Source: Parasporobacterium sp.
GTDB lineage: Bacteria; Bacillota; Clostridia; Lachnospirales; Lachnospiraceae
Direction: 5' to 3'
Assembly: GCA_017459985.1 (NCBI GenBank)
Contig: JAFUBX010000010.1
Location: 29,674 to 93,673, forward strand
Length of the DNA stretch: 64,000 bases
Position 1 is the first letter of the stretch. Each line of letters begins with the position of its first letter. Positions 1 through 64,000 of the stretch are shown piece by piece. Both the position numbers and the translations under genes were made by a program. Below the pieces are notes generated by a model. The model had not been told where the DNA came from and made no database searches. It saw only the letters and a program-made list of their open reading frames with translations.

Positions 1-1
1 C

Positions 2-745
2 AATATTATGGCAGCACTGTTTGAGGGCGATGAGATGGCGGCGTCCTTCCGGATGACCACCCAGACTCCCCGGACTTCGGATGAATTCGGGATCATGCTG
101 ACTTCGCTGATCCGGAGCAACGGGTATGACGAGAAGCAGATTGATGCGGTGATCATCGCTTCCGTTGTGCCGGTGGTGATGCACGCTCTGATTAATGCGT
201 CTATAAAATTTTTCGGAACCAGACCTTTGGTGGTCGGACCGGGGACCAAAACCGGGATCCGCCTGATCAGGACCAATCCGGCGGAAGTGGGGCCGGACCG
301 GATCGTGGATGCGGTTGCCGCCCTTGCCATTTACGGAGGCCCCGTGATCGTGGTGGATTATGGAACTGCCACCACCTTTGATTATTTTACGGCGGACGGG
401 GCGTTTGAAGCGGGAGTGACCTGCCCCGGCATTATGCTGTCATTACGGGCACTGTGGAGCGGAACGGCGATGCTGCCGGAGATTCAGGTGAAGGATCCGG
501 GAACCATCATGGCCAAAAATACGGAGACCAGCCTGCAGGCCGGCATCCTGTACGGCAAGATCGGAGAAGCGGAATATATTATCGACCGTCTGAAGGCCGA
601 GTCCGGCGTGGATCCGGAGACGATCAAGGTCGTGGCGACCGGCGGACTGGCAGCCACCATTGCCGACGCGACGGACCGCATTCAGTACCTGGAGCCCAAT
701 CTGACCATGTACGGGCTGAAGATCATCTATGACAGGAATAAGTAA
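2..745 (+). CDS. coaX: Type III pantothenate kinase (5' end cut by window)
   Basis: Phosphorylates pantothenate in the first step of coenzyme A synthesis, in the cytoplasm. The frame is open to the window edge: the residues NI precede the first Met, matching the conserved GNTNI N-terminus of the family, so the true start lies upstream and about 15-20 residues are missing. The visible part has the family's central VDYGTATTFD segment, the GPDRIVDAVAA segment and the C-terminal VATGG motif of the acetate-kinase/Hsp70 fold. Length is otherwise normal for CoaX (about 255 aa). The next gene, dusB, follows after 33 bp, so co-transcription is likely. Identity is secure. Confidence 0.93.
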   Translation, partial: NIMAALFEGDEMAASFRMTTQTPRTSDEFGIMLTSLIRSNGYDEKQIDAVIIASVVPVVMHALINASIKFFGTRPLVVGPGTKTGIRLIRTNPAEVGPDRIVDAVAALAIYGGPVIVVDYGTATTFDYFTADGAFEAGVTCPGIMLSLRALWSGTAMLPEIQVKDPGTIMAKNTETSLQAGILYGKIGEAEYIIDRLKAESGVDPETIKVVATGGLAATIADATDRIQYLEPNLTMYGLKIIYDRNK

Positions 746-778
746 AAGTCCTGCGGGAACTCAAGAGTTCAAACCTAT

Positions 779-1801
779 ATGAAAATCGGCACAATAGAAC
801 TGAAAAACAATCTGGTGCTGGGACCGATGGCCGGATATACGGATGCGGCATTCCGCAGTCTGTGTGTGGAGGAAGGCGCAGCCCTGACTTATACGGAGAT
901 GATCAGTGCAAAGGCTTTGTATTACAAAAATAAGAATACAAAGCCTCTGCTGCAGATTGCGGACAATGAAGGTCCGGTGGCGATTCAGCTCTTTGGAAAT
1001 GATCCGGATCTTCTGACGGAGGAAGCCCTGAAGTTGGAGGAGGGACCGTATGATATTTTCGATATCAATATGGCCTGCCCGGTTCCGAAGGTTGTCGGGA
1101 ACGGGGAGGGCAGCGCTCTGATGCGGGAGCCCCGGACGGTGGAAAAGATTATATCGACGATGGCGGGAAGGCTCAGAAAGCCGGTTTCCGTCAAGATCCG
1201 TAAGGGCTTTGATGACGGACACATCAACGCGCCGGAGATCGCCCGGATCGCGGAGGGCAGCGGAGCCGCCATGATCGCGGTCCATGGGAGAACCCGGGAA
1301 CAGATGTATCGCGGCAAAGCGGATTATGAGATCATCCGTAAAGTGAAGGAAGCTGTAAAGATTCCGGTGATCGGAAGCGGAGATATCTACAGCCGCGAAG
1401 ATGCGCAGAGAATGCTCTCCGAAACCGGAGCGGATGGGGTTATGGCGGCCCGGGGCGCCCGGGGAAATCCCTGGATCTTCCGTGCGCTTTCAGACCCGGA
1501 GTTCGTAAGACCCTCGGCGGAGGAAGTCCGGCGGATGATCCTGAGACAGCTGGATCTGATGATCTCATACAGCATGAAGATTTATGGGGAAACGACCCGT
1601 GGTTCCGGCCACGAGTATCTGCCGGGCGCCCGGGAAAATGCCGTCCGGCAGATGCGCAAACATGTGGGGTTTTATGTCGCCGGCTATCCGAATGCGGTAT
1701 CCGTGCGCAGGGAGATCAATCGCTGCGGGACGGTTGAGGAATTTACGGAGGTCCTGAACCGGTACCTGGGGGATGACGATGAGCTTCGCTCATTGACATA
1801 G
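779..1801 (+). CDS. dusB: tRNA-dihydrouridine synthase, DusB type
   Basis: FMN-dependent, NADPH-using enzyme that reduces uridine to dihydrouridine in tRNA. The 340-residue protein starts with the typical LGPMAGYTD flavin-binding segment, has the catalytic cysteine in NMACPVPKVV, and carries the AVHGRTREQMY and GSGDIYS barrel motifs and the MAARGARGNPWIF segment expected of Dus proteins. Length is normal. The start has no obvious Shine-Dalgarno; a small hairpin (GAACTC-AA-GAGTTC) lies just upstream. The DusB assignment rests on overall similarity and on the neighbouring greA-lysS, which frequently accompany it in Firmicutes. Confidence 0.92.
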   Translation: MKIGTIELKNNLVLGPMAGYTDAAFRSLCVEEGAALTYTEMISAKALYYKNKNTKPLLQIADNEGPVAIQLFGNDPDLLTEEALKLEEGPYDIFDINMACPVPKVVGNGEGSALMREPRTVEKIISTMAGRLRKPVSVKIRKGFDDGHINAPEIARIAEGSGAAMIAVHGRTREQMYRGKADYEIIRKVKEAVKIPVIGSGDIYSREDAQRMLSETGADGVMAARGARGNPWIFRALSDPEFVRPSAEEVRRMILRQLDLMISYSMKIYGETTRGSGHEYLPGARENAVRQMRKHVGFYVAGYPNAVSVRREINRCGTVEEFTEVLNRYLGDDDELRSLT

Positions 1802-1879
1802 AGAATGTCATGTTTTATAATATTCTGACGTATTTCGAGAGAATTACGGCAGATTCTGATCATAGGAAAGGCAGAGGAC

Positions 1880-2365
1880 ATGGAAGAAAACAGACGCATT
1901 TTAACGAAAGACAGTCTTGCAAAACTGCAGGAAGAGTTAGATGAACTTAAGATAATCAAACGTAAGGAAATTGCAGCCAAGATCAAAGAGGCAAGAGAAC
2001 AGGGCGACTTGTCTGAAAATGCGGAGTACGATGCTGCAAAGGATGAGCAGCGGGATATCGAGGCAAGGATCGAAGAGATTGAGGAGATCATTAAAAACAG
2101 CGAGATCCTTGACGAGAAGACCATCAACTTTGACAAGATTCATGTCGGATGTACCGCCACGATCCAGGAGACAAAGAGCAGGAAGAAATATGTCTTCCAG
2201 ATCGTTGTTGTGACGGAGGTGGATTCCCGCGCCGGGAAGATCTCCTACGAATCTCCTCTCGGAAAAGCTCTTATGGATAAAGAGGTCGGTGATATCGTAG
2301 AGGTGGATGCGCCTGCAGGACATTTCAGATATAAGATTCTGGATATTACAACCCCGGAGAAATAA
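1880..2365 (+). CDS. greA: Transcription elongation factor GreA
   Basis: Rescues backtracked RNA polymerase by stimulating transcript cleavage. The 161-residue protein has the N-terminal antiparallel coiled coil with the conserved tip (REQGDLSENAEYDAAK around residues 38-53, including the acidic tip residues) and the C-terminal FKBP-like domain ending near SPLGKALMDKEVGD. Length is normal. The start ATG is preceded by GGAAAGGCAGAGGAC, a usable ribosome binding site. It lies between dusB and lysS, 27 bp before the lysS start, consistent with one operon. Confidence 0.96.
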   Translation: MEENRRILTKDSLAKLQEELDELKIIKRKEIAAKIKEAREQGDLSENAEYDAAKDEQRDIEARIEEIEEIIKNSEILDEKTINFDKIHVGCTATIQETKSRKKYVFQIVVVTEVDSRAGKISYESPLGKALMDKEVGDIVEVDAPAGHFRYKILDITTPEK

Positions 2366-2392
2366 TCCGGACAGGGCTTGGAGATTGGATAT

Positions 2393-4693
2393 ATGAAGGA
2401 ACAGGTTCAGGATACAAATAATTTATTGCAGGTCAGAAGGGATAAGCTTCTTGCGTTGCAGGAAAAAGGCAGAGATCCGTTTCAGATCACAAAATACGAT
2501 CAGACCCATCATACCGATGATGCGAAGGCGCTCTATGAGGAACTGGAACTGCGGCTTCTTTCCGGATGGAAATCCCCTGAGGTGGAAGGTTTGGAGGAAG
2601 AGCAGAAAAAGCAGGTGATCAAGGAGGATTATAACAAACGCCGTGCCCTGCTGGATCCTGCATCGATCCGTGTCTCCATCGCCGGAAGAATGATGTTCAA
2701 ACGGGTCATGGGCAAAGCCTCCTTCTGCAATCTCCGGGATCTGAAGGGAGATATCCAGGTGTATGTCGCCCGGGATTCCATCGGCGAAGAGGCGTATGCG
2801 GAGTTCAAGAAATCCGATATCGGCGATATTTACGGTGTCAAAGGATATGTGTTCCGGACCATGACGGGGGAAATCTCGGTTCATGCGGAGGAAATGACCC
2901 TGCTGAGCAAGAGTCTGCAGATCCTTCCGGAGAAATTCCACGGACTGACGGATACGGATACCCGTTATCGTCAGAGATATGTGGATCTGATCATGAATCC
3001 GGAAGTGCGGGAAACCTTCGTCAGACGTTCCATGATCCTGAAGGAGATCCGCCGGTTCCTGGACGGCAGAGGATTTATGGAGGTGGAGACACCGACTTTG
3101 GTCAGCAATGCCGGAGGGGCGGCCGCAAGGCCCTTTGAGACCCATTTCAATGCATTGAATGAAGACATGAAGCTCCGGATTTCTCTGGAACTTTATCTGA
3201 AGAGACTGATCGTAGGAGGTCTTGAGCGGGTTTACGAGATCGGCAGAGTCTACAGAAATGAAGGTGTGGATACCCGTCACAATCCCGAGTTTACCCTTAT
3301 GGAGCTGTATCAGGCCTATACGGATTACGAAGGAATGATGGAACTGACCGAAAGCATGTTCCGGTATCTGGCGGAGACGGTCTGCGGAACCACCCAGATC
3401 CGGTATGGCGACAAGGTGATCGATCTTGGAAAGCCCTTCGCGCGGATGACCATGAATGAGGCGATCCTCAAATACGCCGGGATCGATTTTGATCAGGTTG
3501 CCACGGATGAAGACGCCAAAGCTCTGGCCCGGGAGCGGGGAATCGAGTATGAGGAACGCCACAAAAAGGGCGACATCGTCAATCTGTTTTTCGAAGAATA
3601 TTGCGAGGAGAATCTGATCCAGCCGGTATTCATTATGGACCATCCGATCGAGATCTCTCCGCTGACCAAAAAGAAACCCTCCGATCCCTCCAAAGTGGAG
3701 CGGTTCGAACTGTTCATCAATACCTGGGAGATGTGCAATGCTTATTCCGAACTGAACGATCCCATTGATCAGAGAGAGCGTTTCGCCCAGCAGGATGCCA
3801 ATGCGGCAGCCGGGGATGAGGAAGCACAGCATACGGACGAGGATTTTCTGAATGCTCTGGAGATCGGTATGCCTCCGACAGGCGGTATCGGTTACGGCAT
3901 TGACCGTCTGTGCATGCTGCTGACCGACAGCGCTGCCATCCGCGATGTGCTGCTGTTTCCGACATTAAAGTCCATCGACAGCTCCAAGGGGGAAAATCCT
4001 GCTCAGGAAGAAGCAAAGGAATGTGCCACTGAAGCCGATGAGAAACTGAAGGAAGCTGCGAAGAAGATCGCAGACCAGGCGGACAAATGGGAAGCCGTTG
4101 CCAAGGATACGGCTGCGGATGCTGCAGAAAAACTGGCAGGCACGGCAGACCGTCTGGCAGATGTCGCTAAAGATACCCTGGCAAGCGCCACTACTGCATT
4201 TGCAGGATTTGCAGACAAGCTGCTGGATGCACTGGCCGGAAAGCCGGCAGAGGAAACGGCTGCTGCAGAGGGTGCCGTCAAAGCGTCGGAAGATCCTGAA
4301 GTAGAGACGGAACCCATCGACTTCTCCAACGTGGAGATCGAGCCGTTATTTGAAGAATCCGTTGATTTTGAGACCTTCAGCAAATCAGACTTCCGTGCCG
4401 TGAAGGTCAAGGACTGCTTCGCCGTACCGAAGAGCAAGAAGCTCCTGCAGTTCACCCTGGACGACGGTACAGGCACCGACAGGACGATCCTTTCCGGCAT
4501 CCATGCGTTCTATGAGCCGGAGCAGCTGATCGGGAAGACCCTGGTGGCGATCACCAACCTGCCGCCGAGAAAGATGATGGGAGTGGAGTCCTGCGGCATG
4601 CTGCTGAGCGCGCTGCACACCGTGAACGGGGAAGAAAAGCTGAACCTTTTGATGGTGGATGACCACATCCCGGCAGGTGCAAAGCTGTACTAA
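2393..4693 (+). CDS. lysS: Lysyl-tRNA synthetase with Ala-rich linker and C-terminal tRNA-binding domain
   Basis: Class II synthetase charging tRNA-Lys. I place the start at ATG 2393 (GGAG nine bases upstream) rather than the in-frame TTG 2378. Residues 1 to about 525 are the normal LysRS core: N-terminal OB fold, motif 2 (YEIGRVYRNEG) and motif 3 (GIGYGIDRLCMLL). The core is followed by about 130 residues of Ala/Lys/Asp/Glu-rich helix-forming linker with recurring AxKDTAxxAAxKLA-like units. The last 110 residues (from FSKSDFRAVKV) form a second OB fold of the MetRS C-terminal/Trbp111/EMAPII tRNA-binding type (LPPRKMMGVESCGMLLSA). At 766 residues it is about 50 percent longer than a standard LysRS. 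It is the last core gene before the mobile element. Confidence 0.93.
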   Translation: MKEQVQDTNNLLQVRRDKLLALQEKGRDPFQITKYDQTHHTDDAKALYEELELRLLSGWKSPEVEGLEEEQKKQVIKEDYNKRRALLDPASIRVSIAGRMMFKRVMGKASFCNLRDLKGDIQVYVARDSIGEEAYAEFKKSDIGDIYGVKGYVFRTMTGEISVHAEEMTLLSKSLQILPEKFHGLTDTDTRYRQRYVDLIMNPEVRETFVRRSMILKEIRRFLDGRGFMEVETPTLVSNAGGAAARPFETHFNALNEDMKLRISLELYLKRLIVGGLERVYEIGRVYRNEGVDTRHNPEFTLMELYQAYTDYEGMMELTESMFRYLAETVCGTTQIRYGDKVIDLGKPFARMTMNEAILKYAGIDFDQVATDEDAKALARERGIEYEERHKKGDIVNLFFEEYCEENLIQPVFIMDHPIEISPLTKKKPSDPSKVERFELFINTWEMCNAYSELNDPIDQRERFAQQDANAAAGDEEAQHTDEDFLNALEIGMPPTGGIGYGIDRLCMLLTDSAAIRDVLLFPTLKSIDSSKGENPAQEEAKECATEADEKLKEAAKKIADQADKWEAVAKDTAADAAEKLAGTADRLADVAKDTLASATTAFAGFADKLLDALAGKPAEETAAAEGAVKASEDPEVETEPIDFSNVEIEPLFEESVDFETFSKSDFRAVKVKDCFAVPKSKKLLQFTLDDGTGTDRTILSGIHAFYEPEQLIGKTLVAITNLPPRKMMGVESCGMLLSALHTVNGEEKLNLLMVDDHIPAGAKLY

Positions 4694-4717
4694 AAGGTCG
4701 GTTTTCAAGGAGCTTAA

Positions 4718-4818
4718 GGGTTCACAAATTCGTACCCCGGAAGGGCTCCATATGCCAAATATATGCCAATCGTATGCCAAATCCCCGAAAAAAAGAGGGA
4801 GGGTTCACGAAATCGCAC
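4718..4818 (+). repeat. Imperfect 18-bp direct repeat pair after lysS
   Basis: GGGTTCACAAATTCGTAC at 4718-4735 recurs as GGGTTCACGAAATCGCAC at 4801-4818, 15 of 18 bases identical. The pair brackets the three ATGCCAA repeats. It starts 25 bp after the lysS stop, where the mobile element appears to begin. A role in recombination (core or accessory att sequence) is inference only, since no matching right-hand copy was found. Confidence 0.4.
4752..4780 (+). repeat. Three ATGCCAA repeats in 11-bp phase, putative integrase arm sites
   Basis: ATGCCAA occurs at 4752, 4763 and 4774, exactly 11 bp apart, so all copies face the same side of the helix. Tn916-type integrases have an N-terminal AP2-like domain that binds short direct repeats near element ends, and both integrases in this window show that N-terminal domain type. 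I infer that these are arm-type sites marking the left end of the element. Confidence 0.5.
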
Positions 4819-4883
4819 ATTTGACTAACGAATTCGTACATATGTCTATTATATGGTTTTTATCCAAACAGACAAATGTGTGA
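4809..4883 (+). promoter_or_regulatory. TCGCACATTTG motif pair in opposite orientation
   Basis: GAAATCGCACATTTG at 4809-4823 is followed by GACAAATGTGTGA at 4871-4883, its near-inverse. A 10-bp palindrome ACGAATTCGT lies between them at 4828-4837. The same 15-base block is found again in the xis-int1 gap near 52.33 kb, and shorter copies lie at 18.04 and 21.26 kb. This looks like a binding site of an element-encoded protein; which protein is unknown. Confidence 0.45.
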
Positions 4884-4906
4884 GACATAATTATAAATGA
4901 CATTGA

Positions 4907-4939
4907 GGCGGTATCAGTTATCCTGGTACCGTCTTTTTT
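4907..4939 (+). terminator. Rho-independent terminator
   Basis: An 11-bp stem (GGCGGTATCAG with CTGGTACCGTC, two G-U pairs) with a 5-base loop is followed by TTTTTT. It would end transcription entering from lysS and insulate the element. Confidence 0.85.
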
Positions 4940-4984
4940 CTATTATATGAATATCTGTTTCTGATCTGCAAACGGGATTCCCAG

Positions 4985-5455
4985 ACCGGAAATCCTGTTT
5001 TCTTTTCTGTTTCAAATCTCGTTTAAAAAATTTCAAAAATATTTTTGTTCAGGGGGTAAAAAACCGGGGACCTTTGTCAGTTAAGTGTGGAGGGCAAAGA
5101 TCCGGATAACCGGAACCTCCGGAACCATGACAACTGAATATGGTCAGATCATCGGCTACGTTAACCGGACTGAACAGCCGCACGGCAGGTACGCGAGGAT
5201 CCCTTCCCAGGAAGGAGGAGCGCTAAGGCAGTGCCGCAATCGGAGGACTGCAACCTCCGGGGCAATGACAGGTCCGGGGACAATGATACTTCCCCAAGGG
5301 GCTGGCGGAGAACCCGGCAGAGGTGAGATTCCTATGAGCGCTGCTTAGCAGGCGGGCGGCCAATGATTTCCCGGACGCAGGGGCACAGGGTTAAGTACTG
5401 CGAATCCTTACATCCATCTTATACGGTGGAAATAAATGTAAGGAGAAGAAATCCT
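4985..5455 (+). other. Long structured leader before the ParB-like gene
   Basis: About 470 bases without a convincing long gene. It contains many short stems: CCTTCC-CA-GGAAGG, GGAGG-ACTGCAA-CCTCC, CCCC-AA-GGGG, and an 8-bp stem CCTTACAT/ATGTAAGG at 5406-5443. The last stem overlaps the Shine-Dalgarno AAGGAG (5440-5445) of the small frame at 5456. GC content is higher than in the AT-rich stretch at 5010-5050 that precedes it. This may be a regulatory 5' UTR or a noncoding RNA. An 87-codon frame inside it (5085-5348) is Gly/Arg-rich and looks like a by-product of base composition. Confidence 0.4.
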
Positions 5456-5551
5456 ATGGATGACTACACCGTAGTTATGAACCTGGATGACAGGTTTCTT
5501 CTGGACATCTGTGAAGGGAGGACTGCGTTTTGCGGAAGAGCCCCAACATAG
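5456..5551 (+). CDS. Possible 31-residue leader peptide
   Basis: ATG 5456 follows AAGGAG by 10 bases and encodes 31 residues (starting MDDYTVVMNLDD). It overlaps the TTG start of the ParB-like gene by 22 bases in another frame. Its ribosome binding site lies in one strand of an 8-bp hairpin. This arrangement suggests translational coupling or a leader peptide controlling parB. No family recognised. Confidence 0.4.
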   Translation: MDDYTVVMNLDDRFLLDICEGRTAFCGRAPT

Positions 5552-6465
5552 AAATCAGTGAACTGGATCTGGAGCAGATCTTCTCAGATGATCATGAGAT
5601 TACTGGAAACAGGATTCCGAAGATCCTGCAGATTCCTTTGGATATGATCGATGAGTTTCCGGATCATCCGTTTCAGGTAAGGTTGGATGAGGATATGGAT
5701 CAGTTGGTTGAGAGTATTAAGGAACGGGGCGTTATCACTCCCGTTACTTTAAGAAAAAAGGAAGACGGAAGATATGAGACCGTTTCCGGACACAGACGGG
5801 TGAAGGCAAGTGAACTGGCAGGTCTTGATACGGTTCCAGCAGAGATCAAGGATCTGACGAGGGATGAGGCCATCATCCTTATGGTGGATTCCAATCTGCA
5901 GCGATCCACAATCCTTCCGAGTGAGAAGGCCAAGTCTTATAAGATGAGGCTGGAGGCGATGAACCGTCAGGGACAGAGAACCGATTTAACTTTTTCTCCA
6001 GTGGATAAAAAGTTGAGATCGGGACAGGATTTAGCTACTAGTACTGGCGAAAGCCAAGCTCAAATATATCGCTATATCCGCCTCAACGAACTGATTCCGG
6101 ACATCCTTGACATGGTTGATGAAGGCCGTATTGCCATGCGACCGGCCGTGGAACTGTCCTATCTGTCAGAAAACGAACAGGAGAATCTTTTAGAATCGAT
6201 GGATTACGCCGATGCAACCCCTTCCCATGCACAGGCGATCAAGATGAAAGAGTTCTCAAAGAACGGAAAACTGACACCGGAGGTCATCGAATCCATCATG
6301 TCAGAAGAAAAGCCCAACCAGAAAGAGAAGATCAACCTCAGCTACAGCCAGGCAAGGAAATTCATTCCTGCCAGCGTTCCTTATGAAAAGACTGCTGATT
6401 ATATTTACAAAGCGCTTGAATATTACCAGCGGCACAGAGAACGGATGAGGGATGACGCAAGGTAA
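5530..6465 (+). CDS. ParB/Spo0J-like nuclease-fold partition protein
   Basis: 311 residues. The ParB N-terminal domain (about residues 30-120) has the diagnostic SGHRRVKASELAG motif (GHRR box) preceded by PFQVRLDEDMDQLVESIKERG. A helix-turn-helix/KorB-like region follows (STGESQAQIYRYIRL) with a C-terminal helical part. The start is TTG 5530, chosen because AGGGAGG lies 8-9 bases upstream and the next ATG would remove conserved sequence. ParB-like proteins at the left end of Tn1549-type ICEs are thought to help maintain the excised circle or regulate transfer genes; no ParA is adjacent here. In this protein class the ParB domain binds CTP, known from the family but not shown here. Confidence 0.85.
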   Translation: MRKSPNIEISELDLEQIFSDDHEITGNRIPKILQIPLDMIDEFPDHPFQVRLDEDMDQLVESIKERGVITPVTLRKKEDGRYETVSGHRRVKASELAGLDTVPAEIKDLTRDEAIILMVDSNLQRSTILPSEKAKSYKMRLEAMNRQGQRTDLTFSPVDKKLRSGQDLATSTGESQAQIYRYIRLNELIPDILDMVDEGRIAMRPAVELSYLSENEQENLLESMDYADATPSHAQAIKMKEFSKNGKLTPEVIESIMSEEKPNQKEKINLSYSQARKFIPASVPYEKTADYIYKALEYYQRHRERMRDDAR

Positions 6466-6486
6466 CCTGTACACCAGGGGAGTATT

Positions 6487-6582
6487 ATGCCCATTTTCAG
6501 CGATGCTGGAAAAAAGGGAGTTTCCCCCTCTCACACTCTCCCCTTTGATAAACATCTGTACTATCTGAAAAAGAAGAAGTAA
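6487..6582 (+). CDS. Possible 31-residue small protein
   Basis: ATG 6487 lies 4-5 bases after AGGGGAG and opens a 31-codon frame ending in a Lys run (LKKKK). It sits between parB and the pilin terminator. Not recognised. The Shine-Dalgarno is good but the frame is short, so it may be chance. Confidence 0.35.
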   Translation: MPIFSDAGKKGVSPSHTLPFDKHLYYLKKKK

Positions 6583-6669
6583 TACGATCAGCTTTTCTCA
6601 GGAAGTAGCAGTAAATCCCAAAGGGAGAAGCAACTGAATATAAGATCCGGATACTGCCGGATCATATGC

Positions 6670-6692
6670 AGAGCCTGAAAAGGCTCTTTTTT
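6670..6692 (+). terminator. Terminator before the pilin operon
   Basis: AGAGCC-TGAAAA-GGCTCT followed by TTTTT. A second hairpin GATCCGG-ATACTG-CCGGATC sits just upstream. It separates parB transcription from the pilin gene, which starts 32 bp later, or acts as an attenuator of the surface operon. Confidence 0.75.
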
Positions 6693-6723
6693 CATGCAAT
6701 TAAATAAACCATAAGGAGAAACA

Positions 6724-8430
6724 ATGAGAATCAGAAAAAGAAAAACAAAAGCCATAAAGCACCGTAAGTACCAGGGCTTAAAAAACGCCCTGACAACCAC
6801 GGGCATTGCGATGGTAGCTTTAGGAGCTGTTACGGGAACCACTTTAAGCACAGTGTTTCCTGTCTTTGCCAATACAGAGGTCACTTATGAAACCGGAGAA
6901 ATCGAGGTGGATAACACAGACGGCCAGGTGACCACCTATAAGGCGTTCCGTATCTTCAATGCTAATAAGAACGATGACGGAACCATGTCCAACTTTTCCT
7001 GGCCAAACAACGATATCAGAAATGCAGTGACCAACGTGATACAGCAGTTCACACCGTCCTATGTTTCCTTTAACGCACAGGATGCTGCTGATTATATTTC
7101 GGCAGCATATCAGGACGCAAAGGGGGAAATGACCACAGACCAGACAACGATCCTGGAAAGCCAGGAGCTGCTGAATAAGATCTCCGCCGCTGTTGATGAT
7201 GTGGCAGGATTTACTGCTCTTTCAGCAGGTAAGACAACCGTTCTTCCGGAAGGCTACTGGCTGGTAGTCACCGACGGCAATTCTGTTGGGACCGATGAAG
7301 ATGGCACTTCGCCGATCTTTGCCATTGTAAGCGGAGGAGCAGTGAAGATCGTAGAAAAGACCTCTGTCCCGACTGTGGATAAGGTTGTCCTGAATGACGC
7401 AGACGGTGCAGACTGGACCTATGGAGCAGAAGCCGAAAGAGGACAGTCCGTTGCCCATAAGATCACAGGAACTGTCGCTAAGAACATCAGGACCTACGAT
7501 CTTTATTACTATGAGTTTGAGGATGTCATGAGCAAGGGCATTGATTATGACATGGGTTCTTACAAGGTCATGATCGACGATGTGGATGTCACGTCTTATT
7601 TTACGGAGACCATTGATCATAAGGACGGCGGAAATGACAGGCTCAGAGTAGCCTGTGAGAACATCTTGGCGATCAAGGAGGTGAAGCTGACTGCTTCCAG
7701 CAAACCCGTGCTGACTTATACCGTGCGGCTGAATGATGACTGTGTGGTTGGCGTTGCCGGCAATCCGAATGATGTAAGGATCATCTACAGTTCCAATCCA
7801 AATACCAGAGAGAAGAGTGAGACCCATGTGGTAAGGGACTACCTTTACACCTATGGACTCCATCTGGATAAGAGGGACCGTGATACTAACGTCTCACTGG
7901 CGGGAGCAAAGTTTACCATCGAGGCCACAAACCCGGATGATGGCGCATCGATCGGCATGTTTGTGCAGGAAGATGGTCGTCTTGGTACAGAACCATTCGA
8001 GTTTGTAACAGATGAAAATGGTGAGTTCGCCGTTACCGGTCTGGATGCGGGAACTTATACCCTTCACGAGACAGAGTGTCCTGAAATGTATCAGGTGATC
8101 AATAAGGACACAAAGTTTACGATTACTTCCACTTATAACGATGACGGCACGATCGCATCCCTTACCAATACCGTGGAAGGAAATGCGGATGCGGCAGCCG
8201 GTATCGATTCAACTAATGACCATGTTGTCAATGGTGATCCGGATACTGCGGCCATCGTACAGACTTGCTATGTCAATGTGACTGTAGGCAACATCGAAAA
8301 GGTGAAGATGCCGCTGTCAGGCCAGTCCGGTATCGGGGTGATCGTTGCCGCAGGAGCAGGAATCATCGGCATTTCAGCAGCAGGCCTGCTGCTGGCAAGG
8401 AGAAAGAAGAAATCAGAAATCACAGAATAA
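6724..8430 (+). CDS. SpaA-type isopeptide-forming pilin subunit
   Basis: 568-residue secreted, wall-anchored protein. It has a long basic N-terminus and a signal peptide ending near VFPVFA (about residue 49). A fimbrial isopeptide-forming region follows (GQSVAHKITGTVAKN to about residue 380), then a Cna-B/SpaA domain with an E-box (YTLHETECP) around residues 390-480. The C-terminus has a sorting signal, hydrophobic helix and RRKKK tail. The sorting motif is MPLSG (529-533), an atypical LPXTG with Met at position 1 and Ser at position 4. The start is supported by AAGGAGAAACAATG. With the downstream adhesin and class C sortase it forms a pilus locus inside the ICE, probably for attachment to recipient cells or host surfaces. 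Confidence 0.85.
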   Translation: MRIRKRKTKAIKHRKYQGLKNALTTTGIAMVALGAVTGTTLSTVFPVFANTEVTYETGEIEVDNTDGQVTTYKAFRIFNANKNDDGTMSNFSWPNNDIRNAVTNVIQQFTPSYVSFNAQDAADYISAAYQDAKGEMTTDQTTILESQELLNKISAAVDDVAGFTALSAGKTTVLPEGYWLVVTDGNSVGTDEDGTSPIFAIVSGGAVKIVEKTSVPTVDKVVLNDADGADWTYGAEAERGQSVAHKITGTVAKNIRTYDLYYYEFEDVMSKGIDYDMGSYKVMIDDVDVTSYFTETIDHKDGGNDRLRVACENILAIKEVKLTASSKPVLTYTVRLNDDCVVGVAGNPNDVRIIYSSNPNTREKSETHVVRDYLYTYGLHLDKRDRDTNVSLAGAKFTIEATNPDDGASIGMFVQEDGRLGTEPFEFVTDENGEFAVTGLDAGTYTLHETECPEMYQVINKDTKFTITSTYNDDGTIASLTNTVEGNADAAAGIDSTNDHVVNGDPDTAAIVQTCYVNVTVGNIEKVKMPLSGQSGIGVIVAAGAGIIGISAAGLLLARRKKKSEITE

Positions 8431-8444
8431 CCTTTTGAAACAAG

Positions 8445-8473
8445 TCCCTGTCGGAAACCCGGCAGGGATTTTT
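8445..8473 (+). terminator. Terminator after the pilin gene
   Basis: CCCTGTCGG-AAAC-CCGGCAGGG (9 bp, one G-U) followed by ATTTTT. It lies 15 bp after the pilin stop, so the pilin can be made in excess over the downstream adhesin. Confidence 0.8.
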
Positions 8474-8512
8474 CACAGGAAAGTAATGACAACAGAATGA
8501 GAAAGGAAATGT

Positions 8513-11500
8513 ATGAATAATCACAGAATCAAAAGAACATGTACAAAAGCAGCCAGTTTTCTGCTTGCGGTACTGATCTCAGTTTCTTCATGCTCTGCAG
8601 TGGCGATGGCGGAGGAACTGTCTGAAGCCATGCAACCGGAATCAGCAGCAGAGTATGTTTCTGAAGACGAGGGGAGTCTCGTAGAAGAACTGGTATTTGA
8701 GGATACCGTGTCACTTGAGGAAACAGAGACTGCGAATAATATGGAAGATAAAACGTCTGAATTATTAAGTGAAGCAGAAGAAATACCTGCCGAAGAAACA
8801 CAGGAGACAGAGGCAGAAACTACTGTACCGGCAGAGACAGAAACAGCTTTACCGGCAGAACATGAGAATGTTACGGAGAAAAAAACTGAATCTTCAGCTG
8901 AAGAAGAAACTGAATCAGCAACAGAAACGGAAACTGAAACTGTTGCGGAAGAGGAAACTACTAAAGAGGAAGAGCAGGAAGCTCTAACTGAAGCTGAGAC
9001 AGAAACAGAAACTGAAACTGTTGCGGAAGAGGAAACTACTAAAGAGGAAGAGCAGGAAGCTCTAACTGAAGTTGAGACAGAAACAGAAATTGAAGAGGAA
9101 TCTTCTGAACCAGAAAAAGAAACCGAAAAGACAGAGGAAACTGAGGAAGCAGCAGATAAATACGGTTTGGAGGATTTTAATCCTGCCTCTCTTGCGGGAA
9201 TCGACTTCAGTTCCATGCGACTGATCATCGCCACTGCAGATGATAGTATCTTTGTGGAAGATGAAAGCATCATCGGATCTTTCGGCAATATCTATCTGCT
9301 CCAGTTTGAGGATGTGGAAACAGCCATGAAAGCCTATACCTATTATCTGGATAAGGTCGACATCGTGGATATCGACACCGGCATCCAGATCTGCGAAGGA
9401 GAAGCTGCTGAAGATGTAGCAACCGGAACCATCATGACAGAAGAGGAGAACCCTCTTTCAGAACTGAAACAAGCCATGGCCGAAGGATCTGCATCCTATG
9501 ATGTTGCGCTGATTGATACCGGAGCCTTCGGTAGCAATATAGCTGCAGCTATATCCATGATTGGTGACGATCCTTCTGATAATAACGGCCACGGAACCAA
9601 AATGGCAGAGTATATTACCGCTGAAAACGATGATGTGTCCATCTTGTCTATCAAGGCACTCGGAAGTGATGGTAAAGGAGATATTTCGGCTGTTTATGCA
9701 GCCATCGAATATGCCATCTCACAGAATGTCAAAGTGATTAACCTTTCCGCCAGTGCATATGCATCTTCCGGAAACCTGATCCTGAGGGATGCAGTCAGGG
9801 ATGCTGTTAATGCGGGGATTATCTTTGTTGGATCTGCAGGCAATAACGGAAAGAATGCCCAGTACTATGTGACCGGCAATATTGAAGAAGCCTTCATCAT
9901 CGGCGCAGCTGACGAAAACGGTGTGAAGCTGGATATCTCCAACTTCGGTGAGACCGTCGATTACAATGTTGCTGCATCGAGTACTTCGGAAGCAGCTGCC
10001 AGGATGAGCGGGTGGCTTTCCGTGCATGATATCAGCGAAATCGATGAGATTCTGAATCAAGACTTTGTTTATGCGAAAGACTATAAACCAACTGACGATG
10101 ATAACAAAGAGCCGGAAGATCAGGATGAGCATTTCAAAGCAGATCAGACCTGGCCCTCGCAGTACAGCAATTCCTTTGCCGGTATCACTCTGAATACCAG
10201 CATTGAATGGTCCGGTATGGATGCCTGGTGGCCTGACAGCAACGGCCTGATCACCAGATCAGCGGCATGGGAAGCGATTGGTGAGGTAAGCAGTATTTCG
10301 AGTATCAAACCAGGAGATGTCCTTGTTTGGGCAGAAGGAAGTTATGCCAATTGGGTAAACCATATTGCAATCGTAACAGAAGTGGCGTCAGACGGATCTT
10401 ATTTCTATACAGCTGACGGAAACCTGGGAAATGCTACCGGTGTCGGCATCACGAAGAGAACAGATTTTTATAAGAGAAACAGCACTTATGGAAAAGTCCT
10501 TGTATGGAGAAATACGACAAACGGGGCGGCTATTGCAAAGTATGTTGATCTTTTTACCAGAAAAATGATCAGCGAAAATGATACCTCTATGGCAGTGCAG
10601 TGGAGCAATATCAACTGGTGCTACTGTTTTGTCGTAGCAGCACTGCTGGAAAGTGAACCGGTGGAAGAATATGGGAGCCTGAAAGTCATTAAGGATATCT
10701 CTGTTCCAAATGGCACGATTAAGATTTCCAAAATAACCAATGGAAGTGCAGCAGATAAGGACGAAGAATTCATCTTCACCCTTAAGGTAACAAATACCAG
10801 CGGCAGTGTGGTATTAACAAAGTTCAGCTATACAAAGTCTGACGGGACAACAGGAACGATCAGTGGAAATGGCGGAACCGTAAAACTGAAAAACGGACAG
10901 AACGTTGTGATCACAGGCATCCCGCAGGGATACGGTTACACCGTGACTGAAAACGATAATGCGAACTACACCACAAAAGCATCCCAAAACGGAGGCACGG
11001 CAACTGATACAAACACCATAAGCGGCTCGATCCCTGCAGCATCTTCCAATCAGAGTTTTTCCTTTACTATCAATTTCAAAAACGGTTCTGATAATGTCTC
11101 CTCATTGACTATCGCGGATGGATTGACAACCGACTCCAACGGAAATGTGGTATTTACCCTTAAGCCTGGGACAAGCGGAAGTGCATCAATGACTTTTTCC
11201 AATATTCCGGAGGGATACAGCTATACCGTTACTGAAGATGAGGTAAGCGGATGGACATCTTCCCCGTCTGACAGGACCAGGAGCGGAACGATCGTAAAGG
11301 ATACCACAAAGGAAGCAAAGTTTACCAACACTTACACACCGGTGCAGCAGACAGCCGCATTTACGAACACCAGAAAGACTACAACGCTGACGGTCTCAAA
11401 GACCACATCCGCAGACAGCACCGTTGCGAACGAGCTGAAGGGAAACAGTATGTATTCACAGGACTTCTCCGGAGCAGAGTTCAGCGTAAAGATCTATGAC

Positions 11501-14083
11501 GCAAATGCGAAGACCTGGGGAAACGCCAAAACCTATAAGACAGGAACAGACGGAACCTTTACCATCTCAGGGCTTTATGTGGGCAATCAGGTACAGGTAA
11601 CAGAAATAAAAGCTCCTGCAGGATATCTGCTCCCGGCAACCGTAACACAGACGATCACCCTTGCGCAAAGCGGCAATAAAATGACATTCAAGGATGCACC
11701 GACCTTTGCTACGGAAATGCCGGAAGTAAAGAAAGCAGTTTATGCGGAGGGAAAGATCAATGCAGAAAAGTCGGTCGCAGGGGCAGTCTTTATGATGGAA
11801 TATTATGATAATACCAACTGTACCGGAAAAGCAGTAAGAACTTGGTATTTCAAAACAGATTCCACGGGAACCATCGATTATGCGAAGAAGTATCTTGCTT
11901 CGGGCTATACCAGTTCAGATTTCTATACAGATACTGCAGGTAACGCAAACCTTCCACTAGGATCTGTCCAGATCACTGAGGTGGAAGCCCCTGCGGGATA
12001 TAAACTGTGCAAGGATGTCCTGAAAGCAAAGATCATTCAGAACAGTTCTGACGGAAAAGCAGAGTTTTCCTGGATTACTGCAACAGGCGGCCAGGTCAGC
12101 ATCGCGAAAGACAAAGTCCTTACACTTGGAGATGAAGAGCTTGTGATAGTCATTAATAAGATCAACGCCGGGACTGGAAAATCCTTAAAGGGAGCAGTCC
12201 TGCAGATCCTTGACGGGAAGAATGTTGTATATGAGTGGACGACTGACGGTAAAGCAAGGGAAATCAAAGAGACCCTGTTCTTAAACAAAACCTATACGCT
12301 TCACGAAAAGGAAGCTCCGGAAGATTATATGCTTGCAGAAGATATCAAGTTCAGCATTGACGGGGACGGAAACATCAAAGTGCTTACCGAAAATGTTGAT
12401 ACTTATGAGACGGAGGCGGGATTCCTTGCAGTGAAAATGGAAGATGTAAAAATGGTGATGCTTCCAGTAACCGGCTCTTCTGACATGATGAGCTTTCTTA
12501 TGATCGGTTCTCTTTTGGCTCTCGGAGGTGCTGGTGCTGCAATCGTAATGAGCCTCAGAAAACGGCAGGGAAGGACAGCAACAATGACAAAAGCAATGAA
12601 AAGAACAGTAAGCGCCATTGTAGGAGTGATTGCCGCAGCCATGTTTACAGTACCCACATTTGCGGCTGGAAACATCGAAGTGGTATCGGAAGTAAATGAT
12701 ATCCATACTTACAACGTGTACCAGCTGCTTTCTGGAACAAAACTGGAGGAGGACGTCTTCTGGGATATCCATATTGCGGAGGACATTCCGGATACGCTCT
12801 GGGATGAACTGGGTGCGGATAAGCATGAACGGGCAGCTACCGAGATTGCGTACTGGCTTGCGGAATCCATCAAGGCGGATACGACCGGCAGCTTTGCGGT
12901 GAAGGTCGCAAAAGCTGTGCTGGCGGAAGAACAGATCGGGATGGATGCGAAGTTTACTTCCGGGCAGGAGATCGAACTGGAAGATGGCTTTTATCTTGTG
13001 ACTTCCGATGATGCACAGCCGATGCTGGTGCTGATCGGAAACGGGGAAAAGCTGACGATCAATGAAAAATCCTCCGTTCCGAAGATGGAAAAGGAGATCG
13101 GTGAGGTACAGATCAATGACATTGTAGTCTACGGTGATGCGGCTGATACAGGCATCGGCAAGATTGTTCCGTACAGGATTATCGGAACACTCCCGAGCAA
13201 TTATGACGCATATGACGAATACTCCTATGAGTTTCATGATGTATTCGACCCGTGCCTGGTTGTACAGAAGGATTCTGTAAAGGTCATAATCGAAGATGCA
13301 GAAGGGACCAAGCAGGCAGATATCACGAAATATGCGGATGTTAAGATCTCCGATACTACACTGGATGTCTGCTTTAAGAACCTGAAGCAGACATACCTCC
13401 GCTATTCAAAGGATGACACTATAGTCGTATATTACGAAGTCATGATCACAGACGAAGCCTTTATCGGAACCGATTCCAATGATAATTACGCCTGGATCGA
13501 ATATACGAGAAGCCCTACCTGCGACCAGCTGGGAAAGAGCGAGCCGGACCGGTGCAGGCTGTACACCTGGGAACTGGATCTTAACAAACTGGCGACCGAC
13601 ACAAAGGAAGCACTGAAAGGCGCCGAGTTTACCATTCACGACGCAAAGGGAAGATTTGTCAATACAGACGGAACCCTGACTGAGGAGCAGTCACAGGTAT
13701 CTGTATGGACCACAGATGCAAACGGACATTTCGCAGTGCCTGAAGTGGACTCCGGTACGTATACCGTGACAGAAACCAAGGCACCCGAAGGGTATCAGGC
13801 TGTCGGCGCGTTCAACATAATGATCGAAGCGGATTATGAGGATGAGAATAACGTGACCATCACAGCATCCTCCACCGGAAATCTTGCAGAGATCGAATCC
13901 GTGGACGCAAAGACAGGGATCACTTTCGTCCGTGTCAGTGATCTTCCGGACAATCCGCCGCCAAAGACAGGAGACAATACGAATGTGATCCTTTTTGCTG
14001 TTCTGCTTGCAGCCGGCCTTCTCGGGCTTAGTACAGCCATTCTTATACTGATACGCAAGGATGAAAGAAACAGGGAAGGATGA
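8513..14083 (+). CDS. Giant surface protein: S8-protease-like, papain-like and Cna-B domains fused to a second pilin
   Basis: 1856 residues in one open frame. The signal peptide ends near residue 33. Residues 34-218 are Glu/Thr-rich with a tandem repeat. A subtilisin-like domain follows (about 315-510) with Asp335 (IDTG), His360 (NGHGTKMA), Asn444 (SAGNNG) and Ser492 (STSEAAARMSG), all in S8 order. Residues 545-720 have GDVLVW and NHIAIVTEV and later NWCYCFV, resembling a papain-like hydrolase with His before Cys. Cna-B/SpaA domains run to about 1310, and an LPVTG sorting signal, hydrophobic helix and RKRQG tail lie at 1317-1355. The frame then continues into a second signal peptide (from Met1358) and a full pilin ending PPKTG (1816-1820), helix and basic tail. 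This looks like two sortase substrates joined without a stop codon; see the internal unit at 12584. Confidence 0.8.
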   Translation: MNNHRIKRTCTKAASFLLAVLISVSSCSAVAMAEELSEAMQPESAAEYVSEDEGSLVEELVFEDTVSLEETETANNMEDKTSELLSEAEEIPAEETQETEAETTVPAETETALPAEHENVTEKKTESSAEEETESATETETETVAEEETTKEEEQEALTEAETETETETVAEEETTKEEEQEALTEVETETEIEEESSEPEKETEKTEETEEAADKYGLEDFNPASLAGIDFSSMRLIIATADDSIFVEDESIIGSFGNIYLLQFEDVETAMKAYTYYLDKVDIVDIDTGIQICEGEAAEDVATGTIMTEEENPLSELKQAMAEGSASYDVALIDTGAFGSNIAAAISMIGDDPSDNNGHGTKMAEYITAENDDVSILSIKALGSDGKGDISAVYAAIEYAISQNVKVINLSASAYASSGNLILRDAVRDAVNAGIIFVGSAGNNGKNAQYYVTGNIEEAFIIGAADENGVKLDISNFGETVDYNVAASSTSEAAARMSGWLSVHDISEIDEILNQDFVYAKDYKPTDDDNKEPEDQDEHFKADQTWPSQYSNSFAGITLNTSIEWSGMDAWWPDSNGLITRSAAWEAIGEVSSISSIKPGDVLVWAEGSYANWVNHIAIVTEVASDGSYFYTADGNLGNATGVGITKRTDFYKRNSTYGKVLVWRNTTNGAAIAKYVDLFTRKMISENDTSMAVQWSNINWCYCFVVAALLESEPVEEYGSLKVIKDISVPNGTIKISKITNGSAADKDEEFIFTLKVTNTSGSVVLTKFSYTKSDGTTGTISGNGGTVKLKNGQNVVITGIPQGYGYTVTENDNANYTTKASQNGGTATDTNTISGSIPAASSNQSFSFTINFKNGSDNVSSLTIADGLTTDSNGNVVFTLKPGTSGSASMTFSNIPEGYSYTVTEDEVSGWTSSPSDRTRSGTIVKDTTKEAKFTNTYTPVQQTAAFTNTRKTTTLTVSKTTSADSTVANELKGNSMYSQDFSGAEFSVKIYDANAKTWGNAKTYKTGTDGTFTISGLYVGNQVQVTEIKAPAGYLLPATVTQTITLAQSGNKMTFKDAPTFATEMPEVKKAVYAEGKINAEKSVAGAVFMMEYYDNTNCTGKAVRTWYFKTDSTGTIDYAKKYLASGYTSSDFYTDTAGNANLPLGSVQITEVEAPAGYKLCKDVLKAKIIQNSSDGKAEFSWITATGGQVSIAKDKVLTLGDEELVIVINKINAGTGKSLKGAVLQILDGKNVVYEWTTDGKAREIKETLFLNKTYTLHEKEAPEDYMLAEDIKFSIDGDGNIKVLTENVDTYETEAGFLAVKMEDVKMVMLPVTGSSDMMSFLMIGSLLALGGAGAAIVMSLRKRQGRTATMTKAMKRTVSAIVGVIAAAMFTVPTFAAGNIEVVSEVNDIHTYNVYQLLSGTKLEEDVFWDIHIAEDIPDTLWDELGADKHERAATEIAYWLAESIKADTTGSFAVKVAKAVLAEEQIGMDAKFTSGQEIELEDGFYLVTSDDAQPMLVLIGNGEKLTINEKSSVPKMEKEIGEVQINDIVVYGDAADTGIGKIVPYRIIGTLPSNYDAYDEYSYEFHDVFDPCLVVQKDSVKVIIEDAEGTKQADITKYADVKISDTTLDVCFKNLKQTYLRYSKDDTIVVYYEVMITDEAFIGTDSNDNYAWIEYTRSPTCDQLGKSEPDRCRLYTWELDLNKLATDTKEALKGAEFTIHDAKGRFVNTDGTLTEEQSQVSVWTTDANGHFAVPEVDSGTYTVTETKAPEGYQAVGAFNIMIEADYEDENNVTITASSTGNLAEIESVDAKTGITFVRVSDLPDNPPPKTGDNTNVILFAVLLAAGLLGLSTAILILIRKDERNREG
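8931..9086 (+). repeat. Two 78-bp tandem copies coding an acidic 26-residue repeat
   Basis: The block around TGTTGCGGAAGAGGAAAC starts at 8941 and again at 9019, an exact 78-bp period that keeps the reading frame. It encodes Glu/Thr-rich stalk sequence of the giant surface protein. Such repeats can vary in copy number by slippage; variation here is not shown. Confidence 0.8.
12584..14083 (+). CDS. Internal pilin unit of the giant surface protein (possible separate start)
   Basis: ATG 12584 is in frame with the 8513 gene and is preceded by AGGGAAGGA with 8-9 bases of spacing, a plausible ribosome binding site. From here the protein has its own basic signal peptide (MTKAMKRTVSAIVG to about TFAAG), an isopeptide-forming fimbrial domain, a Cna-B domain with E-box (YTVTETKAPEGY), and PPKTG, membrane helix and basic tail. 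It is about 499 residues, the size of a normal minor or major pilin. The layout parallels the 6724 pilin. I infer an ancestral separate gene whose upstream stop codon was lost, and possibly still independent initiation. Confidence 0.5.
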   Translation: MTKAMKRTVSAIVGVIAAAMFTVPTFAAGNIEVVSEVNDIHTYNVYQLLSGTKLEEDVFWDIHIAEDIPDTLWDELGADKHERAATEIAYWLAESIKADTTGSFAVKVAKAVLAEEQIGMDAKFTSGQEIELEDGFYLVTSDDAQPMLVLIGNGEKLTINEKSSVPKMEKEIGEVQINDIVVYGDAADTGIGKIVPYRIIGTLPSNYDAYDEYSYEFHDVFDPCLVVQKDSVKVIIEDAEGTKQADITKYADVKISDTTLDVCFKNLKQTYLRYSKDDTIVVYYEVMITDEAFIGTDSNDNYAWIEYTRSPTCDQLGKSEPDRCRLYTWELDLNKLATDTKEALKGAEFTIHDAKGRFVNTDGTLTEEQSQVSVWTTDANGHFAVPEVDSGTYTVTETKAPEGYQAVGAFNIMIEADYEDENNVTITASSTGNLAEIESVDAKTGITFVRVSDLPDNPPPKTGDNTNVILFAVLLAAGLLGLSTAILILIRKDERNREG

Positions 14084-14093
14084 CATAAAGAGT

Positions 14094-14122
14094 GAAGGCG
14101 GTACTTAAAAAGTGCCGCCTTC
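14094..14122 (+). promoter_or_regulatory. 13-bp hairpin between surface protein and sortase
   Basis: GAAGGCGGTACTT-AAA-AAGTGCCGCCTTC, 13 pairs with one G-U, lies 10 bp after the surface-protein stop and is not followed by a clear T run. It could attenuate or stabilise mRNA between substrate and sortase genes. Confidence 0.55.
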
Positions 14123-14147
14123 CTTCATCTGAAAGCGAGGAGCGTGA

Positions 14148-15029
14148 ATGAATGGAAAGAACAGGAAACGAAGGAGAGGACTCATTGCCATTCCCATCAT
14201 CGGGATGGCTTTAGGACTTCTCTTTCTCCTGTATCCGTATGCTATGGATAAATACAACGAATACAGGAATGAACAGGCGATCAGTTCCATGTCTTCTGTA
14301 TATGACCGGTATGCAGATAGCAAAGACGTGATTGAAAAACAGATCGCCGATGCGAATAACTATAACTTAAAACTGGCCGGGGAATATAACGGTACAGCAC
14401 AGATACCAGAGTATGAGGACCTACTGACGTTTGACGGCGAGGGCGTCATGGGATATGTGGAAATCCCAAAGGTCAATGTAAAAATGATGGTTTATCATGG
14501 GACGGATGACGATACGCTTGCGATCGGAGCCGGCCATTTGGAAGGCACATCCCTTCCGGTAGGAGGTTCTTCCACGCATGCGGTCATCACAGCGCATTCC
14601 GGTATGAAGACAATGAGGGCGTTTGACGATATCCGTGAACTGAAAAAGGGAGACCGTATCCTGATATCAGTTCTGGGAAAGAAACTTATTTATGAGGTGG
14701 AAAACCAGGAAACGGTGCTGCCGCATGAAATGGAGTCACTGAAGATCGTTCCCGGAAAGGACCTTCTGACACTGATCACCTGTACACCTTACGGGATCAA
14801 TGACCACAGGCTTCTGGTACATGCGGAGAGGATTGCAGATGCGGAAGCGGTCCCGGATGCGTCTGCGGACGAACCGATGGAAACGGAAACTACCGAAGTG
14901 ACAGAAGGAATTAGATTATTTGATTTAAGAACCACGCCTCTCATTATTGCGGTTGCGGTCTGCCTTGGGGTGGTGATCATCATAATCGTAATGAACAAAA
15001 AGGAAAAAAGAAAGGAATCGGAACAATGA
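14148..15029 (+). CDS. Class C (pilus) sortase
   Basis: Membrane transpeptidase joining pilins at their sorting signals. The 293 residues begin with an N-terminal membrane segment (about 12-32). The sortase barrel carries the catalytic His in TAHSG, Cys in LITCTPYG and Arg in HRLLV. A second membrane helix lies near residues 265-283 with a Lys/Arg tail. The TLxTCTPYGxNxxRLL signature and C-terminal anchor are typical of class C enzymes. It follows its two presumed substrates directly. The start ATG 14148 follows GAGGAGCGTGA. Its stop overlaps the next small gene by ATGA. Confidence 0.9.
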   Translation: MNGKNRKRRRGLIAIPIIGMALGLLFLLYPYAMDKYNEYRNEQAISSMSSVYDRYADSKDVIEKQIADANNYNLKLAGEYNGTAQIPEYEDLLTFDGEGVMGYVEIPKVNVKMMVYHGTDDDTLAIGAGHLEGTSLPVGGSSTHAVITAHSGMKTMRAFDDIRELKKGDRILISVLGKKLIYEVENQETVLPHEMESLKIVPGKDLLTLITCTPYGINDHRLLVHAERIADAEAVPDASADEPMETETTEVTEGIRLFDLRTTPLIIAVAVCLGVVIIIIVMNKKEKRKESEQ

Positions 15030-15118
15030 CCTGGAAAACGGGAATCATGATCGGCCTTGCGGTGTTTATCATCGGAGGCCTTATTTTTTTGAAAATCAGA
15101 AACAGGAAAAACAGATAA
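15026..15118 (+). CDS. 30-residue single-span membrane miniprotein
   Basis: The start ATG overlaps the sortase stop (ATGA), so translation is probably coupled. It encodes 30 residues with one hydrophobic helix (GIMIGLAVFIIGGLIFL) and a basic KIRNRKNR tail. Not recognised. Position and topology suggest a sortase or pilus accessory, but this is inference. Confidence 0.55.
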   Translation: MTWKTGIMIGLAVFIIGGLIFLKIRNRKNR

Positions 15119-15137
15119 CAAGGAGAAGAGAAACAGT

Positions 15138-15413
15138 ATGGAAATAACTGCAGTAAAGATCAGAAAAATTGAAAACGGAGGAAATCTTAGGGCTGTCGCG
15201 GAAGTGACCTTTGATAACGAGCTGACCGTAAAGGATGTGCGCCTGATCGATGGACAGAACGGGTGGTTCGCGGCCATGCCTAGCAGGAAGGGCAGTGACG
15301 GAAGGTTCCGTGATGTTGTGTATGTGCATGACAGAGCCAGCCAGGATCAGATCAGCGATGTTGTCATAGAAGCTTATGAGAAGAATTCTTCAGTCCGGGA
15401 GGTAGAGAAATGA
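15138..15413 (+). CDS. spoVG: SpoVG-family protein
   Basis: 91 residues with the SpoVG fold signature: MEITAVKIRKI at the N-terminus, DNELTVKDVRLIDG in the middle and AMPSRKGSDGRFRDVVYV towards the end. SpoVG proteins bind nucleic acid and act as global regulators in Firmicutes; ICE-borne copies are common. RBS AAGGAGAAGAGAAACAGT. The stop overlaps the next gene by ATGA, so the two are co-translated. The role in the element is likely regulatory. Confidence 0.85.
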   Translation: MEITAVKIRKIENGGNLRAVAEVTFDNELTVKDVRLIDGQNGWFAAMPSRKGSDGRFRDVVYVHDRASQDQISDVVIEAYEKNSSVREVEK

Positions 15414-16405
15414 CATTTGAACAGTTTCAAAGTGAAGTAACAGGCAGGATTAAAGACTTCCTGCCCTCCGAATACGCCAATGCGGATATCCGGATCATGG
15501 AAACGCACAAGCTCAATCAGAGCTATCCGGCACTGATTGTAAGGCTGGAAGAGGAAGGGGCAGCTCCGTCCATCGATCTGGCGCATTTTTATGAAATGTC
15601 GGAAAACGGATACAGCATGGAGGCCGTTCTTACAGCCGTTTCAGAACAGGCACAGCAGAGAGCAGACGGTTTTGATCTAGGAATCTTTTCCGATTACAGA
15701 CAGATAAAGGACAAGCTTTTTATCCGTATCAGTGACGCGGATGTGAATCACGCAGTGCTTCAGAATGTGCCGCACAGAAACATCAGCGGCATTGCAGTGA
15801 CCTGTCATGTCATGGTGGAAATTCAGGATGGAAACGTGGGATCTGCCATGGTCAACAACGGCATGCTGAAATCCCTGGGTGTTTCCTTTGATGAGCTCTA
15901 TCACGATGCCATGGAGAACAGCCCGAGGATCCTTCCTCCCTCCATCCAGTCCATGGAGGACATGCTCGGAAGAATGATCGGCTTCGGACCCGGAAAGGAG
16001 ATTCCGCAGGATCTTGAAAGCCAGCTGGACGCAATCGATTTTGAAAACGATCCGATGGTCGTGCTGACAAACAGGGAAGGTGTAAACGGCGCTGCGGCCA
16101 TCCTCTATCCGGATGTGCTGCACAGGATCGGAGAACGCGCGGAGACGAACTTCTTTGTACTTCCGTCATCCGTGCATGAGGTGATCCTTGTTGCGGATAA
16201 CGGTCATATGAAGCTTCCTGAGCTGTCCGCCATGGTAAAGGAGATCAACAGCACACAGGTGGCGCCGAAGGACAGACTCTCGGACACCGTTTACCACTAT
16301 GACAGGAAAGAGAGGCTTCTGGAAAAAGGCTCTGATTATGAAGTCAGGATCAGCGCAAAAGAAACAAAGGCTAGAGCCCACAAGGAAAAAGACTGGGAAA
16401 GATAA
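15410..16405 (+). CDS. DUF5688-family protein of ICE
   Basis: 331 residues starting MTFEQFQSEVTGRIKDFLP, with the segments ALIVRLEEEGAAPSIDL, HAVLQNVPHRNISGIAV and VLTNREGVNGAAAILYPDVL that I associate with DUF5688 proteins found repeatedly in Clostridia mobile elements. No catalytic motif, signal peptide or membrane segment is visible. It is coupled to spoVG by a 4-base overlap. The C-terminus is a charged tail (KETKARAHKEKDWER). Function unknown; the family is used here as a marker of the ICE type. Confidence 0.7.
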   Translation: MTFEQFQSEVTGRIKDFLPSEYANADIRIMETHKLNQSYPALIVRLEEEGAAPSIDLAHFYEMSENGYSMEAVLTAVSEQAQQRADGFDLGIFSDYRQIKDKLFIRISDADVNHAVLQNVPHRNISGIAVTCHVMVEIQDGNVGSAMVNNGMLKSLGVSFDELYHDAMENSPRILPPSIQSMEDMLGRMIGFGPGKEIPQDLESQLDAIDFENDPMVVLTNREGVNGAAAILYPDVLHRIGERAETNFFVLPSSVHEVILVADNGHMKLPELSAMVKEINSTQVAPKDRLSDTVYHYDRKERLLEKGSDYEVRISAKETKARAHKEKDWER

Positions 16406-16419
16406 GAAAAAGTATGAAT

Positions 16420-16443
16420 GGCTGCCGTCATCAGACGGCAGCC
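16420..16443 (+). promoter_or_regulatory. Perfect 10-bp hairpin upstream of the HTH gene
   Basis: GGCTGCCGTC-ATCA-GACGGCAGCC, a perfect 10-bp stem with a tetraloop, 13 bases before ATG 16457 and immediately before its ribosome binding site. There is no T run, so it is more likely an RNA stability or translation element than a terminator. Confidence 0.6.
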
Positions 16444-16456
16444 GGAAAGGAACATT

Positions 16457-16927
16457 ATGAATACAGGAAATATCTGCAGAATGTGCAAAGAAGAGGACTG
16501 CCCGGTAAAGGAGCAGATCAGACGTGAAACGAAACAGGAAAAAAAGAGCATGATGGATAGTAATAAGATCATCCTTCTACGCTATCTGAAAGACCGTCAT
16601 ACCGGAGAAGAAAACGCGGTTTTCAGCCGTGAACTGGAATATATGCTTGATATGAGCGGCAGGGATATCCGCAGGGTCATCAGTGCTCTAAGAAAAGACG
16701 GCGTTCCCATCTGCAGCAATTATCACAAAGGCTATTATTATGCGGAAAAGCAGAGCGAGATCGAAAACACCTTGAAGGGACTCGGGGAACATATCGAAGG
16801 GGTATCCGATACGATCGCAAGGCTTACCAAAGCGAAGGCACAGATGATTCCGAAGATCAGAAGTATTCGTATCATCATCACTACGGATGAAGGCCCGGAG
16901 CAGGAGATGCGGATCCTCGTGTCATGA
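16457..16927 (+). CDS. Winged-helix-like DNA-binding protein with N-terminal Cys pair
   Basis: 156 residues. I use ATG 16457 (GGAAAGGA upstream) because the longer frame's ATG at 16418 lies inside a hairpin. The N-terminus has CRMCKEEDCPVKEQIRRE, a possible small metal site. Residues 40-100 look like a winged helix (ILLRYLKDRHTGEENAVFS, then MSGRDIRRVISALRKDGVPI, then YHKGYYYA), similar to helix-turn-helix proteins of phages and ICEs. The C-terminal part is helical. Probably a regulator or replication-associated protein; exact role unknown. Confidence 0.6.
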   Translation: MNTGNICRMCKEEDCPVKEQIRRETKQEKKSMMDSNKIILLRYLKDRHTGEENAVFSRELEYMLDMSGRDIRRVISALRKDGVPICSNYHKGYYYAEKQSEIENTLKGLGEHIEGVSDTIARLTKAKAQMIPKIRSIRIIITTDEGPEQEMRILVS

Positions 16928-16939
16928 AGGGAGAACGGT

Positions 16940-17044
16940 ATGGGAAAAGAAATCGTTTTTATTGATGATGTGACGCTGACGGAAGAAGAGCTTGCAGACA
17001 TAGGAAAGGAGGAACAGGAGGACAATGAGCAGACCGCAGAATAA
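16940..17044 (+). CDS. Acidic 34-residue small protein
   Basis: ATG 16940 after GGGAGAACGGT encodes 34 residues, strongly acidic (VTLTEEELADIGKEEQED). It overlaps the ArdC-like gene by 20 bases, and the ArdC-like ribosome binding site GGAGGACA lies inside it, so it may couple translation. No family recognised. Confidence 0.45.
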   Translation: MGKEIVFIDDVTLTEEELADIGKEEQEDNEQTAE

Positions 17045-18029
17045 AGATGCGTTCCGGAAGGAAATGGCTGAGGCCTTTGCCCATATCCTGGAAGAAAAGG
17101 GATTACAATGGAAAAAGGAATGGTCCGGCTTTGCCTCTGCTCCACAGAATGGAGTTACAAAAGCGAACTATAGGGGCTGCAATGCCTTCTGGCTTTCCAT
17201 CGTTGCCATGTCCAAAGGCTACACCGATCCGAGGTGGGTGACCATGCGGCAGATTCAGGATTTTGACGGCAGATACCATCCGAATGAAAAATGGCATCTG
17301 AAAAAGGGATCCAAAGCTTCTTATGTGGAATACTGGTATCCCTTGGACCAGAAGGAAAAGAAGGCTGTAACATGGCCTGAATACAGGGAGGCCTTAAAGA
17401 ACGGAAGAAAGCCGGATGAGTTCCGGTTATCTACCAGATATACGCCGGTCTTTAATGCCTGCGATATCGAAGGAATGCCACAGATCGAGGCACCGGTTCA
17501 GAATGATATTTCAGAAGATGAACTGATCAGGCTCTTAAGCGAAGGCATGGGAGTTAAGGTCTTGAATGATGGCGGGGACAAAGCCTATTATTCTCCGATG
17601 CAGGACATGATCCATCTTCCGGAAGCATCCGCATTTACCAGTGACTATGCTTACAATGCCACAGCGCTCCATGAACTGAGCCACGCCAGTGGGCACCCGT
17701 CCAGACTTAACCGTCCGCATGGCGCATTTTTCGGGACAGGCCAGTATGCCTATGAAGAACTGGTAGCGGAAATGAGTTCCTGTTTTATGGGAGTCAACCT
17801 GAATACAGAGTTGACACCGGAGCATATGGAGAACCATAAAGCGTATGTGCAGTCGTGGATCCAGAGCATCCGTGAAAAACCGGAGATGCTGGTAAAGGCA
17901 ATCAAAGACGCGCAGTCCGCCGCCGATTATATGGAATACAAGGCAGGACTGCTTCCGGAGCAGGAGTATGAAAAACGCAAAGGCACTGTCATGGAAGTGA
18001 AACCGAAGGAGAAGGAGCTGGAACGATAA
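17025..18029 (+). CDS. ArdC-like antirestriction protein (ssDNA-binding plus zincin metallopeptidase)
   Basis: 334 residues. The N-terminal ArdC-type ssDNA-binding domain (about 1-130) shows YRGCNAFWLSIVAMSKGY, DPRWVTMRQIQDF and WHLKKGSKASYVEYWYP. The C-terminal zincin domain has HELSHASGH (HExxH zinc site, about residues 220-228) with downstream acidic residues in EELVAEMSSCFMG. ArdC proteins protect incoming single-stranded conjugative DNA from restriction in the recipient. The position among early-entry genes fits that role. Start ATG 17025 follows GGAGGACA. The family call is firm; antirestriction activity is inferred. Confidence 0.85.
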   Translation: MSRPQNKDAFRKEMAEAFAHILEEKGLQWKKEWSGFASAPQNGVTKANYRGCNAFWLSIVAMSKGYTDPRWVTMRQIQDFDGRYHPNEKWHLKKGSKASYVEYWYPLDQKEKKAVTWPEYREALKNGRKPDEFRLSTRYTPVFNACDIEGMPQIEAPVQNDISEDELIRLLSEGMGVKVLNDGGDKAYYSPMQDMIHLPEASAFTSDYAYNATALHELSHASGHPSRLNRPHGAFFGTGQYAYEELVAEMSSCFMGVNLNTELTPEHMENHKAYVQSWIQSIREKPEMLVKAIKDAQSAADYMEYKAGLLPEQEYEKRKGTVMEVKPKEKELER

Positions 18030-18041
18030 CCGGATACGGAA

Positions 18042-18052
18042 TCGCACATTTC
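18042..18052 (+). promoter_or_regulatory. TCGCACATTT motif, left flank of cargo pocket
   Basis: TCGCACATTTC lies 13 bases after the ArdC-like stop. A direct copy (TCGCACATTTT) is at 21258-21268, after the kinase gene. The two copies bracket the treble-clef, TIR-like and kinase genes. Function unknown. Confidence 0.4.
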
Positions 18053-18109
18053 ACAGCGGAGTCAATCATCCGTATACTGATGAACAGCACGGAAAGGGGC
18101 TCATCAGCT

Positions 18110-19303
18110 ATGAAAATCTCACTGAAAGAAAAGCATCCGGAACTGGCAGGGGAGTGGTCCGAAAGGAACGCTCCTCTGAAGCCAGAGGATATTTCCTACG
18201 GATCCAACCGGATGGTCTGGTGGAAAGGAACATGCGGCCACGAATGGCAGGCAATCGTAAAAAACAGAAGCAATGGGGCAGGCTGTCCGATTTGCAGTAG
18301 CCGGACAGTAGTTCCCGGGCTGAATGATCTGGAAACGCTTTTCTCCCGGATTGCAGGAGAATGGTCGGAACGCAATAAGCAAGTAGAACCTTCCGATGTC
18401 CTGCCTTATTCCAACCGGAGGATCTGGTGGAAATGCGAGCATGGGCATGAATGGATCGCGCGGATCGCCGACCGTACTACCGGGCATGGCTGTCCCTACT
18501 GCTGCGGCAATACCTTTGAGGAAGGCATCAACGATCTGGAGACCTTACATCCGCAGATCGCAAAAATGTGGTCTGACCGGAACGGATACCTGAAACCATA
18601 CATGTTCAGCCCGAAATCCAGGGATCTGGTCTGGTGGCAGTGCCCGGAATGCGGCCATGAATGGCAGGGAGTGATCGCAACTGTTGTTAACGGTCCCGGC
18701 TGCCATGTCTGTAATGGACTGAAGACAGCTGCTGGTATTAATGATCTTGCAACAACAGATCCGGAGTTGGCGGCGGAATGGAACCATGAAAGGAATGACC
18801 GGAAGCCTGAGACTGTACAGCGAAATGCGTTGTGGACAGTCTGGTGGAAGGGAAGATGCGGCCATGAATGGCGAGCCAGAATTATGGACAGGGCAGTTCA
18901 CGGAGAAGGCTGTAAAATCTGTGAAGCACAGTTTCAGGAAGCACTGCCGTTGCTGCTTATGATCTTTTATGCGAAGAAAATGGAACTGCAGATGTTTTCC
19001 AAAGACGTAAAGGCAACCGGTCTGGAACTGGAGATATATCTTCCTGAAATCAGCCTGGCTGTGGAGTTTGGCAGGGAAAAGTCGGAAGAAGCGAAACAGC
19101 GCGAAAACGTGAAAGATTATCTTTGCAGGAAAAAAGGGATTATGCTAGTCAGGATCGCAGAATGGAGCACAGAACCGGAATTAGCTGACAAGATACTGCA
19201 GGCTTTTGCTGCAGCTGATATCTTTATCAGAACAGACAAAGAGGCCGACCTTGCAATCGTAAGACACAGATATTTTACATGGCTGGAACATAAGAAGGAT
19301 TGA
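18110..19303 (+). CDS. Treble-clef zinc-ribbon repeat protein with nuclease-like C-terminus
   Basis: 397 residues from ATG 18110 (GGAAAGGGG upstream; the ATG at 18080 has no Shine-Dalgarno). Four tandem units of about 68 residues follow the DUF4379/probable zinc-ribbon pattern, each with EWSERN-like, VWWKGTCGHEW-like and GCPIC-like elements supplying paired cysteines and a histidine. The last about 125 residues match the restriction-endonuclease-like domain often fused to these ribbons (LEIYLPEISLAVEF, then LCRKKGIMLVRIAE). Glu replaces the usual Asp of the EIDIYIP strand and the EYDG motif is EFGR, so activity is doubtful. A paralogue lies at 53699. Probably DNA-binding; role unknown. Confidence 0.75.
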   Translation: MKISLKEKHPELAGEWSERNAPLKPEDISYGSNRMVWWKGTCGHEWQAIVKNRSNGAGCPICSSRTVVPGLNDLETLFSRIAGEWSERNKQVEPSDVLPYSNRRIWWKCEHGHEWIARIADRTTGHGCPYCCGNTFEEGINDLETLHPQIAKMWSDRNGYLKPYMFSPKSRDLVWWQCPECGHEWQGVIATVVNGPGCHVCNGLKTAAGINDLATTDPELAAEWNHERNDRKPETVQRNALWTVWWKGRCGHEWRARIMDRAVHGEGCKICEAQFQEALPLLLMIFYAKKMELQMFSKDVKATGLELEIYLPEISLAVEFGREKSEEAKQRENVKDYLCRKKGIMLVRIAEWSTEPELADKILQAFAAADIFIRTDKEADLAIVRHRYFTWLEHKKD

Positions 19304-19360
19304 AATCCAGCCGGGAAAGACCGATAATATGAAAACCACATGATTAAGGAGGTTTTTCAT

Positions 19361-19591
19361 ATGGACAGATATGTACCGATCAACAAGCGCAGTAAGCGTG
19401 AACAGAAAGAATTCTATTCCTCGCAGAGAACAACTTGGAACGGATTGAATCCGGTAACCCGTATCGTACCAAACGGAAAAGGTTATAACAGAAACAAGCT
19501 CAAAGTGGAGGAAAGACGAAACAGCAGGAGGTCAAATGATTATGGATCACCTGCTGTTTTTGTTTGTGGAGAAATATGCTTTGGATTATAA
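19361..19591 (+). CDS. Small conserved ICE protein
   Basis: 76 residues from ATG 19361, with AAGGAGG eight bases upstream. The N-terminal part (MDRYVPINKRSKREQKEFY, then TTWNGLNPVTRIVP) resembles a short basic protein I recognise from Clostridia ICEs, which usually ends near the NRNKLK segment. The last about 20 residues run through a terminator hairpin and another small frame, so the C-terminus may be an extension acquired when cargo inserted. Function unknown. Confidence 0.6.
   Translation: MDRYVPINKRSKREQKEFYSSQRTTWNGLNPVTRIVPNGKGYNRNKLKVEERRNSRRSNDYGSPAVFVCGEICFGL
19521..19561 (+). terminator. Likely terminator overlapping the end of the small ICE gene
   Basis: ACAGCAGG at 19521-19528 pairs with CCTGCTGT at 19550-19557, followed by a T-rich stretch (TTTTTGTTTG). 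It would end transfer-gene transcription before the AT-rich TIR-like cargo. Confidence 0.6.
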
Positions 19592-19658
19592 TGAGATCAA
19601 TCAGTATTTACCAGGATGGTTTGTTAGAAAAAGGAAAGGCAGGTTTACATTGATGTGA
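19536..19658 (+). CDS. Possible 40-residue small protein
   Basis: AGGAGGTCAA precedes ATG 19536, a strong Shine-Dalgarno with short spacing. The product has a hydrophobic start (MDHLLFLFVEKYALDY) and a basic end (FVRKRKGRF). It lies in a different frame from the 19361 gene and inside the terminator hairpin. It could be a gene remnant at the cargo insertion point. Confidence 0.35.
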   Translation: MIMDHLLFLFVEKYALDYNEINQYLPGWFVRKRKGRFTLM

Positions 19659-19695
19659 AGGATGCGTTGGATATAATTCACTTATTGTTCGATAG

Positions 19696-19709
19696 TATAC
19701 TGTACAGTA
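19696..19709 (+). promoter_or_regulatory. Candidate -10 and 12-bp palindromic operator before the TIR-like gene
   Basis: TATACT at 19696-19701 overlaps TACTGTACAGTA, a perfect 12-bp palindrome at 19698-19709, 34 bp before the TIR-like start. No good -35 hexamer at 17 bp was found. The overlap suggests repressor control of the cargo pair; the repressor is not identified. Confidence 0.35.
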
Positions 19710-19742
19710 CTTTGAATAAAGAAATGGAGTAAAGACCCTAAA

Positions 19743-20744
19743 ATGACTATTATAGAAAAAATCGATGACACCATTATTGCGTTAGAACACAAAAAGCTCT
19801 CAGACTTACTTCCGGTAGTATGTTCATTGGCGTTAGATTTTTCTGATGCAGAAGGTTTTTGCTTTTTCTCATTTTGGGGAAAACCTGTTTTTAAAGATAG
19901 TAATCAGAAAATGAACTACGATGATATAGAACGAAGTTTAGCCGAAATTGGAATAACCAATACCGATGATAGAAGGAAAATGCTACAGATTTCTTTCGAA
20001 AAATATATGTCATCAAGAACTATTAATAAAGACAAGGTATGCATGTACACTGCGAAAGAATTGGAGGATGTTTGTGATCAATATGAAGATATGATTAACA
20101 ACTGCGATACACCAAAAAATCTGCATCCAGTAGATTTGTATTTTAGAAGTCAAGAAAATGAAGCACTAAAATCGAAACTAATACTTCAACGCGCTGATAT
20201 TGAAAGGCAGTATGCTTTGTTGAGAAGTCAAATGGCGGAAAAATTAAATCTATATAGAATTCAAGCAAAAAACGTTGAAAGAAAGCAGGAAATTAATAAC
20301 GCAATGTCTACTTCGAAAAAAGTATTTATTATTCATGGACATAATGAAGCCAAAAAATTAGAACTAGAAAAAATGATTAAAGAATTTGATTTGACTCCTG
20401 TAATCCTTAGCGAACAACCAAGTCAAGGGATGACAATCATTGAGAAGTTTGAACACTTTGCTTCGGAATGTGGTTTTGCATTTGCGTTGTTTACCCCGGA
20501 TGATATTGTCAGTGATAAAAATGGTAAACAATATTTTCAAGCAAGACCAAACGTTATATTTGAATTGGGTTGGTTTTATTCTTATTTGGGAAGATCAAAA
20601 GTATGCATATTGAGTCAGGCAAGTGAAAAAAACACAATATTCTCTGATTTACAAGGGGTAATGAGAATTCAATTTGATAACGATATAAGTGAGCGTTTTA
20701 TAGAGATTAAACGCGAGCTAGAATCAGCTGGAATGATAAAATGA
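19743..20744 (+). CDS. TIR-like nucleotide-binding effector protein
   Basis: 333 residues. Residues 1-190 are mostly helical with no recognised motif. Residues 193-333 match the TIR-like predicted nucleotide-binding domain (PF10137/CAP12-TIR type): KVFIIHGHNEAKK, LSEQPSQGMTIIEKFE (Glu234/Glu237), FALFTPDD, QARPNVIFELGWFYSYLGR (Glu274) and a C-terminal IKRELESAGM. Such domains act as NAD-consuming or nucleotide-sensing effectors in antiphage systems (CBASS and Pycsar variants and stand-alone genes). No cyclase is nearby. The gene is clearly richer in A+T than its neighbours, suggesting separate acquisition. Its stop overlaps the next start by ATGA. Confidence 0.82.
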   Translation: MTIIEKIDDTIIALEHKKLSDLLPVVCSLALDFSDAEGFCFFSFWGKPVFKDSNQKMNYDDIERSLAEIGITNTDDRRKMLQISFEKYMSSRTINKDKVCMYTAKELEDVCDQYEDMINNCDTPKNLHPVDLYFRSQENEALKSKLILQRADIERQYALLRSQMAEKLNLYRIQAKNVERKQEINNAMSTSKKVFIIHGHNEAKKLELEKMIKEFDLTPVILSEQPSQGMTIIEKFEHFASECGFAFALFTPDDIVSDKNGKQYFQARPNVIFELGWFYSYLGRSKVCILSQASEKNTIFSDLQGVMRIQFDNDISERFIEIKRELESAGMIK

Positions 20745-21256
20745 TATTATCAAATGAGATGGTGGGAAAGCGAATAATTATTATTGGTAGTCCTGGTTCA
20801 GGCAAGAGCACTTTTGCAAGGAAGTTAAGAGACAAGACTGGGCTCCCGTTATTTTATTTGGATTTGCTTTTTCATCAGCCTGACCGGACAACTGTGAGCA
20901 ATGAGAAGTTTGACGAAGAACTCAAAAGGATAATAGAAAAAGATGAGTGGATCATCGACGGGAATTATCAGAGGACTCTGCCGCTAAGGTTTGAAATGTG
21001 TACAGATGTTTTTTTCTTCGATCTTCCTTTGAATGAGTGCCTTGAAGGGGTTACATCAAGAATAGGGCAAGTCCGAGAGGATATGCCCTGGGTAGAACAG
21101 AAATTTGACGCAGAATTCAGGCAATATATCATCGACTTCCCAAAGGATCAGTTGCCAAAGATTTACAGTTTGATCGATCAATATAAGGATAAACGTATAA
21201 TAACAATATTCCGGTCAAGAGACGATGCTGAAGAGTGGATTTCGCAGGAGAGATAA
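20741..21256 (+). CDS. Adenylate-kinase-like P-loop protein (FlaR/topology-modulation type)
   Basis: 171 residues with Walker A GSPGSGKS (16-23), the segment LPLFYLDLLFHQPDR and WIIDGNYQRTLPLRFEMCTDVFFFDLP typical of the small kinases annotated as DNA topology modulation protein or shikimate/adenylate-kinase-like proteins. The ATG overlaps the TIR-like stop, so the two genes are translationally coupled. It is less AT-rich than the TIR-like gene. Substrate unknown; a mono-nucleotide kinase activity feeding or counteracting the TIR-like partner is speculation. Confidence 0.75.
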   Translation: MILSNEMVGKRIIIIGSPGSGKSTFARKLRDKTGLPLFYLDLLFHQPDRTTVSNEKFDEELKRIIEKDEWIIDGNYQRTLPLRFEMCTDVFFFDLPLNECLEGVTSRIGQVREDMPWVEQKFDAEFRQYIIDFPKDQLPKIYSLIDQYKDKRIITIFRSRDDAEEWISQER

Positions 21257-21257
21257 T

Positions 21258-21268
21258 TCGCACATTTT
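21258..21268 (+). promoter_or_regulatory. TCGCACATTT motif, right flank of cargo pocket
   Basis: TCGCACATTTT follows directly after the kinase gene, in the same orientation as the copy at 18042. See that entry. Confidence 0.4.
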
Positions 21269-21317
21269 ACTTTTCTTCAGAAACGAAATACAATCCCGAA
21301 AAAGGAGGGTTGCTGTT

Positions 21318-21470
21318 ATGAGGAAGAAAAAGTACAGAGTGCAGGTAAAGCTGAATCCCAAGGAACTGCGTGTGCTGCTTGAAGGAATGATGTGGTTCCG
21401 GAACCAGGTGATCAGGACCGGAGGACCAACAGAAGATATCGATGAGTTCCTTCTCAGGATCATGAAATAA
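21318..21470 (+). CDS. 50-residue conserved ICE protein, paralogue of the 25500 gene
   Basis: ATG 21318 follows AAAGGAGGG. The 50 residues contain LLEGMMWFRNQVIR, then PTEDIDEFLLRIM, matching the pattern GM-x2-FRN-x2-IR-x3-PTED-[IV]-D-x2-LL-x-I shared with the small protein at 25500. It resembles the DUF5720-like small proteins found near relaxase and VirD4 genes in Clostridia ICEs. Function unknown. Confidence 0.65.
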   Translation: MRKKKYRVQVKLNPKELRVLLEGMMWFRNQVIRTGGPTEDIDEFLLRIMK

Positions 21471-21491
21471 CTGAATACCGAATGTTTACAT

Positions 21492-21525
21492 ACCGCAGAG
21501 ATCAGAAGATCCCTGCGGTTTTATT
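21492..21525 (+). terminator. Terminator-like hairpin
   Basis: ACCGCAG-A-GATC-AGAA-GATC-C-CTGCGGT followed by TTTATT, a long stem with one mismatch. It lies between the 50-residue gene and the primase operon. Confidence 0.7.
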
Positions 21526-21559
21526 ATGCCCCAAATTATGACTCAGGGAGGAGAAAGAG

Positions 21560-21796
21560 ATGTCATTGAACAAGGCAATTGAACATGGAAAGGAATGGAG
21601 AAAACCCTATTGCAGGGAAAACGGAACTTATGAAAAGGCGGTAAGCAAGGCCTGCAGGAATCACGGCGGATGTATGTGGTGTTTGGGAAACCGGCTTTAT
21701 AAATACAGGAAAAAAGAGGGAGCTGCAAAGCAGGCTCTGAAAGAGTGGCTGAGATTTCCGGAACCTAAGCAGGAGGTGATGCTATGCCATATATAG
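21560..21796 (+). CDS. Small conserved Cys-containing ICE protein
   Basis: 78 residues beginning MSLNKAIEHGKEWRKPY, with ACRNHGGCMWCLGNRLYKYRKKE. It belongs to a group of short hypothetical proteins common in Clostridia ICEs and phages with the CRNHGxCxWC motif, possibly binding zinc. RBS GGGAGGAGAAAGAG. It overlaps the primase gene by 13 bases. Function unknown. Confidence 0.7.
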   Translation: MSLNKAIEHGKEWRKPYCRENGTYEKAVSKACRNHGGCMWCLGNRLYKYRKKEGAAKQALKEWLRFPEPKQEVMLCHI

Positions 21797-22728
21797 AACC
21801 GGAGGCACTGCAGGAGGCAAGAAGTATGGATCTTCTGACATGGCTGAGAATGAATGAACCAAATAATCTAGTGCATGTATCCGGCAATACCTTCTGCACA
21901 GCGGAGCATGATTCGCTCAAGATCAGCAACGGAAAATGGTACTGGTTTTCCAGAGGGATCGGAGGTGTATCGGCGCTTGATTATCTAATCAAAGTAAAAG
22001 AGATACCTCTTCCTCAGGCAGTGCAGATGATAGCAGGATCTGCAGAAGTCAATTATAAGATCCCATATCAGCGGACTGAAGCGAAGCAGCCAAGGAAATT
22101 GCTGATCCCGGAACTGGAACGGTATCCGGTCAGGGCAAAGAACTATCTGCGAAGCCGTGGGATCAGTCCGCAGGTCATTGACTATGGTCTATCCCACAGT
22201 CTGATCTTTGAAACGAAGGATTACCACAATGTCATGTTTGTCGGATACGACAGCGAAGGCCGGGCAAGATATGCTGCGTTGCGAGGAACCGGATCTGCAT
22301 ATAAGGGGGAGGTGACCGGAAGTGACAAACACTATTCCTTCTCCATATGTGAAAGCAGCCATCCAAAAGAATTGCATCTTTTTGAGGCAGCAATCGATCT
22401 TTTAAGTTATGCCACGCTGGAGGAGGTGAATGGGAGGGACTGGAGACAGGATGCACTTTTATCTCTTGCGGGAGTGTTTGCCGCAAAACGCAGCAATGTT
22501 GTCCCGGTAGCTTTGCAGACATTCCTGGCTGGTCATCCGGATATAAAAGTGATCCATCTGCATCTCGATAATGATGAAGTGGGAAGGGGAGCAGCAGAAG
22601 GAATCATGAATGGACTTGGAGACCGGTACCAGGTTTTAAATGAACCGCCGGAGACCGGCAAGGATGTCAATGAGCATCTGATGAACCGGATCAGAAATAC
22701 GAGAAGAAAGGAGGTGCCGGAGCGATGA
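21784..22728 (+). CDS. TOPRIM/DUF3991 DNA primase-like protein
   Basis: 314 residues. The N-terminal part has a zinc-finger-like CHC2-related or DUF3991 region (ARSMDLLTWLRM, then FCTAEHDSLKISNGKWYWFSRGIGGVSALDYL). The C-terminal TOPRIM-like fold shows LHLFEAAIDLLSYATL, VIHLHLDNDEVGRGAAEGI (the DxD-type metal motif is LDND) and GKDVNEHL. The family includes TraP-like primases that prime the transferred strand in the recipient. The stop overlaps the next small gene by ATGA. It belongs to the mobilisation operon. Confidence 0.85.
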   Translation: MPYIEPEALQEARSMDLLTWLRMNEPNNLVHVSGNTFCTAEHDSLKISNGKWYWFSRGIGGVSALDYLIKVKEIPLPQAVQMIAGSAEVNYKIPYQRTEAKQPRKLLIPELERYPVRAKNYLRSRGISPQVIDYGLSHSLIFETKDYHNVMFVGYDSEGRARYAALRGTGSAYKGEVTGSDKHYSFSICESSHPKELHLFEAAIDLLSYATLEEVNGRDWRQDALLSLAGVFAAKRSNVVPVALQTFLAGHPDIKVIHLHLDNDEVGRGAAEGIMNGLGDRYQVLNEPPETGKDVNEHLMNRIRNTRRKEVPER

Positions 22729-22823
22729 AGGAAGTATCTTACAATGATAAGATTTCTCTTTTTGAGAGGCTGAAAAGCTATCAGGATGCAGTCAAAGACA
22801 GCCAGACAAAAGAGGAAAAATGA
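22725..22823 (+). CDS. 32-residue small protein coupled to the primase
   Basis: ATG 22725 overlaps the primase stop (ATGA). The product is a charged helix (SYNDKISLFERLKSYQDAVK) ending KEEK. It is immediately upstream of the candidate oriT. Coupling makes translation likely. Function unknown. Confidence 0.5.
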   Translation: MKEVSYNDKISLFERLKSYQDAVKDSQTKEEK

Positions 22824-22836
22824 ATCTCAAGATAGA

Positions 22837-22945
22837 CGCAAAAGGGTTGCGGCATTATCTTAGCAAGCATCGCCCTTTTACGTAAGGGCAGCTTGTTGGG
22901 AAATCCCAAACCCTTTTGCGCCTCCTGAGAGTCGTGTGCACACCG
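22837..22945 (+). other. Candidate origin of transfer (oriT)
   Basis: A nested set of inverted repeats lies just upstream of mobC and the relaxase gene. The outer arms CGCAAAAGGGTT (22837-22848) and AACCCTTTTGCG (22909-22920) are a perfect 12-bp match. An inner imperfect hairpin is AAGC-ATC-GCCCTT with AAGGGC-A-GCTT (22865-22894), and a third is TTGGG-AAAT-CCCAA (22896-22909). A GTGTGCACAC palindrome follows at about 22934. Location and structure fit an oriT of the MobC/MOBP relaxase type. The nick site cannot be assigned from sequence alone. Confidence 0.6.
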
Positions 22946-22969
22946 CGCACGGAAGTTGAAAGGAGAAAG

Positions 22970-23284
22970 ATGACAGAAAGAAAATACAAACTGACGGTGA
23001 CACTGTCCGAGAAGGAATATCTGAAGCTGAACCAGTTGAAGAAAAAAACAGGGCTGAGCACGCAGGCATATTTTCTGAAACTGTTTCATGATATCAGGCC
23101 GAAGGAAAGACCCTCCGAAGATTTCTTCGAGGTGCTGAGCAGCCTCAGGCGGATCGGTAACAACCTGAGACAGGTCGCACTGAAAGCTAATGCGATCGGG
23201 TTTATTGATACAAAAAAGTACTGGGAGAACGTGGACGAACTCGACAGTGTGATCAGCGAACTGAAAGATTTTATGATGCAGTAA
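22970..23284 (+). CDS. mobC: MobC-like mobilisation accessory protein
   Basis: 104 residues from ATG 22970 (AAAGGAGAAAG upstream). It has a ribbon-helix-helix-type N-terminus (YKLTVTLSEKEYLKLNQLKKKTGLS) and the MobC signature LRRIGNNLRQVALKANAIG. MobC proteins bind oriT and help the relaxase open the DNA. The gene lies between the candidate oriT and the relaxase, as expected. Confidence 0.88.
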   Translation: MTERKYKLTVTLSEKEYLKLNQLKKKTGLSTQAYFLKLFHDIRPKERPSEDFFEVLSSLRRIGNNLRQVALKANAIGFIDTKKYWENVDELDSVISELKDFMMQ

Positions 23285-23297
23285 AGGGGGTAAGAGA

Positions 23298-24728
23298 ATA
23301 GCAACCACATCGTTATGGCGTGTGCACGGAAACATCGGGAAAGTGATCCTGTATGCTGAAAACCCAGACAAAACTTCCGTGCAGGAAACAGTGCTGGCTG
23401 CCAGAGCAAAGCCGGAGGAGATGCTTGGTGATGTGATCGATTATATAGCCAGGGGCAATGCAACCGATGGAAGGAAGCTGATATCCGGCATCAACTGCTC
23501 TCCGGACAAGGCACGGTTGCAGATGATCGAAACAAAGAAGCGTTTTGGCAAGACTGGAGGCGTGATCGCCTATCACGGGTACCAGTCTTTTGCGGAGGGA
23601 GAAGTGAACCCGGTGCAGGCGCATCTGATCGGAGTGGAACTGGCAAACAGGCTGTGGGGTGATGCCTATGAGGTGCTTGTGGCAACGCATATTGATAAGG
23701 CATCCCATATCCATAATCATTTTGTGCTGAACACGGTTTCTTTTGTTGACGGAAGGAAATATCACAGAACAAAGGATGATTATCGGAAAATGCAGGCAGA
23801 GTCCGACGCCCTGTGCAAAGAATACGGTCTCTCGGTCATCCGGCACCCGGAAGGAAAAGGAAAAAACTACAGCGAATGGTCAGCGGAGAAGAATGGAAAG
23901 CCGACCTACAGGAGTATGGTGAGAAAAGATATTGACGCGGCTGTCAGAGCTTCTCTGACTGAAAAGGAGTTCTTTGTGTTTCTGGAGAAGCGGGGGTATG
24001 AATTCAAGCTGTATGCAATGAGCGGGAAGGAACTGGAGCGGCCGTCACTGAAACCGGAAGGCGCGGAACGGTTCTTCCGGTTTGACCGGTTGGGAGAGGA
24101 ATACAGCCTGGATGAGATCCGGGAGCGTATTCTGGAAAATATCAGAAGAGAAGTACCGTTCCCAGAGGAGGAGCGACAGAAGATTTTGCAATACCGAAGG
24201 GAACATCCGCCGCACACAAAAGCCAAAGGCCTGGCAGCGCTATACTATTATTACTGCTATGAACTCCATATTATTGTGAAGTTTCCGGCATCTGCAAGGC
24301 AGGTGTCCTTTTTTATGCGTGAAGATATCCGGAAGCTGGAGAAACTGGACGCACAGGTACGGTTTCTGGGAGAGAACCATATCGAAACTGAGCGTGATCT
24401 TTATCAGTACCGGACACAGGCGAAGGAACGGATCCGGGTTCTTGAGTGGGAACGCCAGGTGCAGAGAAATATCCTGAAACGGGATGTCAGGGCATCAAAG
24501 ATTCCGGAGCAGATCGCCACAAAGCAGAAAATAGCCGGGATCACCAAGGAAATAGGGTGGCTCAGAAAGAGTCTTACCATCTGCGACAGCGTGGAAAAAC
24601 GCTCCGGGCAGATGGCAAAGGAACTGGAGGAGTTAAACAATTCATTAGCAGAGAGAGGAGAACAGAAGAATGAGCAGTTCAGGAGACGCAGCGGAACAGG
24701 TCGTGAGGATGTCCCTAAACGGCATTGA
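23298..24728 (+). CDS. MOBP-type relaxase
   Basis: About 476 residues. It nicks one strand at oriT and pilots it into the recipient. The catalytic region has the HxD-HIHNHFVLN three-histidine motif (THIDKASHIHNHFVLNTVSF) preceded by KTGGVIAYHGYQSF. The C-terminal 150 residues are coiled-coil-like. The conserved relaxase N-terminus (ATTSLWRVHGNIGK) is encoded upstream of the first canonical start (GTG 23322). The codon at 23298, 7 bases after AAGGGGGT, is ATA. I therefore suggest initiation at ATA 23298; initiation at GTG 23322 would lose 8 conserved residues. It overlaps the PcfB-like gene by 59 bases. Confidence 0.88.
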   Translation: MATTSLWRVHGNIGKVILYAENPDKTSVQETVLAARAKPEEMLGDVIDYIARGNATDGRKLISGINCSPDKARLQMIETKKRFGKTGGVIAYHGYQSFAEGEVNPVQAHLIGVELANRLWGDAYEVLVATHIDKASHIHNHFVLNTVSFVDGRKYHRTKDDYRKMQAESDALCKEYGLSVIRHPEGKGKNYSEWSAEKNGKPTYRSMVRKDIDAAVRASLTEKEFFVFLEKRGYEFKLYAMSGKELERPSLKPEGAERFFRFDRLGEEYSLDEIRERILENIRREVPFPEEERQKILQYRREHPPHTKAKGLAALYYYYCYELHIIVKFPASARQVSFFMREDIRKLEKLDAQVRFLGENHIETERDLYQYRTQAKERIRVLEWERQVQRNILKRDVRASKIPEQIATKQKIAGITKEIGWLRKSLTICDSVEKRSGQMAKELEELNNSLAERGEQKNEQFRRRSGTGREDVPKRH

Positions 24729-25503
24729 GATTGCTGCAAAGATCAGCGGCAAGGCGGCGGAAAGGCTGGCAGTGCTGCTGTATGCGGTCCTGAAGGACCA
24801 GAAAAGAACCAAAGGAAAAGTCCGCCTGACGAATATGCTCCGCAGCGGCAAGGAGCTGAAGGTCTTTGCAGTGCAGGACGGGGAACTGGAGAAATTCAGC
24901 AGGGCGGCAAAACAATACGGCGTTCTGTACTGCATGCTGAAAGACCGGAAGGACAATTCGGGTCTTACGGATATCATGGTGCGTGCAGATGACGCCGGAA
25001 AGATCAACCGGATCTTTGAACGTTTCAGCCTGGCAACGATCGATATGGCCAGCGTGAAAACCGAGATTGAAAGATCCAAAGCAGAGCAGGTAAAAACAGG
25101 GGAAGGACAGCCTGCGCCGGAAAGGAGTGATCAGGTGAAGGACAAGGTGGACGATTTCATGAAAAAAGTCGTTCCGGAAGAGAATCCTTCCAAAGAGAAA
25201 AATACGAATGAAAACCCCTCTTCGGCCCGGACTGCGAAGTCCAGTCTGTCCGGGCCTTCTTCCGGGGACAGAAAAATGGTCAGATCTGATATGGCGGGAG
25301 ACAAAGCCAGGACGGAGGCAAGGAGCAGTGAGGAGGAGCGTATGTTAGGGAACAGACCTTCCGTAAGAAAAGAAATGGACGAGATCCGGAAGGAACAGAA
25401 GCTGCAGAAGGAGACCGGCAGAAGCCGTGACCGAAACCGGCAGAAGACGCTGCAGCATAAGGCTCCGAAACGGAAACGCTCCGGAAAGGAGAGAAGTTCA
25501 TGA
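24670..25503 (+). CDS. PcfB-like (DUF3801) conjugation protein
   Basis: 277 residues. The N-terminal 140 residues match PcfB/DUF3801 (IAAKISGKAAERLAVLLYAVLKDQ, then LRSGKELKVFAVQD, then KQYGVLYCMLKD, then DIMVRADDAGKINRIFERF). The rest is a disordered, Lys/Arg/Ser-rich tail. PcfB links relaxase and coupling protein in the Enterococcus pCF10 system. The start lies within the relaxase 3' end and the stop overlaps the next gene by ATGA. Confidence 0.8.
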   Translation: MSSSGDAAEQVVRMSLNGIEIAAKISGKAAERLAVLLYAVLKDQKRTKGKVRLTNMLRSGKELKVFAVQDGELEKFSRAAKQYGVLYCMLKDRKDNSGLTDIMVRADDAGKINRIFERFSLATIDMASVKTEIERSKAEQVKTGEGQPAPERSDQVKDKVDDFMKKVVPEENPSKEKNTNENPSSARTAKSSLSGPSSGDRKMVRSDMAGDKARTEARSSEEERMLGNRPSVRKEMDEIRKEQKLQKETGRSRDRNRQKTLQHKAPKRKRSGKERSS

Positions 25504-25688
25504 CAGATACCGGAGTAACCGTAAACCTTGACAGCTTTGAACAGCGGCTGGTCGTTAAAGGAATGAACAACTTCCGCAATGAGCTGATACGGGATGAAAA
25601 GCCCACAGAGGATGTGGACGATATCCTGCTCAAGATCATTGATGCCCCGCAGCAGAAACGAAAGAGGGACAACCGTGAAGCAAGATAA
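25500..25688 (+). CDS. 62-residue conserved ICE protein, paralogue of the 21318 gene
   Basis: ATGA overlap with the PcfB-like gene. Residues GMNNFRNELIR, then PTEDVDDILLKIIDAPQQKRKR share the pattern of the 21318 product, and the IDAP-basic ending resembles DUF5720-type proteins located before VirD4 in related ICEs. It overlaps virD4 by 14 bases. Function unknown. Confidence 0.65.
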   Translation: MTDTGVTVNLDSFEQRLVVKGMNNFRNELIRDEKPTEDVDDILLKIIDAPQQKRKRDNREAR

Positions 25689-27516
25689 AAACAAATGGTC
25701 GAAGCAGAAGATCTTTATGTATGGCATAGGAGGGGCGGCTGTGATATGGCTTGCCATTCTGATCGCTCCGGCTATGGAAAACGGACTGGGAGGGCTGATA
25801 CAGAACTTCGGAAGCATCATGCAGAATCCATTTCGGATCCGATGGTGTGATAACAGCGTAAAGACAGTCCTGGTTTTGTTTCTTGTATATGTGGTCGTGC
25901 TGATCGTATATCTTTCCTCAGAGAGAAATTACAGGAAACGGGAGGAGCACGGATCCGCGAAATGGGGCAATGCACATCAGCTGAACCGGAAGTACGCGGA
26001 CAGGGCAAATAACCAGAACAAGATCCTGACGCAGAACGTTGCCATCAGTCTGGACGGAAGAAAGCACCGGAGAAACCTGAATGTGCTGGTCTGCGGCGGA
26101 TCCGGATCCGGCAAGACCCGCTTCTATGCCAAGCCGAATGTGATGCTGGCAAACTGCAGCTATGTCTGTCTTGACCCGAAAGGCGAACTGCTCCGTGATA
26201 CCGGCGGACTTCTGCAGGCCAAGGGGTATGACATCCGGGTGATCGACCTTGTGGATATGAAAAAGAGCCACTGCTATAACCCGTTTGTCTATCTGAAGGA
26301 TGACAATGATATACAGAGGCTTGTTACAAACCTTTTTAAGAACACGACGCCGAAGGGCAGCCAGAGCCAGGATCCTTTCTGGGATAATGCGGCCATGATG
26401 CTTCTTCTGGCCCTGGTATTCTATCTTCACTATGAAGCACCGCCCGAAGAACAGAATTTCCCGATGGTCATGGAAATGATCCGGGCAGGCGAGGTGCATG
26501 AGGACGAAGAGGATTTCCGGTCCGTTCTGGATCTTCTGTTTGAAAGACTGGAGATGCGGAATCCGGAACATATCGCGCTGAAATATTATAAAAGCTATCA
26601 TTCCGGTTCCGGAAAGACCCTGAAGTCGATACAGATCACACTGATCACCAGGCTTGAAAAATTCAACCTGGAATCCCTGTCCGGCATCACGCAGAACGAT
26701 GAAATGGAACTGGAGCAGCTGGGTGAGAAGAAGATGGCGATCTTTGCCGTAATCCCGGATAACGATAGTTCGTTTAACTTTATCGTGGGCATGCTCTATA
26801 CGCAGCTGTTCCAGCAACTATTCTTCCAGGCAGATAAAAAGCATGGCGGAAGGCTTCCGGTGCATGTGCATTTTGTCATGGACGAATTTGCAAATGTAGC
26901 GCTTCCGGATGAGTTTGATAAGTTGCTGGCCACCATGCGAAGCCGTGAGATCTCCGTATCGATCATCATCCAGAACATGGCACAGCTGAAAGCTCTGTTT
27001 GAAAAACAGTGGGAAAGTATCGTCGGCAATTGTGATGAGTTCGTTTATCTGGGCGGAAATGAGCAGAGTACGCATGAATATGTTTCAAAGCTGCTTGGAA
27101 AGGAGACCATTGATATCAACACTTATGGACAGAGCAAAGGAAGGAGTGGTTCGTACTCCACAAACTGGCAGATTACGGGAAGGGAACTGCTGGACAGTGC
27201 GGAGGTAAGGATGCTCGATAACCGTTACGCGCTTCTGTTCATCAGAGGAGAACGGCCGGTGCAGGATGAAAAGTATAACATCCTGAAGCATCCGAATATC
27301 GCCCTTACGACAGACGGCGGAGCGGCACCGTATGTTCATGGTGAAGATATCATGAGTATCGCAGTGCTTGAGATGGATACCAACCTGATAAAGAAGGCTG
27401 AGACGGAAGCGGTAGACAGGGATGAATATCTGTTCCTGTGTGAAGAGGAACTGGAAGAACTGATTGAAAAGAGAAAGGAAAAACTGAATGAAAAACAAAA
27501 CAGTAATCAGAAATGA
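25675..27516 (+). CDS. virD4: VirD4/TraG-type coupling protein
   Basis: 613 residues. ATPase that delivers the relaxosome to the secretion channel. I set the start at GTG 25675 (AAAGAGGGACAACC upstream). Upstream codons in this frame overlap the preceding gene and look non-native. Two N-terminal membrane helices (about 12-30 and 60-80) are followed by Walker A GGSGSGKTR, the VCLDPKGELLRDT segment, Walker B-like HFVMDEFANVALP and the SIIIQNMAQLKALF segment typical of TraG. It is in the middle of the transfer operon. Confidence 0.93.
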   Translation: MKQDKNKWSKQKIFMYGIGGAAVIWLAILIAPAMENGLGGLIQNFGSIMQNPFRIRWCDNSVKTVLVLFLVYVVVLIVYLSSERNYRKREEHGSAKWGNAHQLNRKYADRANNQNKILTQNVAISLDGRKHRRNLNVLVCGGSGSGKTRFYAKPNVMLANCSYVCLDPKGELLRDTGGLLQAKGYDIRVIDLVDMKKSHCYNPFVYLKDDNDIQRLVTNLFKNTTPKGSQSQDPFWDNAAMMLLLALVFYLHYEAPPEEQNFPMVMEMIRAGEVHEDEEDFRSVLDLLFERLEMRNPEHIALKYYKSYHSGSGKTLKSIQITLITRLEKFNLESLSGITQNDEMELEQLGEKKMAIFAVIPDNDSSFNFIVGMLYTQLFQQLFFQADKKHGGRLPVHVHFVMDEFANVALPDEFDKLLATMRSREISVSIIIQNMAQLKALFEKQWESIVGNCDEFVYLGGNEQSTHEYVSKLLGKETIDINTYGQSKGRSGSYSTNWQITGRELLDSAEVRMLDNRYALLFIRGERPVQDEKYNILKHPNIALTTDGGAAPYVHGEDIMSIAVLEMDTNLIKKAETEAVDRDEYLFLCEEELEELIEKRKEKLNEKQNSNQK

Positions 27517-27835
27517 TGAAGTCTGCGGCGGTGTTAAGAAAAAGCACGGCCGCTTCTTTTTTGCAGCTGCAGTGTGTGCGGCATTCTGTATCTGCATGGC
27601 AGTACCGGTACTTGCGGACGGGGATCCGCTTACCGTTGTAAATAACCTGAGCACGTTTATCTTCGGACTGATCAGGGCAGTCGGCATCATTATCCTTGCA
27701 TGGGGCGTTGTGCAGGTGGGTATGTCCTTTCAGAGCCATGATCCCTCGCAGAGAAGCCAGGGCTTCCTGACATTGGCGGGCGGTCTGGTGATTACCTTTG
27801 CAAAGGAGATCCTGACATTGATCGGAGTTGCGTGA
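27488..27835 (+). CDS. Maff2-family small membrane protein
   Basis: 115 residues, starting inside the virD4 3' end (29-base overlap). It has a signal-like helix ending near VPVLADGD, then helix IFGLIRAVGIIILAWGVVQVGMSFQ, a polar loop SHDPSQRSQG and helix GGLVITFAKEILTLIG. This is the Maff2 pattern, a VirB2-like component of Tn1549/CTn-type conjugation systems. Confidence 0.85.
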   Translation: MKNKTVIRNDEVCGGVKKKHGRFFFAAAVCAAFCICMAVPVLADGDPLTVVNNLSTFIFGLIRAVGIIILAWGVVQVGMSFQSHDPSQRSQGFLTLAGGLVITFAKEILTLIGVA

Positions 27836-27897
27836 AAGAAGACTGGCGTGCCCCGGTTTCCGGGACCTGTCAGAAGTAAATCGAAGGGAGAACATGA

Positions 27898-28734
27898 ATG
27901 TCAGATAACTGGGTAGTACAGATGCTCACAAATATCCTGAACACATGGAATTCCAAGCTTGCAGAAATATGGACGCTTGTCACGATGTCTCCGCAGGAGT
28001 TCAAAGGCGGCGCAGTGTGGGGTGTTATCGTCAATATCCATAACGCACTGATGGCGATCGGAATCGGGCTTCTGGTACTTTTCTTTGTGGTGGGAGTCAT
28101 GAAAACCTGCGTAAATTTCGCGGAGGTGAAACGTCCCGAGATAGCAGTAAAACTGTTTATCAGGTTTATCCTGGCAAAGGCAGTCGTGACATACGGCATG
28201 GAGCTGATGCTGAGCCTTTTGTCTATTATACAGGGAATCATCAGTACGATCCTAAGGTCAGCAGGAATGGGAGAGGCAGGAACAGTCACGCTTCCGGAGG
28301 AGCTTGTGAAAACGATCGAAAAATGCGGCTTCTTTGAAAGCATTCCGTTGTGGATCGTATCGCTCATCGGTGTCCTGTTTGTGTGGATCCTGTCGCTTTT
28401 GCTGATCCTTACCGTTTACGGAAGATTCTTCAAACTTTATATGTATACGGCAATTGCCCCAATCCCGCTGGCATCTTTTGCCGGAGAACCAACACAGAAT
28501 CTGGGAAAGAACTTCCTAAAGAGTTATGCAGGAGTCTGCCTGCAGGGAGCGGTCATTGTACTGGCGTGCATCATCTATTCCGTATTCGCGGCATCCCCGC
28601 CGCAGGTGACTCCGGAGATGGCTCCGGTCACCCAGGTGTGGACCTATATCGGAGAGATTTTGTTTAACATGCTGATCCTTGTGGGAACCGTGCGTATGGC
28701 TGACAGGCTTGTGAAGGAAATGATGGGAGTGTAA
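27898..28734 (+). CDS. virB6: VirB6/TrbL-like channel protein
   Basis: 278 residues with about five or six membrane segments (for example AIGIGLLVLFFVVGVM, FILAKAVVTYGMELML, GVLFVWILSLLLILTVYGRFF). The sequence YGRFFKLYMYTAIAPIPLASFAGEP is conserved among the VirB6-like proteins of Clostridia ICEs. It forms part of the inner-membrane translocation channel. RBS GAAGGGAGAACATGA. It lies between Maff2 and PrgI as in related elements. Confidence 0.85.
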   Translation: MSDNWVVQMLTNILNTWNSKLAEIWTLVTMSPQEFKGGAVWGVIVNIHNALMAIGIGLLVLFFVVGVMKTCVNFAEVKRPEIAVKLFIRFILAKAVVTYGMELMLSLLSIIQGIISTILRSAGMGEAGTVTLPEELVKTIEKCGFFESIPLWIVSLIGVLFVWILSLLLILTVYGRFFKLYMYTAIAPIPLASFAGEPTQNLGKNFLKSYAGVCLQGAVIVLACIIYSVFAASPPQVTPEMAPVTQVWTYIGEILFNMLILVGTVRMADRLVKEMMGV

Positions 28735-28749
28735 AGGAAAGGAACATAT

Positions 28750-29217
28750 ATGGAAGTAAAGATCAACAGAGAGATCCGGGATTATACGGAATCCATGTTT
28801 TTTGGACTGTCGATGCGGCAGTTCTTTTTTTCTGTTGCGGCAATCGGCATTGCGGTCGTCCTGTATTTTGTCTTAAAGCCCATCGTGGGGCTGGAGACCG
28901 TTTCGTGGCTGTGTGTGATCGCGGCTGCCCCGTTTGCAGCAATGGGATTCGTGAAGTATCACGGAATGAGTGCGGAGCAGTTCATTTGGGTCTGGCTCCG
29001 TTCAGAACTGATAGAACCGCGGGAACTGAAGTTTGAAGCATCCAGTATCTATTACGAGATGATGGAAGCAAGTGCCCGTGAACAGAAAACAGCAGGAAAG
29101 GGAAGGAAAAAGAATGGCAGTAAAAACAATGAAGAACCTCATGAAGCAGGAGAAGGAGCAGTACAAAATCCCCCGGAAGGTTCAGGACATCATTCCGATC
29201 AAAAACATATGGACTGA
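28750..29217 (+). CDS. prgI: PrgI-family conjugation membrane protein
   Basis: 155 residues. The N-terminal REIRDYTESMFFGLSMRQFFFS, two adjacent membrane helices (about 24-65) and the segment GMSAEQFIWVWLRSELIEP are typical of PrgI/VirB3-like proteins. The C-terminal about 45 residues are charged and overlap the virB4 gene by 104 bases in another frame, so the tail may be nonessential. Confidence 0.87.
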   Translation: MEVKINREIRDYTESMFFGLSMRQFFFSVAAIGIAVVLYFVLKPIVGLETVSWLCVIAAAPFAAMGFVKYHGMSAEQFIWVWLRSELIEPRELKFEASSIYYEMMEASAREQKTAGKGRKKNGSKNNEEPHEAGEGAVQNPPEGSGHHSDQKHMD

Positions 29218-31453
29218 CGGGATCTTCTTTGCAGGAGGCCGGTATACAAAGACCTGGAAGTTCACCGATATTAACTATCTGGTGGCTAGCAGGGAAGATA
29301 AGGAGGCGATGTTCCTCTCTTACTCAGAACTCCTGAATTCCCTGGATTCGGAGGCAGTCACAAAGATTACGATCAATAACCATACAGCAAATAAGAATGA
29401 TATTGAAAAAGCTGTACTGATGGAGCTCAAGGATGACGGACTGGATGTATACCGGAAGGAGTATAACGACATCCTCATGAATAAGGCGTTGAATGCCAAC
29501 GGGATCATGCAGGAAAAATATATCACCGTGTCTGTGGCAAAGAAGAGCATTGAAGAAGCCAGACAGCACTTCCTGCGTGTGGAAGCGGAGCTGGAACAGC
29601 ATTTTTCTACGCTCGGTTCCAAATGCAGGGAAATGAGCGTGGAAGAAAAGCTGAATGTCCTGAGGAACTTTTACCGTTCCGGTGAGGCGGATTATGAGCT
29701 TCCCGCGCTTTCGGATATCATGCGCAAAGGTCATGACTTCCGGGATACGATTTGCCCGGACAGTGTGGAGAAACACAGTGACCATCTGGTCCTCGGGAAC
29801 CGGTATGTGAGGGTGCTGTTCCTGAAGGATTATGCCAATTATATCAGGGACAGTTTTGTGTCGGAACTTACAGACCTCAACCGAAACATGATGCTTTCCA
29901 TCGATGTGATCCCGGTACCGACAGAAGAAGCCGTAAGGGAAGTGGAGAGAAGACTTCTGGGCGTGGAGACCAATATCACTAACTGGCAGAGAAAGCAGAA
30001 TCAGAACAATAATTTTTCTGCCGTGGTTCCTTATGACATGGAACTGCAGAGAAAGGAATCCAAGGAATTCTTAGATGACCTGACCACCCGCGACCAGAGG
30101 ATGATGTTTGCGGTGATCACCATGGTCATATCTGCCGATTCCCTGGAACAGCTGGAGTCCGATACCGAAATGATTCTTTCGACTGCCAGAAAGCATATGT
30201 GCCAGATGGCGGTGCTGAAATACCAGCAGTTGGACGGGTTAAATACGGCTCTTCCGATCGGGGTAAAGAAGATCAACGCCTTCCGTACCCTGACCACGGA
30301 AAGCCTGGCAGTGTTCATGCCATTTAAGGTACAGGAGATCATGGACAGGGGCGGCATCTATTTCGGAGAAAATGCCATTTCACACAACCTGATCCTCTGC
30401 AACAAAGCCAACCTGATGAACCAGAGCGCGTGGCTGCTTGGTGTGCCGGGTTCCGGTAAATCCTTCAGCGCGAAGGAACTGATCACGTTCATCATGCTGA
30501 ATACAGAAGATGATGTCATGATCTTCGATCCGGAAGGTGAATATGCACCAATCGTTGAGGCCATGGGAAGTATCGGAACCGTTATCAGGATCGCAGCCGG
30601 CGGTCGTGACAGGCTGAATGCCATGTATATGGTAGAGGGCTATGGGGATAACAATCCGATCGTAGTAAAGAGTGAATTCATCATGTCCCTGATCGAGCAG
30701 ATCGATAAGAAGGGTGTCGGTCCGCAGCATAAATCCATCATCGACAGATGCATTGCTGCCGTCTACCGGGAAGGCGATGAGACTGGAACGATCCCTACGC
30801 TCTGCACTTTAAGGGATAAGCTGCTTTCACAGCCAGAACCGGAGGCAAAGCAGATCGCACTTTCCCTGGAACTTTATACCAAGGGTTCCCTGGATATCTT
30901 CGGTAAGCAGAGCAATGTGGATTTGGACAGAAGAGTCATCGTATTTGATACGCATGGACTTGGAGCTCAGCTGAAGCCGGCCGGACTTCTGGTCATCACG
31001 GATACCATGCTGAACCGTGTAACATTGAACTGGAAGAGAGGCAAGCGTACTCATATCTTTATTGATGAGATCCATGTGGTCTTCGAAAATGAATACTCCG
31101 CCCAGTTCTTCAATTCCGCATGGAGGCAGTTCCGAAAACGTAACGCGTATCCGACGGCTATCACACAGAACGTGGAATATCTTCTGGATTCTGTGCAGGC
31201 CAGCACCATGCTGTCAAACTCGGAGTTCATCATCATGCTGAACCAGGCGGCATCTGACCGGCAGAAGCTGGCAAACCTTCTGGGAATATCCGGGGAGCAG
31301 ATGAGCTATATCACGAATGCGGATCCCGGCTGTGGATTAATAAAGTATGGTGGATCGCTGGTACCGTTTACCAACCGCTGGCCGCATGGAAAGATCTATG
31401 ATCTGATCACAACAAAACCTGGTGAAGGAGCATTTGCAGGGCAGGCGAGATAA
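29114..31453 (+). CDS. virB4: VirB4-family conjugation ATPase
   Basis: 779 residues from ATG 29114 (GGAAGGAAAAAGA upstream). It powers assembly of the transfer channel. The N-terminal CagE/TrbE-like domain is followed by Walker A LGVPGSGKSFSAK, MIFDPEGEYAPIVEAMG, Walker B-like RTHIFIDEIHVVFEN, and the C-terminal AITQNVEYLLDS and EFIIMLNQAASDR motifs. The stop codon lies in the loop of an 8-bp hairpin (31439-31461). Confidence 0.93.
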   Translation: MAVKTMKNLMKQEKEQYKIPRKVQDIIPIKNIWTDGIFFAGGRYTKTWKFTDINYLVASREDKEAMFLSYSELLNSLDSEAVTKITINNHTANKNDIEKAVLMELKDDGLDVYRKEYNDILMNKALNANGIMQEKYITVSVAKKSIEEARQHFLRVEAELEQHFSTLGSKCREMSVEEKLNVLRNFYRSGEADYELPALSDIMRKGHDFRDTICPDSVEKHSDHLVLGNRYVRVLFLKDYANYIRDSFVSELTDLNRNMMLSIDVIPVPTEEAVREVERRLLGVETNITNWQRKQNQNNNFSAVVPYDMELQRKESKEFLDDLTTRDQRMMFAVITMVISADSLEQLESDTEMILSTARKHMCQMAVLKYQQLDGLNTALPIGVKKINAFRTLTTESLAVFMPFKVQEIMDRGGIYFGENAISHNLILCNKANLMNQSAWLLGVPGSGKSFSAKELITFIMLNTEDDVMIFDPEGEYAPIVEAMGSIGTVIRIAAGGRDRLNAMYMVEGYGDNNPIVVKSEFIMSLIEQIDKKGVGPQHKSIIDRCIAAVYREGDETGTIPTLCTLRDKLLSQPEPEAKQIALSLELYTKGSLDIFGKQSNVDLDRRVIVFDTHGLGAQLKPAGLLVITDTMLNRVTLNWKRGKRTHIFIDEIHVVFENEYSAQFFNSAWRQFRKRNAYPTAITQNVEYLLDSVQASTMLSNSEFIIMLNQAASDRQKLANLLGISGEQMSYITNADPGCGLIKYGGSLVPFTNRWPHGKIYDLITTKPGEGAFAGQAR

Positions 31454-31461
31454 GCCTGCCC
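31439..31461 (+). promoter_or_regulatory. Hairpin spanning the virB4 stop codon
   Basis: GGGCAGGC (31439-31446) pairs with GCCTGCCC (31454-31461). The TAA stop of virB4 is in the 7-base loop and CTTT follows. It could be a weak terminator or attenuator between virB4 and the sortase. Confidence 0.55.
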
Positions 31462-31480
31462 CTTTAAGGAGGGACTTAAG

Positions 31481-32242
31481 TTGAAACGAAAAAAGAGAAA
31501 GATCATTGCAGGGATTTTGATCGCACAGATGGCCGGTCTAATCATCTTCTCCGGCGTGAAGCTCCTTCAGTATCTGGATGAAAAAGCACAAGTGGAGGAG
31601 CAGTTCGATACGTTAAGCCGGATGACAGATACCGAAAGAAGCAGCAGGGAAGATAAAGAACAGGCAGACGGAAACCGGTTGAAACGATATCAGAAGATTT
31701 ATGAGCAGAATCCTGATTTCATCGGCTGGCTCCGGATCGAAGGCACCAATATCAATTACCCAGTCATGCAGTCCGGGACAGATGATCCGGAGTTTTACTT
31801 AGATCACGATTTTAATAAAGATTACAGCGTGTACGGGGTACCGTTTGCGGATGCAGCCTGCAAAATCGGTGAGAGCAACAATGTGATCCTGTATGGCCAT
31901 CACATGACAAGTGAGACTATGTTCCATGAGATCACCTATTATGAGGATCCGGAGTTCTTAAAGGATCACAAAAGAATCCTTTTTGATACGCTGGGATCCG
32001 AAGACGAATATGAAGTGATTGCCGTTTTCCGGTTCGATACTGATCATGAAAGCTTCCGGTTCAACCGATATACCGATATGGATATGAAAACCTTTGCTGA
32101 GTTCATGAAATGCGTCCACGAAAGGGAACTGTACAATACCGGGCTGGATGCCGTGTTCGGAGAAAAGCTGCTGACCCTTTCCACCTGCGATTATGTTTAT
32201 AACAACGGAAGATTTGTAGTAGTGGCGAAGGAGGTGGACTGA
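31481..32242 (+). CDS. Class B sortase of the conjugation module
   Basis: 253 residues starting at TTG 31481, eight bases after AAGGAGGG. It has an N-terminal membrane anchor (IIAGILIAQMAGLIIFSGV). The catalytic domain shows IGWLRIEGTNINYPVMQ, His in ILYGHHMTS, and Cys in LLTLSTCDYVYNNGRFVVVAK, the class B pattern. Tn1549/CTn-type ICEs often encode such a sortase within the transfer operon; its substrate is unknown. The stop overlaps the next start (TGATGG). Confidence 0.88.
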   Translation: MKRKKRKIIAGILIAQMAGLIIFSGVKLLQYLDEKAQVEEQFDTLSRMTDTERSSREDKEQADGNRLKRYQKIYEQNPDFIGWLRIEGTNINYPVMQSGTDDPEFYLDHDFNKDYSVYGVPFADAACKIGESNNVILYGHHMTSETMFHEITYYEDPEFLKDHKRILFDTLGSEDEYEVIAVFRFDTDHESFRFNRYTDMDMKTFAEFMKCVHERELYNTGLDAVFGEKLLTLSTCDYVYNNGRFVVVAKEVD

Positions 32243-34110
32243 TGGCGGAAGACTTGGAAGAAAACAACGGAAGGGCCGGAAAACAGCGTGCCATAAAAAC
32301 CAGGGAAGCGACGAAGAATGTCCGGGTGGTTGATAAAGCGCAGAACCTTTCCAGCCACCTGAAAGAAAACATGATCCGGACGAAGGAGAAAACCAAGAGT
32401 GTATTGGATGACAGCCAGGATGATGGTATCAATTACGCAGTTGACCGCTCGGAAGAGACGGCGGAAACAGTTGTTTATGAAACGAAGAGGGGAGTCCGTA
32501 AGGGAAATGAAAAGGTTAAGAATCAGGTTGAAAAGCGTGTGCGAAGACATATGGAAAACCATGAGAAAGCAAGGCGTAATGAGGCGTCACGAAAAAGAAT
32601 TGATTCTGCCCGTTCTGACACTACTCATACAATAAAGACATATGGACGTCACTCGGAGGGTACTGTTAAAACTGCTGATAATATAAAAGGGATCCGGACA
32701 GTACGGGAAGGCAAGACGATCAAAACAACTGCTAGATCATCCGGAAAAGCATTCATTAAAACGGCCGAGCATTCTGTGAAAGGTGTCGAAAAGACCATAA
32801 AAACGGCAGAAAGCACAGCGAAGGCAACCGTGAAAACGGCAAAGACAACTGCAAAGGCTGCGAAGCAGAGCGCAAAAGCGGCAGCAAAAGCATCGGAAAA
32901 AGCAGCCATTGCAGCCAAGAATGCTGCAGCAGCGACAGCCAGGGCAGCCTCTGCATCAGCAAAGGCTATCGCAGTGGCAGTAAAGGCGGTTGTGGGCGCA
33001 TTCTGGAAGATCGCGGCTGCAGCCGGAACAGTGCTTGTGGCAGCTATTCCTTTCATTGCCCTTGGTGTCGTAATCATAGCTGTTGCGGTCCTCTGTACCG
33101 GAGATACTGCTCACAACAGCACAGCGAGCGATGCAACATCAGCAATTGCGGAGATCAATACCGAATGGCAGACCCAACTAGATGAAATCAGTAATGGTAT
33201 TGAGGATGTGACAATGGGAGGCGGCAGGGCAACATGGCCACAGGTCTTTTCCGTTTATACTGCCATGTCGGATGAAACGTCTGTGGAAACATGGGATGAG
33301 ATCATTGACCTGAAACAGATCTTCTGGGACATGAACCTGATCCATTATGATATCTATGCAGTTGTTGAAGCGGAGAAAGCTCCGGAGGCAGATGTGAAAA
33401 TACTGATGAGGTCCGTAGATGCCAGGTTCCTGTGTTCTGGAGCCGGGCAGGTCCTGCGAATGGAAGAGGAAAGCTATCAGAACAAGCAGAAACCTGAAGA
33501 CATTGCAAAGCAGTATAAAGGCAGGAAGATTCATTCCGTGATCACGATAATTGCGAACCACCGGTCAGTGGAAGAAATGGCGGAGCGGCTCGGGTTCAGC
33601 AAGTACCAGATCGAACATGCACAGGCACTTTTGGAAGACGAGTTTGCTTCCTTCTGGCAGGAACGTCTTTACGGTGTGGCAGGAGCGGACGATGATATTG
33701 TGAAAGTTGCTGCTACGCAGATCGGAAATACCGGCGGTTGGCCATACTGGGAATACGTCGGCTTCCCATCCCGAGTCGAGTGGTGTGCCTGCTTTGTGTC
33801 CTGGTGCGCAGGCCAGTGCGGATATATTGACAAAGGACTTTTCATAAATACCGGATACCCGCCCGGACAGGTCGAGTTTTTTCGGAGTAAAGGACACTGG
33901 ATGGACGGAAGCGGCACGCCGTCACCAGGAATGATCATATTCTTTGATTGGTATCACGCTGATTTCGCCGATCACGTCGGTATCGTGGAATATGTGGAGG
34001 ACGGATATGTCCATACCATTGAAGGAAACTCAGGAGATGCAGTGCAGAGAAGAGTAAGAACACTAGGAGACAGTCAAATTCAGGGGTATGGATGGATATT
34101 GGATAAGTAA
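32242..34110 (+). CDS. Conjugation cell-wall hydrolase (CHAP/NlpC-like) with long helical repeat stalk
   Basis: 622 residues. Residues 1-100 are charged. Residues 130-255 are a Lys/Thr/Ala-rich run of KTAxSTxKA/AKAA-like repeats. One membrane helix (about 262-290) follows. The outside part has a lysozyme-like region (VFSVYTAMSDETSVETWDE to about residue 470) and ends in a CHAP/amidase domain with Cys in WCACFVSWCAGQCGY, GMIIFFDW and His in DHVGIVEYVEDG. It cuts peptidoglycan so the channel can cross the wall. It is the last gene of the transfer operon and RBS GGAGGTGGACTG couples it to the sortase. Confidence 0.85.
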   Translation: MAEDLEENNGRAGKQRAIKTREATKNVRVVDKAQNLSSHLKENMIRTKEKTKSVLDDSQDDGINYAVDRSEETAETVVYETKRGVRKGNEKVKNQVEKRVRRHMENHEKARRNEASRKRIDSARSDTTHTIKTYGRHSEGTVKTADNIKGIRTVREGKTIKTTARSSGKAFIKTAEHSVKGVEKTIKTAESTAKATVKTAKTTAKAAKQSAKAAAKASEKAAIAAKNAAAATARAASASAKAIAVAVKAVVGAFWKIAAAAGTVLVAAIPFIALGVVIIAVAVLCTGDTAHNSTASDATSAIAEINTEWQTQLDEISNGIEDVTMGGGRATWPQVFSVYTAMSDETSVETWDEIIDLKQIFWDMNLIHYDIYAVVEAEKAPEADVKILMRSVDARFLCSGAGQVLRMEEESYQNKQKPEDIAKQYKGRKIHSVITIIANHRSVEEMAERLGFSKYQIEHAQALLEDEFASFWQERLYGVAGADDDIVKVAATQIGNTGGWPYWEYVGFPSRVEWCACFVSWCAGQCGYIDKGLFINTGYPPGQVEFFRSKGHWMDGSGTPSPGMIIFFDWYHADFADHVGIVEYVEDGYVHTIEGNSGDAVQRRVRTLGDSQIQGYGWILDK

Positions 34111-34145
34111 CGAATATAAATATTTAACATCATGTCAGGCTTTGC

Positions 34146-34181
34146 AAGGCTAAAAACGGCGAAATGCCCGTTTTTAGCCTT
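34146..34181 (+). terminator. Strong hairpin closing the transfer operon
   Basis: AAGGCTAAAAACGG pairs with CCGTTTTTAGCCTT (14 bp, perfect) around an 8-base loop, 36 bp after the hydrolase stop. There is no classical T tract after it, but it contains one in the 3' arm. Likely the terminator between the transfer and defence modules. Confidence 0.65.
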
Positions 34182-34251
34182 GTGACGCTTGCTTATTTAT
34201 ACATAGGTGGCTCTAAATATCGACAATTGAACGATAATCGGCGATTACAAA

Positions 34252-34280
34252 TTGTAAAATCGGTGTCTTCTCGTTATAAT
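34252..34280 (+). promoter_or_regulatory. Sigma-A-like promoter before the WYL regulator
   Basis: TTGTAA (34252-34257), a 17-bp spacer and TATAAT (34275-34280), 43 bp before the WYL gene start. This would make the regulator, and perhaps the defence operon, independent of the transfer operon. Confidence 0.65.
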
Positions 34281-34322
34281 ATAATATGTATTCCTATATA
34301 ATTTTTTACACAGAGGGGCTAT

Positions 34323-35294
34323 ATGGAAAATAATACCAAGCTAAGACCGTTATTCCTTGCAAGGATATTGGCTGAGCGCACAGACGAAGAGCATTATCTG
34401 ACGACAAATCAACTGATCGATATTTTGAATAATGAGTTTGGTATTCCAGCTCATCGTCAAACGATTGCTTTTGAAATTAAGATGCTTCAGCAGGCAGGGA
34501 TGGATATAGACGTTCAAAAGTCTGTGCAAAATAGATTTCGATACATTGGGAGGCAATTTGATATTGCAGAGCTCAAACTGTTAATCGATGCAGTTGATTC
34601 TAGCAAGTTTATTTCTCCTAAAAGAAGCATGCAACTGACAGAAAAACTTTGCGCTCTTGCCGGTCCATATAAAGCGACAGAATTTAAACGGAATATTCTT
34701 GTTGAAGGGAAAGTTAAAACTTCCAATGAAAAGGTAACATTCATAATTGACGCGGTAAACACTGCTATCAATAGAAAAAGAAAAATATCCTTCTTATATT
34801 TCCATTATAACGAAAAAAAGAATAAGGTTTATAAGAACGATGGAAAACCATATATTTTCAGTCCTTATTATCTTGTCTGGAATGGTGATTATTATTATAT
34901 GGTAGGCTGGTCTGATAAACATAATAAGATTACTACATTCAGAATAGACCGGGTGGTGGAATCTCCGGAAATACTTGATCAGAAAGCAGCACCAAAGCCA
35001 AAGGATTTTAATATCAACAAACATATAAACGAAGCGTTCCATATGTTTGATTGTGACAAAGAAGCGGTTACGCTGCGCTGCGACAATGATATGATGGATG
35101 CAATCATTGATAAATTCGGCGAGAATGTGAAAGTAAAAAATAACAGCAATGGAACTTTTGAAATTACGGAAACAGTGGCCGTAAGTAATGTTTTTTATTG
35201 CTGGATCTTTGGCTTCGGAGGAAAAGTAAAAATAATAAAGCCAGATAAAATTATGAAAGATTACATGGGATTGAAACAGAATTTAATCAATTGA
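34323..35294 (+). CDS. WYL-domain transcriptional regulator
   Basis: 323 residues. The N-terminal HTH (YLTTNQLIDILNNEFGIPAHRQTIAFEIKMLQQAGMDI) is followed by the WYL domain (ISFLYFHYNEKKNKVYKN, then YIFSPYYLVWNGDYYYMVGWSDKHNKITTFRIDRV) and a C-terminal WCX extension. WYL regulators commonly control defence islands and may sense nucleic acids or nucleotides. It begins the AT-rich island and precedes the methyltransferase by 37 bp in the same orientation. Confidence 0.88.
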   Translation: MENNTKLRPLFLARILAERTDEEHYLTTNQLIDILNNEFGIPAHRQTIAFEIKMLQQAGMDIDVQKSVQNRFRYIGRQFDIAELKLLIDAVDSSKFISPKRSMQLTEKLCALAGPYKATEFKRNILVEGKVKTSNEKVTFIIDAVNTAINRKRKISFLYFHYNEKKNKVYKNDGKPYIFSPYYLVWNGDYYYMVGWSDKHNKITTFRIDRVVESPEILDQKAAPKPKDFNINKHINEAFHMFDCDKEAVTLRCDNDMMDAIIDKFGENVKVKNNSNGTFEITETVAVSNVFYCWIFGFGGKVKIIKPDKIMKDYMGLKQNLIN

Positions 35295-35331
35295 TAATAT
35301 CAGTAAACGAAGAACTAATGGAGGATTAATA

Positions 35332-36438
35332 ATGAAAGAAGAAAAGCATCCATATGCGCCAAAAGTAGTATCAATCTTTTCCGGGTGCGGAGGCTTAGAT
35401 TTAGGTTTTCATATGGAGGGTTATGATACGGTTTGGGCCAATGATTTTGAACAATGGGCAGTAAAATCTTTTGCTACAAATTTTGGCGATGTTATAAAGC
35501 TTGGAGATATAACAAAGATTGACCCATATACGGACAAAACAATTCCGGAATGCGATATTGTTCTCGGTGGATTTCCTTGTCAGGATTTTTCTATTATTTG
35601 GAAACAACCCGGGCTTAATGGAACAAGAGGAGGACTCTTTAGGCATTTTGCAGAATTTGTGGATGCAAAAAAACCGAAAGCGTTTGTTGCTGAAAATGTT
35701 AAAGGGCTTCTTACGGCTAATGGGGGAAAAGCTATAGATACCATAGTAAAGGATTTTGAAAGCATTGAACCAGGATATGTAGTTAAACCGCATCTTTATA
35801 ATTTTGCGGAGTATGGTGTGCCTCAGTTTAGAGAGCGTGTATTGTTCGTAGGAGTAAGGATTGACACTGGATTTGATTTTGTGCATCCTAAGCCCTCTCA
35901 TGGTCCTAATGGTGCGCTGCCGTATGTTACTGCGGGCGAAGCATTAAAAGGTGTTGAGAAAGTTTCTGCTAACAGTGAGCAGATAAATATAAAAGAAAAA
36001 ACACGGAAGATGCTAGAACTAATTCCCGAAGGCGGTAATTTTTCAGACATACCCAAAGACCATCCTTTATATGTTAAGGGAATGATAAGCCATGTTTATC
36101 GCAGAATAAAATTAGATGAACCTGCAAAAACCATTATTGCTGCCGGAGGAGGAGGAACTTGGGGCTATCATTATCCGGAACCAAGACCGTTGACGAATAG
36201 AGAAAGAGCGAGACTGCAATCATTTCCAGATGATTTTGTATTTGAGGGTAGTATTGCAGAAGTTAGACGGCAGATTGGAAATGCAGTTCCTCCGGTCGGA
36301 GTGCGTGCTGTGGCAAAACGTTTGCTGCCCCTTTTTACAGGGGATTATGAGAAGATTGATCTAGTCCCTGAATACGAAAAGATGAAAGCGATGACAGTCA
36401 AAGAAAGACTGGATTATGTAACATCTCAGATGAACTGA
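35332..36438 (+). CDS. DNA (cytosine-5) methyltransferase
   Basis: 368 residues. It methylates C5 of cytosine in a specific DNA site. Visible motifs: I (IFSGCGGLDLGFHMEGYD), IV with catalytic Cys83 (LGGFPCQDFS), VI (AFVAENVKGL), VIII-like (YGVPQFRERVLFVGVR), IX (RARLQSFPDDFVF) and X (QIGNAVPPVGVRAVAKRL). Length is normal for a type II enzyme. RBS GGAGGATTAATA. Its partner is likely the adjacent NgoFVII-like nuclease. The target sequence cannot be read from the protein. Confidence 0.93.
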   Translation: MKEEKHPYAPKVVSIFSGCGGLDLGFHMEGYDTVWANDFEQWAVKSFATNFGDVIKLGDITKIDPYTDKTIPECDIVLGGFPCQDFSIIWKQPGLNGTRGGLFRHFAEFVDAKKPKAFVAENVKGLLTANGGKAIDTIVKDFESIEPGYVVKPHLYNFAEYGVPQFRERVLFVGVRIDTGFDFVHPKPSHGPNGALPYVTAGEALKGVEKVSANSEQINIKEKTRKMLELIPEGGNFSDIPKDHPLYVKGMISHVYRRIKLDEPAKTIIAAGGGGTWGYHYPEPRPLTNRERARLQSFPDDFVFEGSIAEVRRQIGNAVPPVGVRAVAKRLLPLFTGDYEKIDLVPEYEKMKAMTVKERLDYVTSQMN

Positions 36439-36450
36439 AAGGAGGCATTT

Positions 36451-37512
36451 ATGGAATTTTTGTTTTCAAATTATCCTCCAGTCAAAACAGGAAATAAAAC
36501 ATTTATAGATGCATTCTATGGCTTATTAAATCAGGCGTCGGAAATGAACATTGCTGTTGGATATGTTTCTTCTGACTCGCTGGTGGAACTACAGAAAACG
36601 ATTGAATTAAATGAGAATATTCATAAGTTGAATCTTGTTATTGGAATGCATTATTATGAGCGTTTTACAAAAACACAATATAATGCAGCTAACAGATTGA
36701 GTAAGTTTTTGCGTGATAATGAGATTGGGGATGTCAAACTGGTCACCGCCTTTAAATATCACGGCAAGTTATATTCGTATAGCAATGACCAAGGTCCATT
36801 TGCTGGAATTATAGGCTCTAATAATTTAGGCAGTATAGTAGAGGGCGGATCAAGAGTGTATGAGAGCTCGATCTTGCTAAATGATTATGAGTCGGCAAGG
36901 AAGATGAATGATTTTATAGTCAATCTTTCAAACAATGCATCAAAAAGTATCTCTGAATTAGAAATTACAGAATTTAATGACGAAAACCCTTTGCTTGAGG
37001 GACATGAATTTGTTAAAAGAGTAATGCCGTATGTCCTCGCTCTTACCATGAATAATAAAACGGATTTGTCTTTTGAGATACCCATCAAACCCTATGAGGT
37101 TTCTCCTCAGAGCAACCTGAATGTTTTCTTTGGAAAAGGTAGAGAATCCAAAAATGGATTGGTAAAACCCAGACATTGGTATGAGGTCGAACTCATTGTC
37201 CCAAAAGATGTTACGTCTAAACCAGGATATCCTCAAAGCAAGACAGATAATGCAGTTTTTGATGTTGTTACTGATGATGGGTGGTCTTTCAAATGTAAAG
37301 TTAGCGGGGATTACAGCAAAAACTTCAGATCAGAAGGGGATTTGAAAATACTTGGCAAATGGCTTAAAGGACGATTAGAAAATGCTGGCGTTTTAAAAGT
37401 AGGAGAACCTGTTACAGCAGACACATTGCGAAAATACGGGAGAAGTTCCTTCACGTTAACAAAAACAACTGATTCGAATGTATGGTTTATTGATTTTGGG
37501 GTTAAGGCATGA
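36451..37512 (+). CDS. NgoFVII-like PLD-family restriction endonuclease
   Basis: 353 residues. The N-terminal half has the single-HKD PLD nuclease signature of NgoFVII/BfiI-type enzymes: His104-x-Lys106 (FKYHGKLYSY) and SNNLGSIVEGG (about 123-133). The C-terminal half (from about residue 210) is a DNA-binding-like domain (RHWYEVELIVPKDV). Such enzymes cut DNA without metal as dimers. RBS AAAGGAGGCATTT; the stop overlaps the Z1 gene start by ATGA. It probably forms a restriction-modification set with the methyltransferase. Confidence 0.8.
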   Translation: MEFLFSNYPPVKTGNKTFIDAFYGLLNQASEMNIAVGYVSSDSLVELQKTIELNENIHKLNLVIGMHYYERFTKTQYNAANRLSKFLRDNEIGDVKLVTAFKYHGKLYSYSNDQGPFAGIIGSNNLGSIVEGGSRVYESSILLNDYESARKMNDFIVNLSNNASKSISELEITEFNDENPLLEGHEFVKRVMPYVLALTMNNKTDLSFEIPIKPYEVSPQSNLNVFFGKGRESKNGLVKPRHWYEVELIVPKDVTSKPGYPQSKTDNAVFDVVTDDGWSFKCKVSGDYSKNFRSEGDLKILGKWLKGRLENAGVLKVGEPVTADTLRKYGRSSFTLTKTTDSNVWFIDFGVKA

Positions 37513-39401
37513 GTTATTTAGAATCTTATTTGAATAGAATAAAAAACAAAGGGAATCAAGCCCTCGCAGATGCTATAAAAAAAACAGTTGACGATGTAGT
37601 TCCTCAATACATTTCTAACTTTTCATTTACTGATCATGTGGTCAGCTTGTTGGTCGGTGATGTCCAAAGTGGTAAAACTAGTCACATGTTTGGACTCATG
37701 TGCGCTGCTGCTGATGAGAGCTTCTTAAATTTTGTTTTACTTACCACTGATAACATTCTTCTGCAGCAGCAAACATATAAAAGGGCTGAACGAGATCTTT
37801 GTGATTTTTGTGTATGTGACGAAAATGATTATTTGAAATTCGTAGATAATAATCTTCGAAAGCCTGCAGTGATTGTTCTGAAAAAGAATTCTTCGGTATT
37901 AAAGCAGTGGAAAAACAATTTTTCTTCAACAAACTTTTGCGCGGGGAATCCTTTATTCATAGTTGATGATGAGGCTGATGCAGCCAGTCTCAACACACAA
38001 GTTAATAAAAATACACAAAGTGCTATAAATAGACACCTTGAAGCAATTAAGAAAACATCGTCAAGTAGTATATACATGGAGGTAACTGGAACCCCTCAGT
38101 CTATCTTGCTTCAAACGGTTAAGAGTGGATGGAAACCGTATTTTGTTTATTATTTCAAGCCTGGAAGAGGCTACTTAGGAGGAAACTTTTTCTTTCCGGA
38201 CGAGCCTCCGAAGCAGGTTGTCTTGACAGATAATGACGAGGCAACAGAAATACTTAACGATGATGAATTCCCGGAGAATGGATTAAAGACAGCATTGATA
38301 ATGCATTTATTAACGTCCGGGCATATTATGTTAACTGGTGGAAGAGTATGTAATTTCCTTATTCACCCAAGTGTAAAAACAAGTCAGCATTCAGCATTTG
38401 CGACTAAGATCGGAAATTATCTAAACGAAATATCTCATTCCCATGACGAAGAGGAAACTTACGATGCATTTAAAAGTGTCTACGAGTCATTAAAGGAAAC
38501 AAAACCTGATATAGCTGATTTTGATGCAGTGTATTCATATATATCACAGCAGTTGTGTGAGGATAAAGTAAATATACTGATGCTTAACTCTGTAGTTTCA
38601 TACGAGGACAATACGCAGTATGAAGAGGGAATCAATATTATTGTAGGGGGAAACAGCTTGGGTCGAGGTGTTACTTTTCCACAGCTTCAAACAATTTATT
38701 ACTGCAGAGTAGCAAAAAGCCCGCAAGCTGATACTATGTGGCAGCATGCTAGAATGTTTGGATATGACAGAGATCCAGAGTTGATGAGAGTATTTATGCC
38801 TCCTAAGCTATTTAAGCTTTTTTCAGACATAAACAGAACAAATAATAGCATAATTAAGCAGATTGAAAGCATGAATAATGGGACAGACATAAAAATATTC
38901 TATCCAACGAGCTTAAAACCAACGCGTAAAAATGTTCTTGATAAAAAGGCGGTAAGTATATATTCCGGTGGAGTGAATTATTTTCCGTTTTATCCCATAA
39001 ACAAAGATATTGAAACTATTGATAAAATTCTTGAAAGATTTTCTGATGATATATATACAGTCAGCTTAAAGATAATTATAAAATTGCTTGAACAAATGGA
39101 TTCAGAAGTCAACGATTGGGATGCAAAAGCATTTATCGGATTTGTGAATACATATCTAGCTGATAATCCTGCAGCACAAGGTAAATTAATCGTTCGCAGG
39201 AATAGAGATATTGGTAAAGGAACCGGTACTTTACTTTCTCCGACAGACCGCAAGATTGGTGATAGTTTTACAGAAGAAGTTGTTCTTACAGTATATAAAA
39301 TAATTGGAAATAAGTCTAAAGGATGGGACGGACAGCAGATTTGGATTCCCAACATCAAACTTCCCGGAGAATACGCATATTATAGCGGAGAAAATGTATA
39401 G
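37509..39401 (+). CDS. Z1-domain ATPase/helicase-like protein
   Basis: 630 residues. Walker A GDVQSGKT (50-57), Walker B DDEAD in LFIVDDEADAAS, SAT-like VTGTPQSIL, and C-terminal motor motifs NIIVGGNSLGRGVTFPQLQTIYYCRV with QHARMFGYDRD define the Z1 family (PF10593), superfamily 2-like ATPases that accompany certain methyltransferase/Vsr restriction loci. The gene overlaps the nuclease gene by 4 bases and is followed by vsr 20 bp later. It may drive DNA translocation or remodelling for the nuclease; this is inference from context. Confidence 0.85.
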   Translation: MSYLESYLNRIKNKGNQALADAIKKTVDDVVPQYISNFSFTDHVVSLLVGDVQSGKTSHMFGLMCAAADESFLNFVLLTTDNILLQQQTYKRAERDLCDFCVCDENDYLKFVDNNLRKPAVIVLKKNSSVLKQWKNNFSSTNFCAGNPLFIVDDEADAASLNTQVNKNTQSAINRHLEAIKKTSSSSIYMEVTGTPQSILLQTVKSGWKPYFVYYFKPGRGYLGGNFFFPDEPPKQVVLTDNDEATEILNDDEFPENGLKTALIMHLLTSGHIMLTGGRVCNFLIHPSVKTSQHSAFATKIGNYLNEISHSHDEEETYDAFKSVYESLKETKPDIADFDAVYSYISQQLCEDKVNILMLNSVVSYEDNTQYEEGINIIVGGNSLGRGVTFPQLQTIYYCRVAKSPQADTMWQHARMFGYDRDPELMRVFMPPKLFKLFSDINRTNNSIIKQIESMNNGTDIKIFYPTSLKPTRKNVLDKKAVSIYSGGVNYFPFYPINKDIETIDKILERFSDDIYTVSLKIIIKLLEQMDSEVNDWDAKAFIGFVNTYLADNPAAQGKLIVRRNRDIGKGTGTLLSPTDRKIGDSFTEEVVLTVYKIIGNKSKGWDGQQIWIPNIKLPGEYAYYSGENV

Positions 39402-39421
39402 AATAATATTGGAGCATTATT

Positions 39422-39844
39422 ATGGCTGATACAAAAACGTCAGAAGAACGAAGTCTCAATATGTCACATATCCGCAGCGTCAACACAAAACCGGAGGAGA
39501 TAGTTAGAAAATTTTTATTTTCTCAGGGATTTCGATATAGGAAGAATGACAAACGGCTGCCGGGCAAACCTGATATTGTTTTGCCAAAGTACAAAACAGT
39601 AGTATTTGTAAATGGATGTTTCTGGCATATGCATAATTGCTCAAGAGCAAGATTACCAAAATCAAACCTGGAATACTGGGCACCTAAAATACAAAAAAAT
39701 ATTGAGAGAGATCAAGATAATTATAAAAAATTGCGTAATATGGGTTGGAAGGTAATTATTGTATGGGAATGCGAACTTAAGAAAAAAGTTGCTAATGATA
39801 GGTTGAATCGTTTGTGTTCTGAAATATTGGACGTCAGGGTTTAA
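39422..39844 (+). CDS. vsr: Very short patch repair endonuclease Vsr
   Basis: 140 residues. Nicks at T:G mismatches that arise from deaminated 5-methylcytosine, so it accompanies m5C methyltransferases. The Vsr motifs are clear: MSHIRSVNTKPEEIVRKFL, KRLPGKPDIVLP with Asp51, VVFVNGCFWHMHNC with His69, and NYKKLRNMGWKVIIVWECEL. Length is normal. RBS GGAGCATTATT. Confidence 0.94.
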   Translation: MADTKTSEERSLNMSHIRSVNTKPEEIVRKFLFSQGFRYRKNDKRLPGKPDIVLPKYKTVVFVNGCFWHMHNCSRARLPKSNLEYWAPKIQKNIERDQDNYKKLRNMGWKVIIVWECELKKKVANDRLNRLCSEILDVRV

Positions 39845-39901
39845 TGTTGTAAACCCAAAAAGTCGAAATACTAAAGATGGTTATGAGTTAACTGTTTAAT
39901 A

Positions 39902-40813
39902 ATGAATAGTATGGGAGATATGGTATTTATGAAAACTAAAATTGATAAAAGGATTCCACGAACAAGGCAACTAATCCAGGCAACTTTTGATGCTTTGAAG
40001 AAACTTGGCGGATCAGGGAAGAATGAAGAAATAGTCAACCAACTTATACATGACTTAAATATCCCTGATGATGTTGCAGATATCCCTCATAAGGGAAATC
40101 CTAATAAAACCGAATTATCATACCAAGCAGATTGGGCTAGAACATATTTAAATAAAAGTGGAGTTATTGAAAATAGTGCAAGGGGAGTTTGGTCAATTAG
40201 ACCGGATTATGCCGGGATTGATATTTTAGATGAAAAGCAAATTGTATTGTTAGTGCGACTAAAACAAGGTCAGGCAAGTTCCGAATCAGATGATTTAAGT
40301 GACAAACCGGATGATGATGATCCGTCAAATGACTATTTGGAGTATCCGGATGAATTAAAACCATGGAGGGAAAAACTGGCAGATATTTTACAAAATATGG
40401 ATCCGTACGGATTCGAACGGCTTGCGCAAAGAGTACTAAGAGAATGCGGTTTTACCCAAGTTGAAGTTACAAAAAAATCCGGCGATGGTGGAATTGATGG
40501 TACAGGGAAACTTAGGATAAATGGCATCTTTAGTTTTAATGTTGCTTTTCAGTGTAAAAGGTATAAAGGCATGGTTGGCGCTGGGGAAATAAGAGATTTT
40601 AGAGGATCTCTTACGACTGATATTGAAAAAGGTGTCATGATAACAACAGGCACTTTCTCTAAAGCAGCCAAAGAAGAAGCTTCAAATCCTGGAAAACAAC
40701 AAATAGATTTAATTGATGGAGAAGATTTTATTTCAAAAATTGCAGAATATGGTATTGGCGTCCGCCCTGTAACAACATATGAGATAGATGAGGAGTTTTT
40801 CAATAAAATTTAA
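39902..40813 (+). CDS. Mrr-like restriction endonuclease
   Basis: 303 residues. The N-terminal winged-helix Mrr_N-like domain (TRQLIQATFDALKKLGGSGKNEEIV, then ARTYLNKSGVIENSARGVWSI) is followed by the Mrr catalytic domain with the PD-(D/E)XK core: GFERLAQRVLRECGF, SGDGGIDGTG (Asp) and VAFQCKRYKG (Q-x-K), plus MITTGTFSKAAKEEA. Mrr enzymes cut methylated or foreign DNA. The start may instead be ATG 39929 (MKTKIDKR), which has GGGAG upstream. It lies 57 bp after vsr, so it may be a separate unit. Confidence 0.87.
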   Translation: MNSMGDMVFMKTKIDKRIPRTRQLIQATFDALKKLGGSGKNEEIVNQLIHDLNIPDDVADIPHKGNPNKTELSYQADWARTYLNKSGVIENSARGVWSIRPDYAGIDILDEKQIVLLVRLKQGQASSESDDLSDKPDDDDPSNDYLEYPDELKPWREKLADILQNMDPYGFERLAQRVLRECGFTQVEVTKKSGDGGIDGTGKLRINGIFSFNVAFQCKRYKGMVGAGEIRDFRGSLTTDIEKGVMITTGTFSKAAKEEASNPGKQQIDLIDGEDFISKIAEYGIGVRPVTTYEIDEEFFNKI

Positions 40814-40845
40814 CTGCACAAAATGTATAAGGGGAATGAAAGCGT

Positions 40846-42057
40846 ATGCCACTTGGATGGACAGATTTTTCAAAAACTGAACGAAATAAGGTATTGAGCG
40901 TGCTGGATCTTTTATCGGAATCCGGCACTCTTGATGAATTGGGAATTGCTCCAATTCGAGATGGCTTTGCCAATGTTTTCTTTCCCGGAACGTCCACAAT
41001 CCAGACAAGAGCAAAGTATTTTTTAATTGTTCCGTATGCTTTAAAGGAACAGGAATATAGCAATGAAACAAACCCTAACCGCATGCTCAGGATATTTGAT
41101 GAAGTTGAACGGAAATGCGGAGAAATATTGATTGGTGCAGGAAATGACACAGATGGAATTATCGGGAGTAGATCGCTTGCCCATAACACATGGGTGAAAC
41201 GGACACCGGCAGATATCTACTGGGCAGGTCTTAGGAATTATGGAATCTTTACAGGTGGCAATATGTCTCTAACGGAATATGTCCGGGCTATGTGCGCACT
41301 TAAAAACCAGAAGGATACTTTGACCAAATTGGGGAACCGTAATGATAATGCGGAAACTGATGAGGGCGATGACAAGGATGCGGGGGAACTTTTCCGGATG
41401 CAGTTTTGGAAAATTCCAACTTACAAAGAAAGCTGGATGGATGATCTCAGCATAAAGCTTTCTTTTGAAGAGGGGGATTATCTTAAGGGACAGATCACAG
41501 CGTCATATCCGGAATCCATGCTTTCATATATTCTGAAAAACAACCTGACGGAAGTATTTGCCTGCGAGTCTTTCCAGGATATACATGCATTGATTCATTT
41601 ATTCCCTGAGCAGATTCAAAAGGATTATATCCTTGCCTGTGATTTCTCTGATTTTCTGTTTGCTTTAAGAACTATTTATAACATGATCGTTTCCGATGGC
41701 CAAAATAATGCGGCTCAGGCGTTTTGGCAGGAGATGCTTCCTGAGCTTCCTGCAATTGCAGAAGTAGATCTTGAAAGCATTTTCACCAGGCTAAGTATTT
41801 ATGGAAATGTTTTCTTGTGTAATTTCTTACGCAAATCTCAATCACTCATGAAAATGTCTGATCTGGAAGGAATAAAGACAGAGATCAAGCGGAGAGAAAG
41901 GGAATTAAAACAGTCCCGTGCAAAAACGATGCATACGGGCGAATTTGACCCGGACGCATGGTTTGGCGGCGGTGAATTGGATTACCGATTTGGGAATGCA
42001 AAAGTGATTATTGAAGATATCTTTGAAAGCGAGGGGATCTATGTTAAATCCAAATAA
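40846..42057 (+). CDS. DUF6361-family protein
   Basis: 403 residues. The N-terminal signature GWTDFSKTERNKVLSVLDLL, LDELGIAPIRDGFANVFFPG and STIQTRAKYFLIVPYAL matches DUF6361. The rest is mostly helical with no recognised catalytic motif; the conserved WKIPTYKESW-like segment is present. It overlaps the PLD gene by 17 bases and, with the helicase, makes a three-gene operon. I infer a sensor or adaptor role in DNA defence. RBS AAGGGGAATGAAAGCGT. It is visibly less AT-rich than the preceding restriction genes. Confidence 0.8.
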   Translation: MPLGWTDFSKTERNKVLSVLDLLSESGTLDELGIAPIRDGFANVFFPGTSTIQTRAKYFLIVPYALKEQEYSNETNPNRMLRIFDEVERKCGEILIGAGNDTDGIIGSRSLAHNTWVKRTPADIYWAGLRNYGIFTGGNMSLTEYVRAMCALKNQKDTLTKLGNRNDNAETDEGDDKDAGELFRMQFWKIPTYKESWMDDLSIKLSFEEGDYLKGQITASYPESMLSYILKNNLTEVFACESFQDIHALIHLFPEQIQKDYILACDFSDFLFALRTIYNMIVSDGQNNAAQAFWQEMLPELPAIAEVDLESIFTRLSIYGNVFLCNFLRKSQSLMKMSDLEGIKTEIKRRERELKQSRAKTMHTGEFDPDAWFGGGELDYRFGNAKVIIEDIFESEGIYVKSK

Positions 42058-43873
42058 TGACAGACTGGATTATGGGCAGATCCTTGCTCCGCCGGCAGGA
42101 TATTACCTTGATTTTGCAGTTGGCACAACTTATTCACTAGACCTTGATGCGCTTGTCGGAGCCAGCCTGGCGCTTGGACTTTCTGAAGAGACGGATAGTG
42201 AACTTATGAATAATCCGGTATGTCTGTTGGAAGCCCTTAGAAGCACAGGAGATAAAGTGGCGCTGTTATGCGAGGGCGGCCAAATCCATATGCCGGGAAA
42301 CGTTACACCGCTTTACATTCTTCTTGAAAAGATGGTGTTTTCCGTTAAGACTGCAAAGAGGCGGGGGATAGCTGCTTACCCATCGTTTCACCCAAAGTTC
42401 TGGCTGATCCGATATAAGAATAATACTGGAAGCTCGGCTTACAGGATTATTGTGCTGAGCAGAAATCTGACCTTTGACCGCAGCTGGGATGTCACATATT
42501 ACATGGATGGAAAGACAGTAAAATCAAATACTGATAAAAATGAGCCTGTCTGTGACTTCCTTCGGTATCTTTTAAAACAAATGCCATCCGATGAAAATGG
42601 AAAAGAAAAAGCCAAAGGTATCCGTTCGCTGATCAAGGAGCTTTCAAATGTTGTTTTTGAACCTGCGGAAAAGGAATTTTATGATTTTGAATTTATCCCT
42701 AATGGTATTCCAAAACAAAGCGGCGGTTCTTATCAATTTGATAAAACTGCACTGTTTCAGGATACCTTTCACGAGATCCTGATTATGTCGCCATTTGTTT
42801 CCGGAGGAATTATCCGGAATTTCAACGATAGAAATGTTAAATCTCCAATCGAAAATCCCAGATATATGCTGATCACAAGAGAGATGTCGCTTGGAAGACT
42901 AAAACCGGAAGATGTAAGCAATTTCAGAATATACACAATGCGTGATGCCGTAATCGACGGCGAAACTGCAATTTCCGAAGACACATTTGAAATCCAAAAA
43001 CAGGATATCCATGCCAAGATTTATATGATCCGTAAGTATTCCAATACAGACCTTTATCTAGGCTCTTTGAATGCTTCCCATAATGCTGTTTATGGAAATG
43101 TGGAGTTTATGATCTGCCTGAAGGCAAAGAACCGTTATCTGAATATGGATAAACTAACGGATTCTTTGTTTGGAAGTGAAAAGGACAGATCTGATAATCC
43201 ATTCCAGGAAGTCACACTGCAAAATGCGCTCATCGATGAAGATGATGAAAAGACAAAAGAATTAGACAGTATTATAAAGACAATCAACAGGAGCAGTTCG
43301 AATGCACAAGCTGAGATTGCAGAAGATGGCCTGTATACAGTTAAGATTAATTTTGATAAATGCGATATAAAGAATTGCCGCATTCAGGTCAGACCGCTTT
43401 TATCAAGAAAACAGGAAGACTTTGCAGAGAATATTATTTTTAAAGGGCTTGCTGTTACACAGCTGTCAGAGTTCTATGTAATTTCTGTCTCAGACGGATC
43501 GCAAAAAGTGGAAAGAGTTTTGATTATCCCGACAGACGGTATGCCGGAGGACAGGGAAAAACAGGTGGTATCCAATGTCGTTAGCGACAGGGAATGTTTC
43601 TACAGATATATAGCATTTCTGCTTGGAGATGATATGATCCTCTCTGTACTTGAGGCAAATACAGCAGCAGAAGAAACAAACGGATTGATAAGCAGACAGT
43701 CATATCATGTTCCGGCTCTTTATGAAAAGATGCTTCAGACTGCAGCAGTTAATCCAGAACGGTTTAAAGGCATTGGATATCTGATGAAAACAATCTCCGA
43801 GGATGGTATTATTCCGGAAGATTTCAAGAAGTTATATGAGACATTCAAGAGGGCGGTAAAAATCGATGGCTAA
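42041..43873 (+). CDS. PLD-superfamily protein with two HxK motifs
   Basis: 610 residues from ATG 42041 (GAGGGG upstream). First motif His117-x-Lys119 (SFHPKFWLIRY) with SRNLTFDRSWD; second His324-x-Lys326 (DIHAKIYMIRK) with LGSLNASHNAVYGNVEF. Two half-sites in one chain are typical of phospholipase-D-like nucleases and lipases; with a helicase partner a nuclease is more likely. The C-terminal about 200 residues have no recognised domain. It overlaps DUF6361 by 17 bases and the helicase by 8 bases. Confidence 0.82.
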   Translation: MLNPNNDRLDYGQILAPPAGYYLDFAVGTTYSLDLDALVGASLALGLSEETDSELMNNPVCLLEALRSTGDKVALLCEGGQIHMPGNVTPLYILLEKMVFSVKTAKRRGIAAYPSFHPKFWLIRYKNNTGSSAYRIIVLSRNLTFDRSWDVTYYMDGKTVKSNTDKNEPVCDFLRYLLKQMPSDENGKEKAKGIRSLIKELSNVVFEPAEKEFYDFEFIPNGIPKQSGGSYQFDKTALFQDTFHEILIMSPFVSGGIIRNFNDRNVKSPIENPRYMLITREMSLGRLKPEDVSNFRIYTMRDAVIDGETAISEDTFEIQKQDIHAKIYMIRKYSNTDLYLGSLNASHNAVYGNVEFMICLKAKNRYLNMDKLTDSLFGSEKDRSDNPFQEVTLQNALIDEDDEKTKELDSIIKTINRSSSNAQAEIAEDGLYTVKINFDKCDIKNCRIQVRPLLSRKQEDFAENIIFKGLAVTQLSEFYVISVSDGSQKVERVLIIPTDGMPEDREKQVVSNVVSDRECFYRYIAFLLGDDMILSVLEANTAAEETNGLISRQSYHVPALYEKMLQTAAVNPERFKGIGYLMKTISEDGIIPEDFKKLYETFKRAVKIDG

Positions 43874-46800
43874 TGTAGCAGACCAGCTTGACATAATTGA
43901 AAATAAAATAATGAGCGGTCTGAAGGATTTTCAGAAAGCTACGGTAGAACGCATAGATTATCTGTACCGTCATCATCAGCGCCGTGTACTGGTTTCTGAC
44001 GAGGTCGGATTGGGCAAGACACTGATAGCCAGAGGCACGGTAGCCAAAATGGCTATGCTTCGCCGCGAGGAAGGCGATAACCTCTTTAAGGTTGTCTATA
44101 TCTGTTCCAATGCTGCCATAGCGGAGCAGAATCTCAGGAAACTCCGGATCACGCATGAGGCTCAGACGGAAAGTACTTCGTCTTCGCGTCTTTCAATGCA
44201 GCATCTGAATATTTTCAAACAGGAAAATGATGCGGATTTATTGAACAGGTATATACAACTTATTCCGTTGACACCGGACACATCTTTCAGGATGACGGCA
44301 GGACAGGGAACCGTTTCTGAACGGGCATTAATGTTTGTGCATTTGCGCAGAATGCCGGAACTTAAAAACTATATCGGTGAGCTGGAGGTTGCCATGATGG
44401 ACTGGGCAACCGCAGCGTGGAATTCATGGTGCAAAACCTGGTATGAAAAGGAAGCGTCAGAGTGCAATAAGAAATCAAACGGCAGATATTTTGAATACAT
44501 GCAGACATGCCTCCATAAAGAGTTATTTGGCATATGGTACGATGATGTCAGCTTTATGGACGGCCTTATCGCTCTTTGTAAGGATATACGGCGTAATAAT
44601 GGGGAACGTGTTGGAAACAATTCCATCATCGGGCAGCTGCGCGTTATATTTGCAAAAATCAGCCTCGAAAAGCTGGAACCGGACCTTGTCATTATGGATG
44701 AGTTCCAAAGGTTTAAGTATCTTCTGAATTCTGATCCGGAATCAGAAACAGGCATGCTCGCAGACAAGTTCTTTCATGCAAAGGATGTACGTATACTGCT
44801 TTTGTCTGCTACGCCATATAAGATGTATTCGACTCCGGAAGAGATTGATGAAACAAGGATTGATGAGCATTATACAGAATTTCTTTCTGTTATGAATTTC
44901 CTGAATGAAGATCCGGAAATCGAGAATCAATTTCTGACGGTATGGAAGGATTATTCCATCAAATTGAAAGAAATGACATTTGGCGATACAACGATCCTGT
45001 CTGCGAAGGATGCTGCAGAGGAAGCAATGTATCAGACTGTATGTAGAACAGAAAGAATTACAGCGTCAGAAAATGCAGATATTATTGACGACAGCGATGT
45101 ACATATACCTTTAGAGGTATTGGAACAGGATGTCCGTTCGTATGTGCAGGCACAGGAATTACTTGACCAGATCGGGGCTAATTATCATGTTCCGGTGGAT
45201 TATATAAAATCGACCCCATATCTGATGTCCTTTATGCGTGACTACCAATTAAAGAGAAATGTTGAAAAATACTTTAAGTCACATCCGGATGAACTTAGGA
45301 AAATCAAAAAGGATTCATTTTGGCTGAAACGTAATGTAATTGACCGGTATGAGCGCATTCCAAATAATAATGCCAGACTGGAAAGAGTCATGAACAGCGT
45401 ATTGCAGAAAGGTGTGGAGAAGCTTTTGTGGATGCCCCCTTCTAGACCGTATTATGAGATGGAAGGTGTTTATAGAAATACGGAATTTTCCACCAAAACG
45501 CTGGTATTCTCATCGTGGGAAATGGTTCCAAGGATGCTGGCAAGCCTGCTTTCTTATGAAGCAGAGCGCAGAACCGTCGGAAAACTGGCGAAGGATTATC
45601 AGGACAGGGATGTGCATTATTTCTACAGCGGGGAAAAACGTTATCCGTCTGCACGAATGAATTTTTCTGTCAGAAACGGTGTTCCAGGATCAATGACACT
45701 GTTCTGTTTATTGTATCCTTCCAGCTTTTTATCTTCCTGTTATGATCCGATTGCATGTTTGAATGCAGGAATGGGAATTCGTGACATACGGAAGATGGTG
45801 CAGGAAAGAATCAATGAGAAGATTCAGACGTTTCCGTCTCCGGATCGCGGCAATCCGGATCGGAGATGGTATTATATCGCTCCGCTCATGATGGATGAAG
45901 CATCTTATGCGTATTCGTGGCTGGAAAGTGCCGGGAAGTTGGCAGATTATGAAGACGGGGATGAAAAAACAAAAAAACAGAAGGGATTCTTAACTCATCT
46001 GGATGCGTTGCAGGAACTTTTTTATGAGACTCATCGTGAGAAATTTGCAAATTTGGGAAAACAGCCGGACGACCTTCTGGAAGTGCTTACAGACATGGCG
46101 ATTGCATCTCCTGCCGTTTGTGTCAATCGTACTTATCAACATTACATTACGGTTGAAGAAGAGCTCCCTTCGTATCTGCCGAGTCAGCTGGCAAGAGTGT
46201 TTATCAATCGCATGAATACTCCCGAGTCTACGGCAGTTGTGGAGCTTGCCTGCGGAAGAAAAACTGAAGATGCTCATTGGCAGAATCTCCTGACCTACTG
46301 CAGGCATGGAAATCTTCAGGCTGTTTTTGATGAGTATGCGCATTTGATTTCTAACGGTATCGATCATGATGAATCATTGGTATATCAGATGCATCGGCAG
46401 ATGAGGGAAGCGATGGATATCCGTACAACCCAGTACAATGTTGATACATATAAAAGCTTTCAGAAACGAGCTTATGGGCAGAAGGAAAAGCCGACGAATA
46501 TCAGGACTCATTTTGCAGTTGCTTTTACGAAGGGAGAGGGGAAAGAATCAGATACCGACCGGAAGAAAACCATTCGTAATGCATTCAATTCGCCGTTCCG
46601 TCCGTTTGTACTTGCAAGCACATCCATAGGACAGGAAGGCTTGGATTTTCATAATTACTGCAGGAAGATCGTCCACTGGAATCTGCCGTCAAATCCAATT
46701 GATCTGGAACAGAGGGAAGGCAGGATCAACAGATTTGAATGCCTTGCAATTCGCCAGAATGTTGCAAAGCGGTATGGCAAGATTGAATTTCATTCTGATA

Positions 46801-47135
46801 TCTGGCAGGAAATGTTTGATGAAGCTGCTGTTGCTGAAAAGACCGGCGGATCATCTGATCTTGTTCCGTTCTGGGGATTGAGGGAAACTGCCGATATGAT
46901 CAAAATAGAACGGATTGTACCGATGTATCCGTTCAGCAGAGACGGTCTGGCATATGAACGGCTGATAAAGATTTTGTCATTATACCGGCTTACACTTGGA
47001 CAGGCCAGGCAGGAGGAACTTCTGGAGTATCTGTTCAAAAACTGCGATAATCCGGATAAACTGAAGGAACTGTTTATCAATCTTAGCCCGTTTTATAAAG
47101 ACAGGGGGAAACATAGTGAGAGTACTGTTTCGTAA
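43866..47135 (+). CDS. SNF2/superfamily 2 helicase of the DUF6361-PLD operon
   Basis: 1089 residues. Walker A SDEVGLGKT (residues 44-52), Walker B-like LVIMDEFQRF and motif III LLLSATPYKMYS form the first RecA lobe. After a large insert, the second lobe has FVLASTSIGQEGLDFHNYCRKIVHWNLPSNPIDLEQREGRINR. The DEFQRF form of the DEAH box is characteristic of this helicase group. The start is inside the PLD gene end, with GAGGGCGG upstream. It is probably the motor of a defence complex with DUF6361 and PLD proteins. Confidence 0.88.
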   Translation: MANVADQLDIIENKIMSGLKDFQKATVERIDYLYRHHQRRVLVSDEVGLGKTLIARGTVAKMAMLRREEGDNLFKVVYICSNAAIAEQNLRKLRITHEAQTESTSSSRLSMQHLNIFKQENDADLLNRYIQLIPLTPDTSFRMTAGQGTVSERALMFVHLRRMPELKNYIGELEVAMMDWATAAWNSWCKTWYEKEASECNKKSNGRYFEYMQTCLHKELFGIWYDDVSFMDGLIALCKDIRRNNGERVGNNSIIGQLRVIFAKISLEKLEPDLVIMDEFQRFKYLLNSDPESETGMLADKFFHAKDVRILLLSATPYKMYSTPEEIDETRIDEHYTEFLSVMNFLNEDPEIENQFLTVWKDYSIKLKEMTFGDTTILSAKDAAEEAMYQTVCRTERITASENADIIDDSDVHIPLEVLEQDVRSYVQAQELLDQIGANYHVPVDYIKSTPYLMSFMRDYQLKRNVEKYFKSHPDELRKIKKDSFWLKRNVIDRYERIPNNNARLERVMNSVLQKGVEKLLWMPPSRPYYEMEGVYRNTEFSTKTLVFSSWEMVPRMLASLLSYEAERRTVGKLAKDYQDRDVHYFYSGEKRYPSARMNFSVRNGVPGSMTLFCLLYPSSFLSSCYDPIACLNAGMGIRDIRKMVQERINEKIQTFPSPDRGNPDRRWYYIAPLMMDEASYAYSWLESAGKLADYEDGDEKTKKQKGFLTHLDALQELFYETHREKFANLGKQPDDLLEVLTDMAIASPAVCVNRTYQHYITVEEELPSYLPSQLARVFINRMNTPESTAVVELACGRKTEDAHWQNLLTYCRHGNLQAVFDEYAHLISNGIDHDESLVYQMHRQMREAMDIRTTQYNVDTYKSFQKRAYGQKEKPTNIRTHFAVAFTKGEGKESDTDRKKTIRNAFNSPFRPFVLASTSIGQEGLDFHNYCRKIVHWNLPSNPIDLEQREGRINRFECLAIRQNVAKRYGKIEFHSDIWQEMFDEAAVAEKTGGSSDLVPFWGLRETADMIKIERIVPMYPFSRDGLAYERLIKILSLYRLTLGQARQEELLEYLFKNCDNPDKLKELFINLSPFYKDRGKHSESTVS

Positions 47136-47944
47136 ATGGATGATAATATAGTGAAATTATCAAAAAAATAAAACTGATATCAAATAATATATGTTACGGG
47201 CCGTGTCCGGAACCGTCAGCAGAAGTTGAACAGCATCTAACGATTAATTCTGCTGGTAAGGTATGGTTCTCTGCCAGAAACTATGAACAGTATTTGGCCG
47301 GAAAAGGTTTTTGTAGAAAAAAACAGGTAAATATCGGGACTTGGAAAGCAAGCTTCCTGCTTAATTTAATTAATAAAGCGGATGAAGGAACATTTGTGAC
47401 AGATGTCGGAGACTATGAACTAATCATTAAATATGACGATGAGAGTAAGAGACGGATTCATGGCTCTTTGGCAGGAGATATTAAAGGTTGTTCCTATGGA
47501 AATAAACCGATATCTTTAACAAAACTTATGCGCAGGTATGTGCCGATATATGCATTGTGGGGATTTGACGGAAACTTATCTCCTGATTACGAAGGAAAGA
47601 AAGCAGTATATTTGTTTGCCGATAAATGGGAGAAAAAGTTTGCAACCAGTATGATTATTGAAAACGAATTTGAAGAACGGTTTGGCGATGAATGTATAGC
47701 TCTGGGATTTCAGATGGATTGCGGGAAAGAGGCGGAACGGTTATATCCTGGCTGTCTTCGCATGAATGATTTTGATCCGGAAGCTATAGTCAATCATATA
47801 AATGATATTGATCTTATTGGTTCTGCTGTATTTTCTCAATGGAGATATTTGACACACTGGGCAGGCGTATATGAGCTTAATTATGAAACATGTCAATGGT
47901 TTTCAGCAATGCTCCGCCAATTAAAAAAAAGAGCCGGAAAGTAG
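47136..47944 (+). CDS. Unrecognised protein needing a -1 frameshift at an A7 run
   Basis: ATG 47136 directly follows the helicase stop and encodes MDDNIVKLSKK before TAA 47169. The stop sits immediately after TC-AAAAAAA (47162-47168), read as A-AAA-AAA, the classical -1 slippery heptamer. Shifting -1 gives KIKLISNNICYGPCPEPSA, then VEQHLTINSAGKVWFSARNYEQYL, and joins the 216-codon frame open to 47944. The protein-like sequence upstream of the TTG at 47294 shows that the short form is not the whole gene. It has Cys pairs and aromatic residues but no known motif. Alternatives: a frameshift mutation, sequencing error in the A run, or transcriptional slippage. It is 3 bp before the Cas4-like gene. 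Confidence 0.55.
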
Positions 47945-47947
47945 GGC

Positions 47948-48652
47948 ATGTCAATGGGTATTACTAAAACGGATTTCATGCGCGGAATACAATGCAAGAA
48001 AATGCTGTGGTTGGATAAACATAAGCCCAAATTAAAGGTGATTCCACCGGAAATACAGATGCGACTGGATGCGGGGAACGATTTCGGTGACCGTGCTATG
48101 GGAATGTTCGGGGAATATGAGGAGATGACTATTTATCGGCCAGGAACGACCATTCCGGATAAAAAAGCAATGGCTGAGAGAACCCAGGAACACATAAAGA
48201 TGGGAACCTCTGTCATTTGTGAGGCTGCTTTTCTATATTATAATAATTACTGTGCTGTAGACATTCTTCGAAGAACAATTCAGGGATTTGATTTTTATGA
48301 AGTAAAAAATGCTCCGCAGGTGCATGATCAGTTTATTAAAGATGCCGGTTTTCAGTATTATATTATGAATCGTTGCGGACTAAATATAGGGCATATTCAT
48401 ATTGTTACTCATGGAGAAGACGAAGAACATCCATTTGTAGTTAATGATGTTACAGAAGAAGCTAAAGGATACTCCAATTGGGTGAATGACAATATTTGGG
48501 ATCTGAATCGAATGCAGAAACAAACGGATGAGATTCAAATAGAGCCTGGGGAGCAGTGCTGCAAGCCATATGAATGTTGGTATTATGGATATTGCCATGA
48601 CGGACAGCTAAGTATTAGTGATATTAGTAAGTCAAATGATCCGCTGAATTAA
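47948..48652 (+). CDS. Cas4/DUF2779-N-like PD-(D/E)XK nuclease with Fe-S-type cysteines
   Basis: 234 residues. The ITKTDFMRGIQCKKMLWLDKH start and DAGNDFGDRAMGMF segment match the N-terminal part of DUF2779 and Cas4/RecB-like nucleases. Catalytic-type residues: Glu92, Asp105 (CAVDIL), Glu118 and Lys120 (FYEVKNA), and QYY at 136-138. Cysteines Cys16, Cys204/205, Cys210 and Cys216 (CCKPYECWYYGYC) fit a 4Fe-4S cluster. The C-terminal RNase-H-like half of DUF2779 is absent, so this is a short form. No CRISPR array or other cas gene is present. It ends the defence run. Confidence 0.75.
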   Translation: MSMGITKTDFMRGIQCKKMLWLDKHKPKLKVIPPEIQMRLDAGNDFGDRAMGMFGEYEEMTIYRPGTTIPDKKAMAERTQEHIKMGTSVICEAAFLYYNNYCAVDILRRTIQGFDFYEVKNAPQVHDQFIKDAGFQYYIMNRCGLNIGHIHIVTHGEDEEHPFVVNDVTEEAKGYSNWVNDNIWDLNRMQKQTDEIQIEPGEQCCKPYECWYYGYCHDGQLSISDISKSNDPLN

Positions 48653-48668
48653 AGACCCTTTCTATATA

Positions 48669-48695
48669 AGGTGACATGATAATTCGTCACCTATT
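48669..48695 (+). terminator. Weak terminator after the defence module
   Basis: AGGTGAC (48669-48675) pairs with GTCACCT (48686-48692) around a 10-base loop, followed by ATTT only. It lies 17 bp after the Cas4-like stop. Confidence 0.5.
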
Positions 48696-48715
48696 TCCCG
48701 TTATGAAATAATCTA

Positions 48716-48744
48716 TTGAAATTCATTTATTGTCTGCGTATAAT
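48716..48744 (+). promoter_or_regulatory. Consensus sigma-A promoter of the LexA-like gene
   Basis: TTGAAA (48716-48721), a 17-bp spacer and TATAAT (48739-48744), 59 bp before the lexA-like start. Both hexamers are at or near consensus. Confidence 0.85.
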
Positions 48745-48757
48745 ACGAACCACAAAT

Positions 48758-48772
48758 GGGAATTGAATTCCC
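48758..48772 (+). promoter_or_regulatory. Palindromic operator GGGAATT-G-AATTCCC
   Basis: A perfect 7+1+7 palindrome 13 bases after the -10 box, between the promoter and the LexA-like start. It is most simply the autorepression site of the downstream repressor. It differs from the Gram-positive SOS box (CGAAC-N4-GTTCG). Confidence 0.7.
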
Positions 48773-48803
48773 GTTTTGAAAAAGAAAGGACGCAGGAGAT
48801 CTC

Positions 48804-49418
48804 ATGAGAACAAAAAATCCTCAGCTGATGAACGATATCAGGGAGTTTATCACAGATTATTACCAGGAAAATCTGGAAAGCCCCGGACTGGTGATGATTG
48901 CGGAACATGTCGGTTCATCCAAATCCAATGTCCAGCGCTATCTTGTAGAAATGCAGGAAAAAGGCATGTTGGATTATGATAGGGGAGTGAAAAATCCGGA
49001 AGTCTTAAGCAACTGCAGCGGCGAATATTCTGCCCACCCGATCACGGGCAATATCAACTGCGGCGACCCACGGCAGCAGGAAGAAAATGTGGAGGAATAT
49101 GTCGTTCTCCCGGATGCGATCTTCGGAAAAGGCCCGAAATACATCCTGCGGGCGGAAGGCGATTCCATGACAGACGCGGGGATCGAGGAAGGCGACTTCG
49201 TGGTGATCCGGGTCACGCCGGAAGCTTTCAAAGGAGATATCGTGGTTGCTCTGGACGGGGAAGGCCAGAACACCCTGAAACGGTATGAGGGATTCGATGA
49301 GAGTACCGGAGAACACATCCTGGGATATATGAATGAAAAAACATATCCGGGTGAGAAGATCCGTGTAAAGCAGTTATGCGTCCAGGGCGTAGTAAAAAAT
49401 GTGATCAAATCCTTTTAA
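48804..49418 (+). CDS. LexA-like self-cleaving repressor
   Basis: 204 residues. The N-terminal winged HTH (MIAEHVGSSKSNVQRYLVEMQEKG) is followed by a cleavage site Cys86-Gly87 (NINCGD) and an S24 peptidase domain with Ser121 (AEGDSMTDAG) and Lys159 (NTLKRYE). The Cys-Gly dipeptide is the type seen in UmuD rather than the Ala-Gly of typical LexA. Repressors of this kind induce ICE excision or transfer after DNA damage when RecA triggers self-cleavage. It has its own consensus promoter and palindromic operator. Confidence 0.88.
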   Translation: MRTKNPQLMNDIREFITDYYQENLESPGLVMIAEHVGSSKSNVQRYLVEMQEKGMLDYDRGVKNPEVLSNCSGEYSAHPITGNINCGDPRQQEENVEEYVVLPDAIFGKGPKYILRAEGDSMTDAGIEEGDFVVIRVTPEAFKGDIVVALDGEGQNTLKRYEGFDESTGEHILGYMNEKTYPGEKIRVKQLCVQGVVKNVIKSF

Positions 49419-49452
49419 AAGAATTCAGCAGCGGAAAGGAGTGTGCAGAAAT

Positions 49453-49644
49453 ATGAAGCAGTATGATGCAGAGTGCCCGGTATGCGGAAGAATAAATAAA
49501 GGTCTATATCTGGAAGAGACCGGAGGCTGGATGGAATGCGAAGCCTGCGGGAACGAAGTAAAAGTGCGGAAGATCAGGCCTACGCAGTCTGATACAGAAG
49601 CTTCAATGCCACAATATACTTTCATGCAGATGCAGCACTGCTGA
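49453..49644 (+). CDS. Small zinc-ribbon protein
   Basis: 63 residues from ATG 49453 (AAAGGAG upstream). Two Cys pairs, CPVCGR and CEACGN, with 20-odd residues between them form a zinc ribbon; GGWMECEACG is a common form. Function unknown; such small ribbons are frequent in the regulatory end of these ICEs. Confidence 0.6.
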   Translation: MKQYDAECPVCGRINKGLYLEETGGWMECEACGNEVKVRKIRPTQSDTEASMPQYTFMQMQHC

Positions 49645-49707
49645 CAGATTTCCGGAAGGGCATCTTGAAGAGATGGTAAAACGGAAAATGCAGTGAAAGG
49701 AAATGCA

Positions 49708-49962
49708 ATGGAAGCAAGTTGTAATGGAAAATATAAAAGCGGTGAGACGGCTTATATCGTTGAAAACGGATGGAACATCAGGACCGTGATGGTACTGTCC
49801 GAAAGCGGAGGCTTATACAAAGTTCGCTTCCGGGAGGGCGGCGGCACATGCCTGAAAGCCGGAAGGCTTTTTAAGACCGCAGAAGACGCAAAGCAGGCTG
49901 TCACCGTAAAGGAGAAAACTGTAAGGGGACCGAGAAGCCCTCACAGTTTCGGGTACTGGTAG
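49708..49962 (+). CDS. 84-residue conserved ICE protein of unknown function
   Basis: ATG 49708 follows GAAAGGAAATGCA. The sequence YKSGETAYIVENGWNIRTV, then LYKVRFREGGGTCLKAGRLFKTAEDA suggests a small beta-rich (SH3-like) fold, a pattern seen in short ICE proteins. No catalytic motif. Confidence 0.55.
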   Translation: MEASCNGKYKSGETAYIVENGWNIRTVMVLSESGGLYKVRFREGGGTCLKAGRLFKTAEDAKQAVTVKEKTVRGPRSPHSFGYW

Positions 49963-50031
49963 GTTAACCGGCAGATGCGGCTGCATAAGCTGACGTAGTG
50001 CCGGGAGCATATTGGGAGATAATGAAATAAA

Positions 50032-50271
50032 TTGAAAAGTGATCAATGGGCGGTATATACGTGGTACTGTGTCAACTGTTCAGCCAAGGTGACCGGATAC
50101 ATGAATCCGGAGGGCAGGATCAAATGTACATGCGGCCGGTGCGGATCCGTGATGGTGCGGACGATCAAAAGCCGGAGACACGATTCCATCGAGGTTTATG
50201 CTCCTGCGGGTTATGAACATTATGAGGACAGTTGCTATATACCGGATGAAGAAGAACCAATAGTGATATAG
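50032..50271 (+). CDS. 79-residue zinc-ribbon protein
   Basis: TTG 50032 is the apparent start; GGGAG is 14 bases upstream, further than ideal. The Cys pattern WYCVNCSAK, then CTCGRCGSVMV gives two CxxC knuckles. The C-terminus is acidic (PDEEEPIVI). Function unknown. Confidence 0.5.
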   Translation: MKSDQWAVYTWYCVNCSAKVTGYMNPEGRIKCTCGRCGSVMVRTIKSRRHDSIEVYAPAGYEHYEDSCYIPDEEEPIVI

Positions 50272-50500
50272 AGGACATTTAAAACTGAATGAAAGCGGAG
50301 GAAACGACGGAACGGCAAGGATAAATGAACCCTGTAAGTCCGTAAAACCAGGTCATCCGTCCGCGCGGCAGGATTCGAAAGATCTTCCCGCGAACCACCG
50401 GCAGGCTATGCCAGATGATGAACATGTGAAGCCGCCGGCAATGACAGACCAGAGTAAGCTTATAAAACTCTGAGAACTGCCATTGCCGGCGGCTTTTTTT
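50272..50500 (+). ncRNA. Structured noncoding stretch ending in a strong terminator
   Basis: No convincing gene here. GCCGCCGGCAATG (50431-50443) pairs perfectly with CATTGCCGGCGGC (50481-50493), followed by T7. The 37-base loop contains AGCTTATAAAACTCT. Upstream, GAGGAAACGACGGAACGGC and GATCTTCCCGCGAACC look like further small stems. It could be a small RNA, or simply the 3' UTR and terminator of the preceding gene. Confidence 0.4.
50431..50500 (+). terminator. 13-bp-stem terminator
   Basis: Perfect 13-bp stem and TTTTTTT tract, as described for the stretch 50272-50500. One of the strongest terminators in the window. Confidence 0.85.
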
Positions 50501-50812
50501 GTAGCCGTTTTTGACCGGCATAATACAAATAGCGGCAAGTGCTGCAGACAAAATAATACAAGACGCCTGAATTCTAGAACAACAGGCCGAAGGATACAGA
50601 AACACCTGACCTCCGATTTTAGGGGAAGGTGGGGAAGTACCCTTAGGTTTCACGCTCTTTTTTCGGGCTGTCCAAAGGCTTCCTCTGCTTAAGGTGCCCT
50701 GTATCCGCAGGCATCGGGCAGAGGGAGTTTTCATGTATAAGCGGATACGCAGCCCTCCGGAAATTTCTGAAAAACAGCAAACGCAAATTTCAGAAATTGA
50801 AGGAGGCCGAAG
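50501..50812 (+). other. Intergenic region before the sigma-like gene
   Basis: About 310 bases without a clear gene. An 11-bp inverted repeat, AATTTCTGAAA (50762-50772) and TTTCAGAAATT (50788-50798), ends just before the ribosome binding site GAAGGAGG of the sigma-like gene. It could control that gene's translation or serve as an operator. A small frame from 50733 overlaps it (see rejected items). Confidence 0.45.
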
Positions 50813-51511
50813 ATGGCAAACAGAAAAGCATATAAGGAAACATTTGATGAAGCGTTCAAGGATGATTGCACCGTGATCAATCTTGCAACCGAGTATCCGG
50901 GTTTTGAGGGAACGGTGAAATACCTCATCCTCACAGACCTTCCCCGGGAAGAGCTCGAGGAAAAATACGGGAACATCCTTTCCGGATACAGTCCATATAT
51001 TACATGGCGAAAAACAGACATGCTTGAGATCAAGAATGATTTCCAGCGCAATGAGGACAAGTATGCCAAGCGTGCATTACGGAATGAGGAAAGCGACTGG
51101 GATGAAACATCCCAGTCACAGGGATGCAGATTTACGAAGGCTTATGACGAAGGATTTGAAAAGAAGATGGAGGAAGATGTCGTCGTGTATGAGCAGGATG
51201 CGGCGATCCGTATGGCCTTTCTGTCGCTTCCGGAGCACCAGAAAAAGCGCATCTGGCTGCGGGCCGGAGTGGGATTCACCTATGAACAGATCGGGAAGAT
51301 CGAAGGCATCAATGGAAAAAACGCCTGGAAAAGCATCGGAGCGGCAATGGAGTCCTTAAAGAAGAACTATGAAAAGAATATCAGGAAAATCTTTTCTGAA
51401 GGGGTAAAAAATGATGGGTCTTTGTCAGTTACATATGGAGAGACAGATTTTAACAAATACATTGAGCAGCTCTCCGGAGAATATGGCAAAGGAGAAAATG
51501 AAGAATCATGA
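50813..51511 (+). CDS. Sigma-70-like regulatory protein
   Basis: 232 residues. The C-terminal part has a sigma region-4-type HTH (MAFLSLPEHQKKRIWLRAG, then FTYEQIGKIEGINGKNAWKSIGAAMESLKK). The N-terminal part is less typical, with YITWRKTDMLEIKNDFQRNEDK. Proteins like this sit upstream of xis/int in Tn916- and Tn1549-type elements and are thought to steer excision or transfer gene expression. RBS GAAGGAGGCCGAAG. The stop overlaps the MazF-like start by ATGA. Confidence 0.7.
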   Translation: MANRKAYKETFDEAFKDDCTVINLATEYPGFEGTVKYLILTDLPREELEEKYGNILSGYSPYITWRKTDMLEIKNDFQRNEDKYAKRALRNEESDWDETSQSQGCRFTKAYDEGFEKKMEEDVVVYEQDAAIRMAFLSLPEHQKKRIWLRAGVGFTYEQIGKIEGINGKNAWKSIGAAMESLKKNYEKNIRKIFSEGVKNDGSLSVTYGETDFNKYIEQLSGEYGKGENEES

Positions 51512-52062
51512 GTGACATCAAAAACATAAACAGAGGAGATATTTTCCTGCTTGACTTCGGTCAGAATCCGGGAAGTATACAGTGCGGAAAACGGCCGGTC
51601 ATGGTACTGCAGGATCACGGGACAAATGAGAATTCACCGGTAACCGTTGTTGCAGCGATTACCAGCATTATCAAAAAATCGTATCTGCCATGCCATGTGT
51701 ATCTGGGATCCAGGTTCGGTCTGAGGAGCGAGTCACAGCTTCTGCTGGAACAGATATTTACAGTGAACAAGAACGATTTCATAAAGAAAATCGGGACTGT
51801 GGATGACCCGGAGATCTTCAAGGAAATAGGAAGGGGTCTGAAGAAACAGTTCGGACTGTGGTCATACCGGAAGGAACATTCGGAAAAACTGAGATGTCTC
51901 TGTGGCAGATGCGCAAACGATTACAGAGCCTGTGACGAATATATCGTACGCCGTGTTGACCCGTTTGATGATTCCACGGAAAACTGCCAGCGTTGCGGCA
52001 GCCCCGGACATGACTACATTGTTTACAGGAAAAGCCAGACAGGAAAGGCGGTGAAGTCATGA
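51508..52062 (+). CDS. MazF/PemK-like toxin-fold protein with zinc-ribbon tail
   Basis: 184 residues. Residues 1-115 match MazF/PemK: RGDIFLLDFGQNPGSIQCGKRPVMVLQ, TVVAAITSI, PCHVYLGSRFGLRSESQLLLEQIFTV. The extra about 65 residues carry CLCGRC, ACDEY and CQRCG, a probable zinc-binding module not found in typical MazF. No antitoxin-like gene precedes it; the neighbour upstream is the sigma-like gene, overlapping by 4 bases. It could be an RNase toxin for element stability or a regulator that keeps only the fold. Confidence 0.75.
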   Translation: MSDIKNINRGDIFLLDFGQNPGSIQCGKRPVMVLQDHGTNENSPVTVVAAITSIIKKSYLPCHVYLGSRFGLRSESQLLLEQIFTVNKNDFIKKIGTVDDPEIFKEIGRGLKKQFGLWSYRKEHSEKLRCLCGRCANDYRACDEYIVRRVDPFDDSTENCQRCGSPGHDYIVYRKSQTGKAVKS

Positions 52063-52286
52063 ATGCATCAGAGAAAAGAGGCTGCACCAAAAAATCAGAA
52101 ATTCCCTACTGGGAAAAACTGACTCTGACCCTTGAGGAGGGTTCGGCATATTCCGGGATCGGCATCAACAAGTTCCGGGCGATGACCAATGAAGAGGACT
52201 GTCCGTTCGTGTTGTGGGTCGGCAGGAGAAAATGCATCAAGCGTAAAAAGCTTGAGGAATACCTCGACCATGCATATTCAGTATAG
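52059..52286 (+). CDS. xis: Excisionase (Tn916 Xis-like)
   Basis: 75 residues. The pattern PYWEKLTLTLEEGSAYSGIGINKFRAM, then VLWVGRRKCIKRKKLEEYLD is the winged-helix Xis signature of Tn916-type elements. It bends DNA at element ends and favours excision. It overlaps the MazF-like gene by ATGA and precedes integrase 1 by 125 bp. Confidence 0.85.
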   Translation: MNASEKRGCTKKSEIPYWEKLTLTLEEGSAYSGIGINKFRAMTNEEDCPFVLWVGRRKCIKRKKLEEYLDHAYSV

Positions 52287-52304
52287 ACGTTGGATTAGCG
52301 CCAG

Positions 52305-52345
52305 ACAAATGTGCGAAAGCCGAAAAAGGGAAATCGCACATTTGT
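52305..52345 (+). promoter_or_regulatory. 12-bp inverted repeat in the xis-int1 gap
   Basis: ACAAATGTGCGA (52305-52316) and TCGCACATTTGT (52334-52345) are perfect inverse copies, 17 bp apart, followed by AAAAA. GAAATCGCACATTTG here is identical to 4809-4823 near lysS. It may be a terminator or attenuator between xis and int, or an operator shared with the left end. Confidence 0.6.
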
Positions 52346-52410
52346 AAAAACAGAAGCACGTGATTATCATCTGCTCAAAAGAACGAAACGAACAGAAAGG
52401 AGCTGCAGAG

Positions 52411-53712
52411 ATGGCATTTAATAATAAACCGAAAAGCAGGATCAGGTATGACAGCCGGCATATAAGGCTCAGGACCGGCGAGTCTGAAAAAAGGGGCGGA
52501 GGCTATGTTTTCCGGTGGACGACTCCAGACGGGAAAAGACATGCCATATATGAAAGCACGCTGGAAAAACTCCGGATCAGGGAAGAGGAGATTACCGAAG
52601 ACGCAAAGGACGGAATCCGGGAAGACCTTGCGACTTTTACGGTCAATGAACTATATGAGCTCTGGAAAGATCTGAAAAGGGGAATCAAGGACAGCACGTT
52701 CAAGAACTACTGCTATATGTATGACATGTTTGTGAAGCCGGTGTTCGGGACTCATTATTTAGTGCGGGTAAAGAAATCAACCGTACGCGCTTTCTATAAC
52801 AAACTGGCAGACCAGAACGGCCTGAAGATATCAACGATTGACGGCATCCACAATGTACTGCACCAGATCTTTCAGGTAGCCGTGGATGATAATATGATCC
52901 GCTACAATCCTACCGACAATATGCTCAAGGAACAGAAAATGGCAAGGCAGGAACGAGGGAGCAAAAGAGAAGCGCTCACGCTCAGTCAGCAGAGACTGTT
53001 TTTCGATTTTCTGAGAAAGAACAATCAGTACAGCCATTGGTACCCAGTATTCTTTATCATGGCAAATACCGGGATGCGTGTCGGCGAGATCACCGGCCTC
53101 AGGTGGAAGGATGTAGATCTTGAAAAGGGTATCATCAGCGTGAACCATACGCTCGTTTATTATAATCACCGGGACGAGCGGGGCTGCTACTATTCTGTTA
53201 ATACGCCCAAAACTAAGGCCGGTGAGCGCAGGATCCCCATGACAGCAGCCGTCAGGGAGGCGTTCCTTACGGAAAAGGAATTCCAGGAGGCTGCGGGGAT
53301 CGAATGCAGGGAACGTGTGGACGGTTATGATGATTTTATCTTTCTTAACCGTTTCGGGAAGGTGCACAACCAGGCATCCCTGAACCGGGCACTTAAAAGG
53401 ATCATGAAGGACTGCAACCTCGCGATCCTTGAAAAGAAGGGGGCGGATTCTGATCCGGTGCTCCTGCCGAACTTTTCCTGCCACATACTCCGGCATACGT
53501 TCTGCACCCGTGCGATAGAGGCGGGCATGAGCCCCTCCGCTTTGATGGGGCTGGCAGGACATGCGGATATCAAGACAACGCTGCAGCTTTATGTAACGCT
53601 GACGGAAGAGGAGAAGAACAAGGCAGTGAATTCATTCCAGGATTATGTTTCCAGGGAGATCAGCGGCACAGAAGCCACCGATGGGGAGGAACAGGCTGAT
53701 GATGTCGTATGA
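52411..53712 (+). CDS. int: Tyrosine recombinase/integrase 1 (Tn916-like)
   Basis: 433 residues from ATG 52411 (AGAAAGGAGCTGCAGAG upstream). The AP2-like N-terminal arm-binding domain (GGGYVFRWTTPDGKRHAIYESTLEKLR) is followed by a SAM-like core-binding domain and the catalytic domain: Arg in NTGMRVGEITGLRW, His-x-x-Arg in CHILRHTFCTR, GHADIKTT and Tyr in LQLYVTLTEEE. All catalytic residues are present. It integrates and excises the element with Xis. The 3' end overlaps the treble-clef gene by 14 bases. Confidence 0.93.
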   Translation: MAFNNKPKSRIRYDSRHIRLRTGESEKRGGGYVFRWTTPDGKRHAIYESTLEKLRIREEEITEDAKDGIREDLATFTVNELYELWKDLKRGIKDSTFKNYCYMYDMFVKPVFGTHYLVRVKKSTVRAFYNKLADQNGLKISTIDGIHNVLHQIFQVAVDDNMIRYNPTDNMLKEQKMARQERGSKREALTLSQQRLFFDFLRKNNQYSHWYPVFFIMANTGMRVGEITGLRWKDVDLEKGIISVNHTLVYYNHRDERGCYYSVNTPKTKAGERRIPMTAAVREAFLTEKEFQEAAGIECRERVDGYDDFIFLNRFGKVHNQASLNRALKRIMKDCNLAILEKKGADSDPVLLPNFSCHILRHTFCTRAIEAGMSPSALMGLAGHADIKTTLQLYVTLTEEEKNKAVNSFQDYVSREISGTEATDGEEQADDVV

Positions 53713-55621
53713 GAAGGAACCACTGACTGTATCACATCCGGAGCTGGCGGCGGAATGGTCAGAGAAGAACTTTCCGCTGCGTCCGGATCAGGTAACGTAT
53801 GGCAGCCATGATCTGGTGTGGTGGAAGGGAAAATGCGGACACGAATGGCAGGCTGTAGTGGGTAATCGTGTGAGAGGAACAAGCTGTCCCTACTGCAGCA
53901 GCAGGAAGGTGCTTGCCGGGTTCAATGACCTTGCAACAAAGAGGCCGGATCTTCTTGCCGATTGGGATCATGAGAAAAACATGCCTTTAAAACCAGATGA
54001 GATAGGTCCCTGTTCAAACCGGAAGGTATGGTGGAAATGTCGAAATGGTCATGAATATCTCATGACACCGAACCTGAGATCGAAAGGCTGCGGATGCAAA
54101 ATCTGCAGTTCCGGCCAGGGACACCTGACTGGCTTCAATGATCTTGCAACACTTCATCCGGAACTGGCGGCGGAATGGTCGGAAAAGAATCTCCCACTGA
54201 CACCGGGCAAGGTGTTCGGACTGAAAAAAAGACAATTCTTCTGGTGGAAGTGTCCGGACTGCGGAAGTGAATACAAGTATGACCTGCGGGGAAGGCTTGA
54301 GGGATATGGGTGTCCATATTGTGCGGGATTCGAATTGAAGCCCGGGTTCAATGACCTGGCGACGACGGATCCGGATATTACTATTGAATGGGATCACAAC
54401 AAGAATGATGGCGCAGTGCCGGAACAGTTTTTCCGAACATCCCGCAGATTTGCATGGTGGAAGTGCGGAAGGGGGCATTCCTACGGATGCAGGATCAATG
54501 AAAGAACTGTAGGAAGAAAAGAGTGTTATATATGTGAAGCAGAGTTTTCCGCCTGTCTCCCAGGAATGCTGGCGATCCGATACGCAAAACAGAACGGACT
54601 GACAGTACATGTATGTTATGAACTGGAGGAAGGCTGTAGTTTCGAGATTTACATCCCGGAGATAAAGCTTGCGCTGGAAACTGCAGGAGTATCTGCGGAA
54701 AAACAGCAGAAGCAGAAGGAAAAGTGCCGCCGATGCGAGACTTATGGATTCAGGTGCGTGATCATTGAAAGAAATACCGACCGGGTCAAGATGGCACAGG
54801 CAGTGATAAAGACCTTTGGGGGTGCAGGCATCAGGATCACCTCCGTGATCGAAGAGGATATCAGGATCCTGCGGGAGGAGTTCCTTGGCCCGCCACGCAG
54901 AGTCAGTAATGCCGCAAAGCCATTTCTGGAAAAACATGGAAAGGTCCACGGTTACAGAAGCAGGAAAAGAGAATCTCTCTCAAGGACAAATCCGGAACTT
55001 ATCCCGCAGTGGTCAGAAAGGAACTATCCTTTCACGATCGATGATGAGAATGCATCGAGTCCGGATAAAGTCTGGTGGAAGGGCGCCTGTGGTCACGAAT
55101 GGAAAGCTATGGTACGGAACCGTGCCGGTAAAAAGAAAACCGGCTGCCCCTACTGCAGCGGGCATACAGTATTGAAAGGTTTTAATGATCTGGCGTCACA
55201 GCATCCGGAACTCCTTAAGGAATGGTCAGATAATAATAAGCTGCTCCGTCCGGATGAGATCCTGGCAACGAGCTGTAAAAAAGTGATCTGGAAATGTGCG
55301 ATGGGTCATGAGTGGATGACAAGTCCGGCAAACAGGGTCAAAGGAAACGGATGCCCCATATGCGCAAGGGACCCGCTCATCAGGGGAGTAAATGATCTCG
55401 CAACTGAACACCCTGAGCTTGTCCCTATATGGTCAGAACAAAATCTGCCACTAAAGCCTGGAGATATACGGGCAGGATACAGAAAACAGGTATGGTGGAA
55501 ATGTCAGCGGTGCGGGGAAGAATTCCAGGCGCAGGTAAAAACGGAAATCTATTACATGAACCGCTATGGTCATGCGCTATGCAGGCGGTGCAGGGAAAAA
55601 GAGGGCAATGCAGATGGATGA
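53699..55621 (+). CDS. Treble-clef zinc-ribbon repeat protein coupled to integrase 1
   Basis: 640 residues from ATG 53699 (GGGAGG upstream), starting inside the integrase gene. Four DUF4379-like zinc-ribbon units (each with EWSEKN-, VWWKGKCGHEW-, CPYCSS- and GFNDLAT-like elements) are followed by a nuclease-like middle domain (SFEIYIPEIKLALE, then CETYGFRCVIIER, about residues 310-390) and then three more ribbons. The usual catalytic Asp is Glu and the EYDG motif is lost, as in the 18110 paralogue. Coupling to an integrase suggests a DNA-binding role in recombination or cargo capture. Function unknown. Confidence 0.75.
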   Translation: MMSYEKEPLTVSHPELAAEWSEKNFPLRPDQVTYGSHDLVWWKGKCGHEWQAVVGNRVRGTSCPYCSSRKVLAGFNDLATKRPDLLADWDHEKNMPLKPDEIGPCSNRKVWWKCRNGHEYLMTPNLRSKGCGCKICSSGQGHLTGFNDLATLHPELAAEWSEKNLPLTPGKVFGLKKRQFFWWKCPDCGSEYKYDLRGRLEGYGCPYCAGFELKPGFNDLATTDPDITIEWDHNKNDGAVPEQFFRTSRRFAWWKCGRGHSYGCRINERTVGRKECYICEAEFSACLPGMLAIRYAKQNGLTVHVCYELEEGCSFEIYIPEIKLALETAGVSAEKQQKQKEKCRRCETYGFRCVIIERNTDRVKMAQAVIKTFGGAGIRITSVIEEDIRILREEFLGPPRRVSNAAKPFLEKHGKVHGYRSRKRESLSRTNPELIPQWSERNYPFTIDDENASSPDKVWWKGACGHEWKAMVRNRAGKKKTGCPYCSGHTVLKGFNDLASQHPELLKEWSDNNKLLRPDEILATSCKKVIWKCAMGHEWMTSPANRVKGNGCPICARDPLIRGVNDLATEHPELVPIWSEQNLPLKPGDIRAGYRKQVWWKCQRCGEEFQAQVKTEIYYMNRYGHALCRRCREKEGNADG

Positions 55622-55970
55622 AGAAACCAAAAAACTGATCCGGAAACTTCTGGCTCAGGAAGAAGGGGATACACAGGCCGGCATGAATATCAGCAAACAA
55701 AAGAAATCCCCGGAAAAGAACGAAAACCCCAAAGAGCAGGATTCTGAGAAAAAAGCAGAGAACAAAAAAAGAAGCGATGTAGTTCCGCTGTGGGAAAAGT
55801 ATGCGCTAACCATCACAGAGGCAGCCCAATACTTTAATGTTACCCGCAACAGGATCTACCGCATGATTGAAAAAGATAAAAATGCACCGTTCATCATACG
55901 TGACGGGAAGCATGTTCTCATCAAGCGTCGGATGCTTGAGGATTACCTGGACGGGAAGGAGGAATACTGA
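55608..55970 (+). CDS. Excisionase-like protein 2
   Basis: 120 residues from ATG 55608, overlapping the treble-clef gene by 14 bases. The N-terminal half is charged and disordered; the C-terminal half is Xis-like: PLWEKYALTITEAAQYFNVTRNRIYRMIEKD, then FIIRDGKHVLIKRRMLEDYLDG. It is longer than a standard Xis (about 70). It may be the Xis partner of integrase 2. Confidence 0.75.
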   Translation: MQMDEETKKLIRKLLAQEEGDTQAGMNISKQKKSPEKNENPKEQDSEKKAENKKRSDVVPLWEKYALTITEAAQYFNVTRNRIYRMIEKDKNAPFIIRDGKHVLIKRRMLEDYLDGKEEY

Positions 55971-55972
55971 CG

Positions 55973-56365
55973 ATGGATGATGCTGTAAAGCTTATCTTAA
56001 GGCTCCTCCTGGAGCAGGCAGAAGAAAATGATAAAGAATCCTCCGCAGGCAATGATGACGATGAAAAGAAACAGGCCGGAAAACGAAGCGGGACGGATCA
56101 TGTCAGGGCAGACCTTGAAAAAGCCAGGAGTCGTGTCTATCCGGAGCATACCGGGAGTATAGAAAACGTGCCTGAAGTGCCTATATGGGAAAAATATGCA
56201 CTGACCCTTCCGGAGGCAGCAAAGTATTTCCATCTGGGATACAACAAGATCCGGGAAATCGTAAGAAAAGACCGATACGCGGAGTATCTCCTCTGGAACG
56301 GAGGCAGGGTTTACATTAAACGGGAACTGTTCGAAAAGTTCCTGGACGGCGAGTCGCAGGTTTAA
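55973..56365 (+). CDS. Excisionase-like protein 3
   Basis: 130 residues, 2 bp after the previous gene. It has the same plan: acidic N-terminus starting MDDAVKLILRLLLEQ, then PIWEKYALTLPEAAKYFHLGYNKIREIVRKD and YIKRELFEKFLDG. Clearly a tandem duplicate, diverged, of the 55608 product. It sits directly before integrase 2. Confidence 0.75.
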   Translation: MDDAVKLILRLLLEQAEENDKESSAGNDDDEKKQAGKRSGTDHVRADLEKARSRVYPEHTGSIENVPEVPIWEKYALTLPEAAKYFHLGYNKIREIVRKDRYAEYLLWNGGRVYIKRELFEKFLDGESQV

Positions 56366-56376
56366 GGAGAATAAAG

Positions 56377-57651
56377 TTGATAAGGGAAAGAAGAGATAAT
56401 AAGGGAAGGCTGCTGCGGACAAATGAGTCGCAAATCAAAAACGGCAGTTATGTCTTCCGCTATTTTGATCCGGAAACAGGAAAAAGGAAGAGCGTCACAT
56501 GCTGGCGGCTCATGCCGGAGGATCCTCCGGTGGAGGACCGTAATGAGCCGGATTCGCTCAGGGAACTCGAGGATCGGATCAACCGGGCAATCAGCAAAAA
56601 AGCAAGGAAACTGGCAGAGCCGAGATATACGTTGAATGATTACTGGGAGAAGTTCATCACAACGAAATGCAATATCGCTGAGAGTACGATGGTCAAATAT
56701 GTATATCTTTATAACAAACACATCCGGGAAGAACTCGGAAGGCGCCTTGTCACAGTGATCCGGTATGAACACATCCGCAGATTCTACGCAAAGAAGATGA
56801 AAGAGGGTCTTTCATTTTCCTCCATTTCACATATGCACAACATCATAGAACCAGTGCTGGAGATCGCCTTCCGTGAGCATCTGATCGATGAAAACCCTGC
56901 TACCGGCGTGATAAAAGAATTCAGCGGCAGGCGTGAATGGGAGCCGAGAAGCATGGACGCATTGACAGTGAAACAGCAGAAGGTGCTGGTTGAGTATGTC
57001 GCTTCATCCCTGACATTCCGGGAAGTCAGGCCCATTCTGACAGTGTTTCTGGGCACCGGCTTACGCGGTGGGGAGCTGATAGGGCTTACCTGGCAGAATG
57101 TGGACTTCGAACGGGGCAGTATCATCATCAACCATACGCTCCATTACGATACGACACTGGAAGGGCGGTGCCATTATTACATAACGTACCCGAAGACAAG
57201 ACGGGGGATCAGGGAAATCCCGATGTTTACCGACGTTCGCAATGCTCTGCAGGAACTGTATGAGCATCGTGAAGATCACAACTCAGAGTGCCAGCCGGTG
57301 ATTGATGGACACACTAATTTCGTGTTCCGGGACATCAAGGGAAAACTGTACACGACATCGCGGCTGAACCTCAGGTGGAGAAACATCGTGAAGGCATATA
57401 ATGAGGAAGAGCTGCATAAGGCGGCGAAAGAGGGAAGGGAGCCGTACTTATTGCCCAAGTTCACATGTCATACACTCAGGCATACGTTCTGCACACGCCT
57501 GTTCGAATCGAACAAGGTAAGTATAAAATCGGTTCAGAAATTGATGGGGCATGCCTTTGCCGAAACCGCGATCCGTGTGTATTACGCCTGTACGACGGAG
57601 CGGAACAGGGAAGAGATGCTGTCGCTGGATGGGGAAATAAAATTGCGCTGA
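56377..57651 (+). CDS. int: Tyrosine recombinase/integrase 2
   Basis: 424 residues starting at TTG 56377 (AAGGAG eight bases upstream). The AP2-like N-terminal domain (GSYVFRYFDPETGKRKSV) is followed by a core-binding domain and a catalytic domain with Arg in GTGLRGGELIGLTW, His-x-x-Arg in CHTLRHTFCTR, GHAFAETAIRVYY and a C-terminal Tyr. It is related to but distinct from integrase 1. It lies at the end of the recognisable ICE genes, so the right end of the element could lie just downstream. Confidence 0.92.
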   Translation: MIRERRDNKGRLLRTNESQIKNGSYVFRYFDPETGKRKSVTCWRLMPEDPPVEDRNEPDSLRELEDRINRAISKKARKLAEPRYTLNDYWEKFITTKCNIAESTMVKYVYLYNKHIREELGRRLVTVIRYEHIRRFYAKKMKEGLSFSSISHMHNIIEPVLEIAFREHLIDENPATGVIKEFSGRREWEPRSMDALTVKQQKVLVEYVASSLTFREVRPILTVFLGTGLRGGELIGLTWQNVDFERGSIIINHTLHYDTTLEGRCHYYITYPKTRRGIREIPMFTDVRNALQELYEHREDHNSECQPVIDGHTNFVFRDIKGKLYTTSRLNLRWRNIVKAYNEEELHKAAKEGREPYLLPKFTCHTLRHTFCTRLFESNKVSIKSVQKLMGHAFAETAIRVYYACTTERNREEMLSLDGEIKLR

Positions 57652-57674
57652 TGGTGTCATATATTAATGTGAGA

Positions 57675-58643
57675 CTAAAGCCTTGGTAAAGGACCAGATA
57701 AGCACCAGTCTTCTGCTTTGCCATGAAAGAAATCTAAGGCGCTACGATCAAATTTGCCAGCACAGCCCCAGTAAGCTGTTTCATATTCCTCTTCCCGGTC
57801 GACCGAACTGTAATAATGATTATATCGAATTTCTCTATATACTTGTTTTATGAACTCGGGCTCTTTATTATATGTTTCTTCCCAAGTCATATTGTACATT
57901 CTCGCAAGCGGTTCGTCTGGGTGGAATGTTTCCCATGTTTCCACCCACGAGAGAAAGTCCTCGAGAGTCGGCAGTTCATCCCACTCACTCTTCGCGTTAT
58001 CAGCCACCATCTTAATTGCTTTACTGGTGTATAGAGCACAAGCCATCCGATACCAGCTTTCTGGAAGTTGGGTGAACAGGTCGCTTTCAATCAATTCACT
58101 CCAAAATGTTGAAATGGGGGCATATGTTTCTAGAAAAAAATCATCCAACTCAGGATCGTAAGTACCACATTTGGGATCGTCAAGGAGTCCGTAATTATAT
58201 ACCGTTTGCAGGAAATCTTCTATGCATATTTCTTCACTAGACATGAGCCGTTTAACTGCTTTTACTGAAAGTCCTGTTTTATTACTGATATTCAGTACCT
58301 CTACGTTTGGGCACTTGTCTTCTATCTTTCCGTACAGATAGTCCATGGAACAGTCAAAAAGAATGCTGTAGGCCAACATGTAATTTCCTGGTATTTCTGT
58401 AGCAGCTTCAGAATCAAAATGTCTTTGCACGGTACGAGCGATAGCATCAGTGTCCTTGTCCTTATTAACTTTATATTTTGCACTTCTTCCTCTAGGACGT
58501 ACCAGTTTATAGCAGTCGTCATTATCATAAAGAGCTTCTGCAACGGCCGCAGGTCCTTTGATATCAATTCCGGCACCCAGTTGAAAAAGCTTTCTGCCGA
58601 ATATAGCTTCAACTCTTATGTCTTCCAGATTCTTTATTGCCAT
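57675..58643 (-). CDS. Unrecognised HTH-containing protein
   Basis: 322 residues on the minus strand, the only convincing minus-strand gene here. Residues 118-137 (VEVLNISNKTGLSVKAVKRL) look like a XRE-type helix-turn-helix; the C-terminal half is rich in Trp and Tyr (FLSWVETWETFHP). AAAGGAG on the minus strand lies about 28 bases before ATG 58643, so the true start may be a few codons upstream (in-frame residues IFVCFGA precede it). It ends 24 bp from the integrase 2 stop, in convergent orientation. The family is unknown to me. Confidence 0.6.
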   Translation of the reverse strand: MAIKNLEDIRVEAIFGRKLFQLGAGIDIKGPAAVAEALYDNDDCYKLVRPRGRSAKYKVNKDKDTDAIARTVQRHFDSEAATEIPGNYMLAYSILFDCSMDYLYGKIEDKCPNVEVLNISNKTGLSVKAVKRLMSSEEICIEDFLQTVYNYGLLDDPKCGTYDPELDDFFLETYAPISTFWSELIESDLFTQLPESWYRMACALYTSKAIKMVADNAKSEWDELPTLEDFLSWVETWETFHPDEPLARMYNMTWEETYNKEPEFIKQVYREIRYNHYYSSVDREEEYETAYWGCAGKFDRSALDFFHGKAEDWCLSGPLPRL

Positions 58644-58653
58644 TGCGCCAAAA

Positions 58654-58721
58654 CAGACAAAGATGTCTGATAACTCCTTTAATATAATTATAAAATAGAC
58701 AATTATAAGACTAAATTGTCT
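58654..58721 (+). promoter_or_regulatory. Two inverted repeats in the divergent promoter region
   Basis: CAGACA-AAGA-TGTCTG at 58654-58669, and AGACAATT-N9-AATTGTCT at 58697-58721 (8-bp perfect arms), both between the minus-strand HTH gene and the plus-strand repeat-protein gene. The AT-rich sequence between them could hold -10 boxes for either strand. These are likely operators, possibly for the HTH protein. Confidence 0.5.
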
Positions 58722-58783
58722 GGTATTTTTATATCACGATCAGCTGACGAATACAAGACGGTGATATAGAAAGGACCAAAACA

Positions 58784-59656
58784 ATGAGTGCTAATTTAAA
58801 AACAATCGGGTATATCCTGGGAGGAGCGGCTGGATGTGCAGGACTTATTCTTGGCATTGATGCTATGATCAAAACAACTATGAAGTCTGGCGGGGACGGA
58901 TTCGATTCTGAAGGATATGACAGAGACGGTTACGATCGACAGGGCTATAACCGGCAGGGACGGGATCGACAGGGTTATAATGCTGCGGGATTTAACACTG
59001 AGGGTTTTAACCGTATGGGAATCGATGCAGATGGTTATGATAGACAGGGCTTTGACGCTGACGGATACAATCGATCCGGTCGAGATAAACGAGGTTTTGA
59101 CCGTGATGGATTCGATATCGATGGGTTTGATCGTTTTGGAAGAGATGCCGAAGGATATCGACGGAACGGGTTTGGGACCGACGGTTTTAATCGCGAAGGT
59201 TTTGACTGGGAAGGTTTTGGACGGGATAGATATGATGCATCTGGTCTGGACAGAGCAGGTCACTGCCGCCAGTTCTACTCTGATCATATTGAGCAATTAA
59301 GAGAACGGCTGGATGATGCTTATCAACAGTTACAGAAAGGGGAGTACCGTTACGCTGTGTATGATGCACGTGTTGTTATGGAAGATGCGCTTCGTATGAT
59401 CGTGCAGCACGATTCGGGCTCAGATGGATCAGACGATCGGATGCTGGTCAATCTGAAAATATGCGAACGAAAGAGGCTTCTTGATAACAATGAGTTTCTT
59501 GAGCGTTTGCATGATGTAAGAAGGATATGCAATATCAATGGACATGAATTAGGAAGTGAAGATACTTTGTCTCATAATAAGGTGCATTTCGTAGTCATGC
59601 AAATAAGGGATCTTCTAGATGCAGCAGAAGACAACCTTGTACGAAAAAAAGAGTGA
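58784..59656 (+). CDS. Membrane protein with 24 tandem (Y/F)(D/N)xxG pentapeptides and HEPN/DUF4145-like end
   Basis: 290 residues. One N-terminal membrane helix (IGYILGGAAGCAGLILGIDAMI, residues 8-29) leads into residues 40-159, 24 uninterrupted five-residue units such as YDRDG, YDRQG, FNTEG and FDIDG. These are not the A(D/N)LxX pentapeptide repeats of Qnr-type proteins. The C-terminal about 120 residues (QLRERLDDAYQQLQKGEYRYAVYDARVVMEDALRMIV, then RICNINGHELG) look like a helical DUF4145/HEPN-type domain without a clear RxxxxH. It is divergent from the HTH gene. Function unknown. Confidence 0.65.
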   Translation: MSANLKTIGYILGGAAGCAGLILGIDAMIKTTMKSGGDGFDSEGYDRDGYDRQGYNRQGRDRQGYNAAGFNTEGFNRMGIDADGYDRQGFDADGYNRSGRDKRGFDRDGFDIDGFDRFGRDAEGYRRNGFGTDGFNREGFDWEGFGRDRYDASGLDRAGHCRQFYSDHIEQLRERLDDAYQQLQKGEYRYAVYDARVVMEDALRMIVQHDSGSDGSDDRMLVNLKICERKRLLDNNEFLERLHDVRRICNINGHELGSEDTLSHNKVHFVVMQIRDLLDAAEDNLVRKKE

Positions 59657-59747
59657 ATTCAATATCAAACTAAAACCGCGCTTGATGCAATTATAAAAGT
59701 TATTCAGAAGGAAACCCGAAACAATTACAAGATAGGAGGGACAGAAA

Positions 59748-59909
59748 ATGATCTGGAGCAGAAAGAAAACACTGGAAGAATGCGAAACTGAAGGCGAGAA
59801 ACAGGAATATTATGATCGGCATATCTCCAAAGTACCTGAAGGGTGCCGGGCATGTGGTGGACCATATCCTTCATGCATGGATAGCTGCCCAATGTTTGAT
59901 GATGACTAA
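59748..59909 (+). CDS. 53-residue Cys-rich small protein
   Basis: ATG 59748 follows AGGAGGGACAGAAA, a strong Shine-Dalgarno. The C-terminus contains CRACGGPYPSCMDSCPMF with four cysteines, likely to bind zinc. A terminator follows 18 bp after the stop. I recognise similar short proteins only loosely; function unknown. Confidence 0.6.
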   Translation: MIWSRKKTLEECETEGEKQEYYDRHISKVPEGCRACGGPYPSCMDSCPMFDDD

Positions 59910-59926
59910 GACAATTGTTTAGCAGT

Positions 59927-59960
59927 AAAGGCCGTGATAAAAAGCGGCCTTTATTTATTT
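59927..59960 (+). terminator. Rho-independent terminator
   Basis: AAAGGCCG-TGATAAAAAG-CGGCCTTT (8 bp) followed by ATTTATTT. It closes the 58784-59909 unit. Confidence 0.75.
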
Positions 59961-60277
59961 GTGCTTTATTTATTTGTGGTAAAGGTGAATCAGAAGGAGA
60001 ATCGAATTCGCCAATTTCCGGTCCGTTTTCATTTTATAATATGATGGTGACGGCTCTGTTCGACATTTGAAGAAAAGTCTATGCATTTATTCCGAAAAGG
60101 CTTGGTATTCCTATGTTGTTTTTGGTAAAATTAACTCAATTATACCCTTATGTATCTAGATATGTGTAACTTAGTAAAGATTTTTGGTGAAAATGAGCAC
60201 AGTCCTTTTGATGGCTTATTCCGGACTGATTCTCATATTTATACGTTATCTGAAATTATCGAAGAAAGGTAACTGTT
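59961..60277 (+). other. Intergenic region before the HEPN-SNF2 gene
   Basis: AT-rich, 317 bases. A TATAAT-like box lies near 60035 and another AT-rich stretch with TATACC near 60140, but neither has a good -35 at 17 bp. I see no other structure apart from a weak 39-codon frame from 60193, which I rejected. Confidence 0.4.
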
Positions 60278-63200
60278 ATGAATCATGGATATATTATAAG
60301 CAAAATGAATGAATACATGTTCCAGCTAAATGAAAAGCTGGGCATTTGGCTTGATAATAAACTTCCGAAAATCACCGAGAACTGGTGGAATGATCTTGTT
60401 TTCAGCAACCTCAGTTCTCTGCAGCGCGAGAAGATTGAACAGGGAAAAATCAATGAAATAAGAGGGCTGGATTTAGCTGCGGTATTACGAGTTCTTGACA
60501 GAAACTGGTTTGTAATAACGAGCTATTTTTTCATCAATAACAAGGAACGTGCAAAAGTCAGACAAATGCAGCAGATCCGAAATGATTGGGCGCATATTGC
60601 ACCGCAGGATATTGCCAAGAAAAAGGTGATCTATGATGTTGAGGTGATAATAGATCTCATGCAAGCATTTGGAGCGAGCATGAAGGAAACTCGTGATTTG
60701 GAAAACTTTATTTTCGATGTTGAAGAAGATAAAGACATACAGCCGGTAATTGAAACAAAAGAAAAACCAAAATCTTCCGAACAACGACATGAAAATTCAG
60801 ATATTAATGTTGGAAGCTTAGTTATTATAGGCACTGATACCTCATTAATAGGAGCAGTTGTTTCGATTGCTGAAAATAAGTACAGCGTTTTAATCGGAAA
60901 CAAGCTTGAAACATTCTATAGGGAACAAATAAATCCCTATATTGAAAAACATGTATCCTCACTGGTTCCGCTTTCCAGAGTGAGGACAGCGTTGACTGCA
61001 TATCAGATAAGTAACCCCGGGTCAACTAATCTATATTCCCTTAATTCTGCAAGAATAGATTTTGTTCCATACCAGTTCAGACCAGCTTTGAAAATAATCA
61101 AGGCAGATAATCCGAGACTCCTAATAGCAGACGATGTTGGTGTTGGAAAAACCATAGAGGCTGGATTAATACTAAAAGAACTTGAGGCAAGATCAAGCGT
61201 TAATTCAGTTCTTATTATTTGCCCGCGTCCGTTAGTAGCGGAACGCAAATGGGAACTGGAAATGAAACGTTTCGATGAAAAGTTCACCCAACTCAATGGA
61301 AAGGAACTGACTGAAGTAATATCTGAAACAGATCGTGATGGCGGAGTATGGCCGGATCGGCATAAAAAAACAATCATCCCGTACTCACTATTCAGCGAAG
61401 ATATGGTGATGGGCACAAAATCAAGATCTGACAAAGCTAAAAAATCACTCGGTCTTTCGGAACTTGATCCTATCCCGAGCTTTGACCTGGTAATTGTAGA
61501 TGAGGCTCATAATATCAGGAATGCAAATACCTGGGCTTATCAAGGCGTTGAACTTTTCTGCAAAAATGCAGGTGCAGTTGTTTTTCTGACAGCTACCCCG
61601 TTACAGAATAGCAATAATGACCTGTATACACTGCTTAATCTTTTAAGACCTGACGTTGTAATTGACAAGGATACCTTCAAGACTATGGCTGAGCCTAATC
61701 AATTCGTCAATAACCTTCTCAGAATTGTAAGAAATCAGGAAGACGGATGGCAAAAGGCAGGACTTGAGCAGATAAACTTCATGCTAGGGACTACATGGGG
61801 AAGAAACGTAATTCAGCATAATCCTGATTTTGAGAAAATATACGACTTTTTAGGTAAGGATAGTGTAACAAGAGACGAAAAGGTAGATATGATCGGACGG
61901 ATAGAATCTCTGCATTCTTTCCATACGATTATTAACAGAACAAGGCGTAAAGATATAGAAGATTTCTGCATAAGACGTAACCAGACAATTAAAGTCCCGT
62001 TTGATATAGAACAGAAACAGCTTTATGACGCACTGATGGAATTTGAGGCAACCTCGCTGACTTTGTTGCACGGAAGCAGAAGTGTGCGTTTTATGATGTG
62101 TACAATTATGAGGCAGGCATCAAGTTGTATCTATGGCTTAAAACCGCTGCTTAATGATATTGTTTATCGCCGGATCGATCAGTTGCAGGAAGATGGCGAG
62201 ATGTATGAAATCGATCTCAGCCTTTCCGGGGATGAAGAAAAAGATCTTGTAATGCTTGCGGATGAAATTATCTCCATGGCTGATAATCTCACAGATGATG
62301 ATCCTAAATTTGAACGCATGTACGAGATTATCTGTCAAAAGCAAAAGGAAACAAATAACAGGGTTATTATTTTCAGCTCTTTCAGACATACATTGTCGTA
62401 TATAAGAAACAGGCTTATAGAACGAGGGATACGGGTTGGACAAGTCGATGGAAGCGTTCCGGATGATGAGAGATTCAGCCTGAGAAAACGGTTCCTGCTG
62501 GGACGTGATGACGAAAGTGCAATAGATGTCCTGTTATTTAGTGAGGTCGGCTGTGAGGGCCTGGATTATCAGTTCTGTGATACGATGATCAACTATGATC
62601 TTCCCTGGAATCCTATGAGAATTGAGCAGCGTATCGGACGTATTGACAGACGTGGTCAGGAGGCTGATACGGTAAAAATCTATAATATGATCACCGAGGA
62701 CACAATTGATGCGACTGTGTATGACAGATGCCTTAGCAAAATCGGAGTATTTGAGGCAAGTATCGGAGACTGTTCGGAAATACTTGGAGATATCAGTGAT
62801 CAGATCATGAAGATCATGTTTGATCCTGAACTTACTGATGCTGAACGGACTTTAAAAATTGAACAGATGGCAGATAATGAAGTTAAAAAGGTTCAGGAAC
62901 TGCAAAAACTTGAACAGGATGAAAAAACTTTGTATGGGTTTGATCTGTCGAATTATATACAGAACAAGGATGTTCAGGATGCAGAGAACACCTGGATTTC
63001 TCCAGAAAGCATTCAGGAATTAGTTGAAACATTCATGGATGATTTACTCGGTGATGGCGAATACATCAAAGGCAAAAACGAATTAAAGAGTCTTCGCCTT
63101 TCAGGAGAAAAAAGAAAACTGCTTCTTGATAACCTGAATAGTGTAAGCAACATTAATGATAATAATGCAACTAAAATATGGAAGGCATATCTGAAATCAG

Positions 63201-63838
63201 ACAAGCAGACTCTTCCGATTACATTTGACAGTGTTTGCGCAAAGGATAACCGAGAGACCGTTTTCCTGACGCAGATGCACCCTCTTGTCATGCAGGCAGC
63301 GGCATATGAAAGTAACGAGTTGCCTTGTGAGGTCGGTATTACTGTAAGCACCGATGAATTACCGGAGGGTGATTATGAATTTTTAATCTACGTTTGGAAA
63401 TATGTCGGACTGAGGCCTGATGTCAGACTCGTAGCAATCAGTGGAAATGAGGTAGTACAGAAAAATATCCTAAACTACTTCCAGTACAGCTCAGAATATG
63501 AATATGAAAATCCGAGCGAAGCTATCTGGACGGATATGGATCAGCTGCATTACCAGTTATGGCAAACCGAAAAAAATAAATATGCTACTGATGTGAAAAA
63601 TGAATGTGAATACAGGCTCGAGCAACTCGGCCTTTCGTTCAGACAACGTCAGGATATCCTTCGCAAGCAGTTAAACAGTGCCGATGAGGAAAGAATTAGA
63701 AGAATGAGACAGTCTCAGCTGAATAAGCTTGCTTCTGACTTTGAGGACCAAAAGAAATCTATAGAGGAAACCATAAGCAAGGTAGATATACATACAAATC
63801 TTCAGGTAAAGGGAATCCTTCATGTAGAAGGAAGATAG
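60278..63838 (+). CDS. HEPN (Swt1-like)-SNF2 helicase fusion
   Basis: 1186 residues. The N-terminal domain (1-140) is Swt1-like HEPN, with the RNase-type motif Arg101-NDWA-His106. Then comes an SNF2/RapA-type motor: Walker A ADDVGVGKTIEAGL, DEAH in VIVDEAHNIRN, VFLTATPLQNSNNDLYTL, and C-terminal FSEVGCEGLDYQFCDTMINYDLPWNPMRIEQRIGRIDRRGQ. The last about 350 residues are helical with no known domain. RBS AAGAAAGGTAACTGTT. HEPN-helicase fusions occur in antiphage systems (RNA or DNA restriction). Partner genes may lie beyond the window. Confidence 0.85.
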   Translation: MNHGYIISKMNEYMFQLNEKLGIWLDNKLPKITENWWNDLVFSNLSSLQREKIEQGKINEIRGLDLAAVLRVLDRNWFVITSYFFINNKERAKVRQMQQIRNDWAHIAPQDIAKKKVIYDVEVIIDLMQAFGASMKETRDLENFIFDVEEDKDIQPVIETKEKPKSSEQRHENSDINVGSLVIIGTDTSLIGAVVSIAENKYSVLIGNKLETFYREQINPYIEKHVSSLVPLSRVRTALTAYQISNPGSTNLYSLNSARIDFVPYQFRPALKIIKADNPRLLIADDVGVGKTIEAGLILKELEARSSVNSVLIICPRPLVAERKWELEMKRFDEKFTQLNGKELTEVISETDRDGGVWPDRHKKTIIPYSLFSEDMVMGTKSRSDKAKKSLGLSELDPIPSFDLVIVDEAHNIRNANTWAYQGVELFCKNAGAVVFLTATPLQNSNNDLYTLLNLLRPDVVIDKDTFKTMAEPNQFVNNLLRIVRNQEDGWQKAGLEQINFMLGTTWGRNVIQHNPDFEKIYDFLGKDSVTRDEKVDMIGRIESLHSFHTIINRTRRKDIEDFCIRRNQTIKVPFDIEQKQLYDALMEFEATSLTLLHGSRSVRFMMCTIMRQASSCIYGLKPLLNDIVYRRIDQLQEDGEMYEIDLSLSGDEEKDLVMLADEIISMADNLTDDDPKFERMYEIICQKQKETNNRVIIFSSFRHTLSYIRNRLIERGIRVGQVDGSVPDDERFSLRKRFLLGRDDESAIDVLLFSEVGCEGLDYQFCDTMINYDLPWNPMRIEQRIGRIDRRGQEADTVKIYNMITEDTIDATVYDRCLSKIGVFEASIGDCSEILGDISDQIMKIMFDPELTDAERTLKIEQMADNEVKKVQELQKLEQDEKTLYGFDLSNYIQNKDVQDAENTWISPESIQELVETFMDDLLGDGEYIKGKNELKSLRLSGEKRKLLLDNLNSVSNINDNNATKIWKAYLKSDKQTLPITFDSVCAKDNRETVFLTQMHPLVMQAAAYESNELPCEVGITVSTDELPEGDYEFLIYVWKYVGLRPDVRLVAISGNEVVQKNILNYFQYSSEYEYENPSEAIWTDMDQLHYQLWQTEKNKYATDVKNECEYRLEQLGLSFRQRQDILRKQLNSADEERIRRMRQSQLNKLASDFEDQKKSIEETISKVDIHTNLQVKGILHVEGR

Positions 63839-64000
63839 ACTTCAGATGGGTAGTATTAATTATAAACTAAAACTTCCCATACCTAAAATGGGATTCGCAC
63901 CTTGAAAACTCAATAATACAGGCAATCAGATAGGTAGTTCAGGCCGACAAGGCTGCTCTTGCCAGTGAATTACGGATGTAATCCGGCAAACGGCCAACGA
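63839..64000 (+). other. Unexplained structured sequence at the window end
   Basis: No gene is visible. TCCCAT-ACCTAAA-ATGGGA forms a small hairpin. The following stretch, with GTAGTT, CTGCTC and GGCAAACGGCCAAC, has short complementary blocks. It weakly recalls the 5' part of a group II intron domain I, but no GTGCG-type 5' end is present. Undecided. Confidence 0.25.

Follow-up and report, generated by a model that had tools for sequence, protein, structure and literature searches.

An Azaca (zacABC) defence locus in Parasporobacterium sp. and candidate residues for its mechanism

The three genes at 40846..47135 of the window, the 64,000-nucleotide stretch of Parasporobacterium sp. DNA analysed here, almost certainly make up an intact copy of the anti-phage system Azaca (zacA-zacB-zacC) that a conjugative element carries as cargo, a level of confidence that covers the identity as Azaca and excludes the mechanism. 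This reading is based on which profiles the proteins match, how the genes are ordered, the conserved motifs being intact and the two-lobe PLD fold predicted for ZacB. All three proteins have near end-to-end matches in the defence protein library PADLOC-DB, and the genes lie next to each other on the + strand in the order A-B-C, with overlaps of 17 bases (zacA/zacB) and 8 bases (zacB/zacC) that were claimed in the original prediction and confirmed from the open-reading frame coordinates. The catalytic motifs are unbroken in the window copy (HxK twice, GLGKT, DEFQ and QREGRINR), and the operon DNA was found once in its own assembly (3.53 Mb, 131 contigs). Chance reading frames were rejected on the same PADLOC matches.

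Pfam, PADLOC and the gene coordinates supported the predicted defence-type unit of three genes, one for a helicase and one for a nuclease-like PLD protein, while the claim that it differs from the named systems failed, as PADLOC names it Azaca (ZacABC). A match to a named system was the outcome that the prediction itself had set as its refutation, and the matches found run nearly the full length of ZacA, ZacB and ZacC. That the trio is a previously unnamed defence system, as first proposed, is consistent with DUF6361 being a Pfam family of unknown function whose name was absent from the literature searched, but this reading is refuted by the PADLOC matches and we consider it to have almost no chance of being correct. 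The locus is an ordinary copy of an already named system, and no feature setting it apart from other Azaca copies was found. In its methods, PMC12278908 assigns ZacC to Azaca; a passage of PMC10952713, with credit to Millman et al. 2022, lists Azaca as having a PLD-like domain; and entries in PMC12926258 and PMC10482375 put its mechanism down as unknown.

Conserved features of ZacA, ZacB and ZacC

The first gene, zacA (40846..42057, + strand), encodes a 403-amino acid DUF6361 protein that matches the PADLOC ZacA profile (9.8e-85) over residues 3-395, corresponding to positions 5-393 of 396, while the Pfam DUF6361 match (1.7e-23) is confined to the N-terminal third. The predicted structure is all-helical (pLDDT 89.1), and a PDB structure search with this model gave no convincing relative. 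An NCBIfam scan produced no match for either ZacA or ZacB. Eight ZacA residues are invariant across 37 aligned sequences, an alignment from which the short zacA products of three loci (L032, L041 and L045) were left out.

The 610-amino acid ZacB (42041..43873, + strand) starts at an ATG at 42041, in a frame that opens with a TTG at 42011. It matches the PADLOC ZacB profile over positions 1-582 of 586 (3e-151), the only PADLOC match for this protein at E up to 1, and a Pfam PLDc_2 match fell below threshold. The structure model has a two-lobe PLD fold, and both HxK...N half-sites lie on the same chain. The first HxK, H117-P-K119 (42389..42397, + strand), is likely partnered by N142 in SRNLT, and H, K and N are present in 36/36 rows; the second, H324-A-K326 (43010..43018, + strand), is likely partnered by N344 in GSLN, with H, K and N each present in 35/36 rows. 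Cut or split sequences were omitted from these 36, such as the zacB of L038, which lies in two reading frames. Tdp1 was the top solved fold for the model, tied with a phospholipase D, and the PLD fold is common to ZacB and the DNA enzymes Tdp1, SauUSI, NgoAVII and BfiI. Like ZacB, Tdp1 carries two half-sites in a single chain, and Tdp1 and other PLD enzymes act through a covalent phosphohistidine step. ZacB differs from all four in an extra C-terminal region (~406-610) outside the aligned fold range, and from SauUSI, which has a helicase within its own chain, in that the motor is encoded by a separate, adjoining gene.

That motor, the 1089-amino acid SF2 helicase-type protein ZacC (43866..47135, + strand), matches its PADLOC profile over positions 6-1017 of 1019 (E 0, 1059.5 bits) and contains the Pfam domains Helicase_C, DEAD and ResIII. 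In an alignment of 30 sequences (those omitted being cut, split or short, or mostly over-extended or awkward to place), G50, K51 and T52 of the Walker A motif GLGKT (residues 48-52; 44007..44021, + strand), motif II DEFQ (residues 278-281; 44697..44708, + strand) and Q949, R950, R953 and R956 of the motif VI region QREGRINR (residues 949-956; 46710..46733, + strand) are each kept in 30/30 rows. The copies are diverse, the identity of the 29 other rows to the window ZacC ranging from 24% to 66%.

Distribution and genomic surroundings

Relatives were obtained from a profile search of genome contigs with a four-sequence ZacC alignment, and 80 of 184 were listed. The ZacC profile matched 37 of these 80 at E <1e-30. 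The original prediction had proposed counting the co-occurrence of the three families, and among these listed matches zacB is present at 37/37 loci and zacA or a piece of it at 36/37, counts that describe co-occurrence given ZacC, by which the loci were picked. The lone locus without zacA (L047) starts within zacB at a contig end. Of the short zacA genes, that of L032 is cut by the contig, and those of L041 and L045 encode 185 and 231 amino acids. When the window, L013 and L014 are included, the order A-B-C on one strand holds in 39/40 loci, the remaining one being contig-cut. Hosts among the matches listed include Clostridia, Actinobacteria, Proteobacteria, Bacteroidota, Verrucomicrobia, Planctomycetota, a methanogenic archaeon and others.

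Within the class of the window, the ZacA profile matched 5/291 genomes, its own genome included, compared to 0/14 controls. ZacC is present in four of these five; in one genome (G281) zacA and zacC lie on separate short contigs, and in another (G240) zacA has an internal stop and lies on a short contig, and the ZacC profile search found no match. The ZacC profile alone matched 6/14 control genomes, indicating that it is the trio and not the motor that identifies Azaca. A tblastn search with ZacC against 72,556 plasmid records gave matches in 42, of which Cronobacter accounts for 19, and in the one record inspected, a plasmid of the archaeon Halomarina, genes for DUF6361, phospholipase D family and DEAD/DEAH helicase proteins are consecutive. 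The spread across taxa, the low frequency within the class and the plasmid records indicate that Azaca is widespread, patchy and mobile, as expected for a defence system.

The window copy is placed among restriction genes, in an island that includes a C5 methyltransferase gene at 35332-36438. Neighbours were collected from 34 Azaca loci as the nearest complete open-reading frame of 120-1200 amino acids on each side where present, giving 65 of the 121 frames first listed (up to two per side), and the 65 controls were drawn from 69 frames in 15 regions of other taxa. The neighbours matched 164 PADLOC models (E up to 1e-10) and the controls nine, in a tally of members per model, as opposed to one of proteins having at least one match. 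Of the 25 neighbour models shown, most are GajB models with 3-5 members each, which are probably the same UvrD-like proteins counted repeatedly, and the commonest neighbour families include UvrD-type (5-7 of 65) and PD-(D/E)XK (4 of 65) proteins. We take the excess as no more than a hint.

Several loci and genes around Azaca had features of their own. At three loci (L037:3491-6955, L042:3433-6825 and L051:3536-6943), a large gene (1131-1155 amino acids) with a GSGKT-type motif lies on the zacA strand, ends 8-49 bases before zacA and is preceded by another large gene; the two may form an AddAB-like pair associated with Azaca. The L097 record (MT835621.1, 1-24343), labelled Bacteriophage sp. and UNVERIFIED, carries Azaca, a type I restriction system and relatives of two genes from the transfer region of the window, and is probably a piece of a conjugative element mislabelled as phage. 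In the window, the gene at 60278-63838 encodes a 1186-amino acid SNF2-type helicase with an N-terminal Swt1-like HEPN domain and a DrmD match of 1.5e-107, and no DISARM locus was recognised next to it. The protein encoded nearby at 58784-59656 contains repeats of a short unit (G-aromatic or R-D/N), and neither Pfam nor PADLOC yielded a family for it within the limits applied. The gene at 19743-20744, immediately upstream of that for the relaxase, encodes a protein with a CAP12/Pycsar-type TIR domain and a match to the candidate PDC-S35 (3.3e-51). Repeated treble-clef zinc fingers are present in the products of 53645-55621, with seven DUF4379 stretches, and of 18080-19303, which resembles it by eye. 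The second gene after Azaca (47948-48652) matched no Pfam family, and the start of its product resembles, by eye, a longer DUF2779 protein (8.9e-48) encoded beside another Azaca locus (L014:4346-5866); it is perhaps a truncated copy.

Candidate mechanism and related systems

We tentatively propose, at somewhat less than an even chance for the scheme as a whole, that Azaca combines a motor, a nuclease and a helical coupler. ZacC would load on or travel along foreign DNA as an SF2 motor that is driven by ATP and akin to the DISARM/RapA class; ZacB, a putative phosphodiesterase with two HxK...N half-sites, would cut the backbone or process DNA ends via a covalent phosphohistidine; and the helical ZacA, encoded first, would join or gate the two. 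The sensor or adaptor role first suggested for DUF6361 may accordingly be right or wrong on the present data. The likeness of ZacB to Tdp1 raises the idea that blocked or protein-capped DNA ends are attacked.

DISARM, which includes a PLD-type protein, shares with Azaca the pairing of such a protein with an SF2/SNF2-type motor, and the C-terminal helicase domain of ZacC matches DrmD (4.2e-14). In contrast to DISARM, the unit has no DUF1998 protein, DrmC match or methyltransferase, and DISARM was rejected on these grounds: DrmB (DUF1998) was found in 0/11 proteins scanned from 34323 to 48652, upholding the difference from DISARM originally claimed, and ZacB gave no match to the DrmC-type PLD protein in PADLOC at E up to 1. 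A DISARM variant built from the island, with the C5 methyltransferase, ZacB/ZacC and the DrmD-like helicase at 60278-63838 as its parts, would fit the strong DrmD match of that helicase and the weak one of ZacC, and we regard it as extremely improbable. A DNA repair or end-processing module of a mobile element, in which a Tdp1-like enzyme strips protein from ends together with a motor, is also improbable: Tdp1 as the top solved fold of ZacB, the HKN motifs and the UvrD-type and PD-(D/E)XK neighbours would agree with it, but the trio matches a named defence system, restriction genes surround the window copy, a type I restriction system adjoins that of L097, and the patchy occurrence in the class is unlike that of housekeeping repair. 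Abortive infection, modelled on HamAB of Hachiman, is a less unlikely alternative, though still well short of probable; here ZacC would sense damage or phage replication structures and free a non-specific ZacB nuclease, with destruction of all cell DNA. Sections of PMC12278908 describe in Hachiman the same pairing of helicase and nuclease, on separate chains as in Azaca, and name ZacC together with HamB solely when listing SF1/SF2 helicases of defence systems. The Hachiman described there has two components and a nuclease of another family, while ZacB models as a PLD fold and the searches made gave no link to HamA.

The PADLOC candidate PDC-M27 may be a relative of Azaca. The three genes of one locus (L052) match PDC-M27A, M27B and M27C and have an Azaca-like order of short protein, PLD protein and motor. 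At this locus and at L081, a ZacB-like protein is present and the ZacA profile has no match. The L052 PLD protein also matches ZacB (2.3e-15; hhalign 97%), and that of L081 matches ZacB (2.8e-15) better than M27B (9.5e-6), while M27C is the best match of the L081 motor (7.5e-40) and no PADLOC model matched the first L081 protein. Against ZacA, hhalign with single sequences aligned the first L052 protein weakly (~residues 25-124; E 2.6e-4, probability 42%) and that of L081 at 7% probability (~residues 25-110); D30, G33 and P47 of ZacA are kept in both aligned stretches and Y58 in that of L081. In the window, ZacC matches M27C at 4.1e-21, the best stretch covering 94 residues, and the M27A and M27B models gave no match to ZacA and ZacB at E up to 1. 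These profile comparisons suggest that Azaca and PDC-M27 may be offshoots of a single design. A wider and more speculative view, to which we give a low probability, would unite Azaca, PDC-M27 and the L081 arrangement in one three-part defence superfamily (a ZacA-like protein sharing an N-terminal D-x-x-G...P motif, a PLD enzyme that has two half-sites, and an SF2 motor), with a Tdp1-like ZacB delivered by ZacC to protein-capped or blocked phage DNA ends.

As one more copy of Azaca, the locus alone matters little. The models and alignments make the mechanism of Azaca testable, with the HKN half-sites of ZacB and the invariant residues of ZacA naming the targets for mutation.
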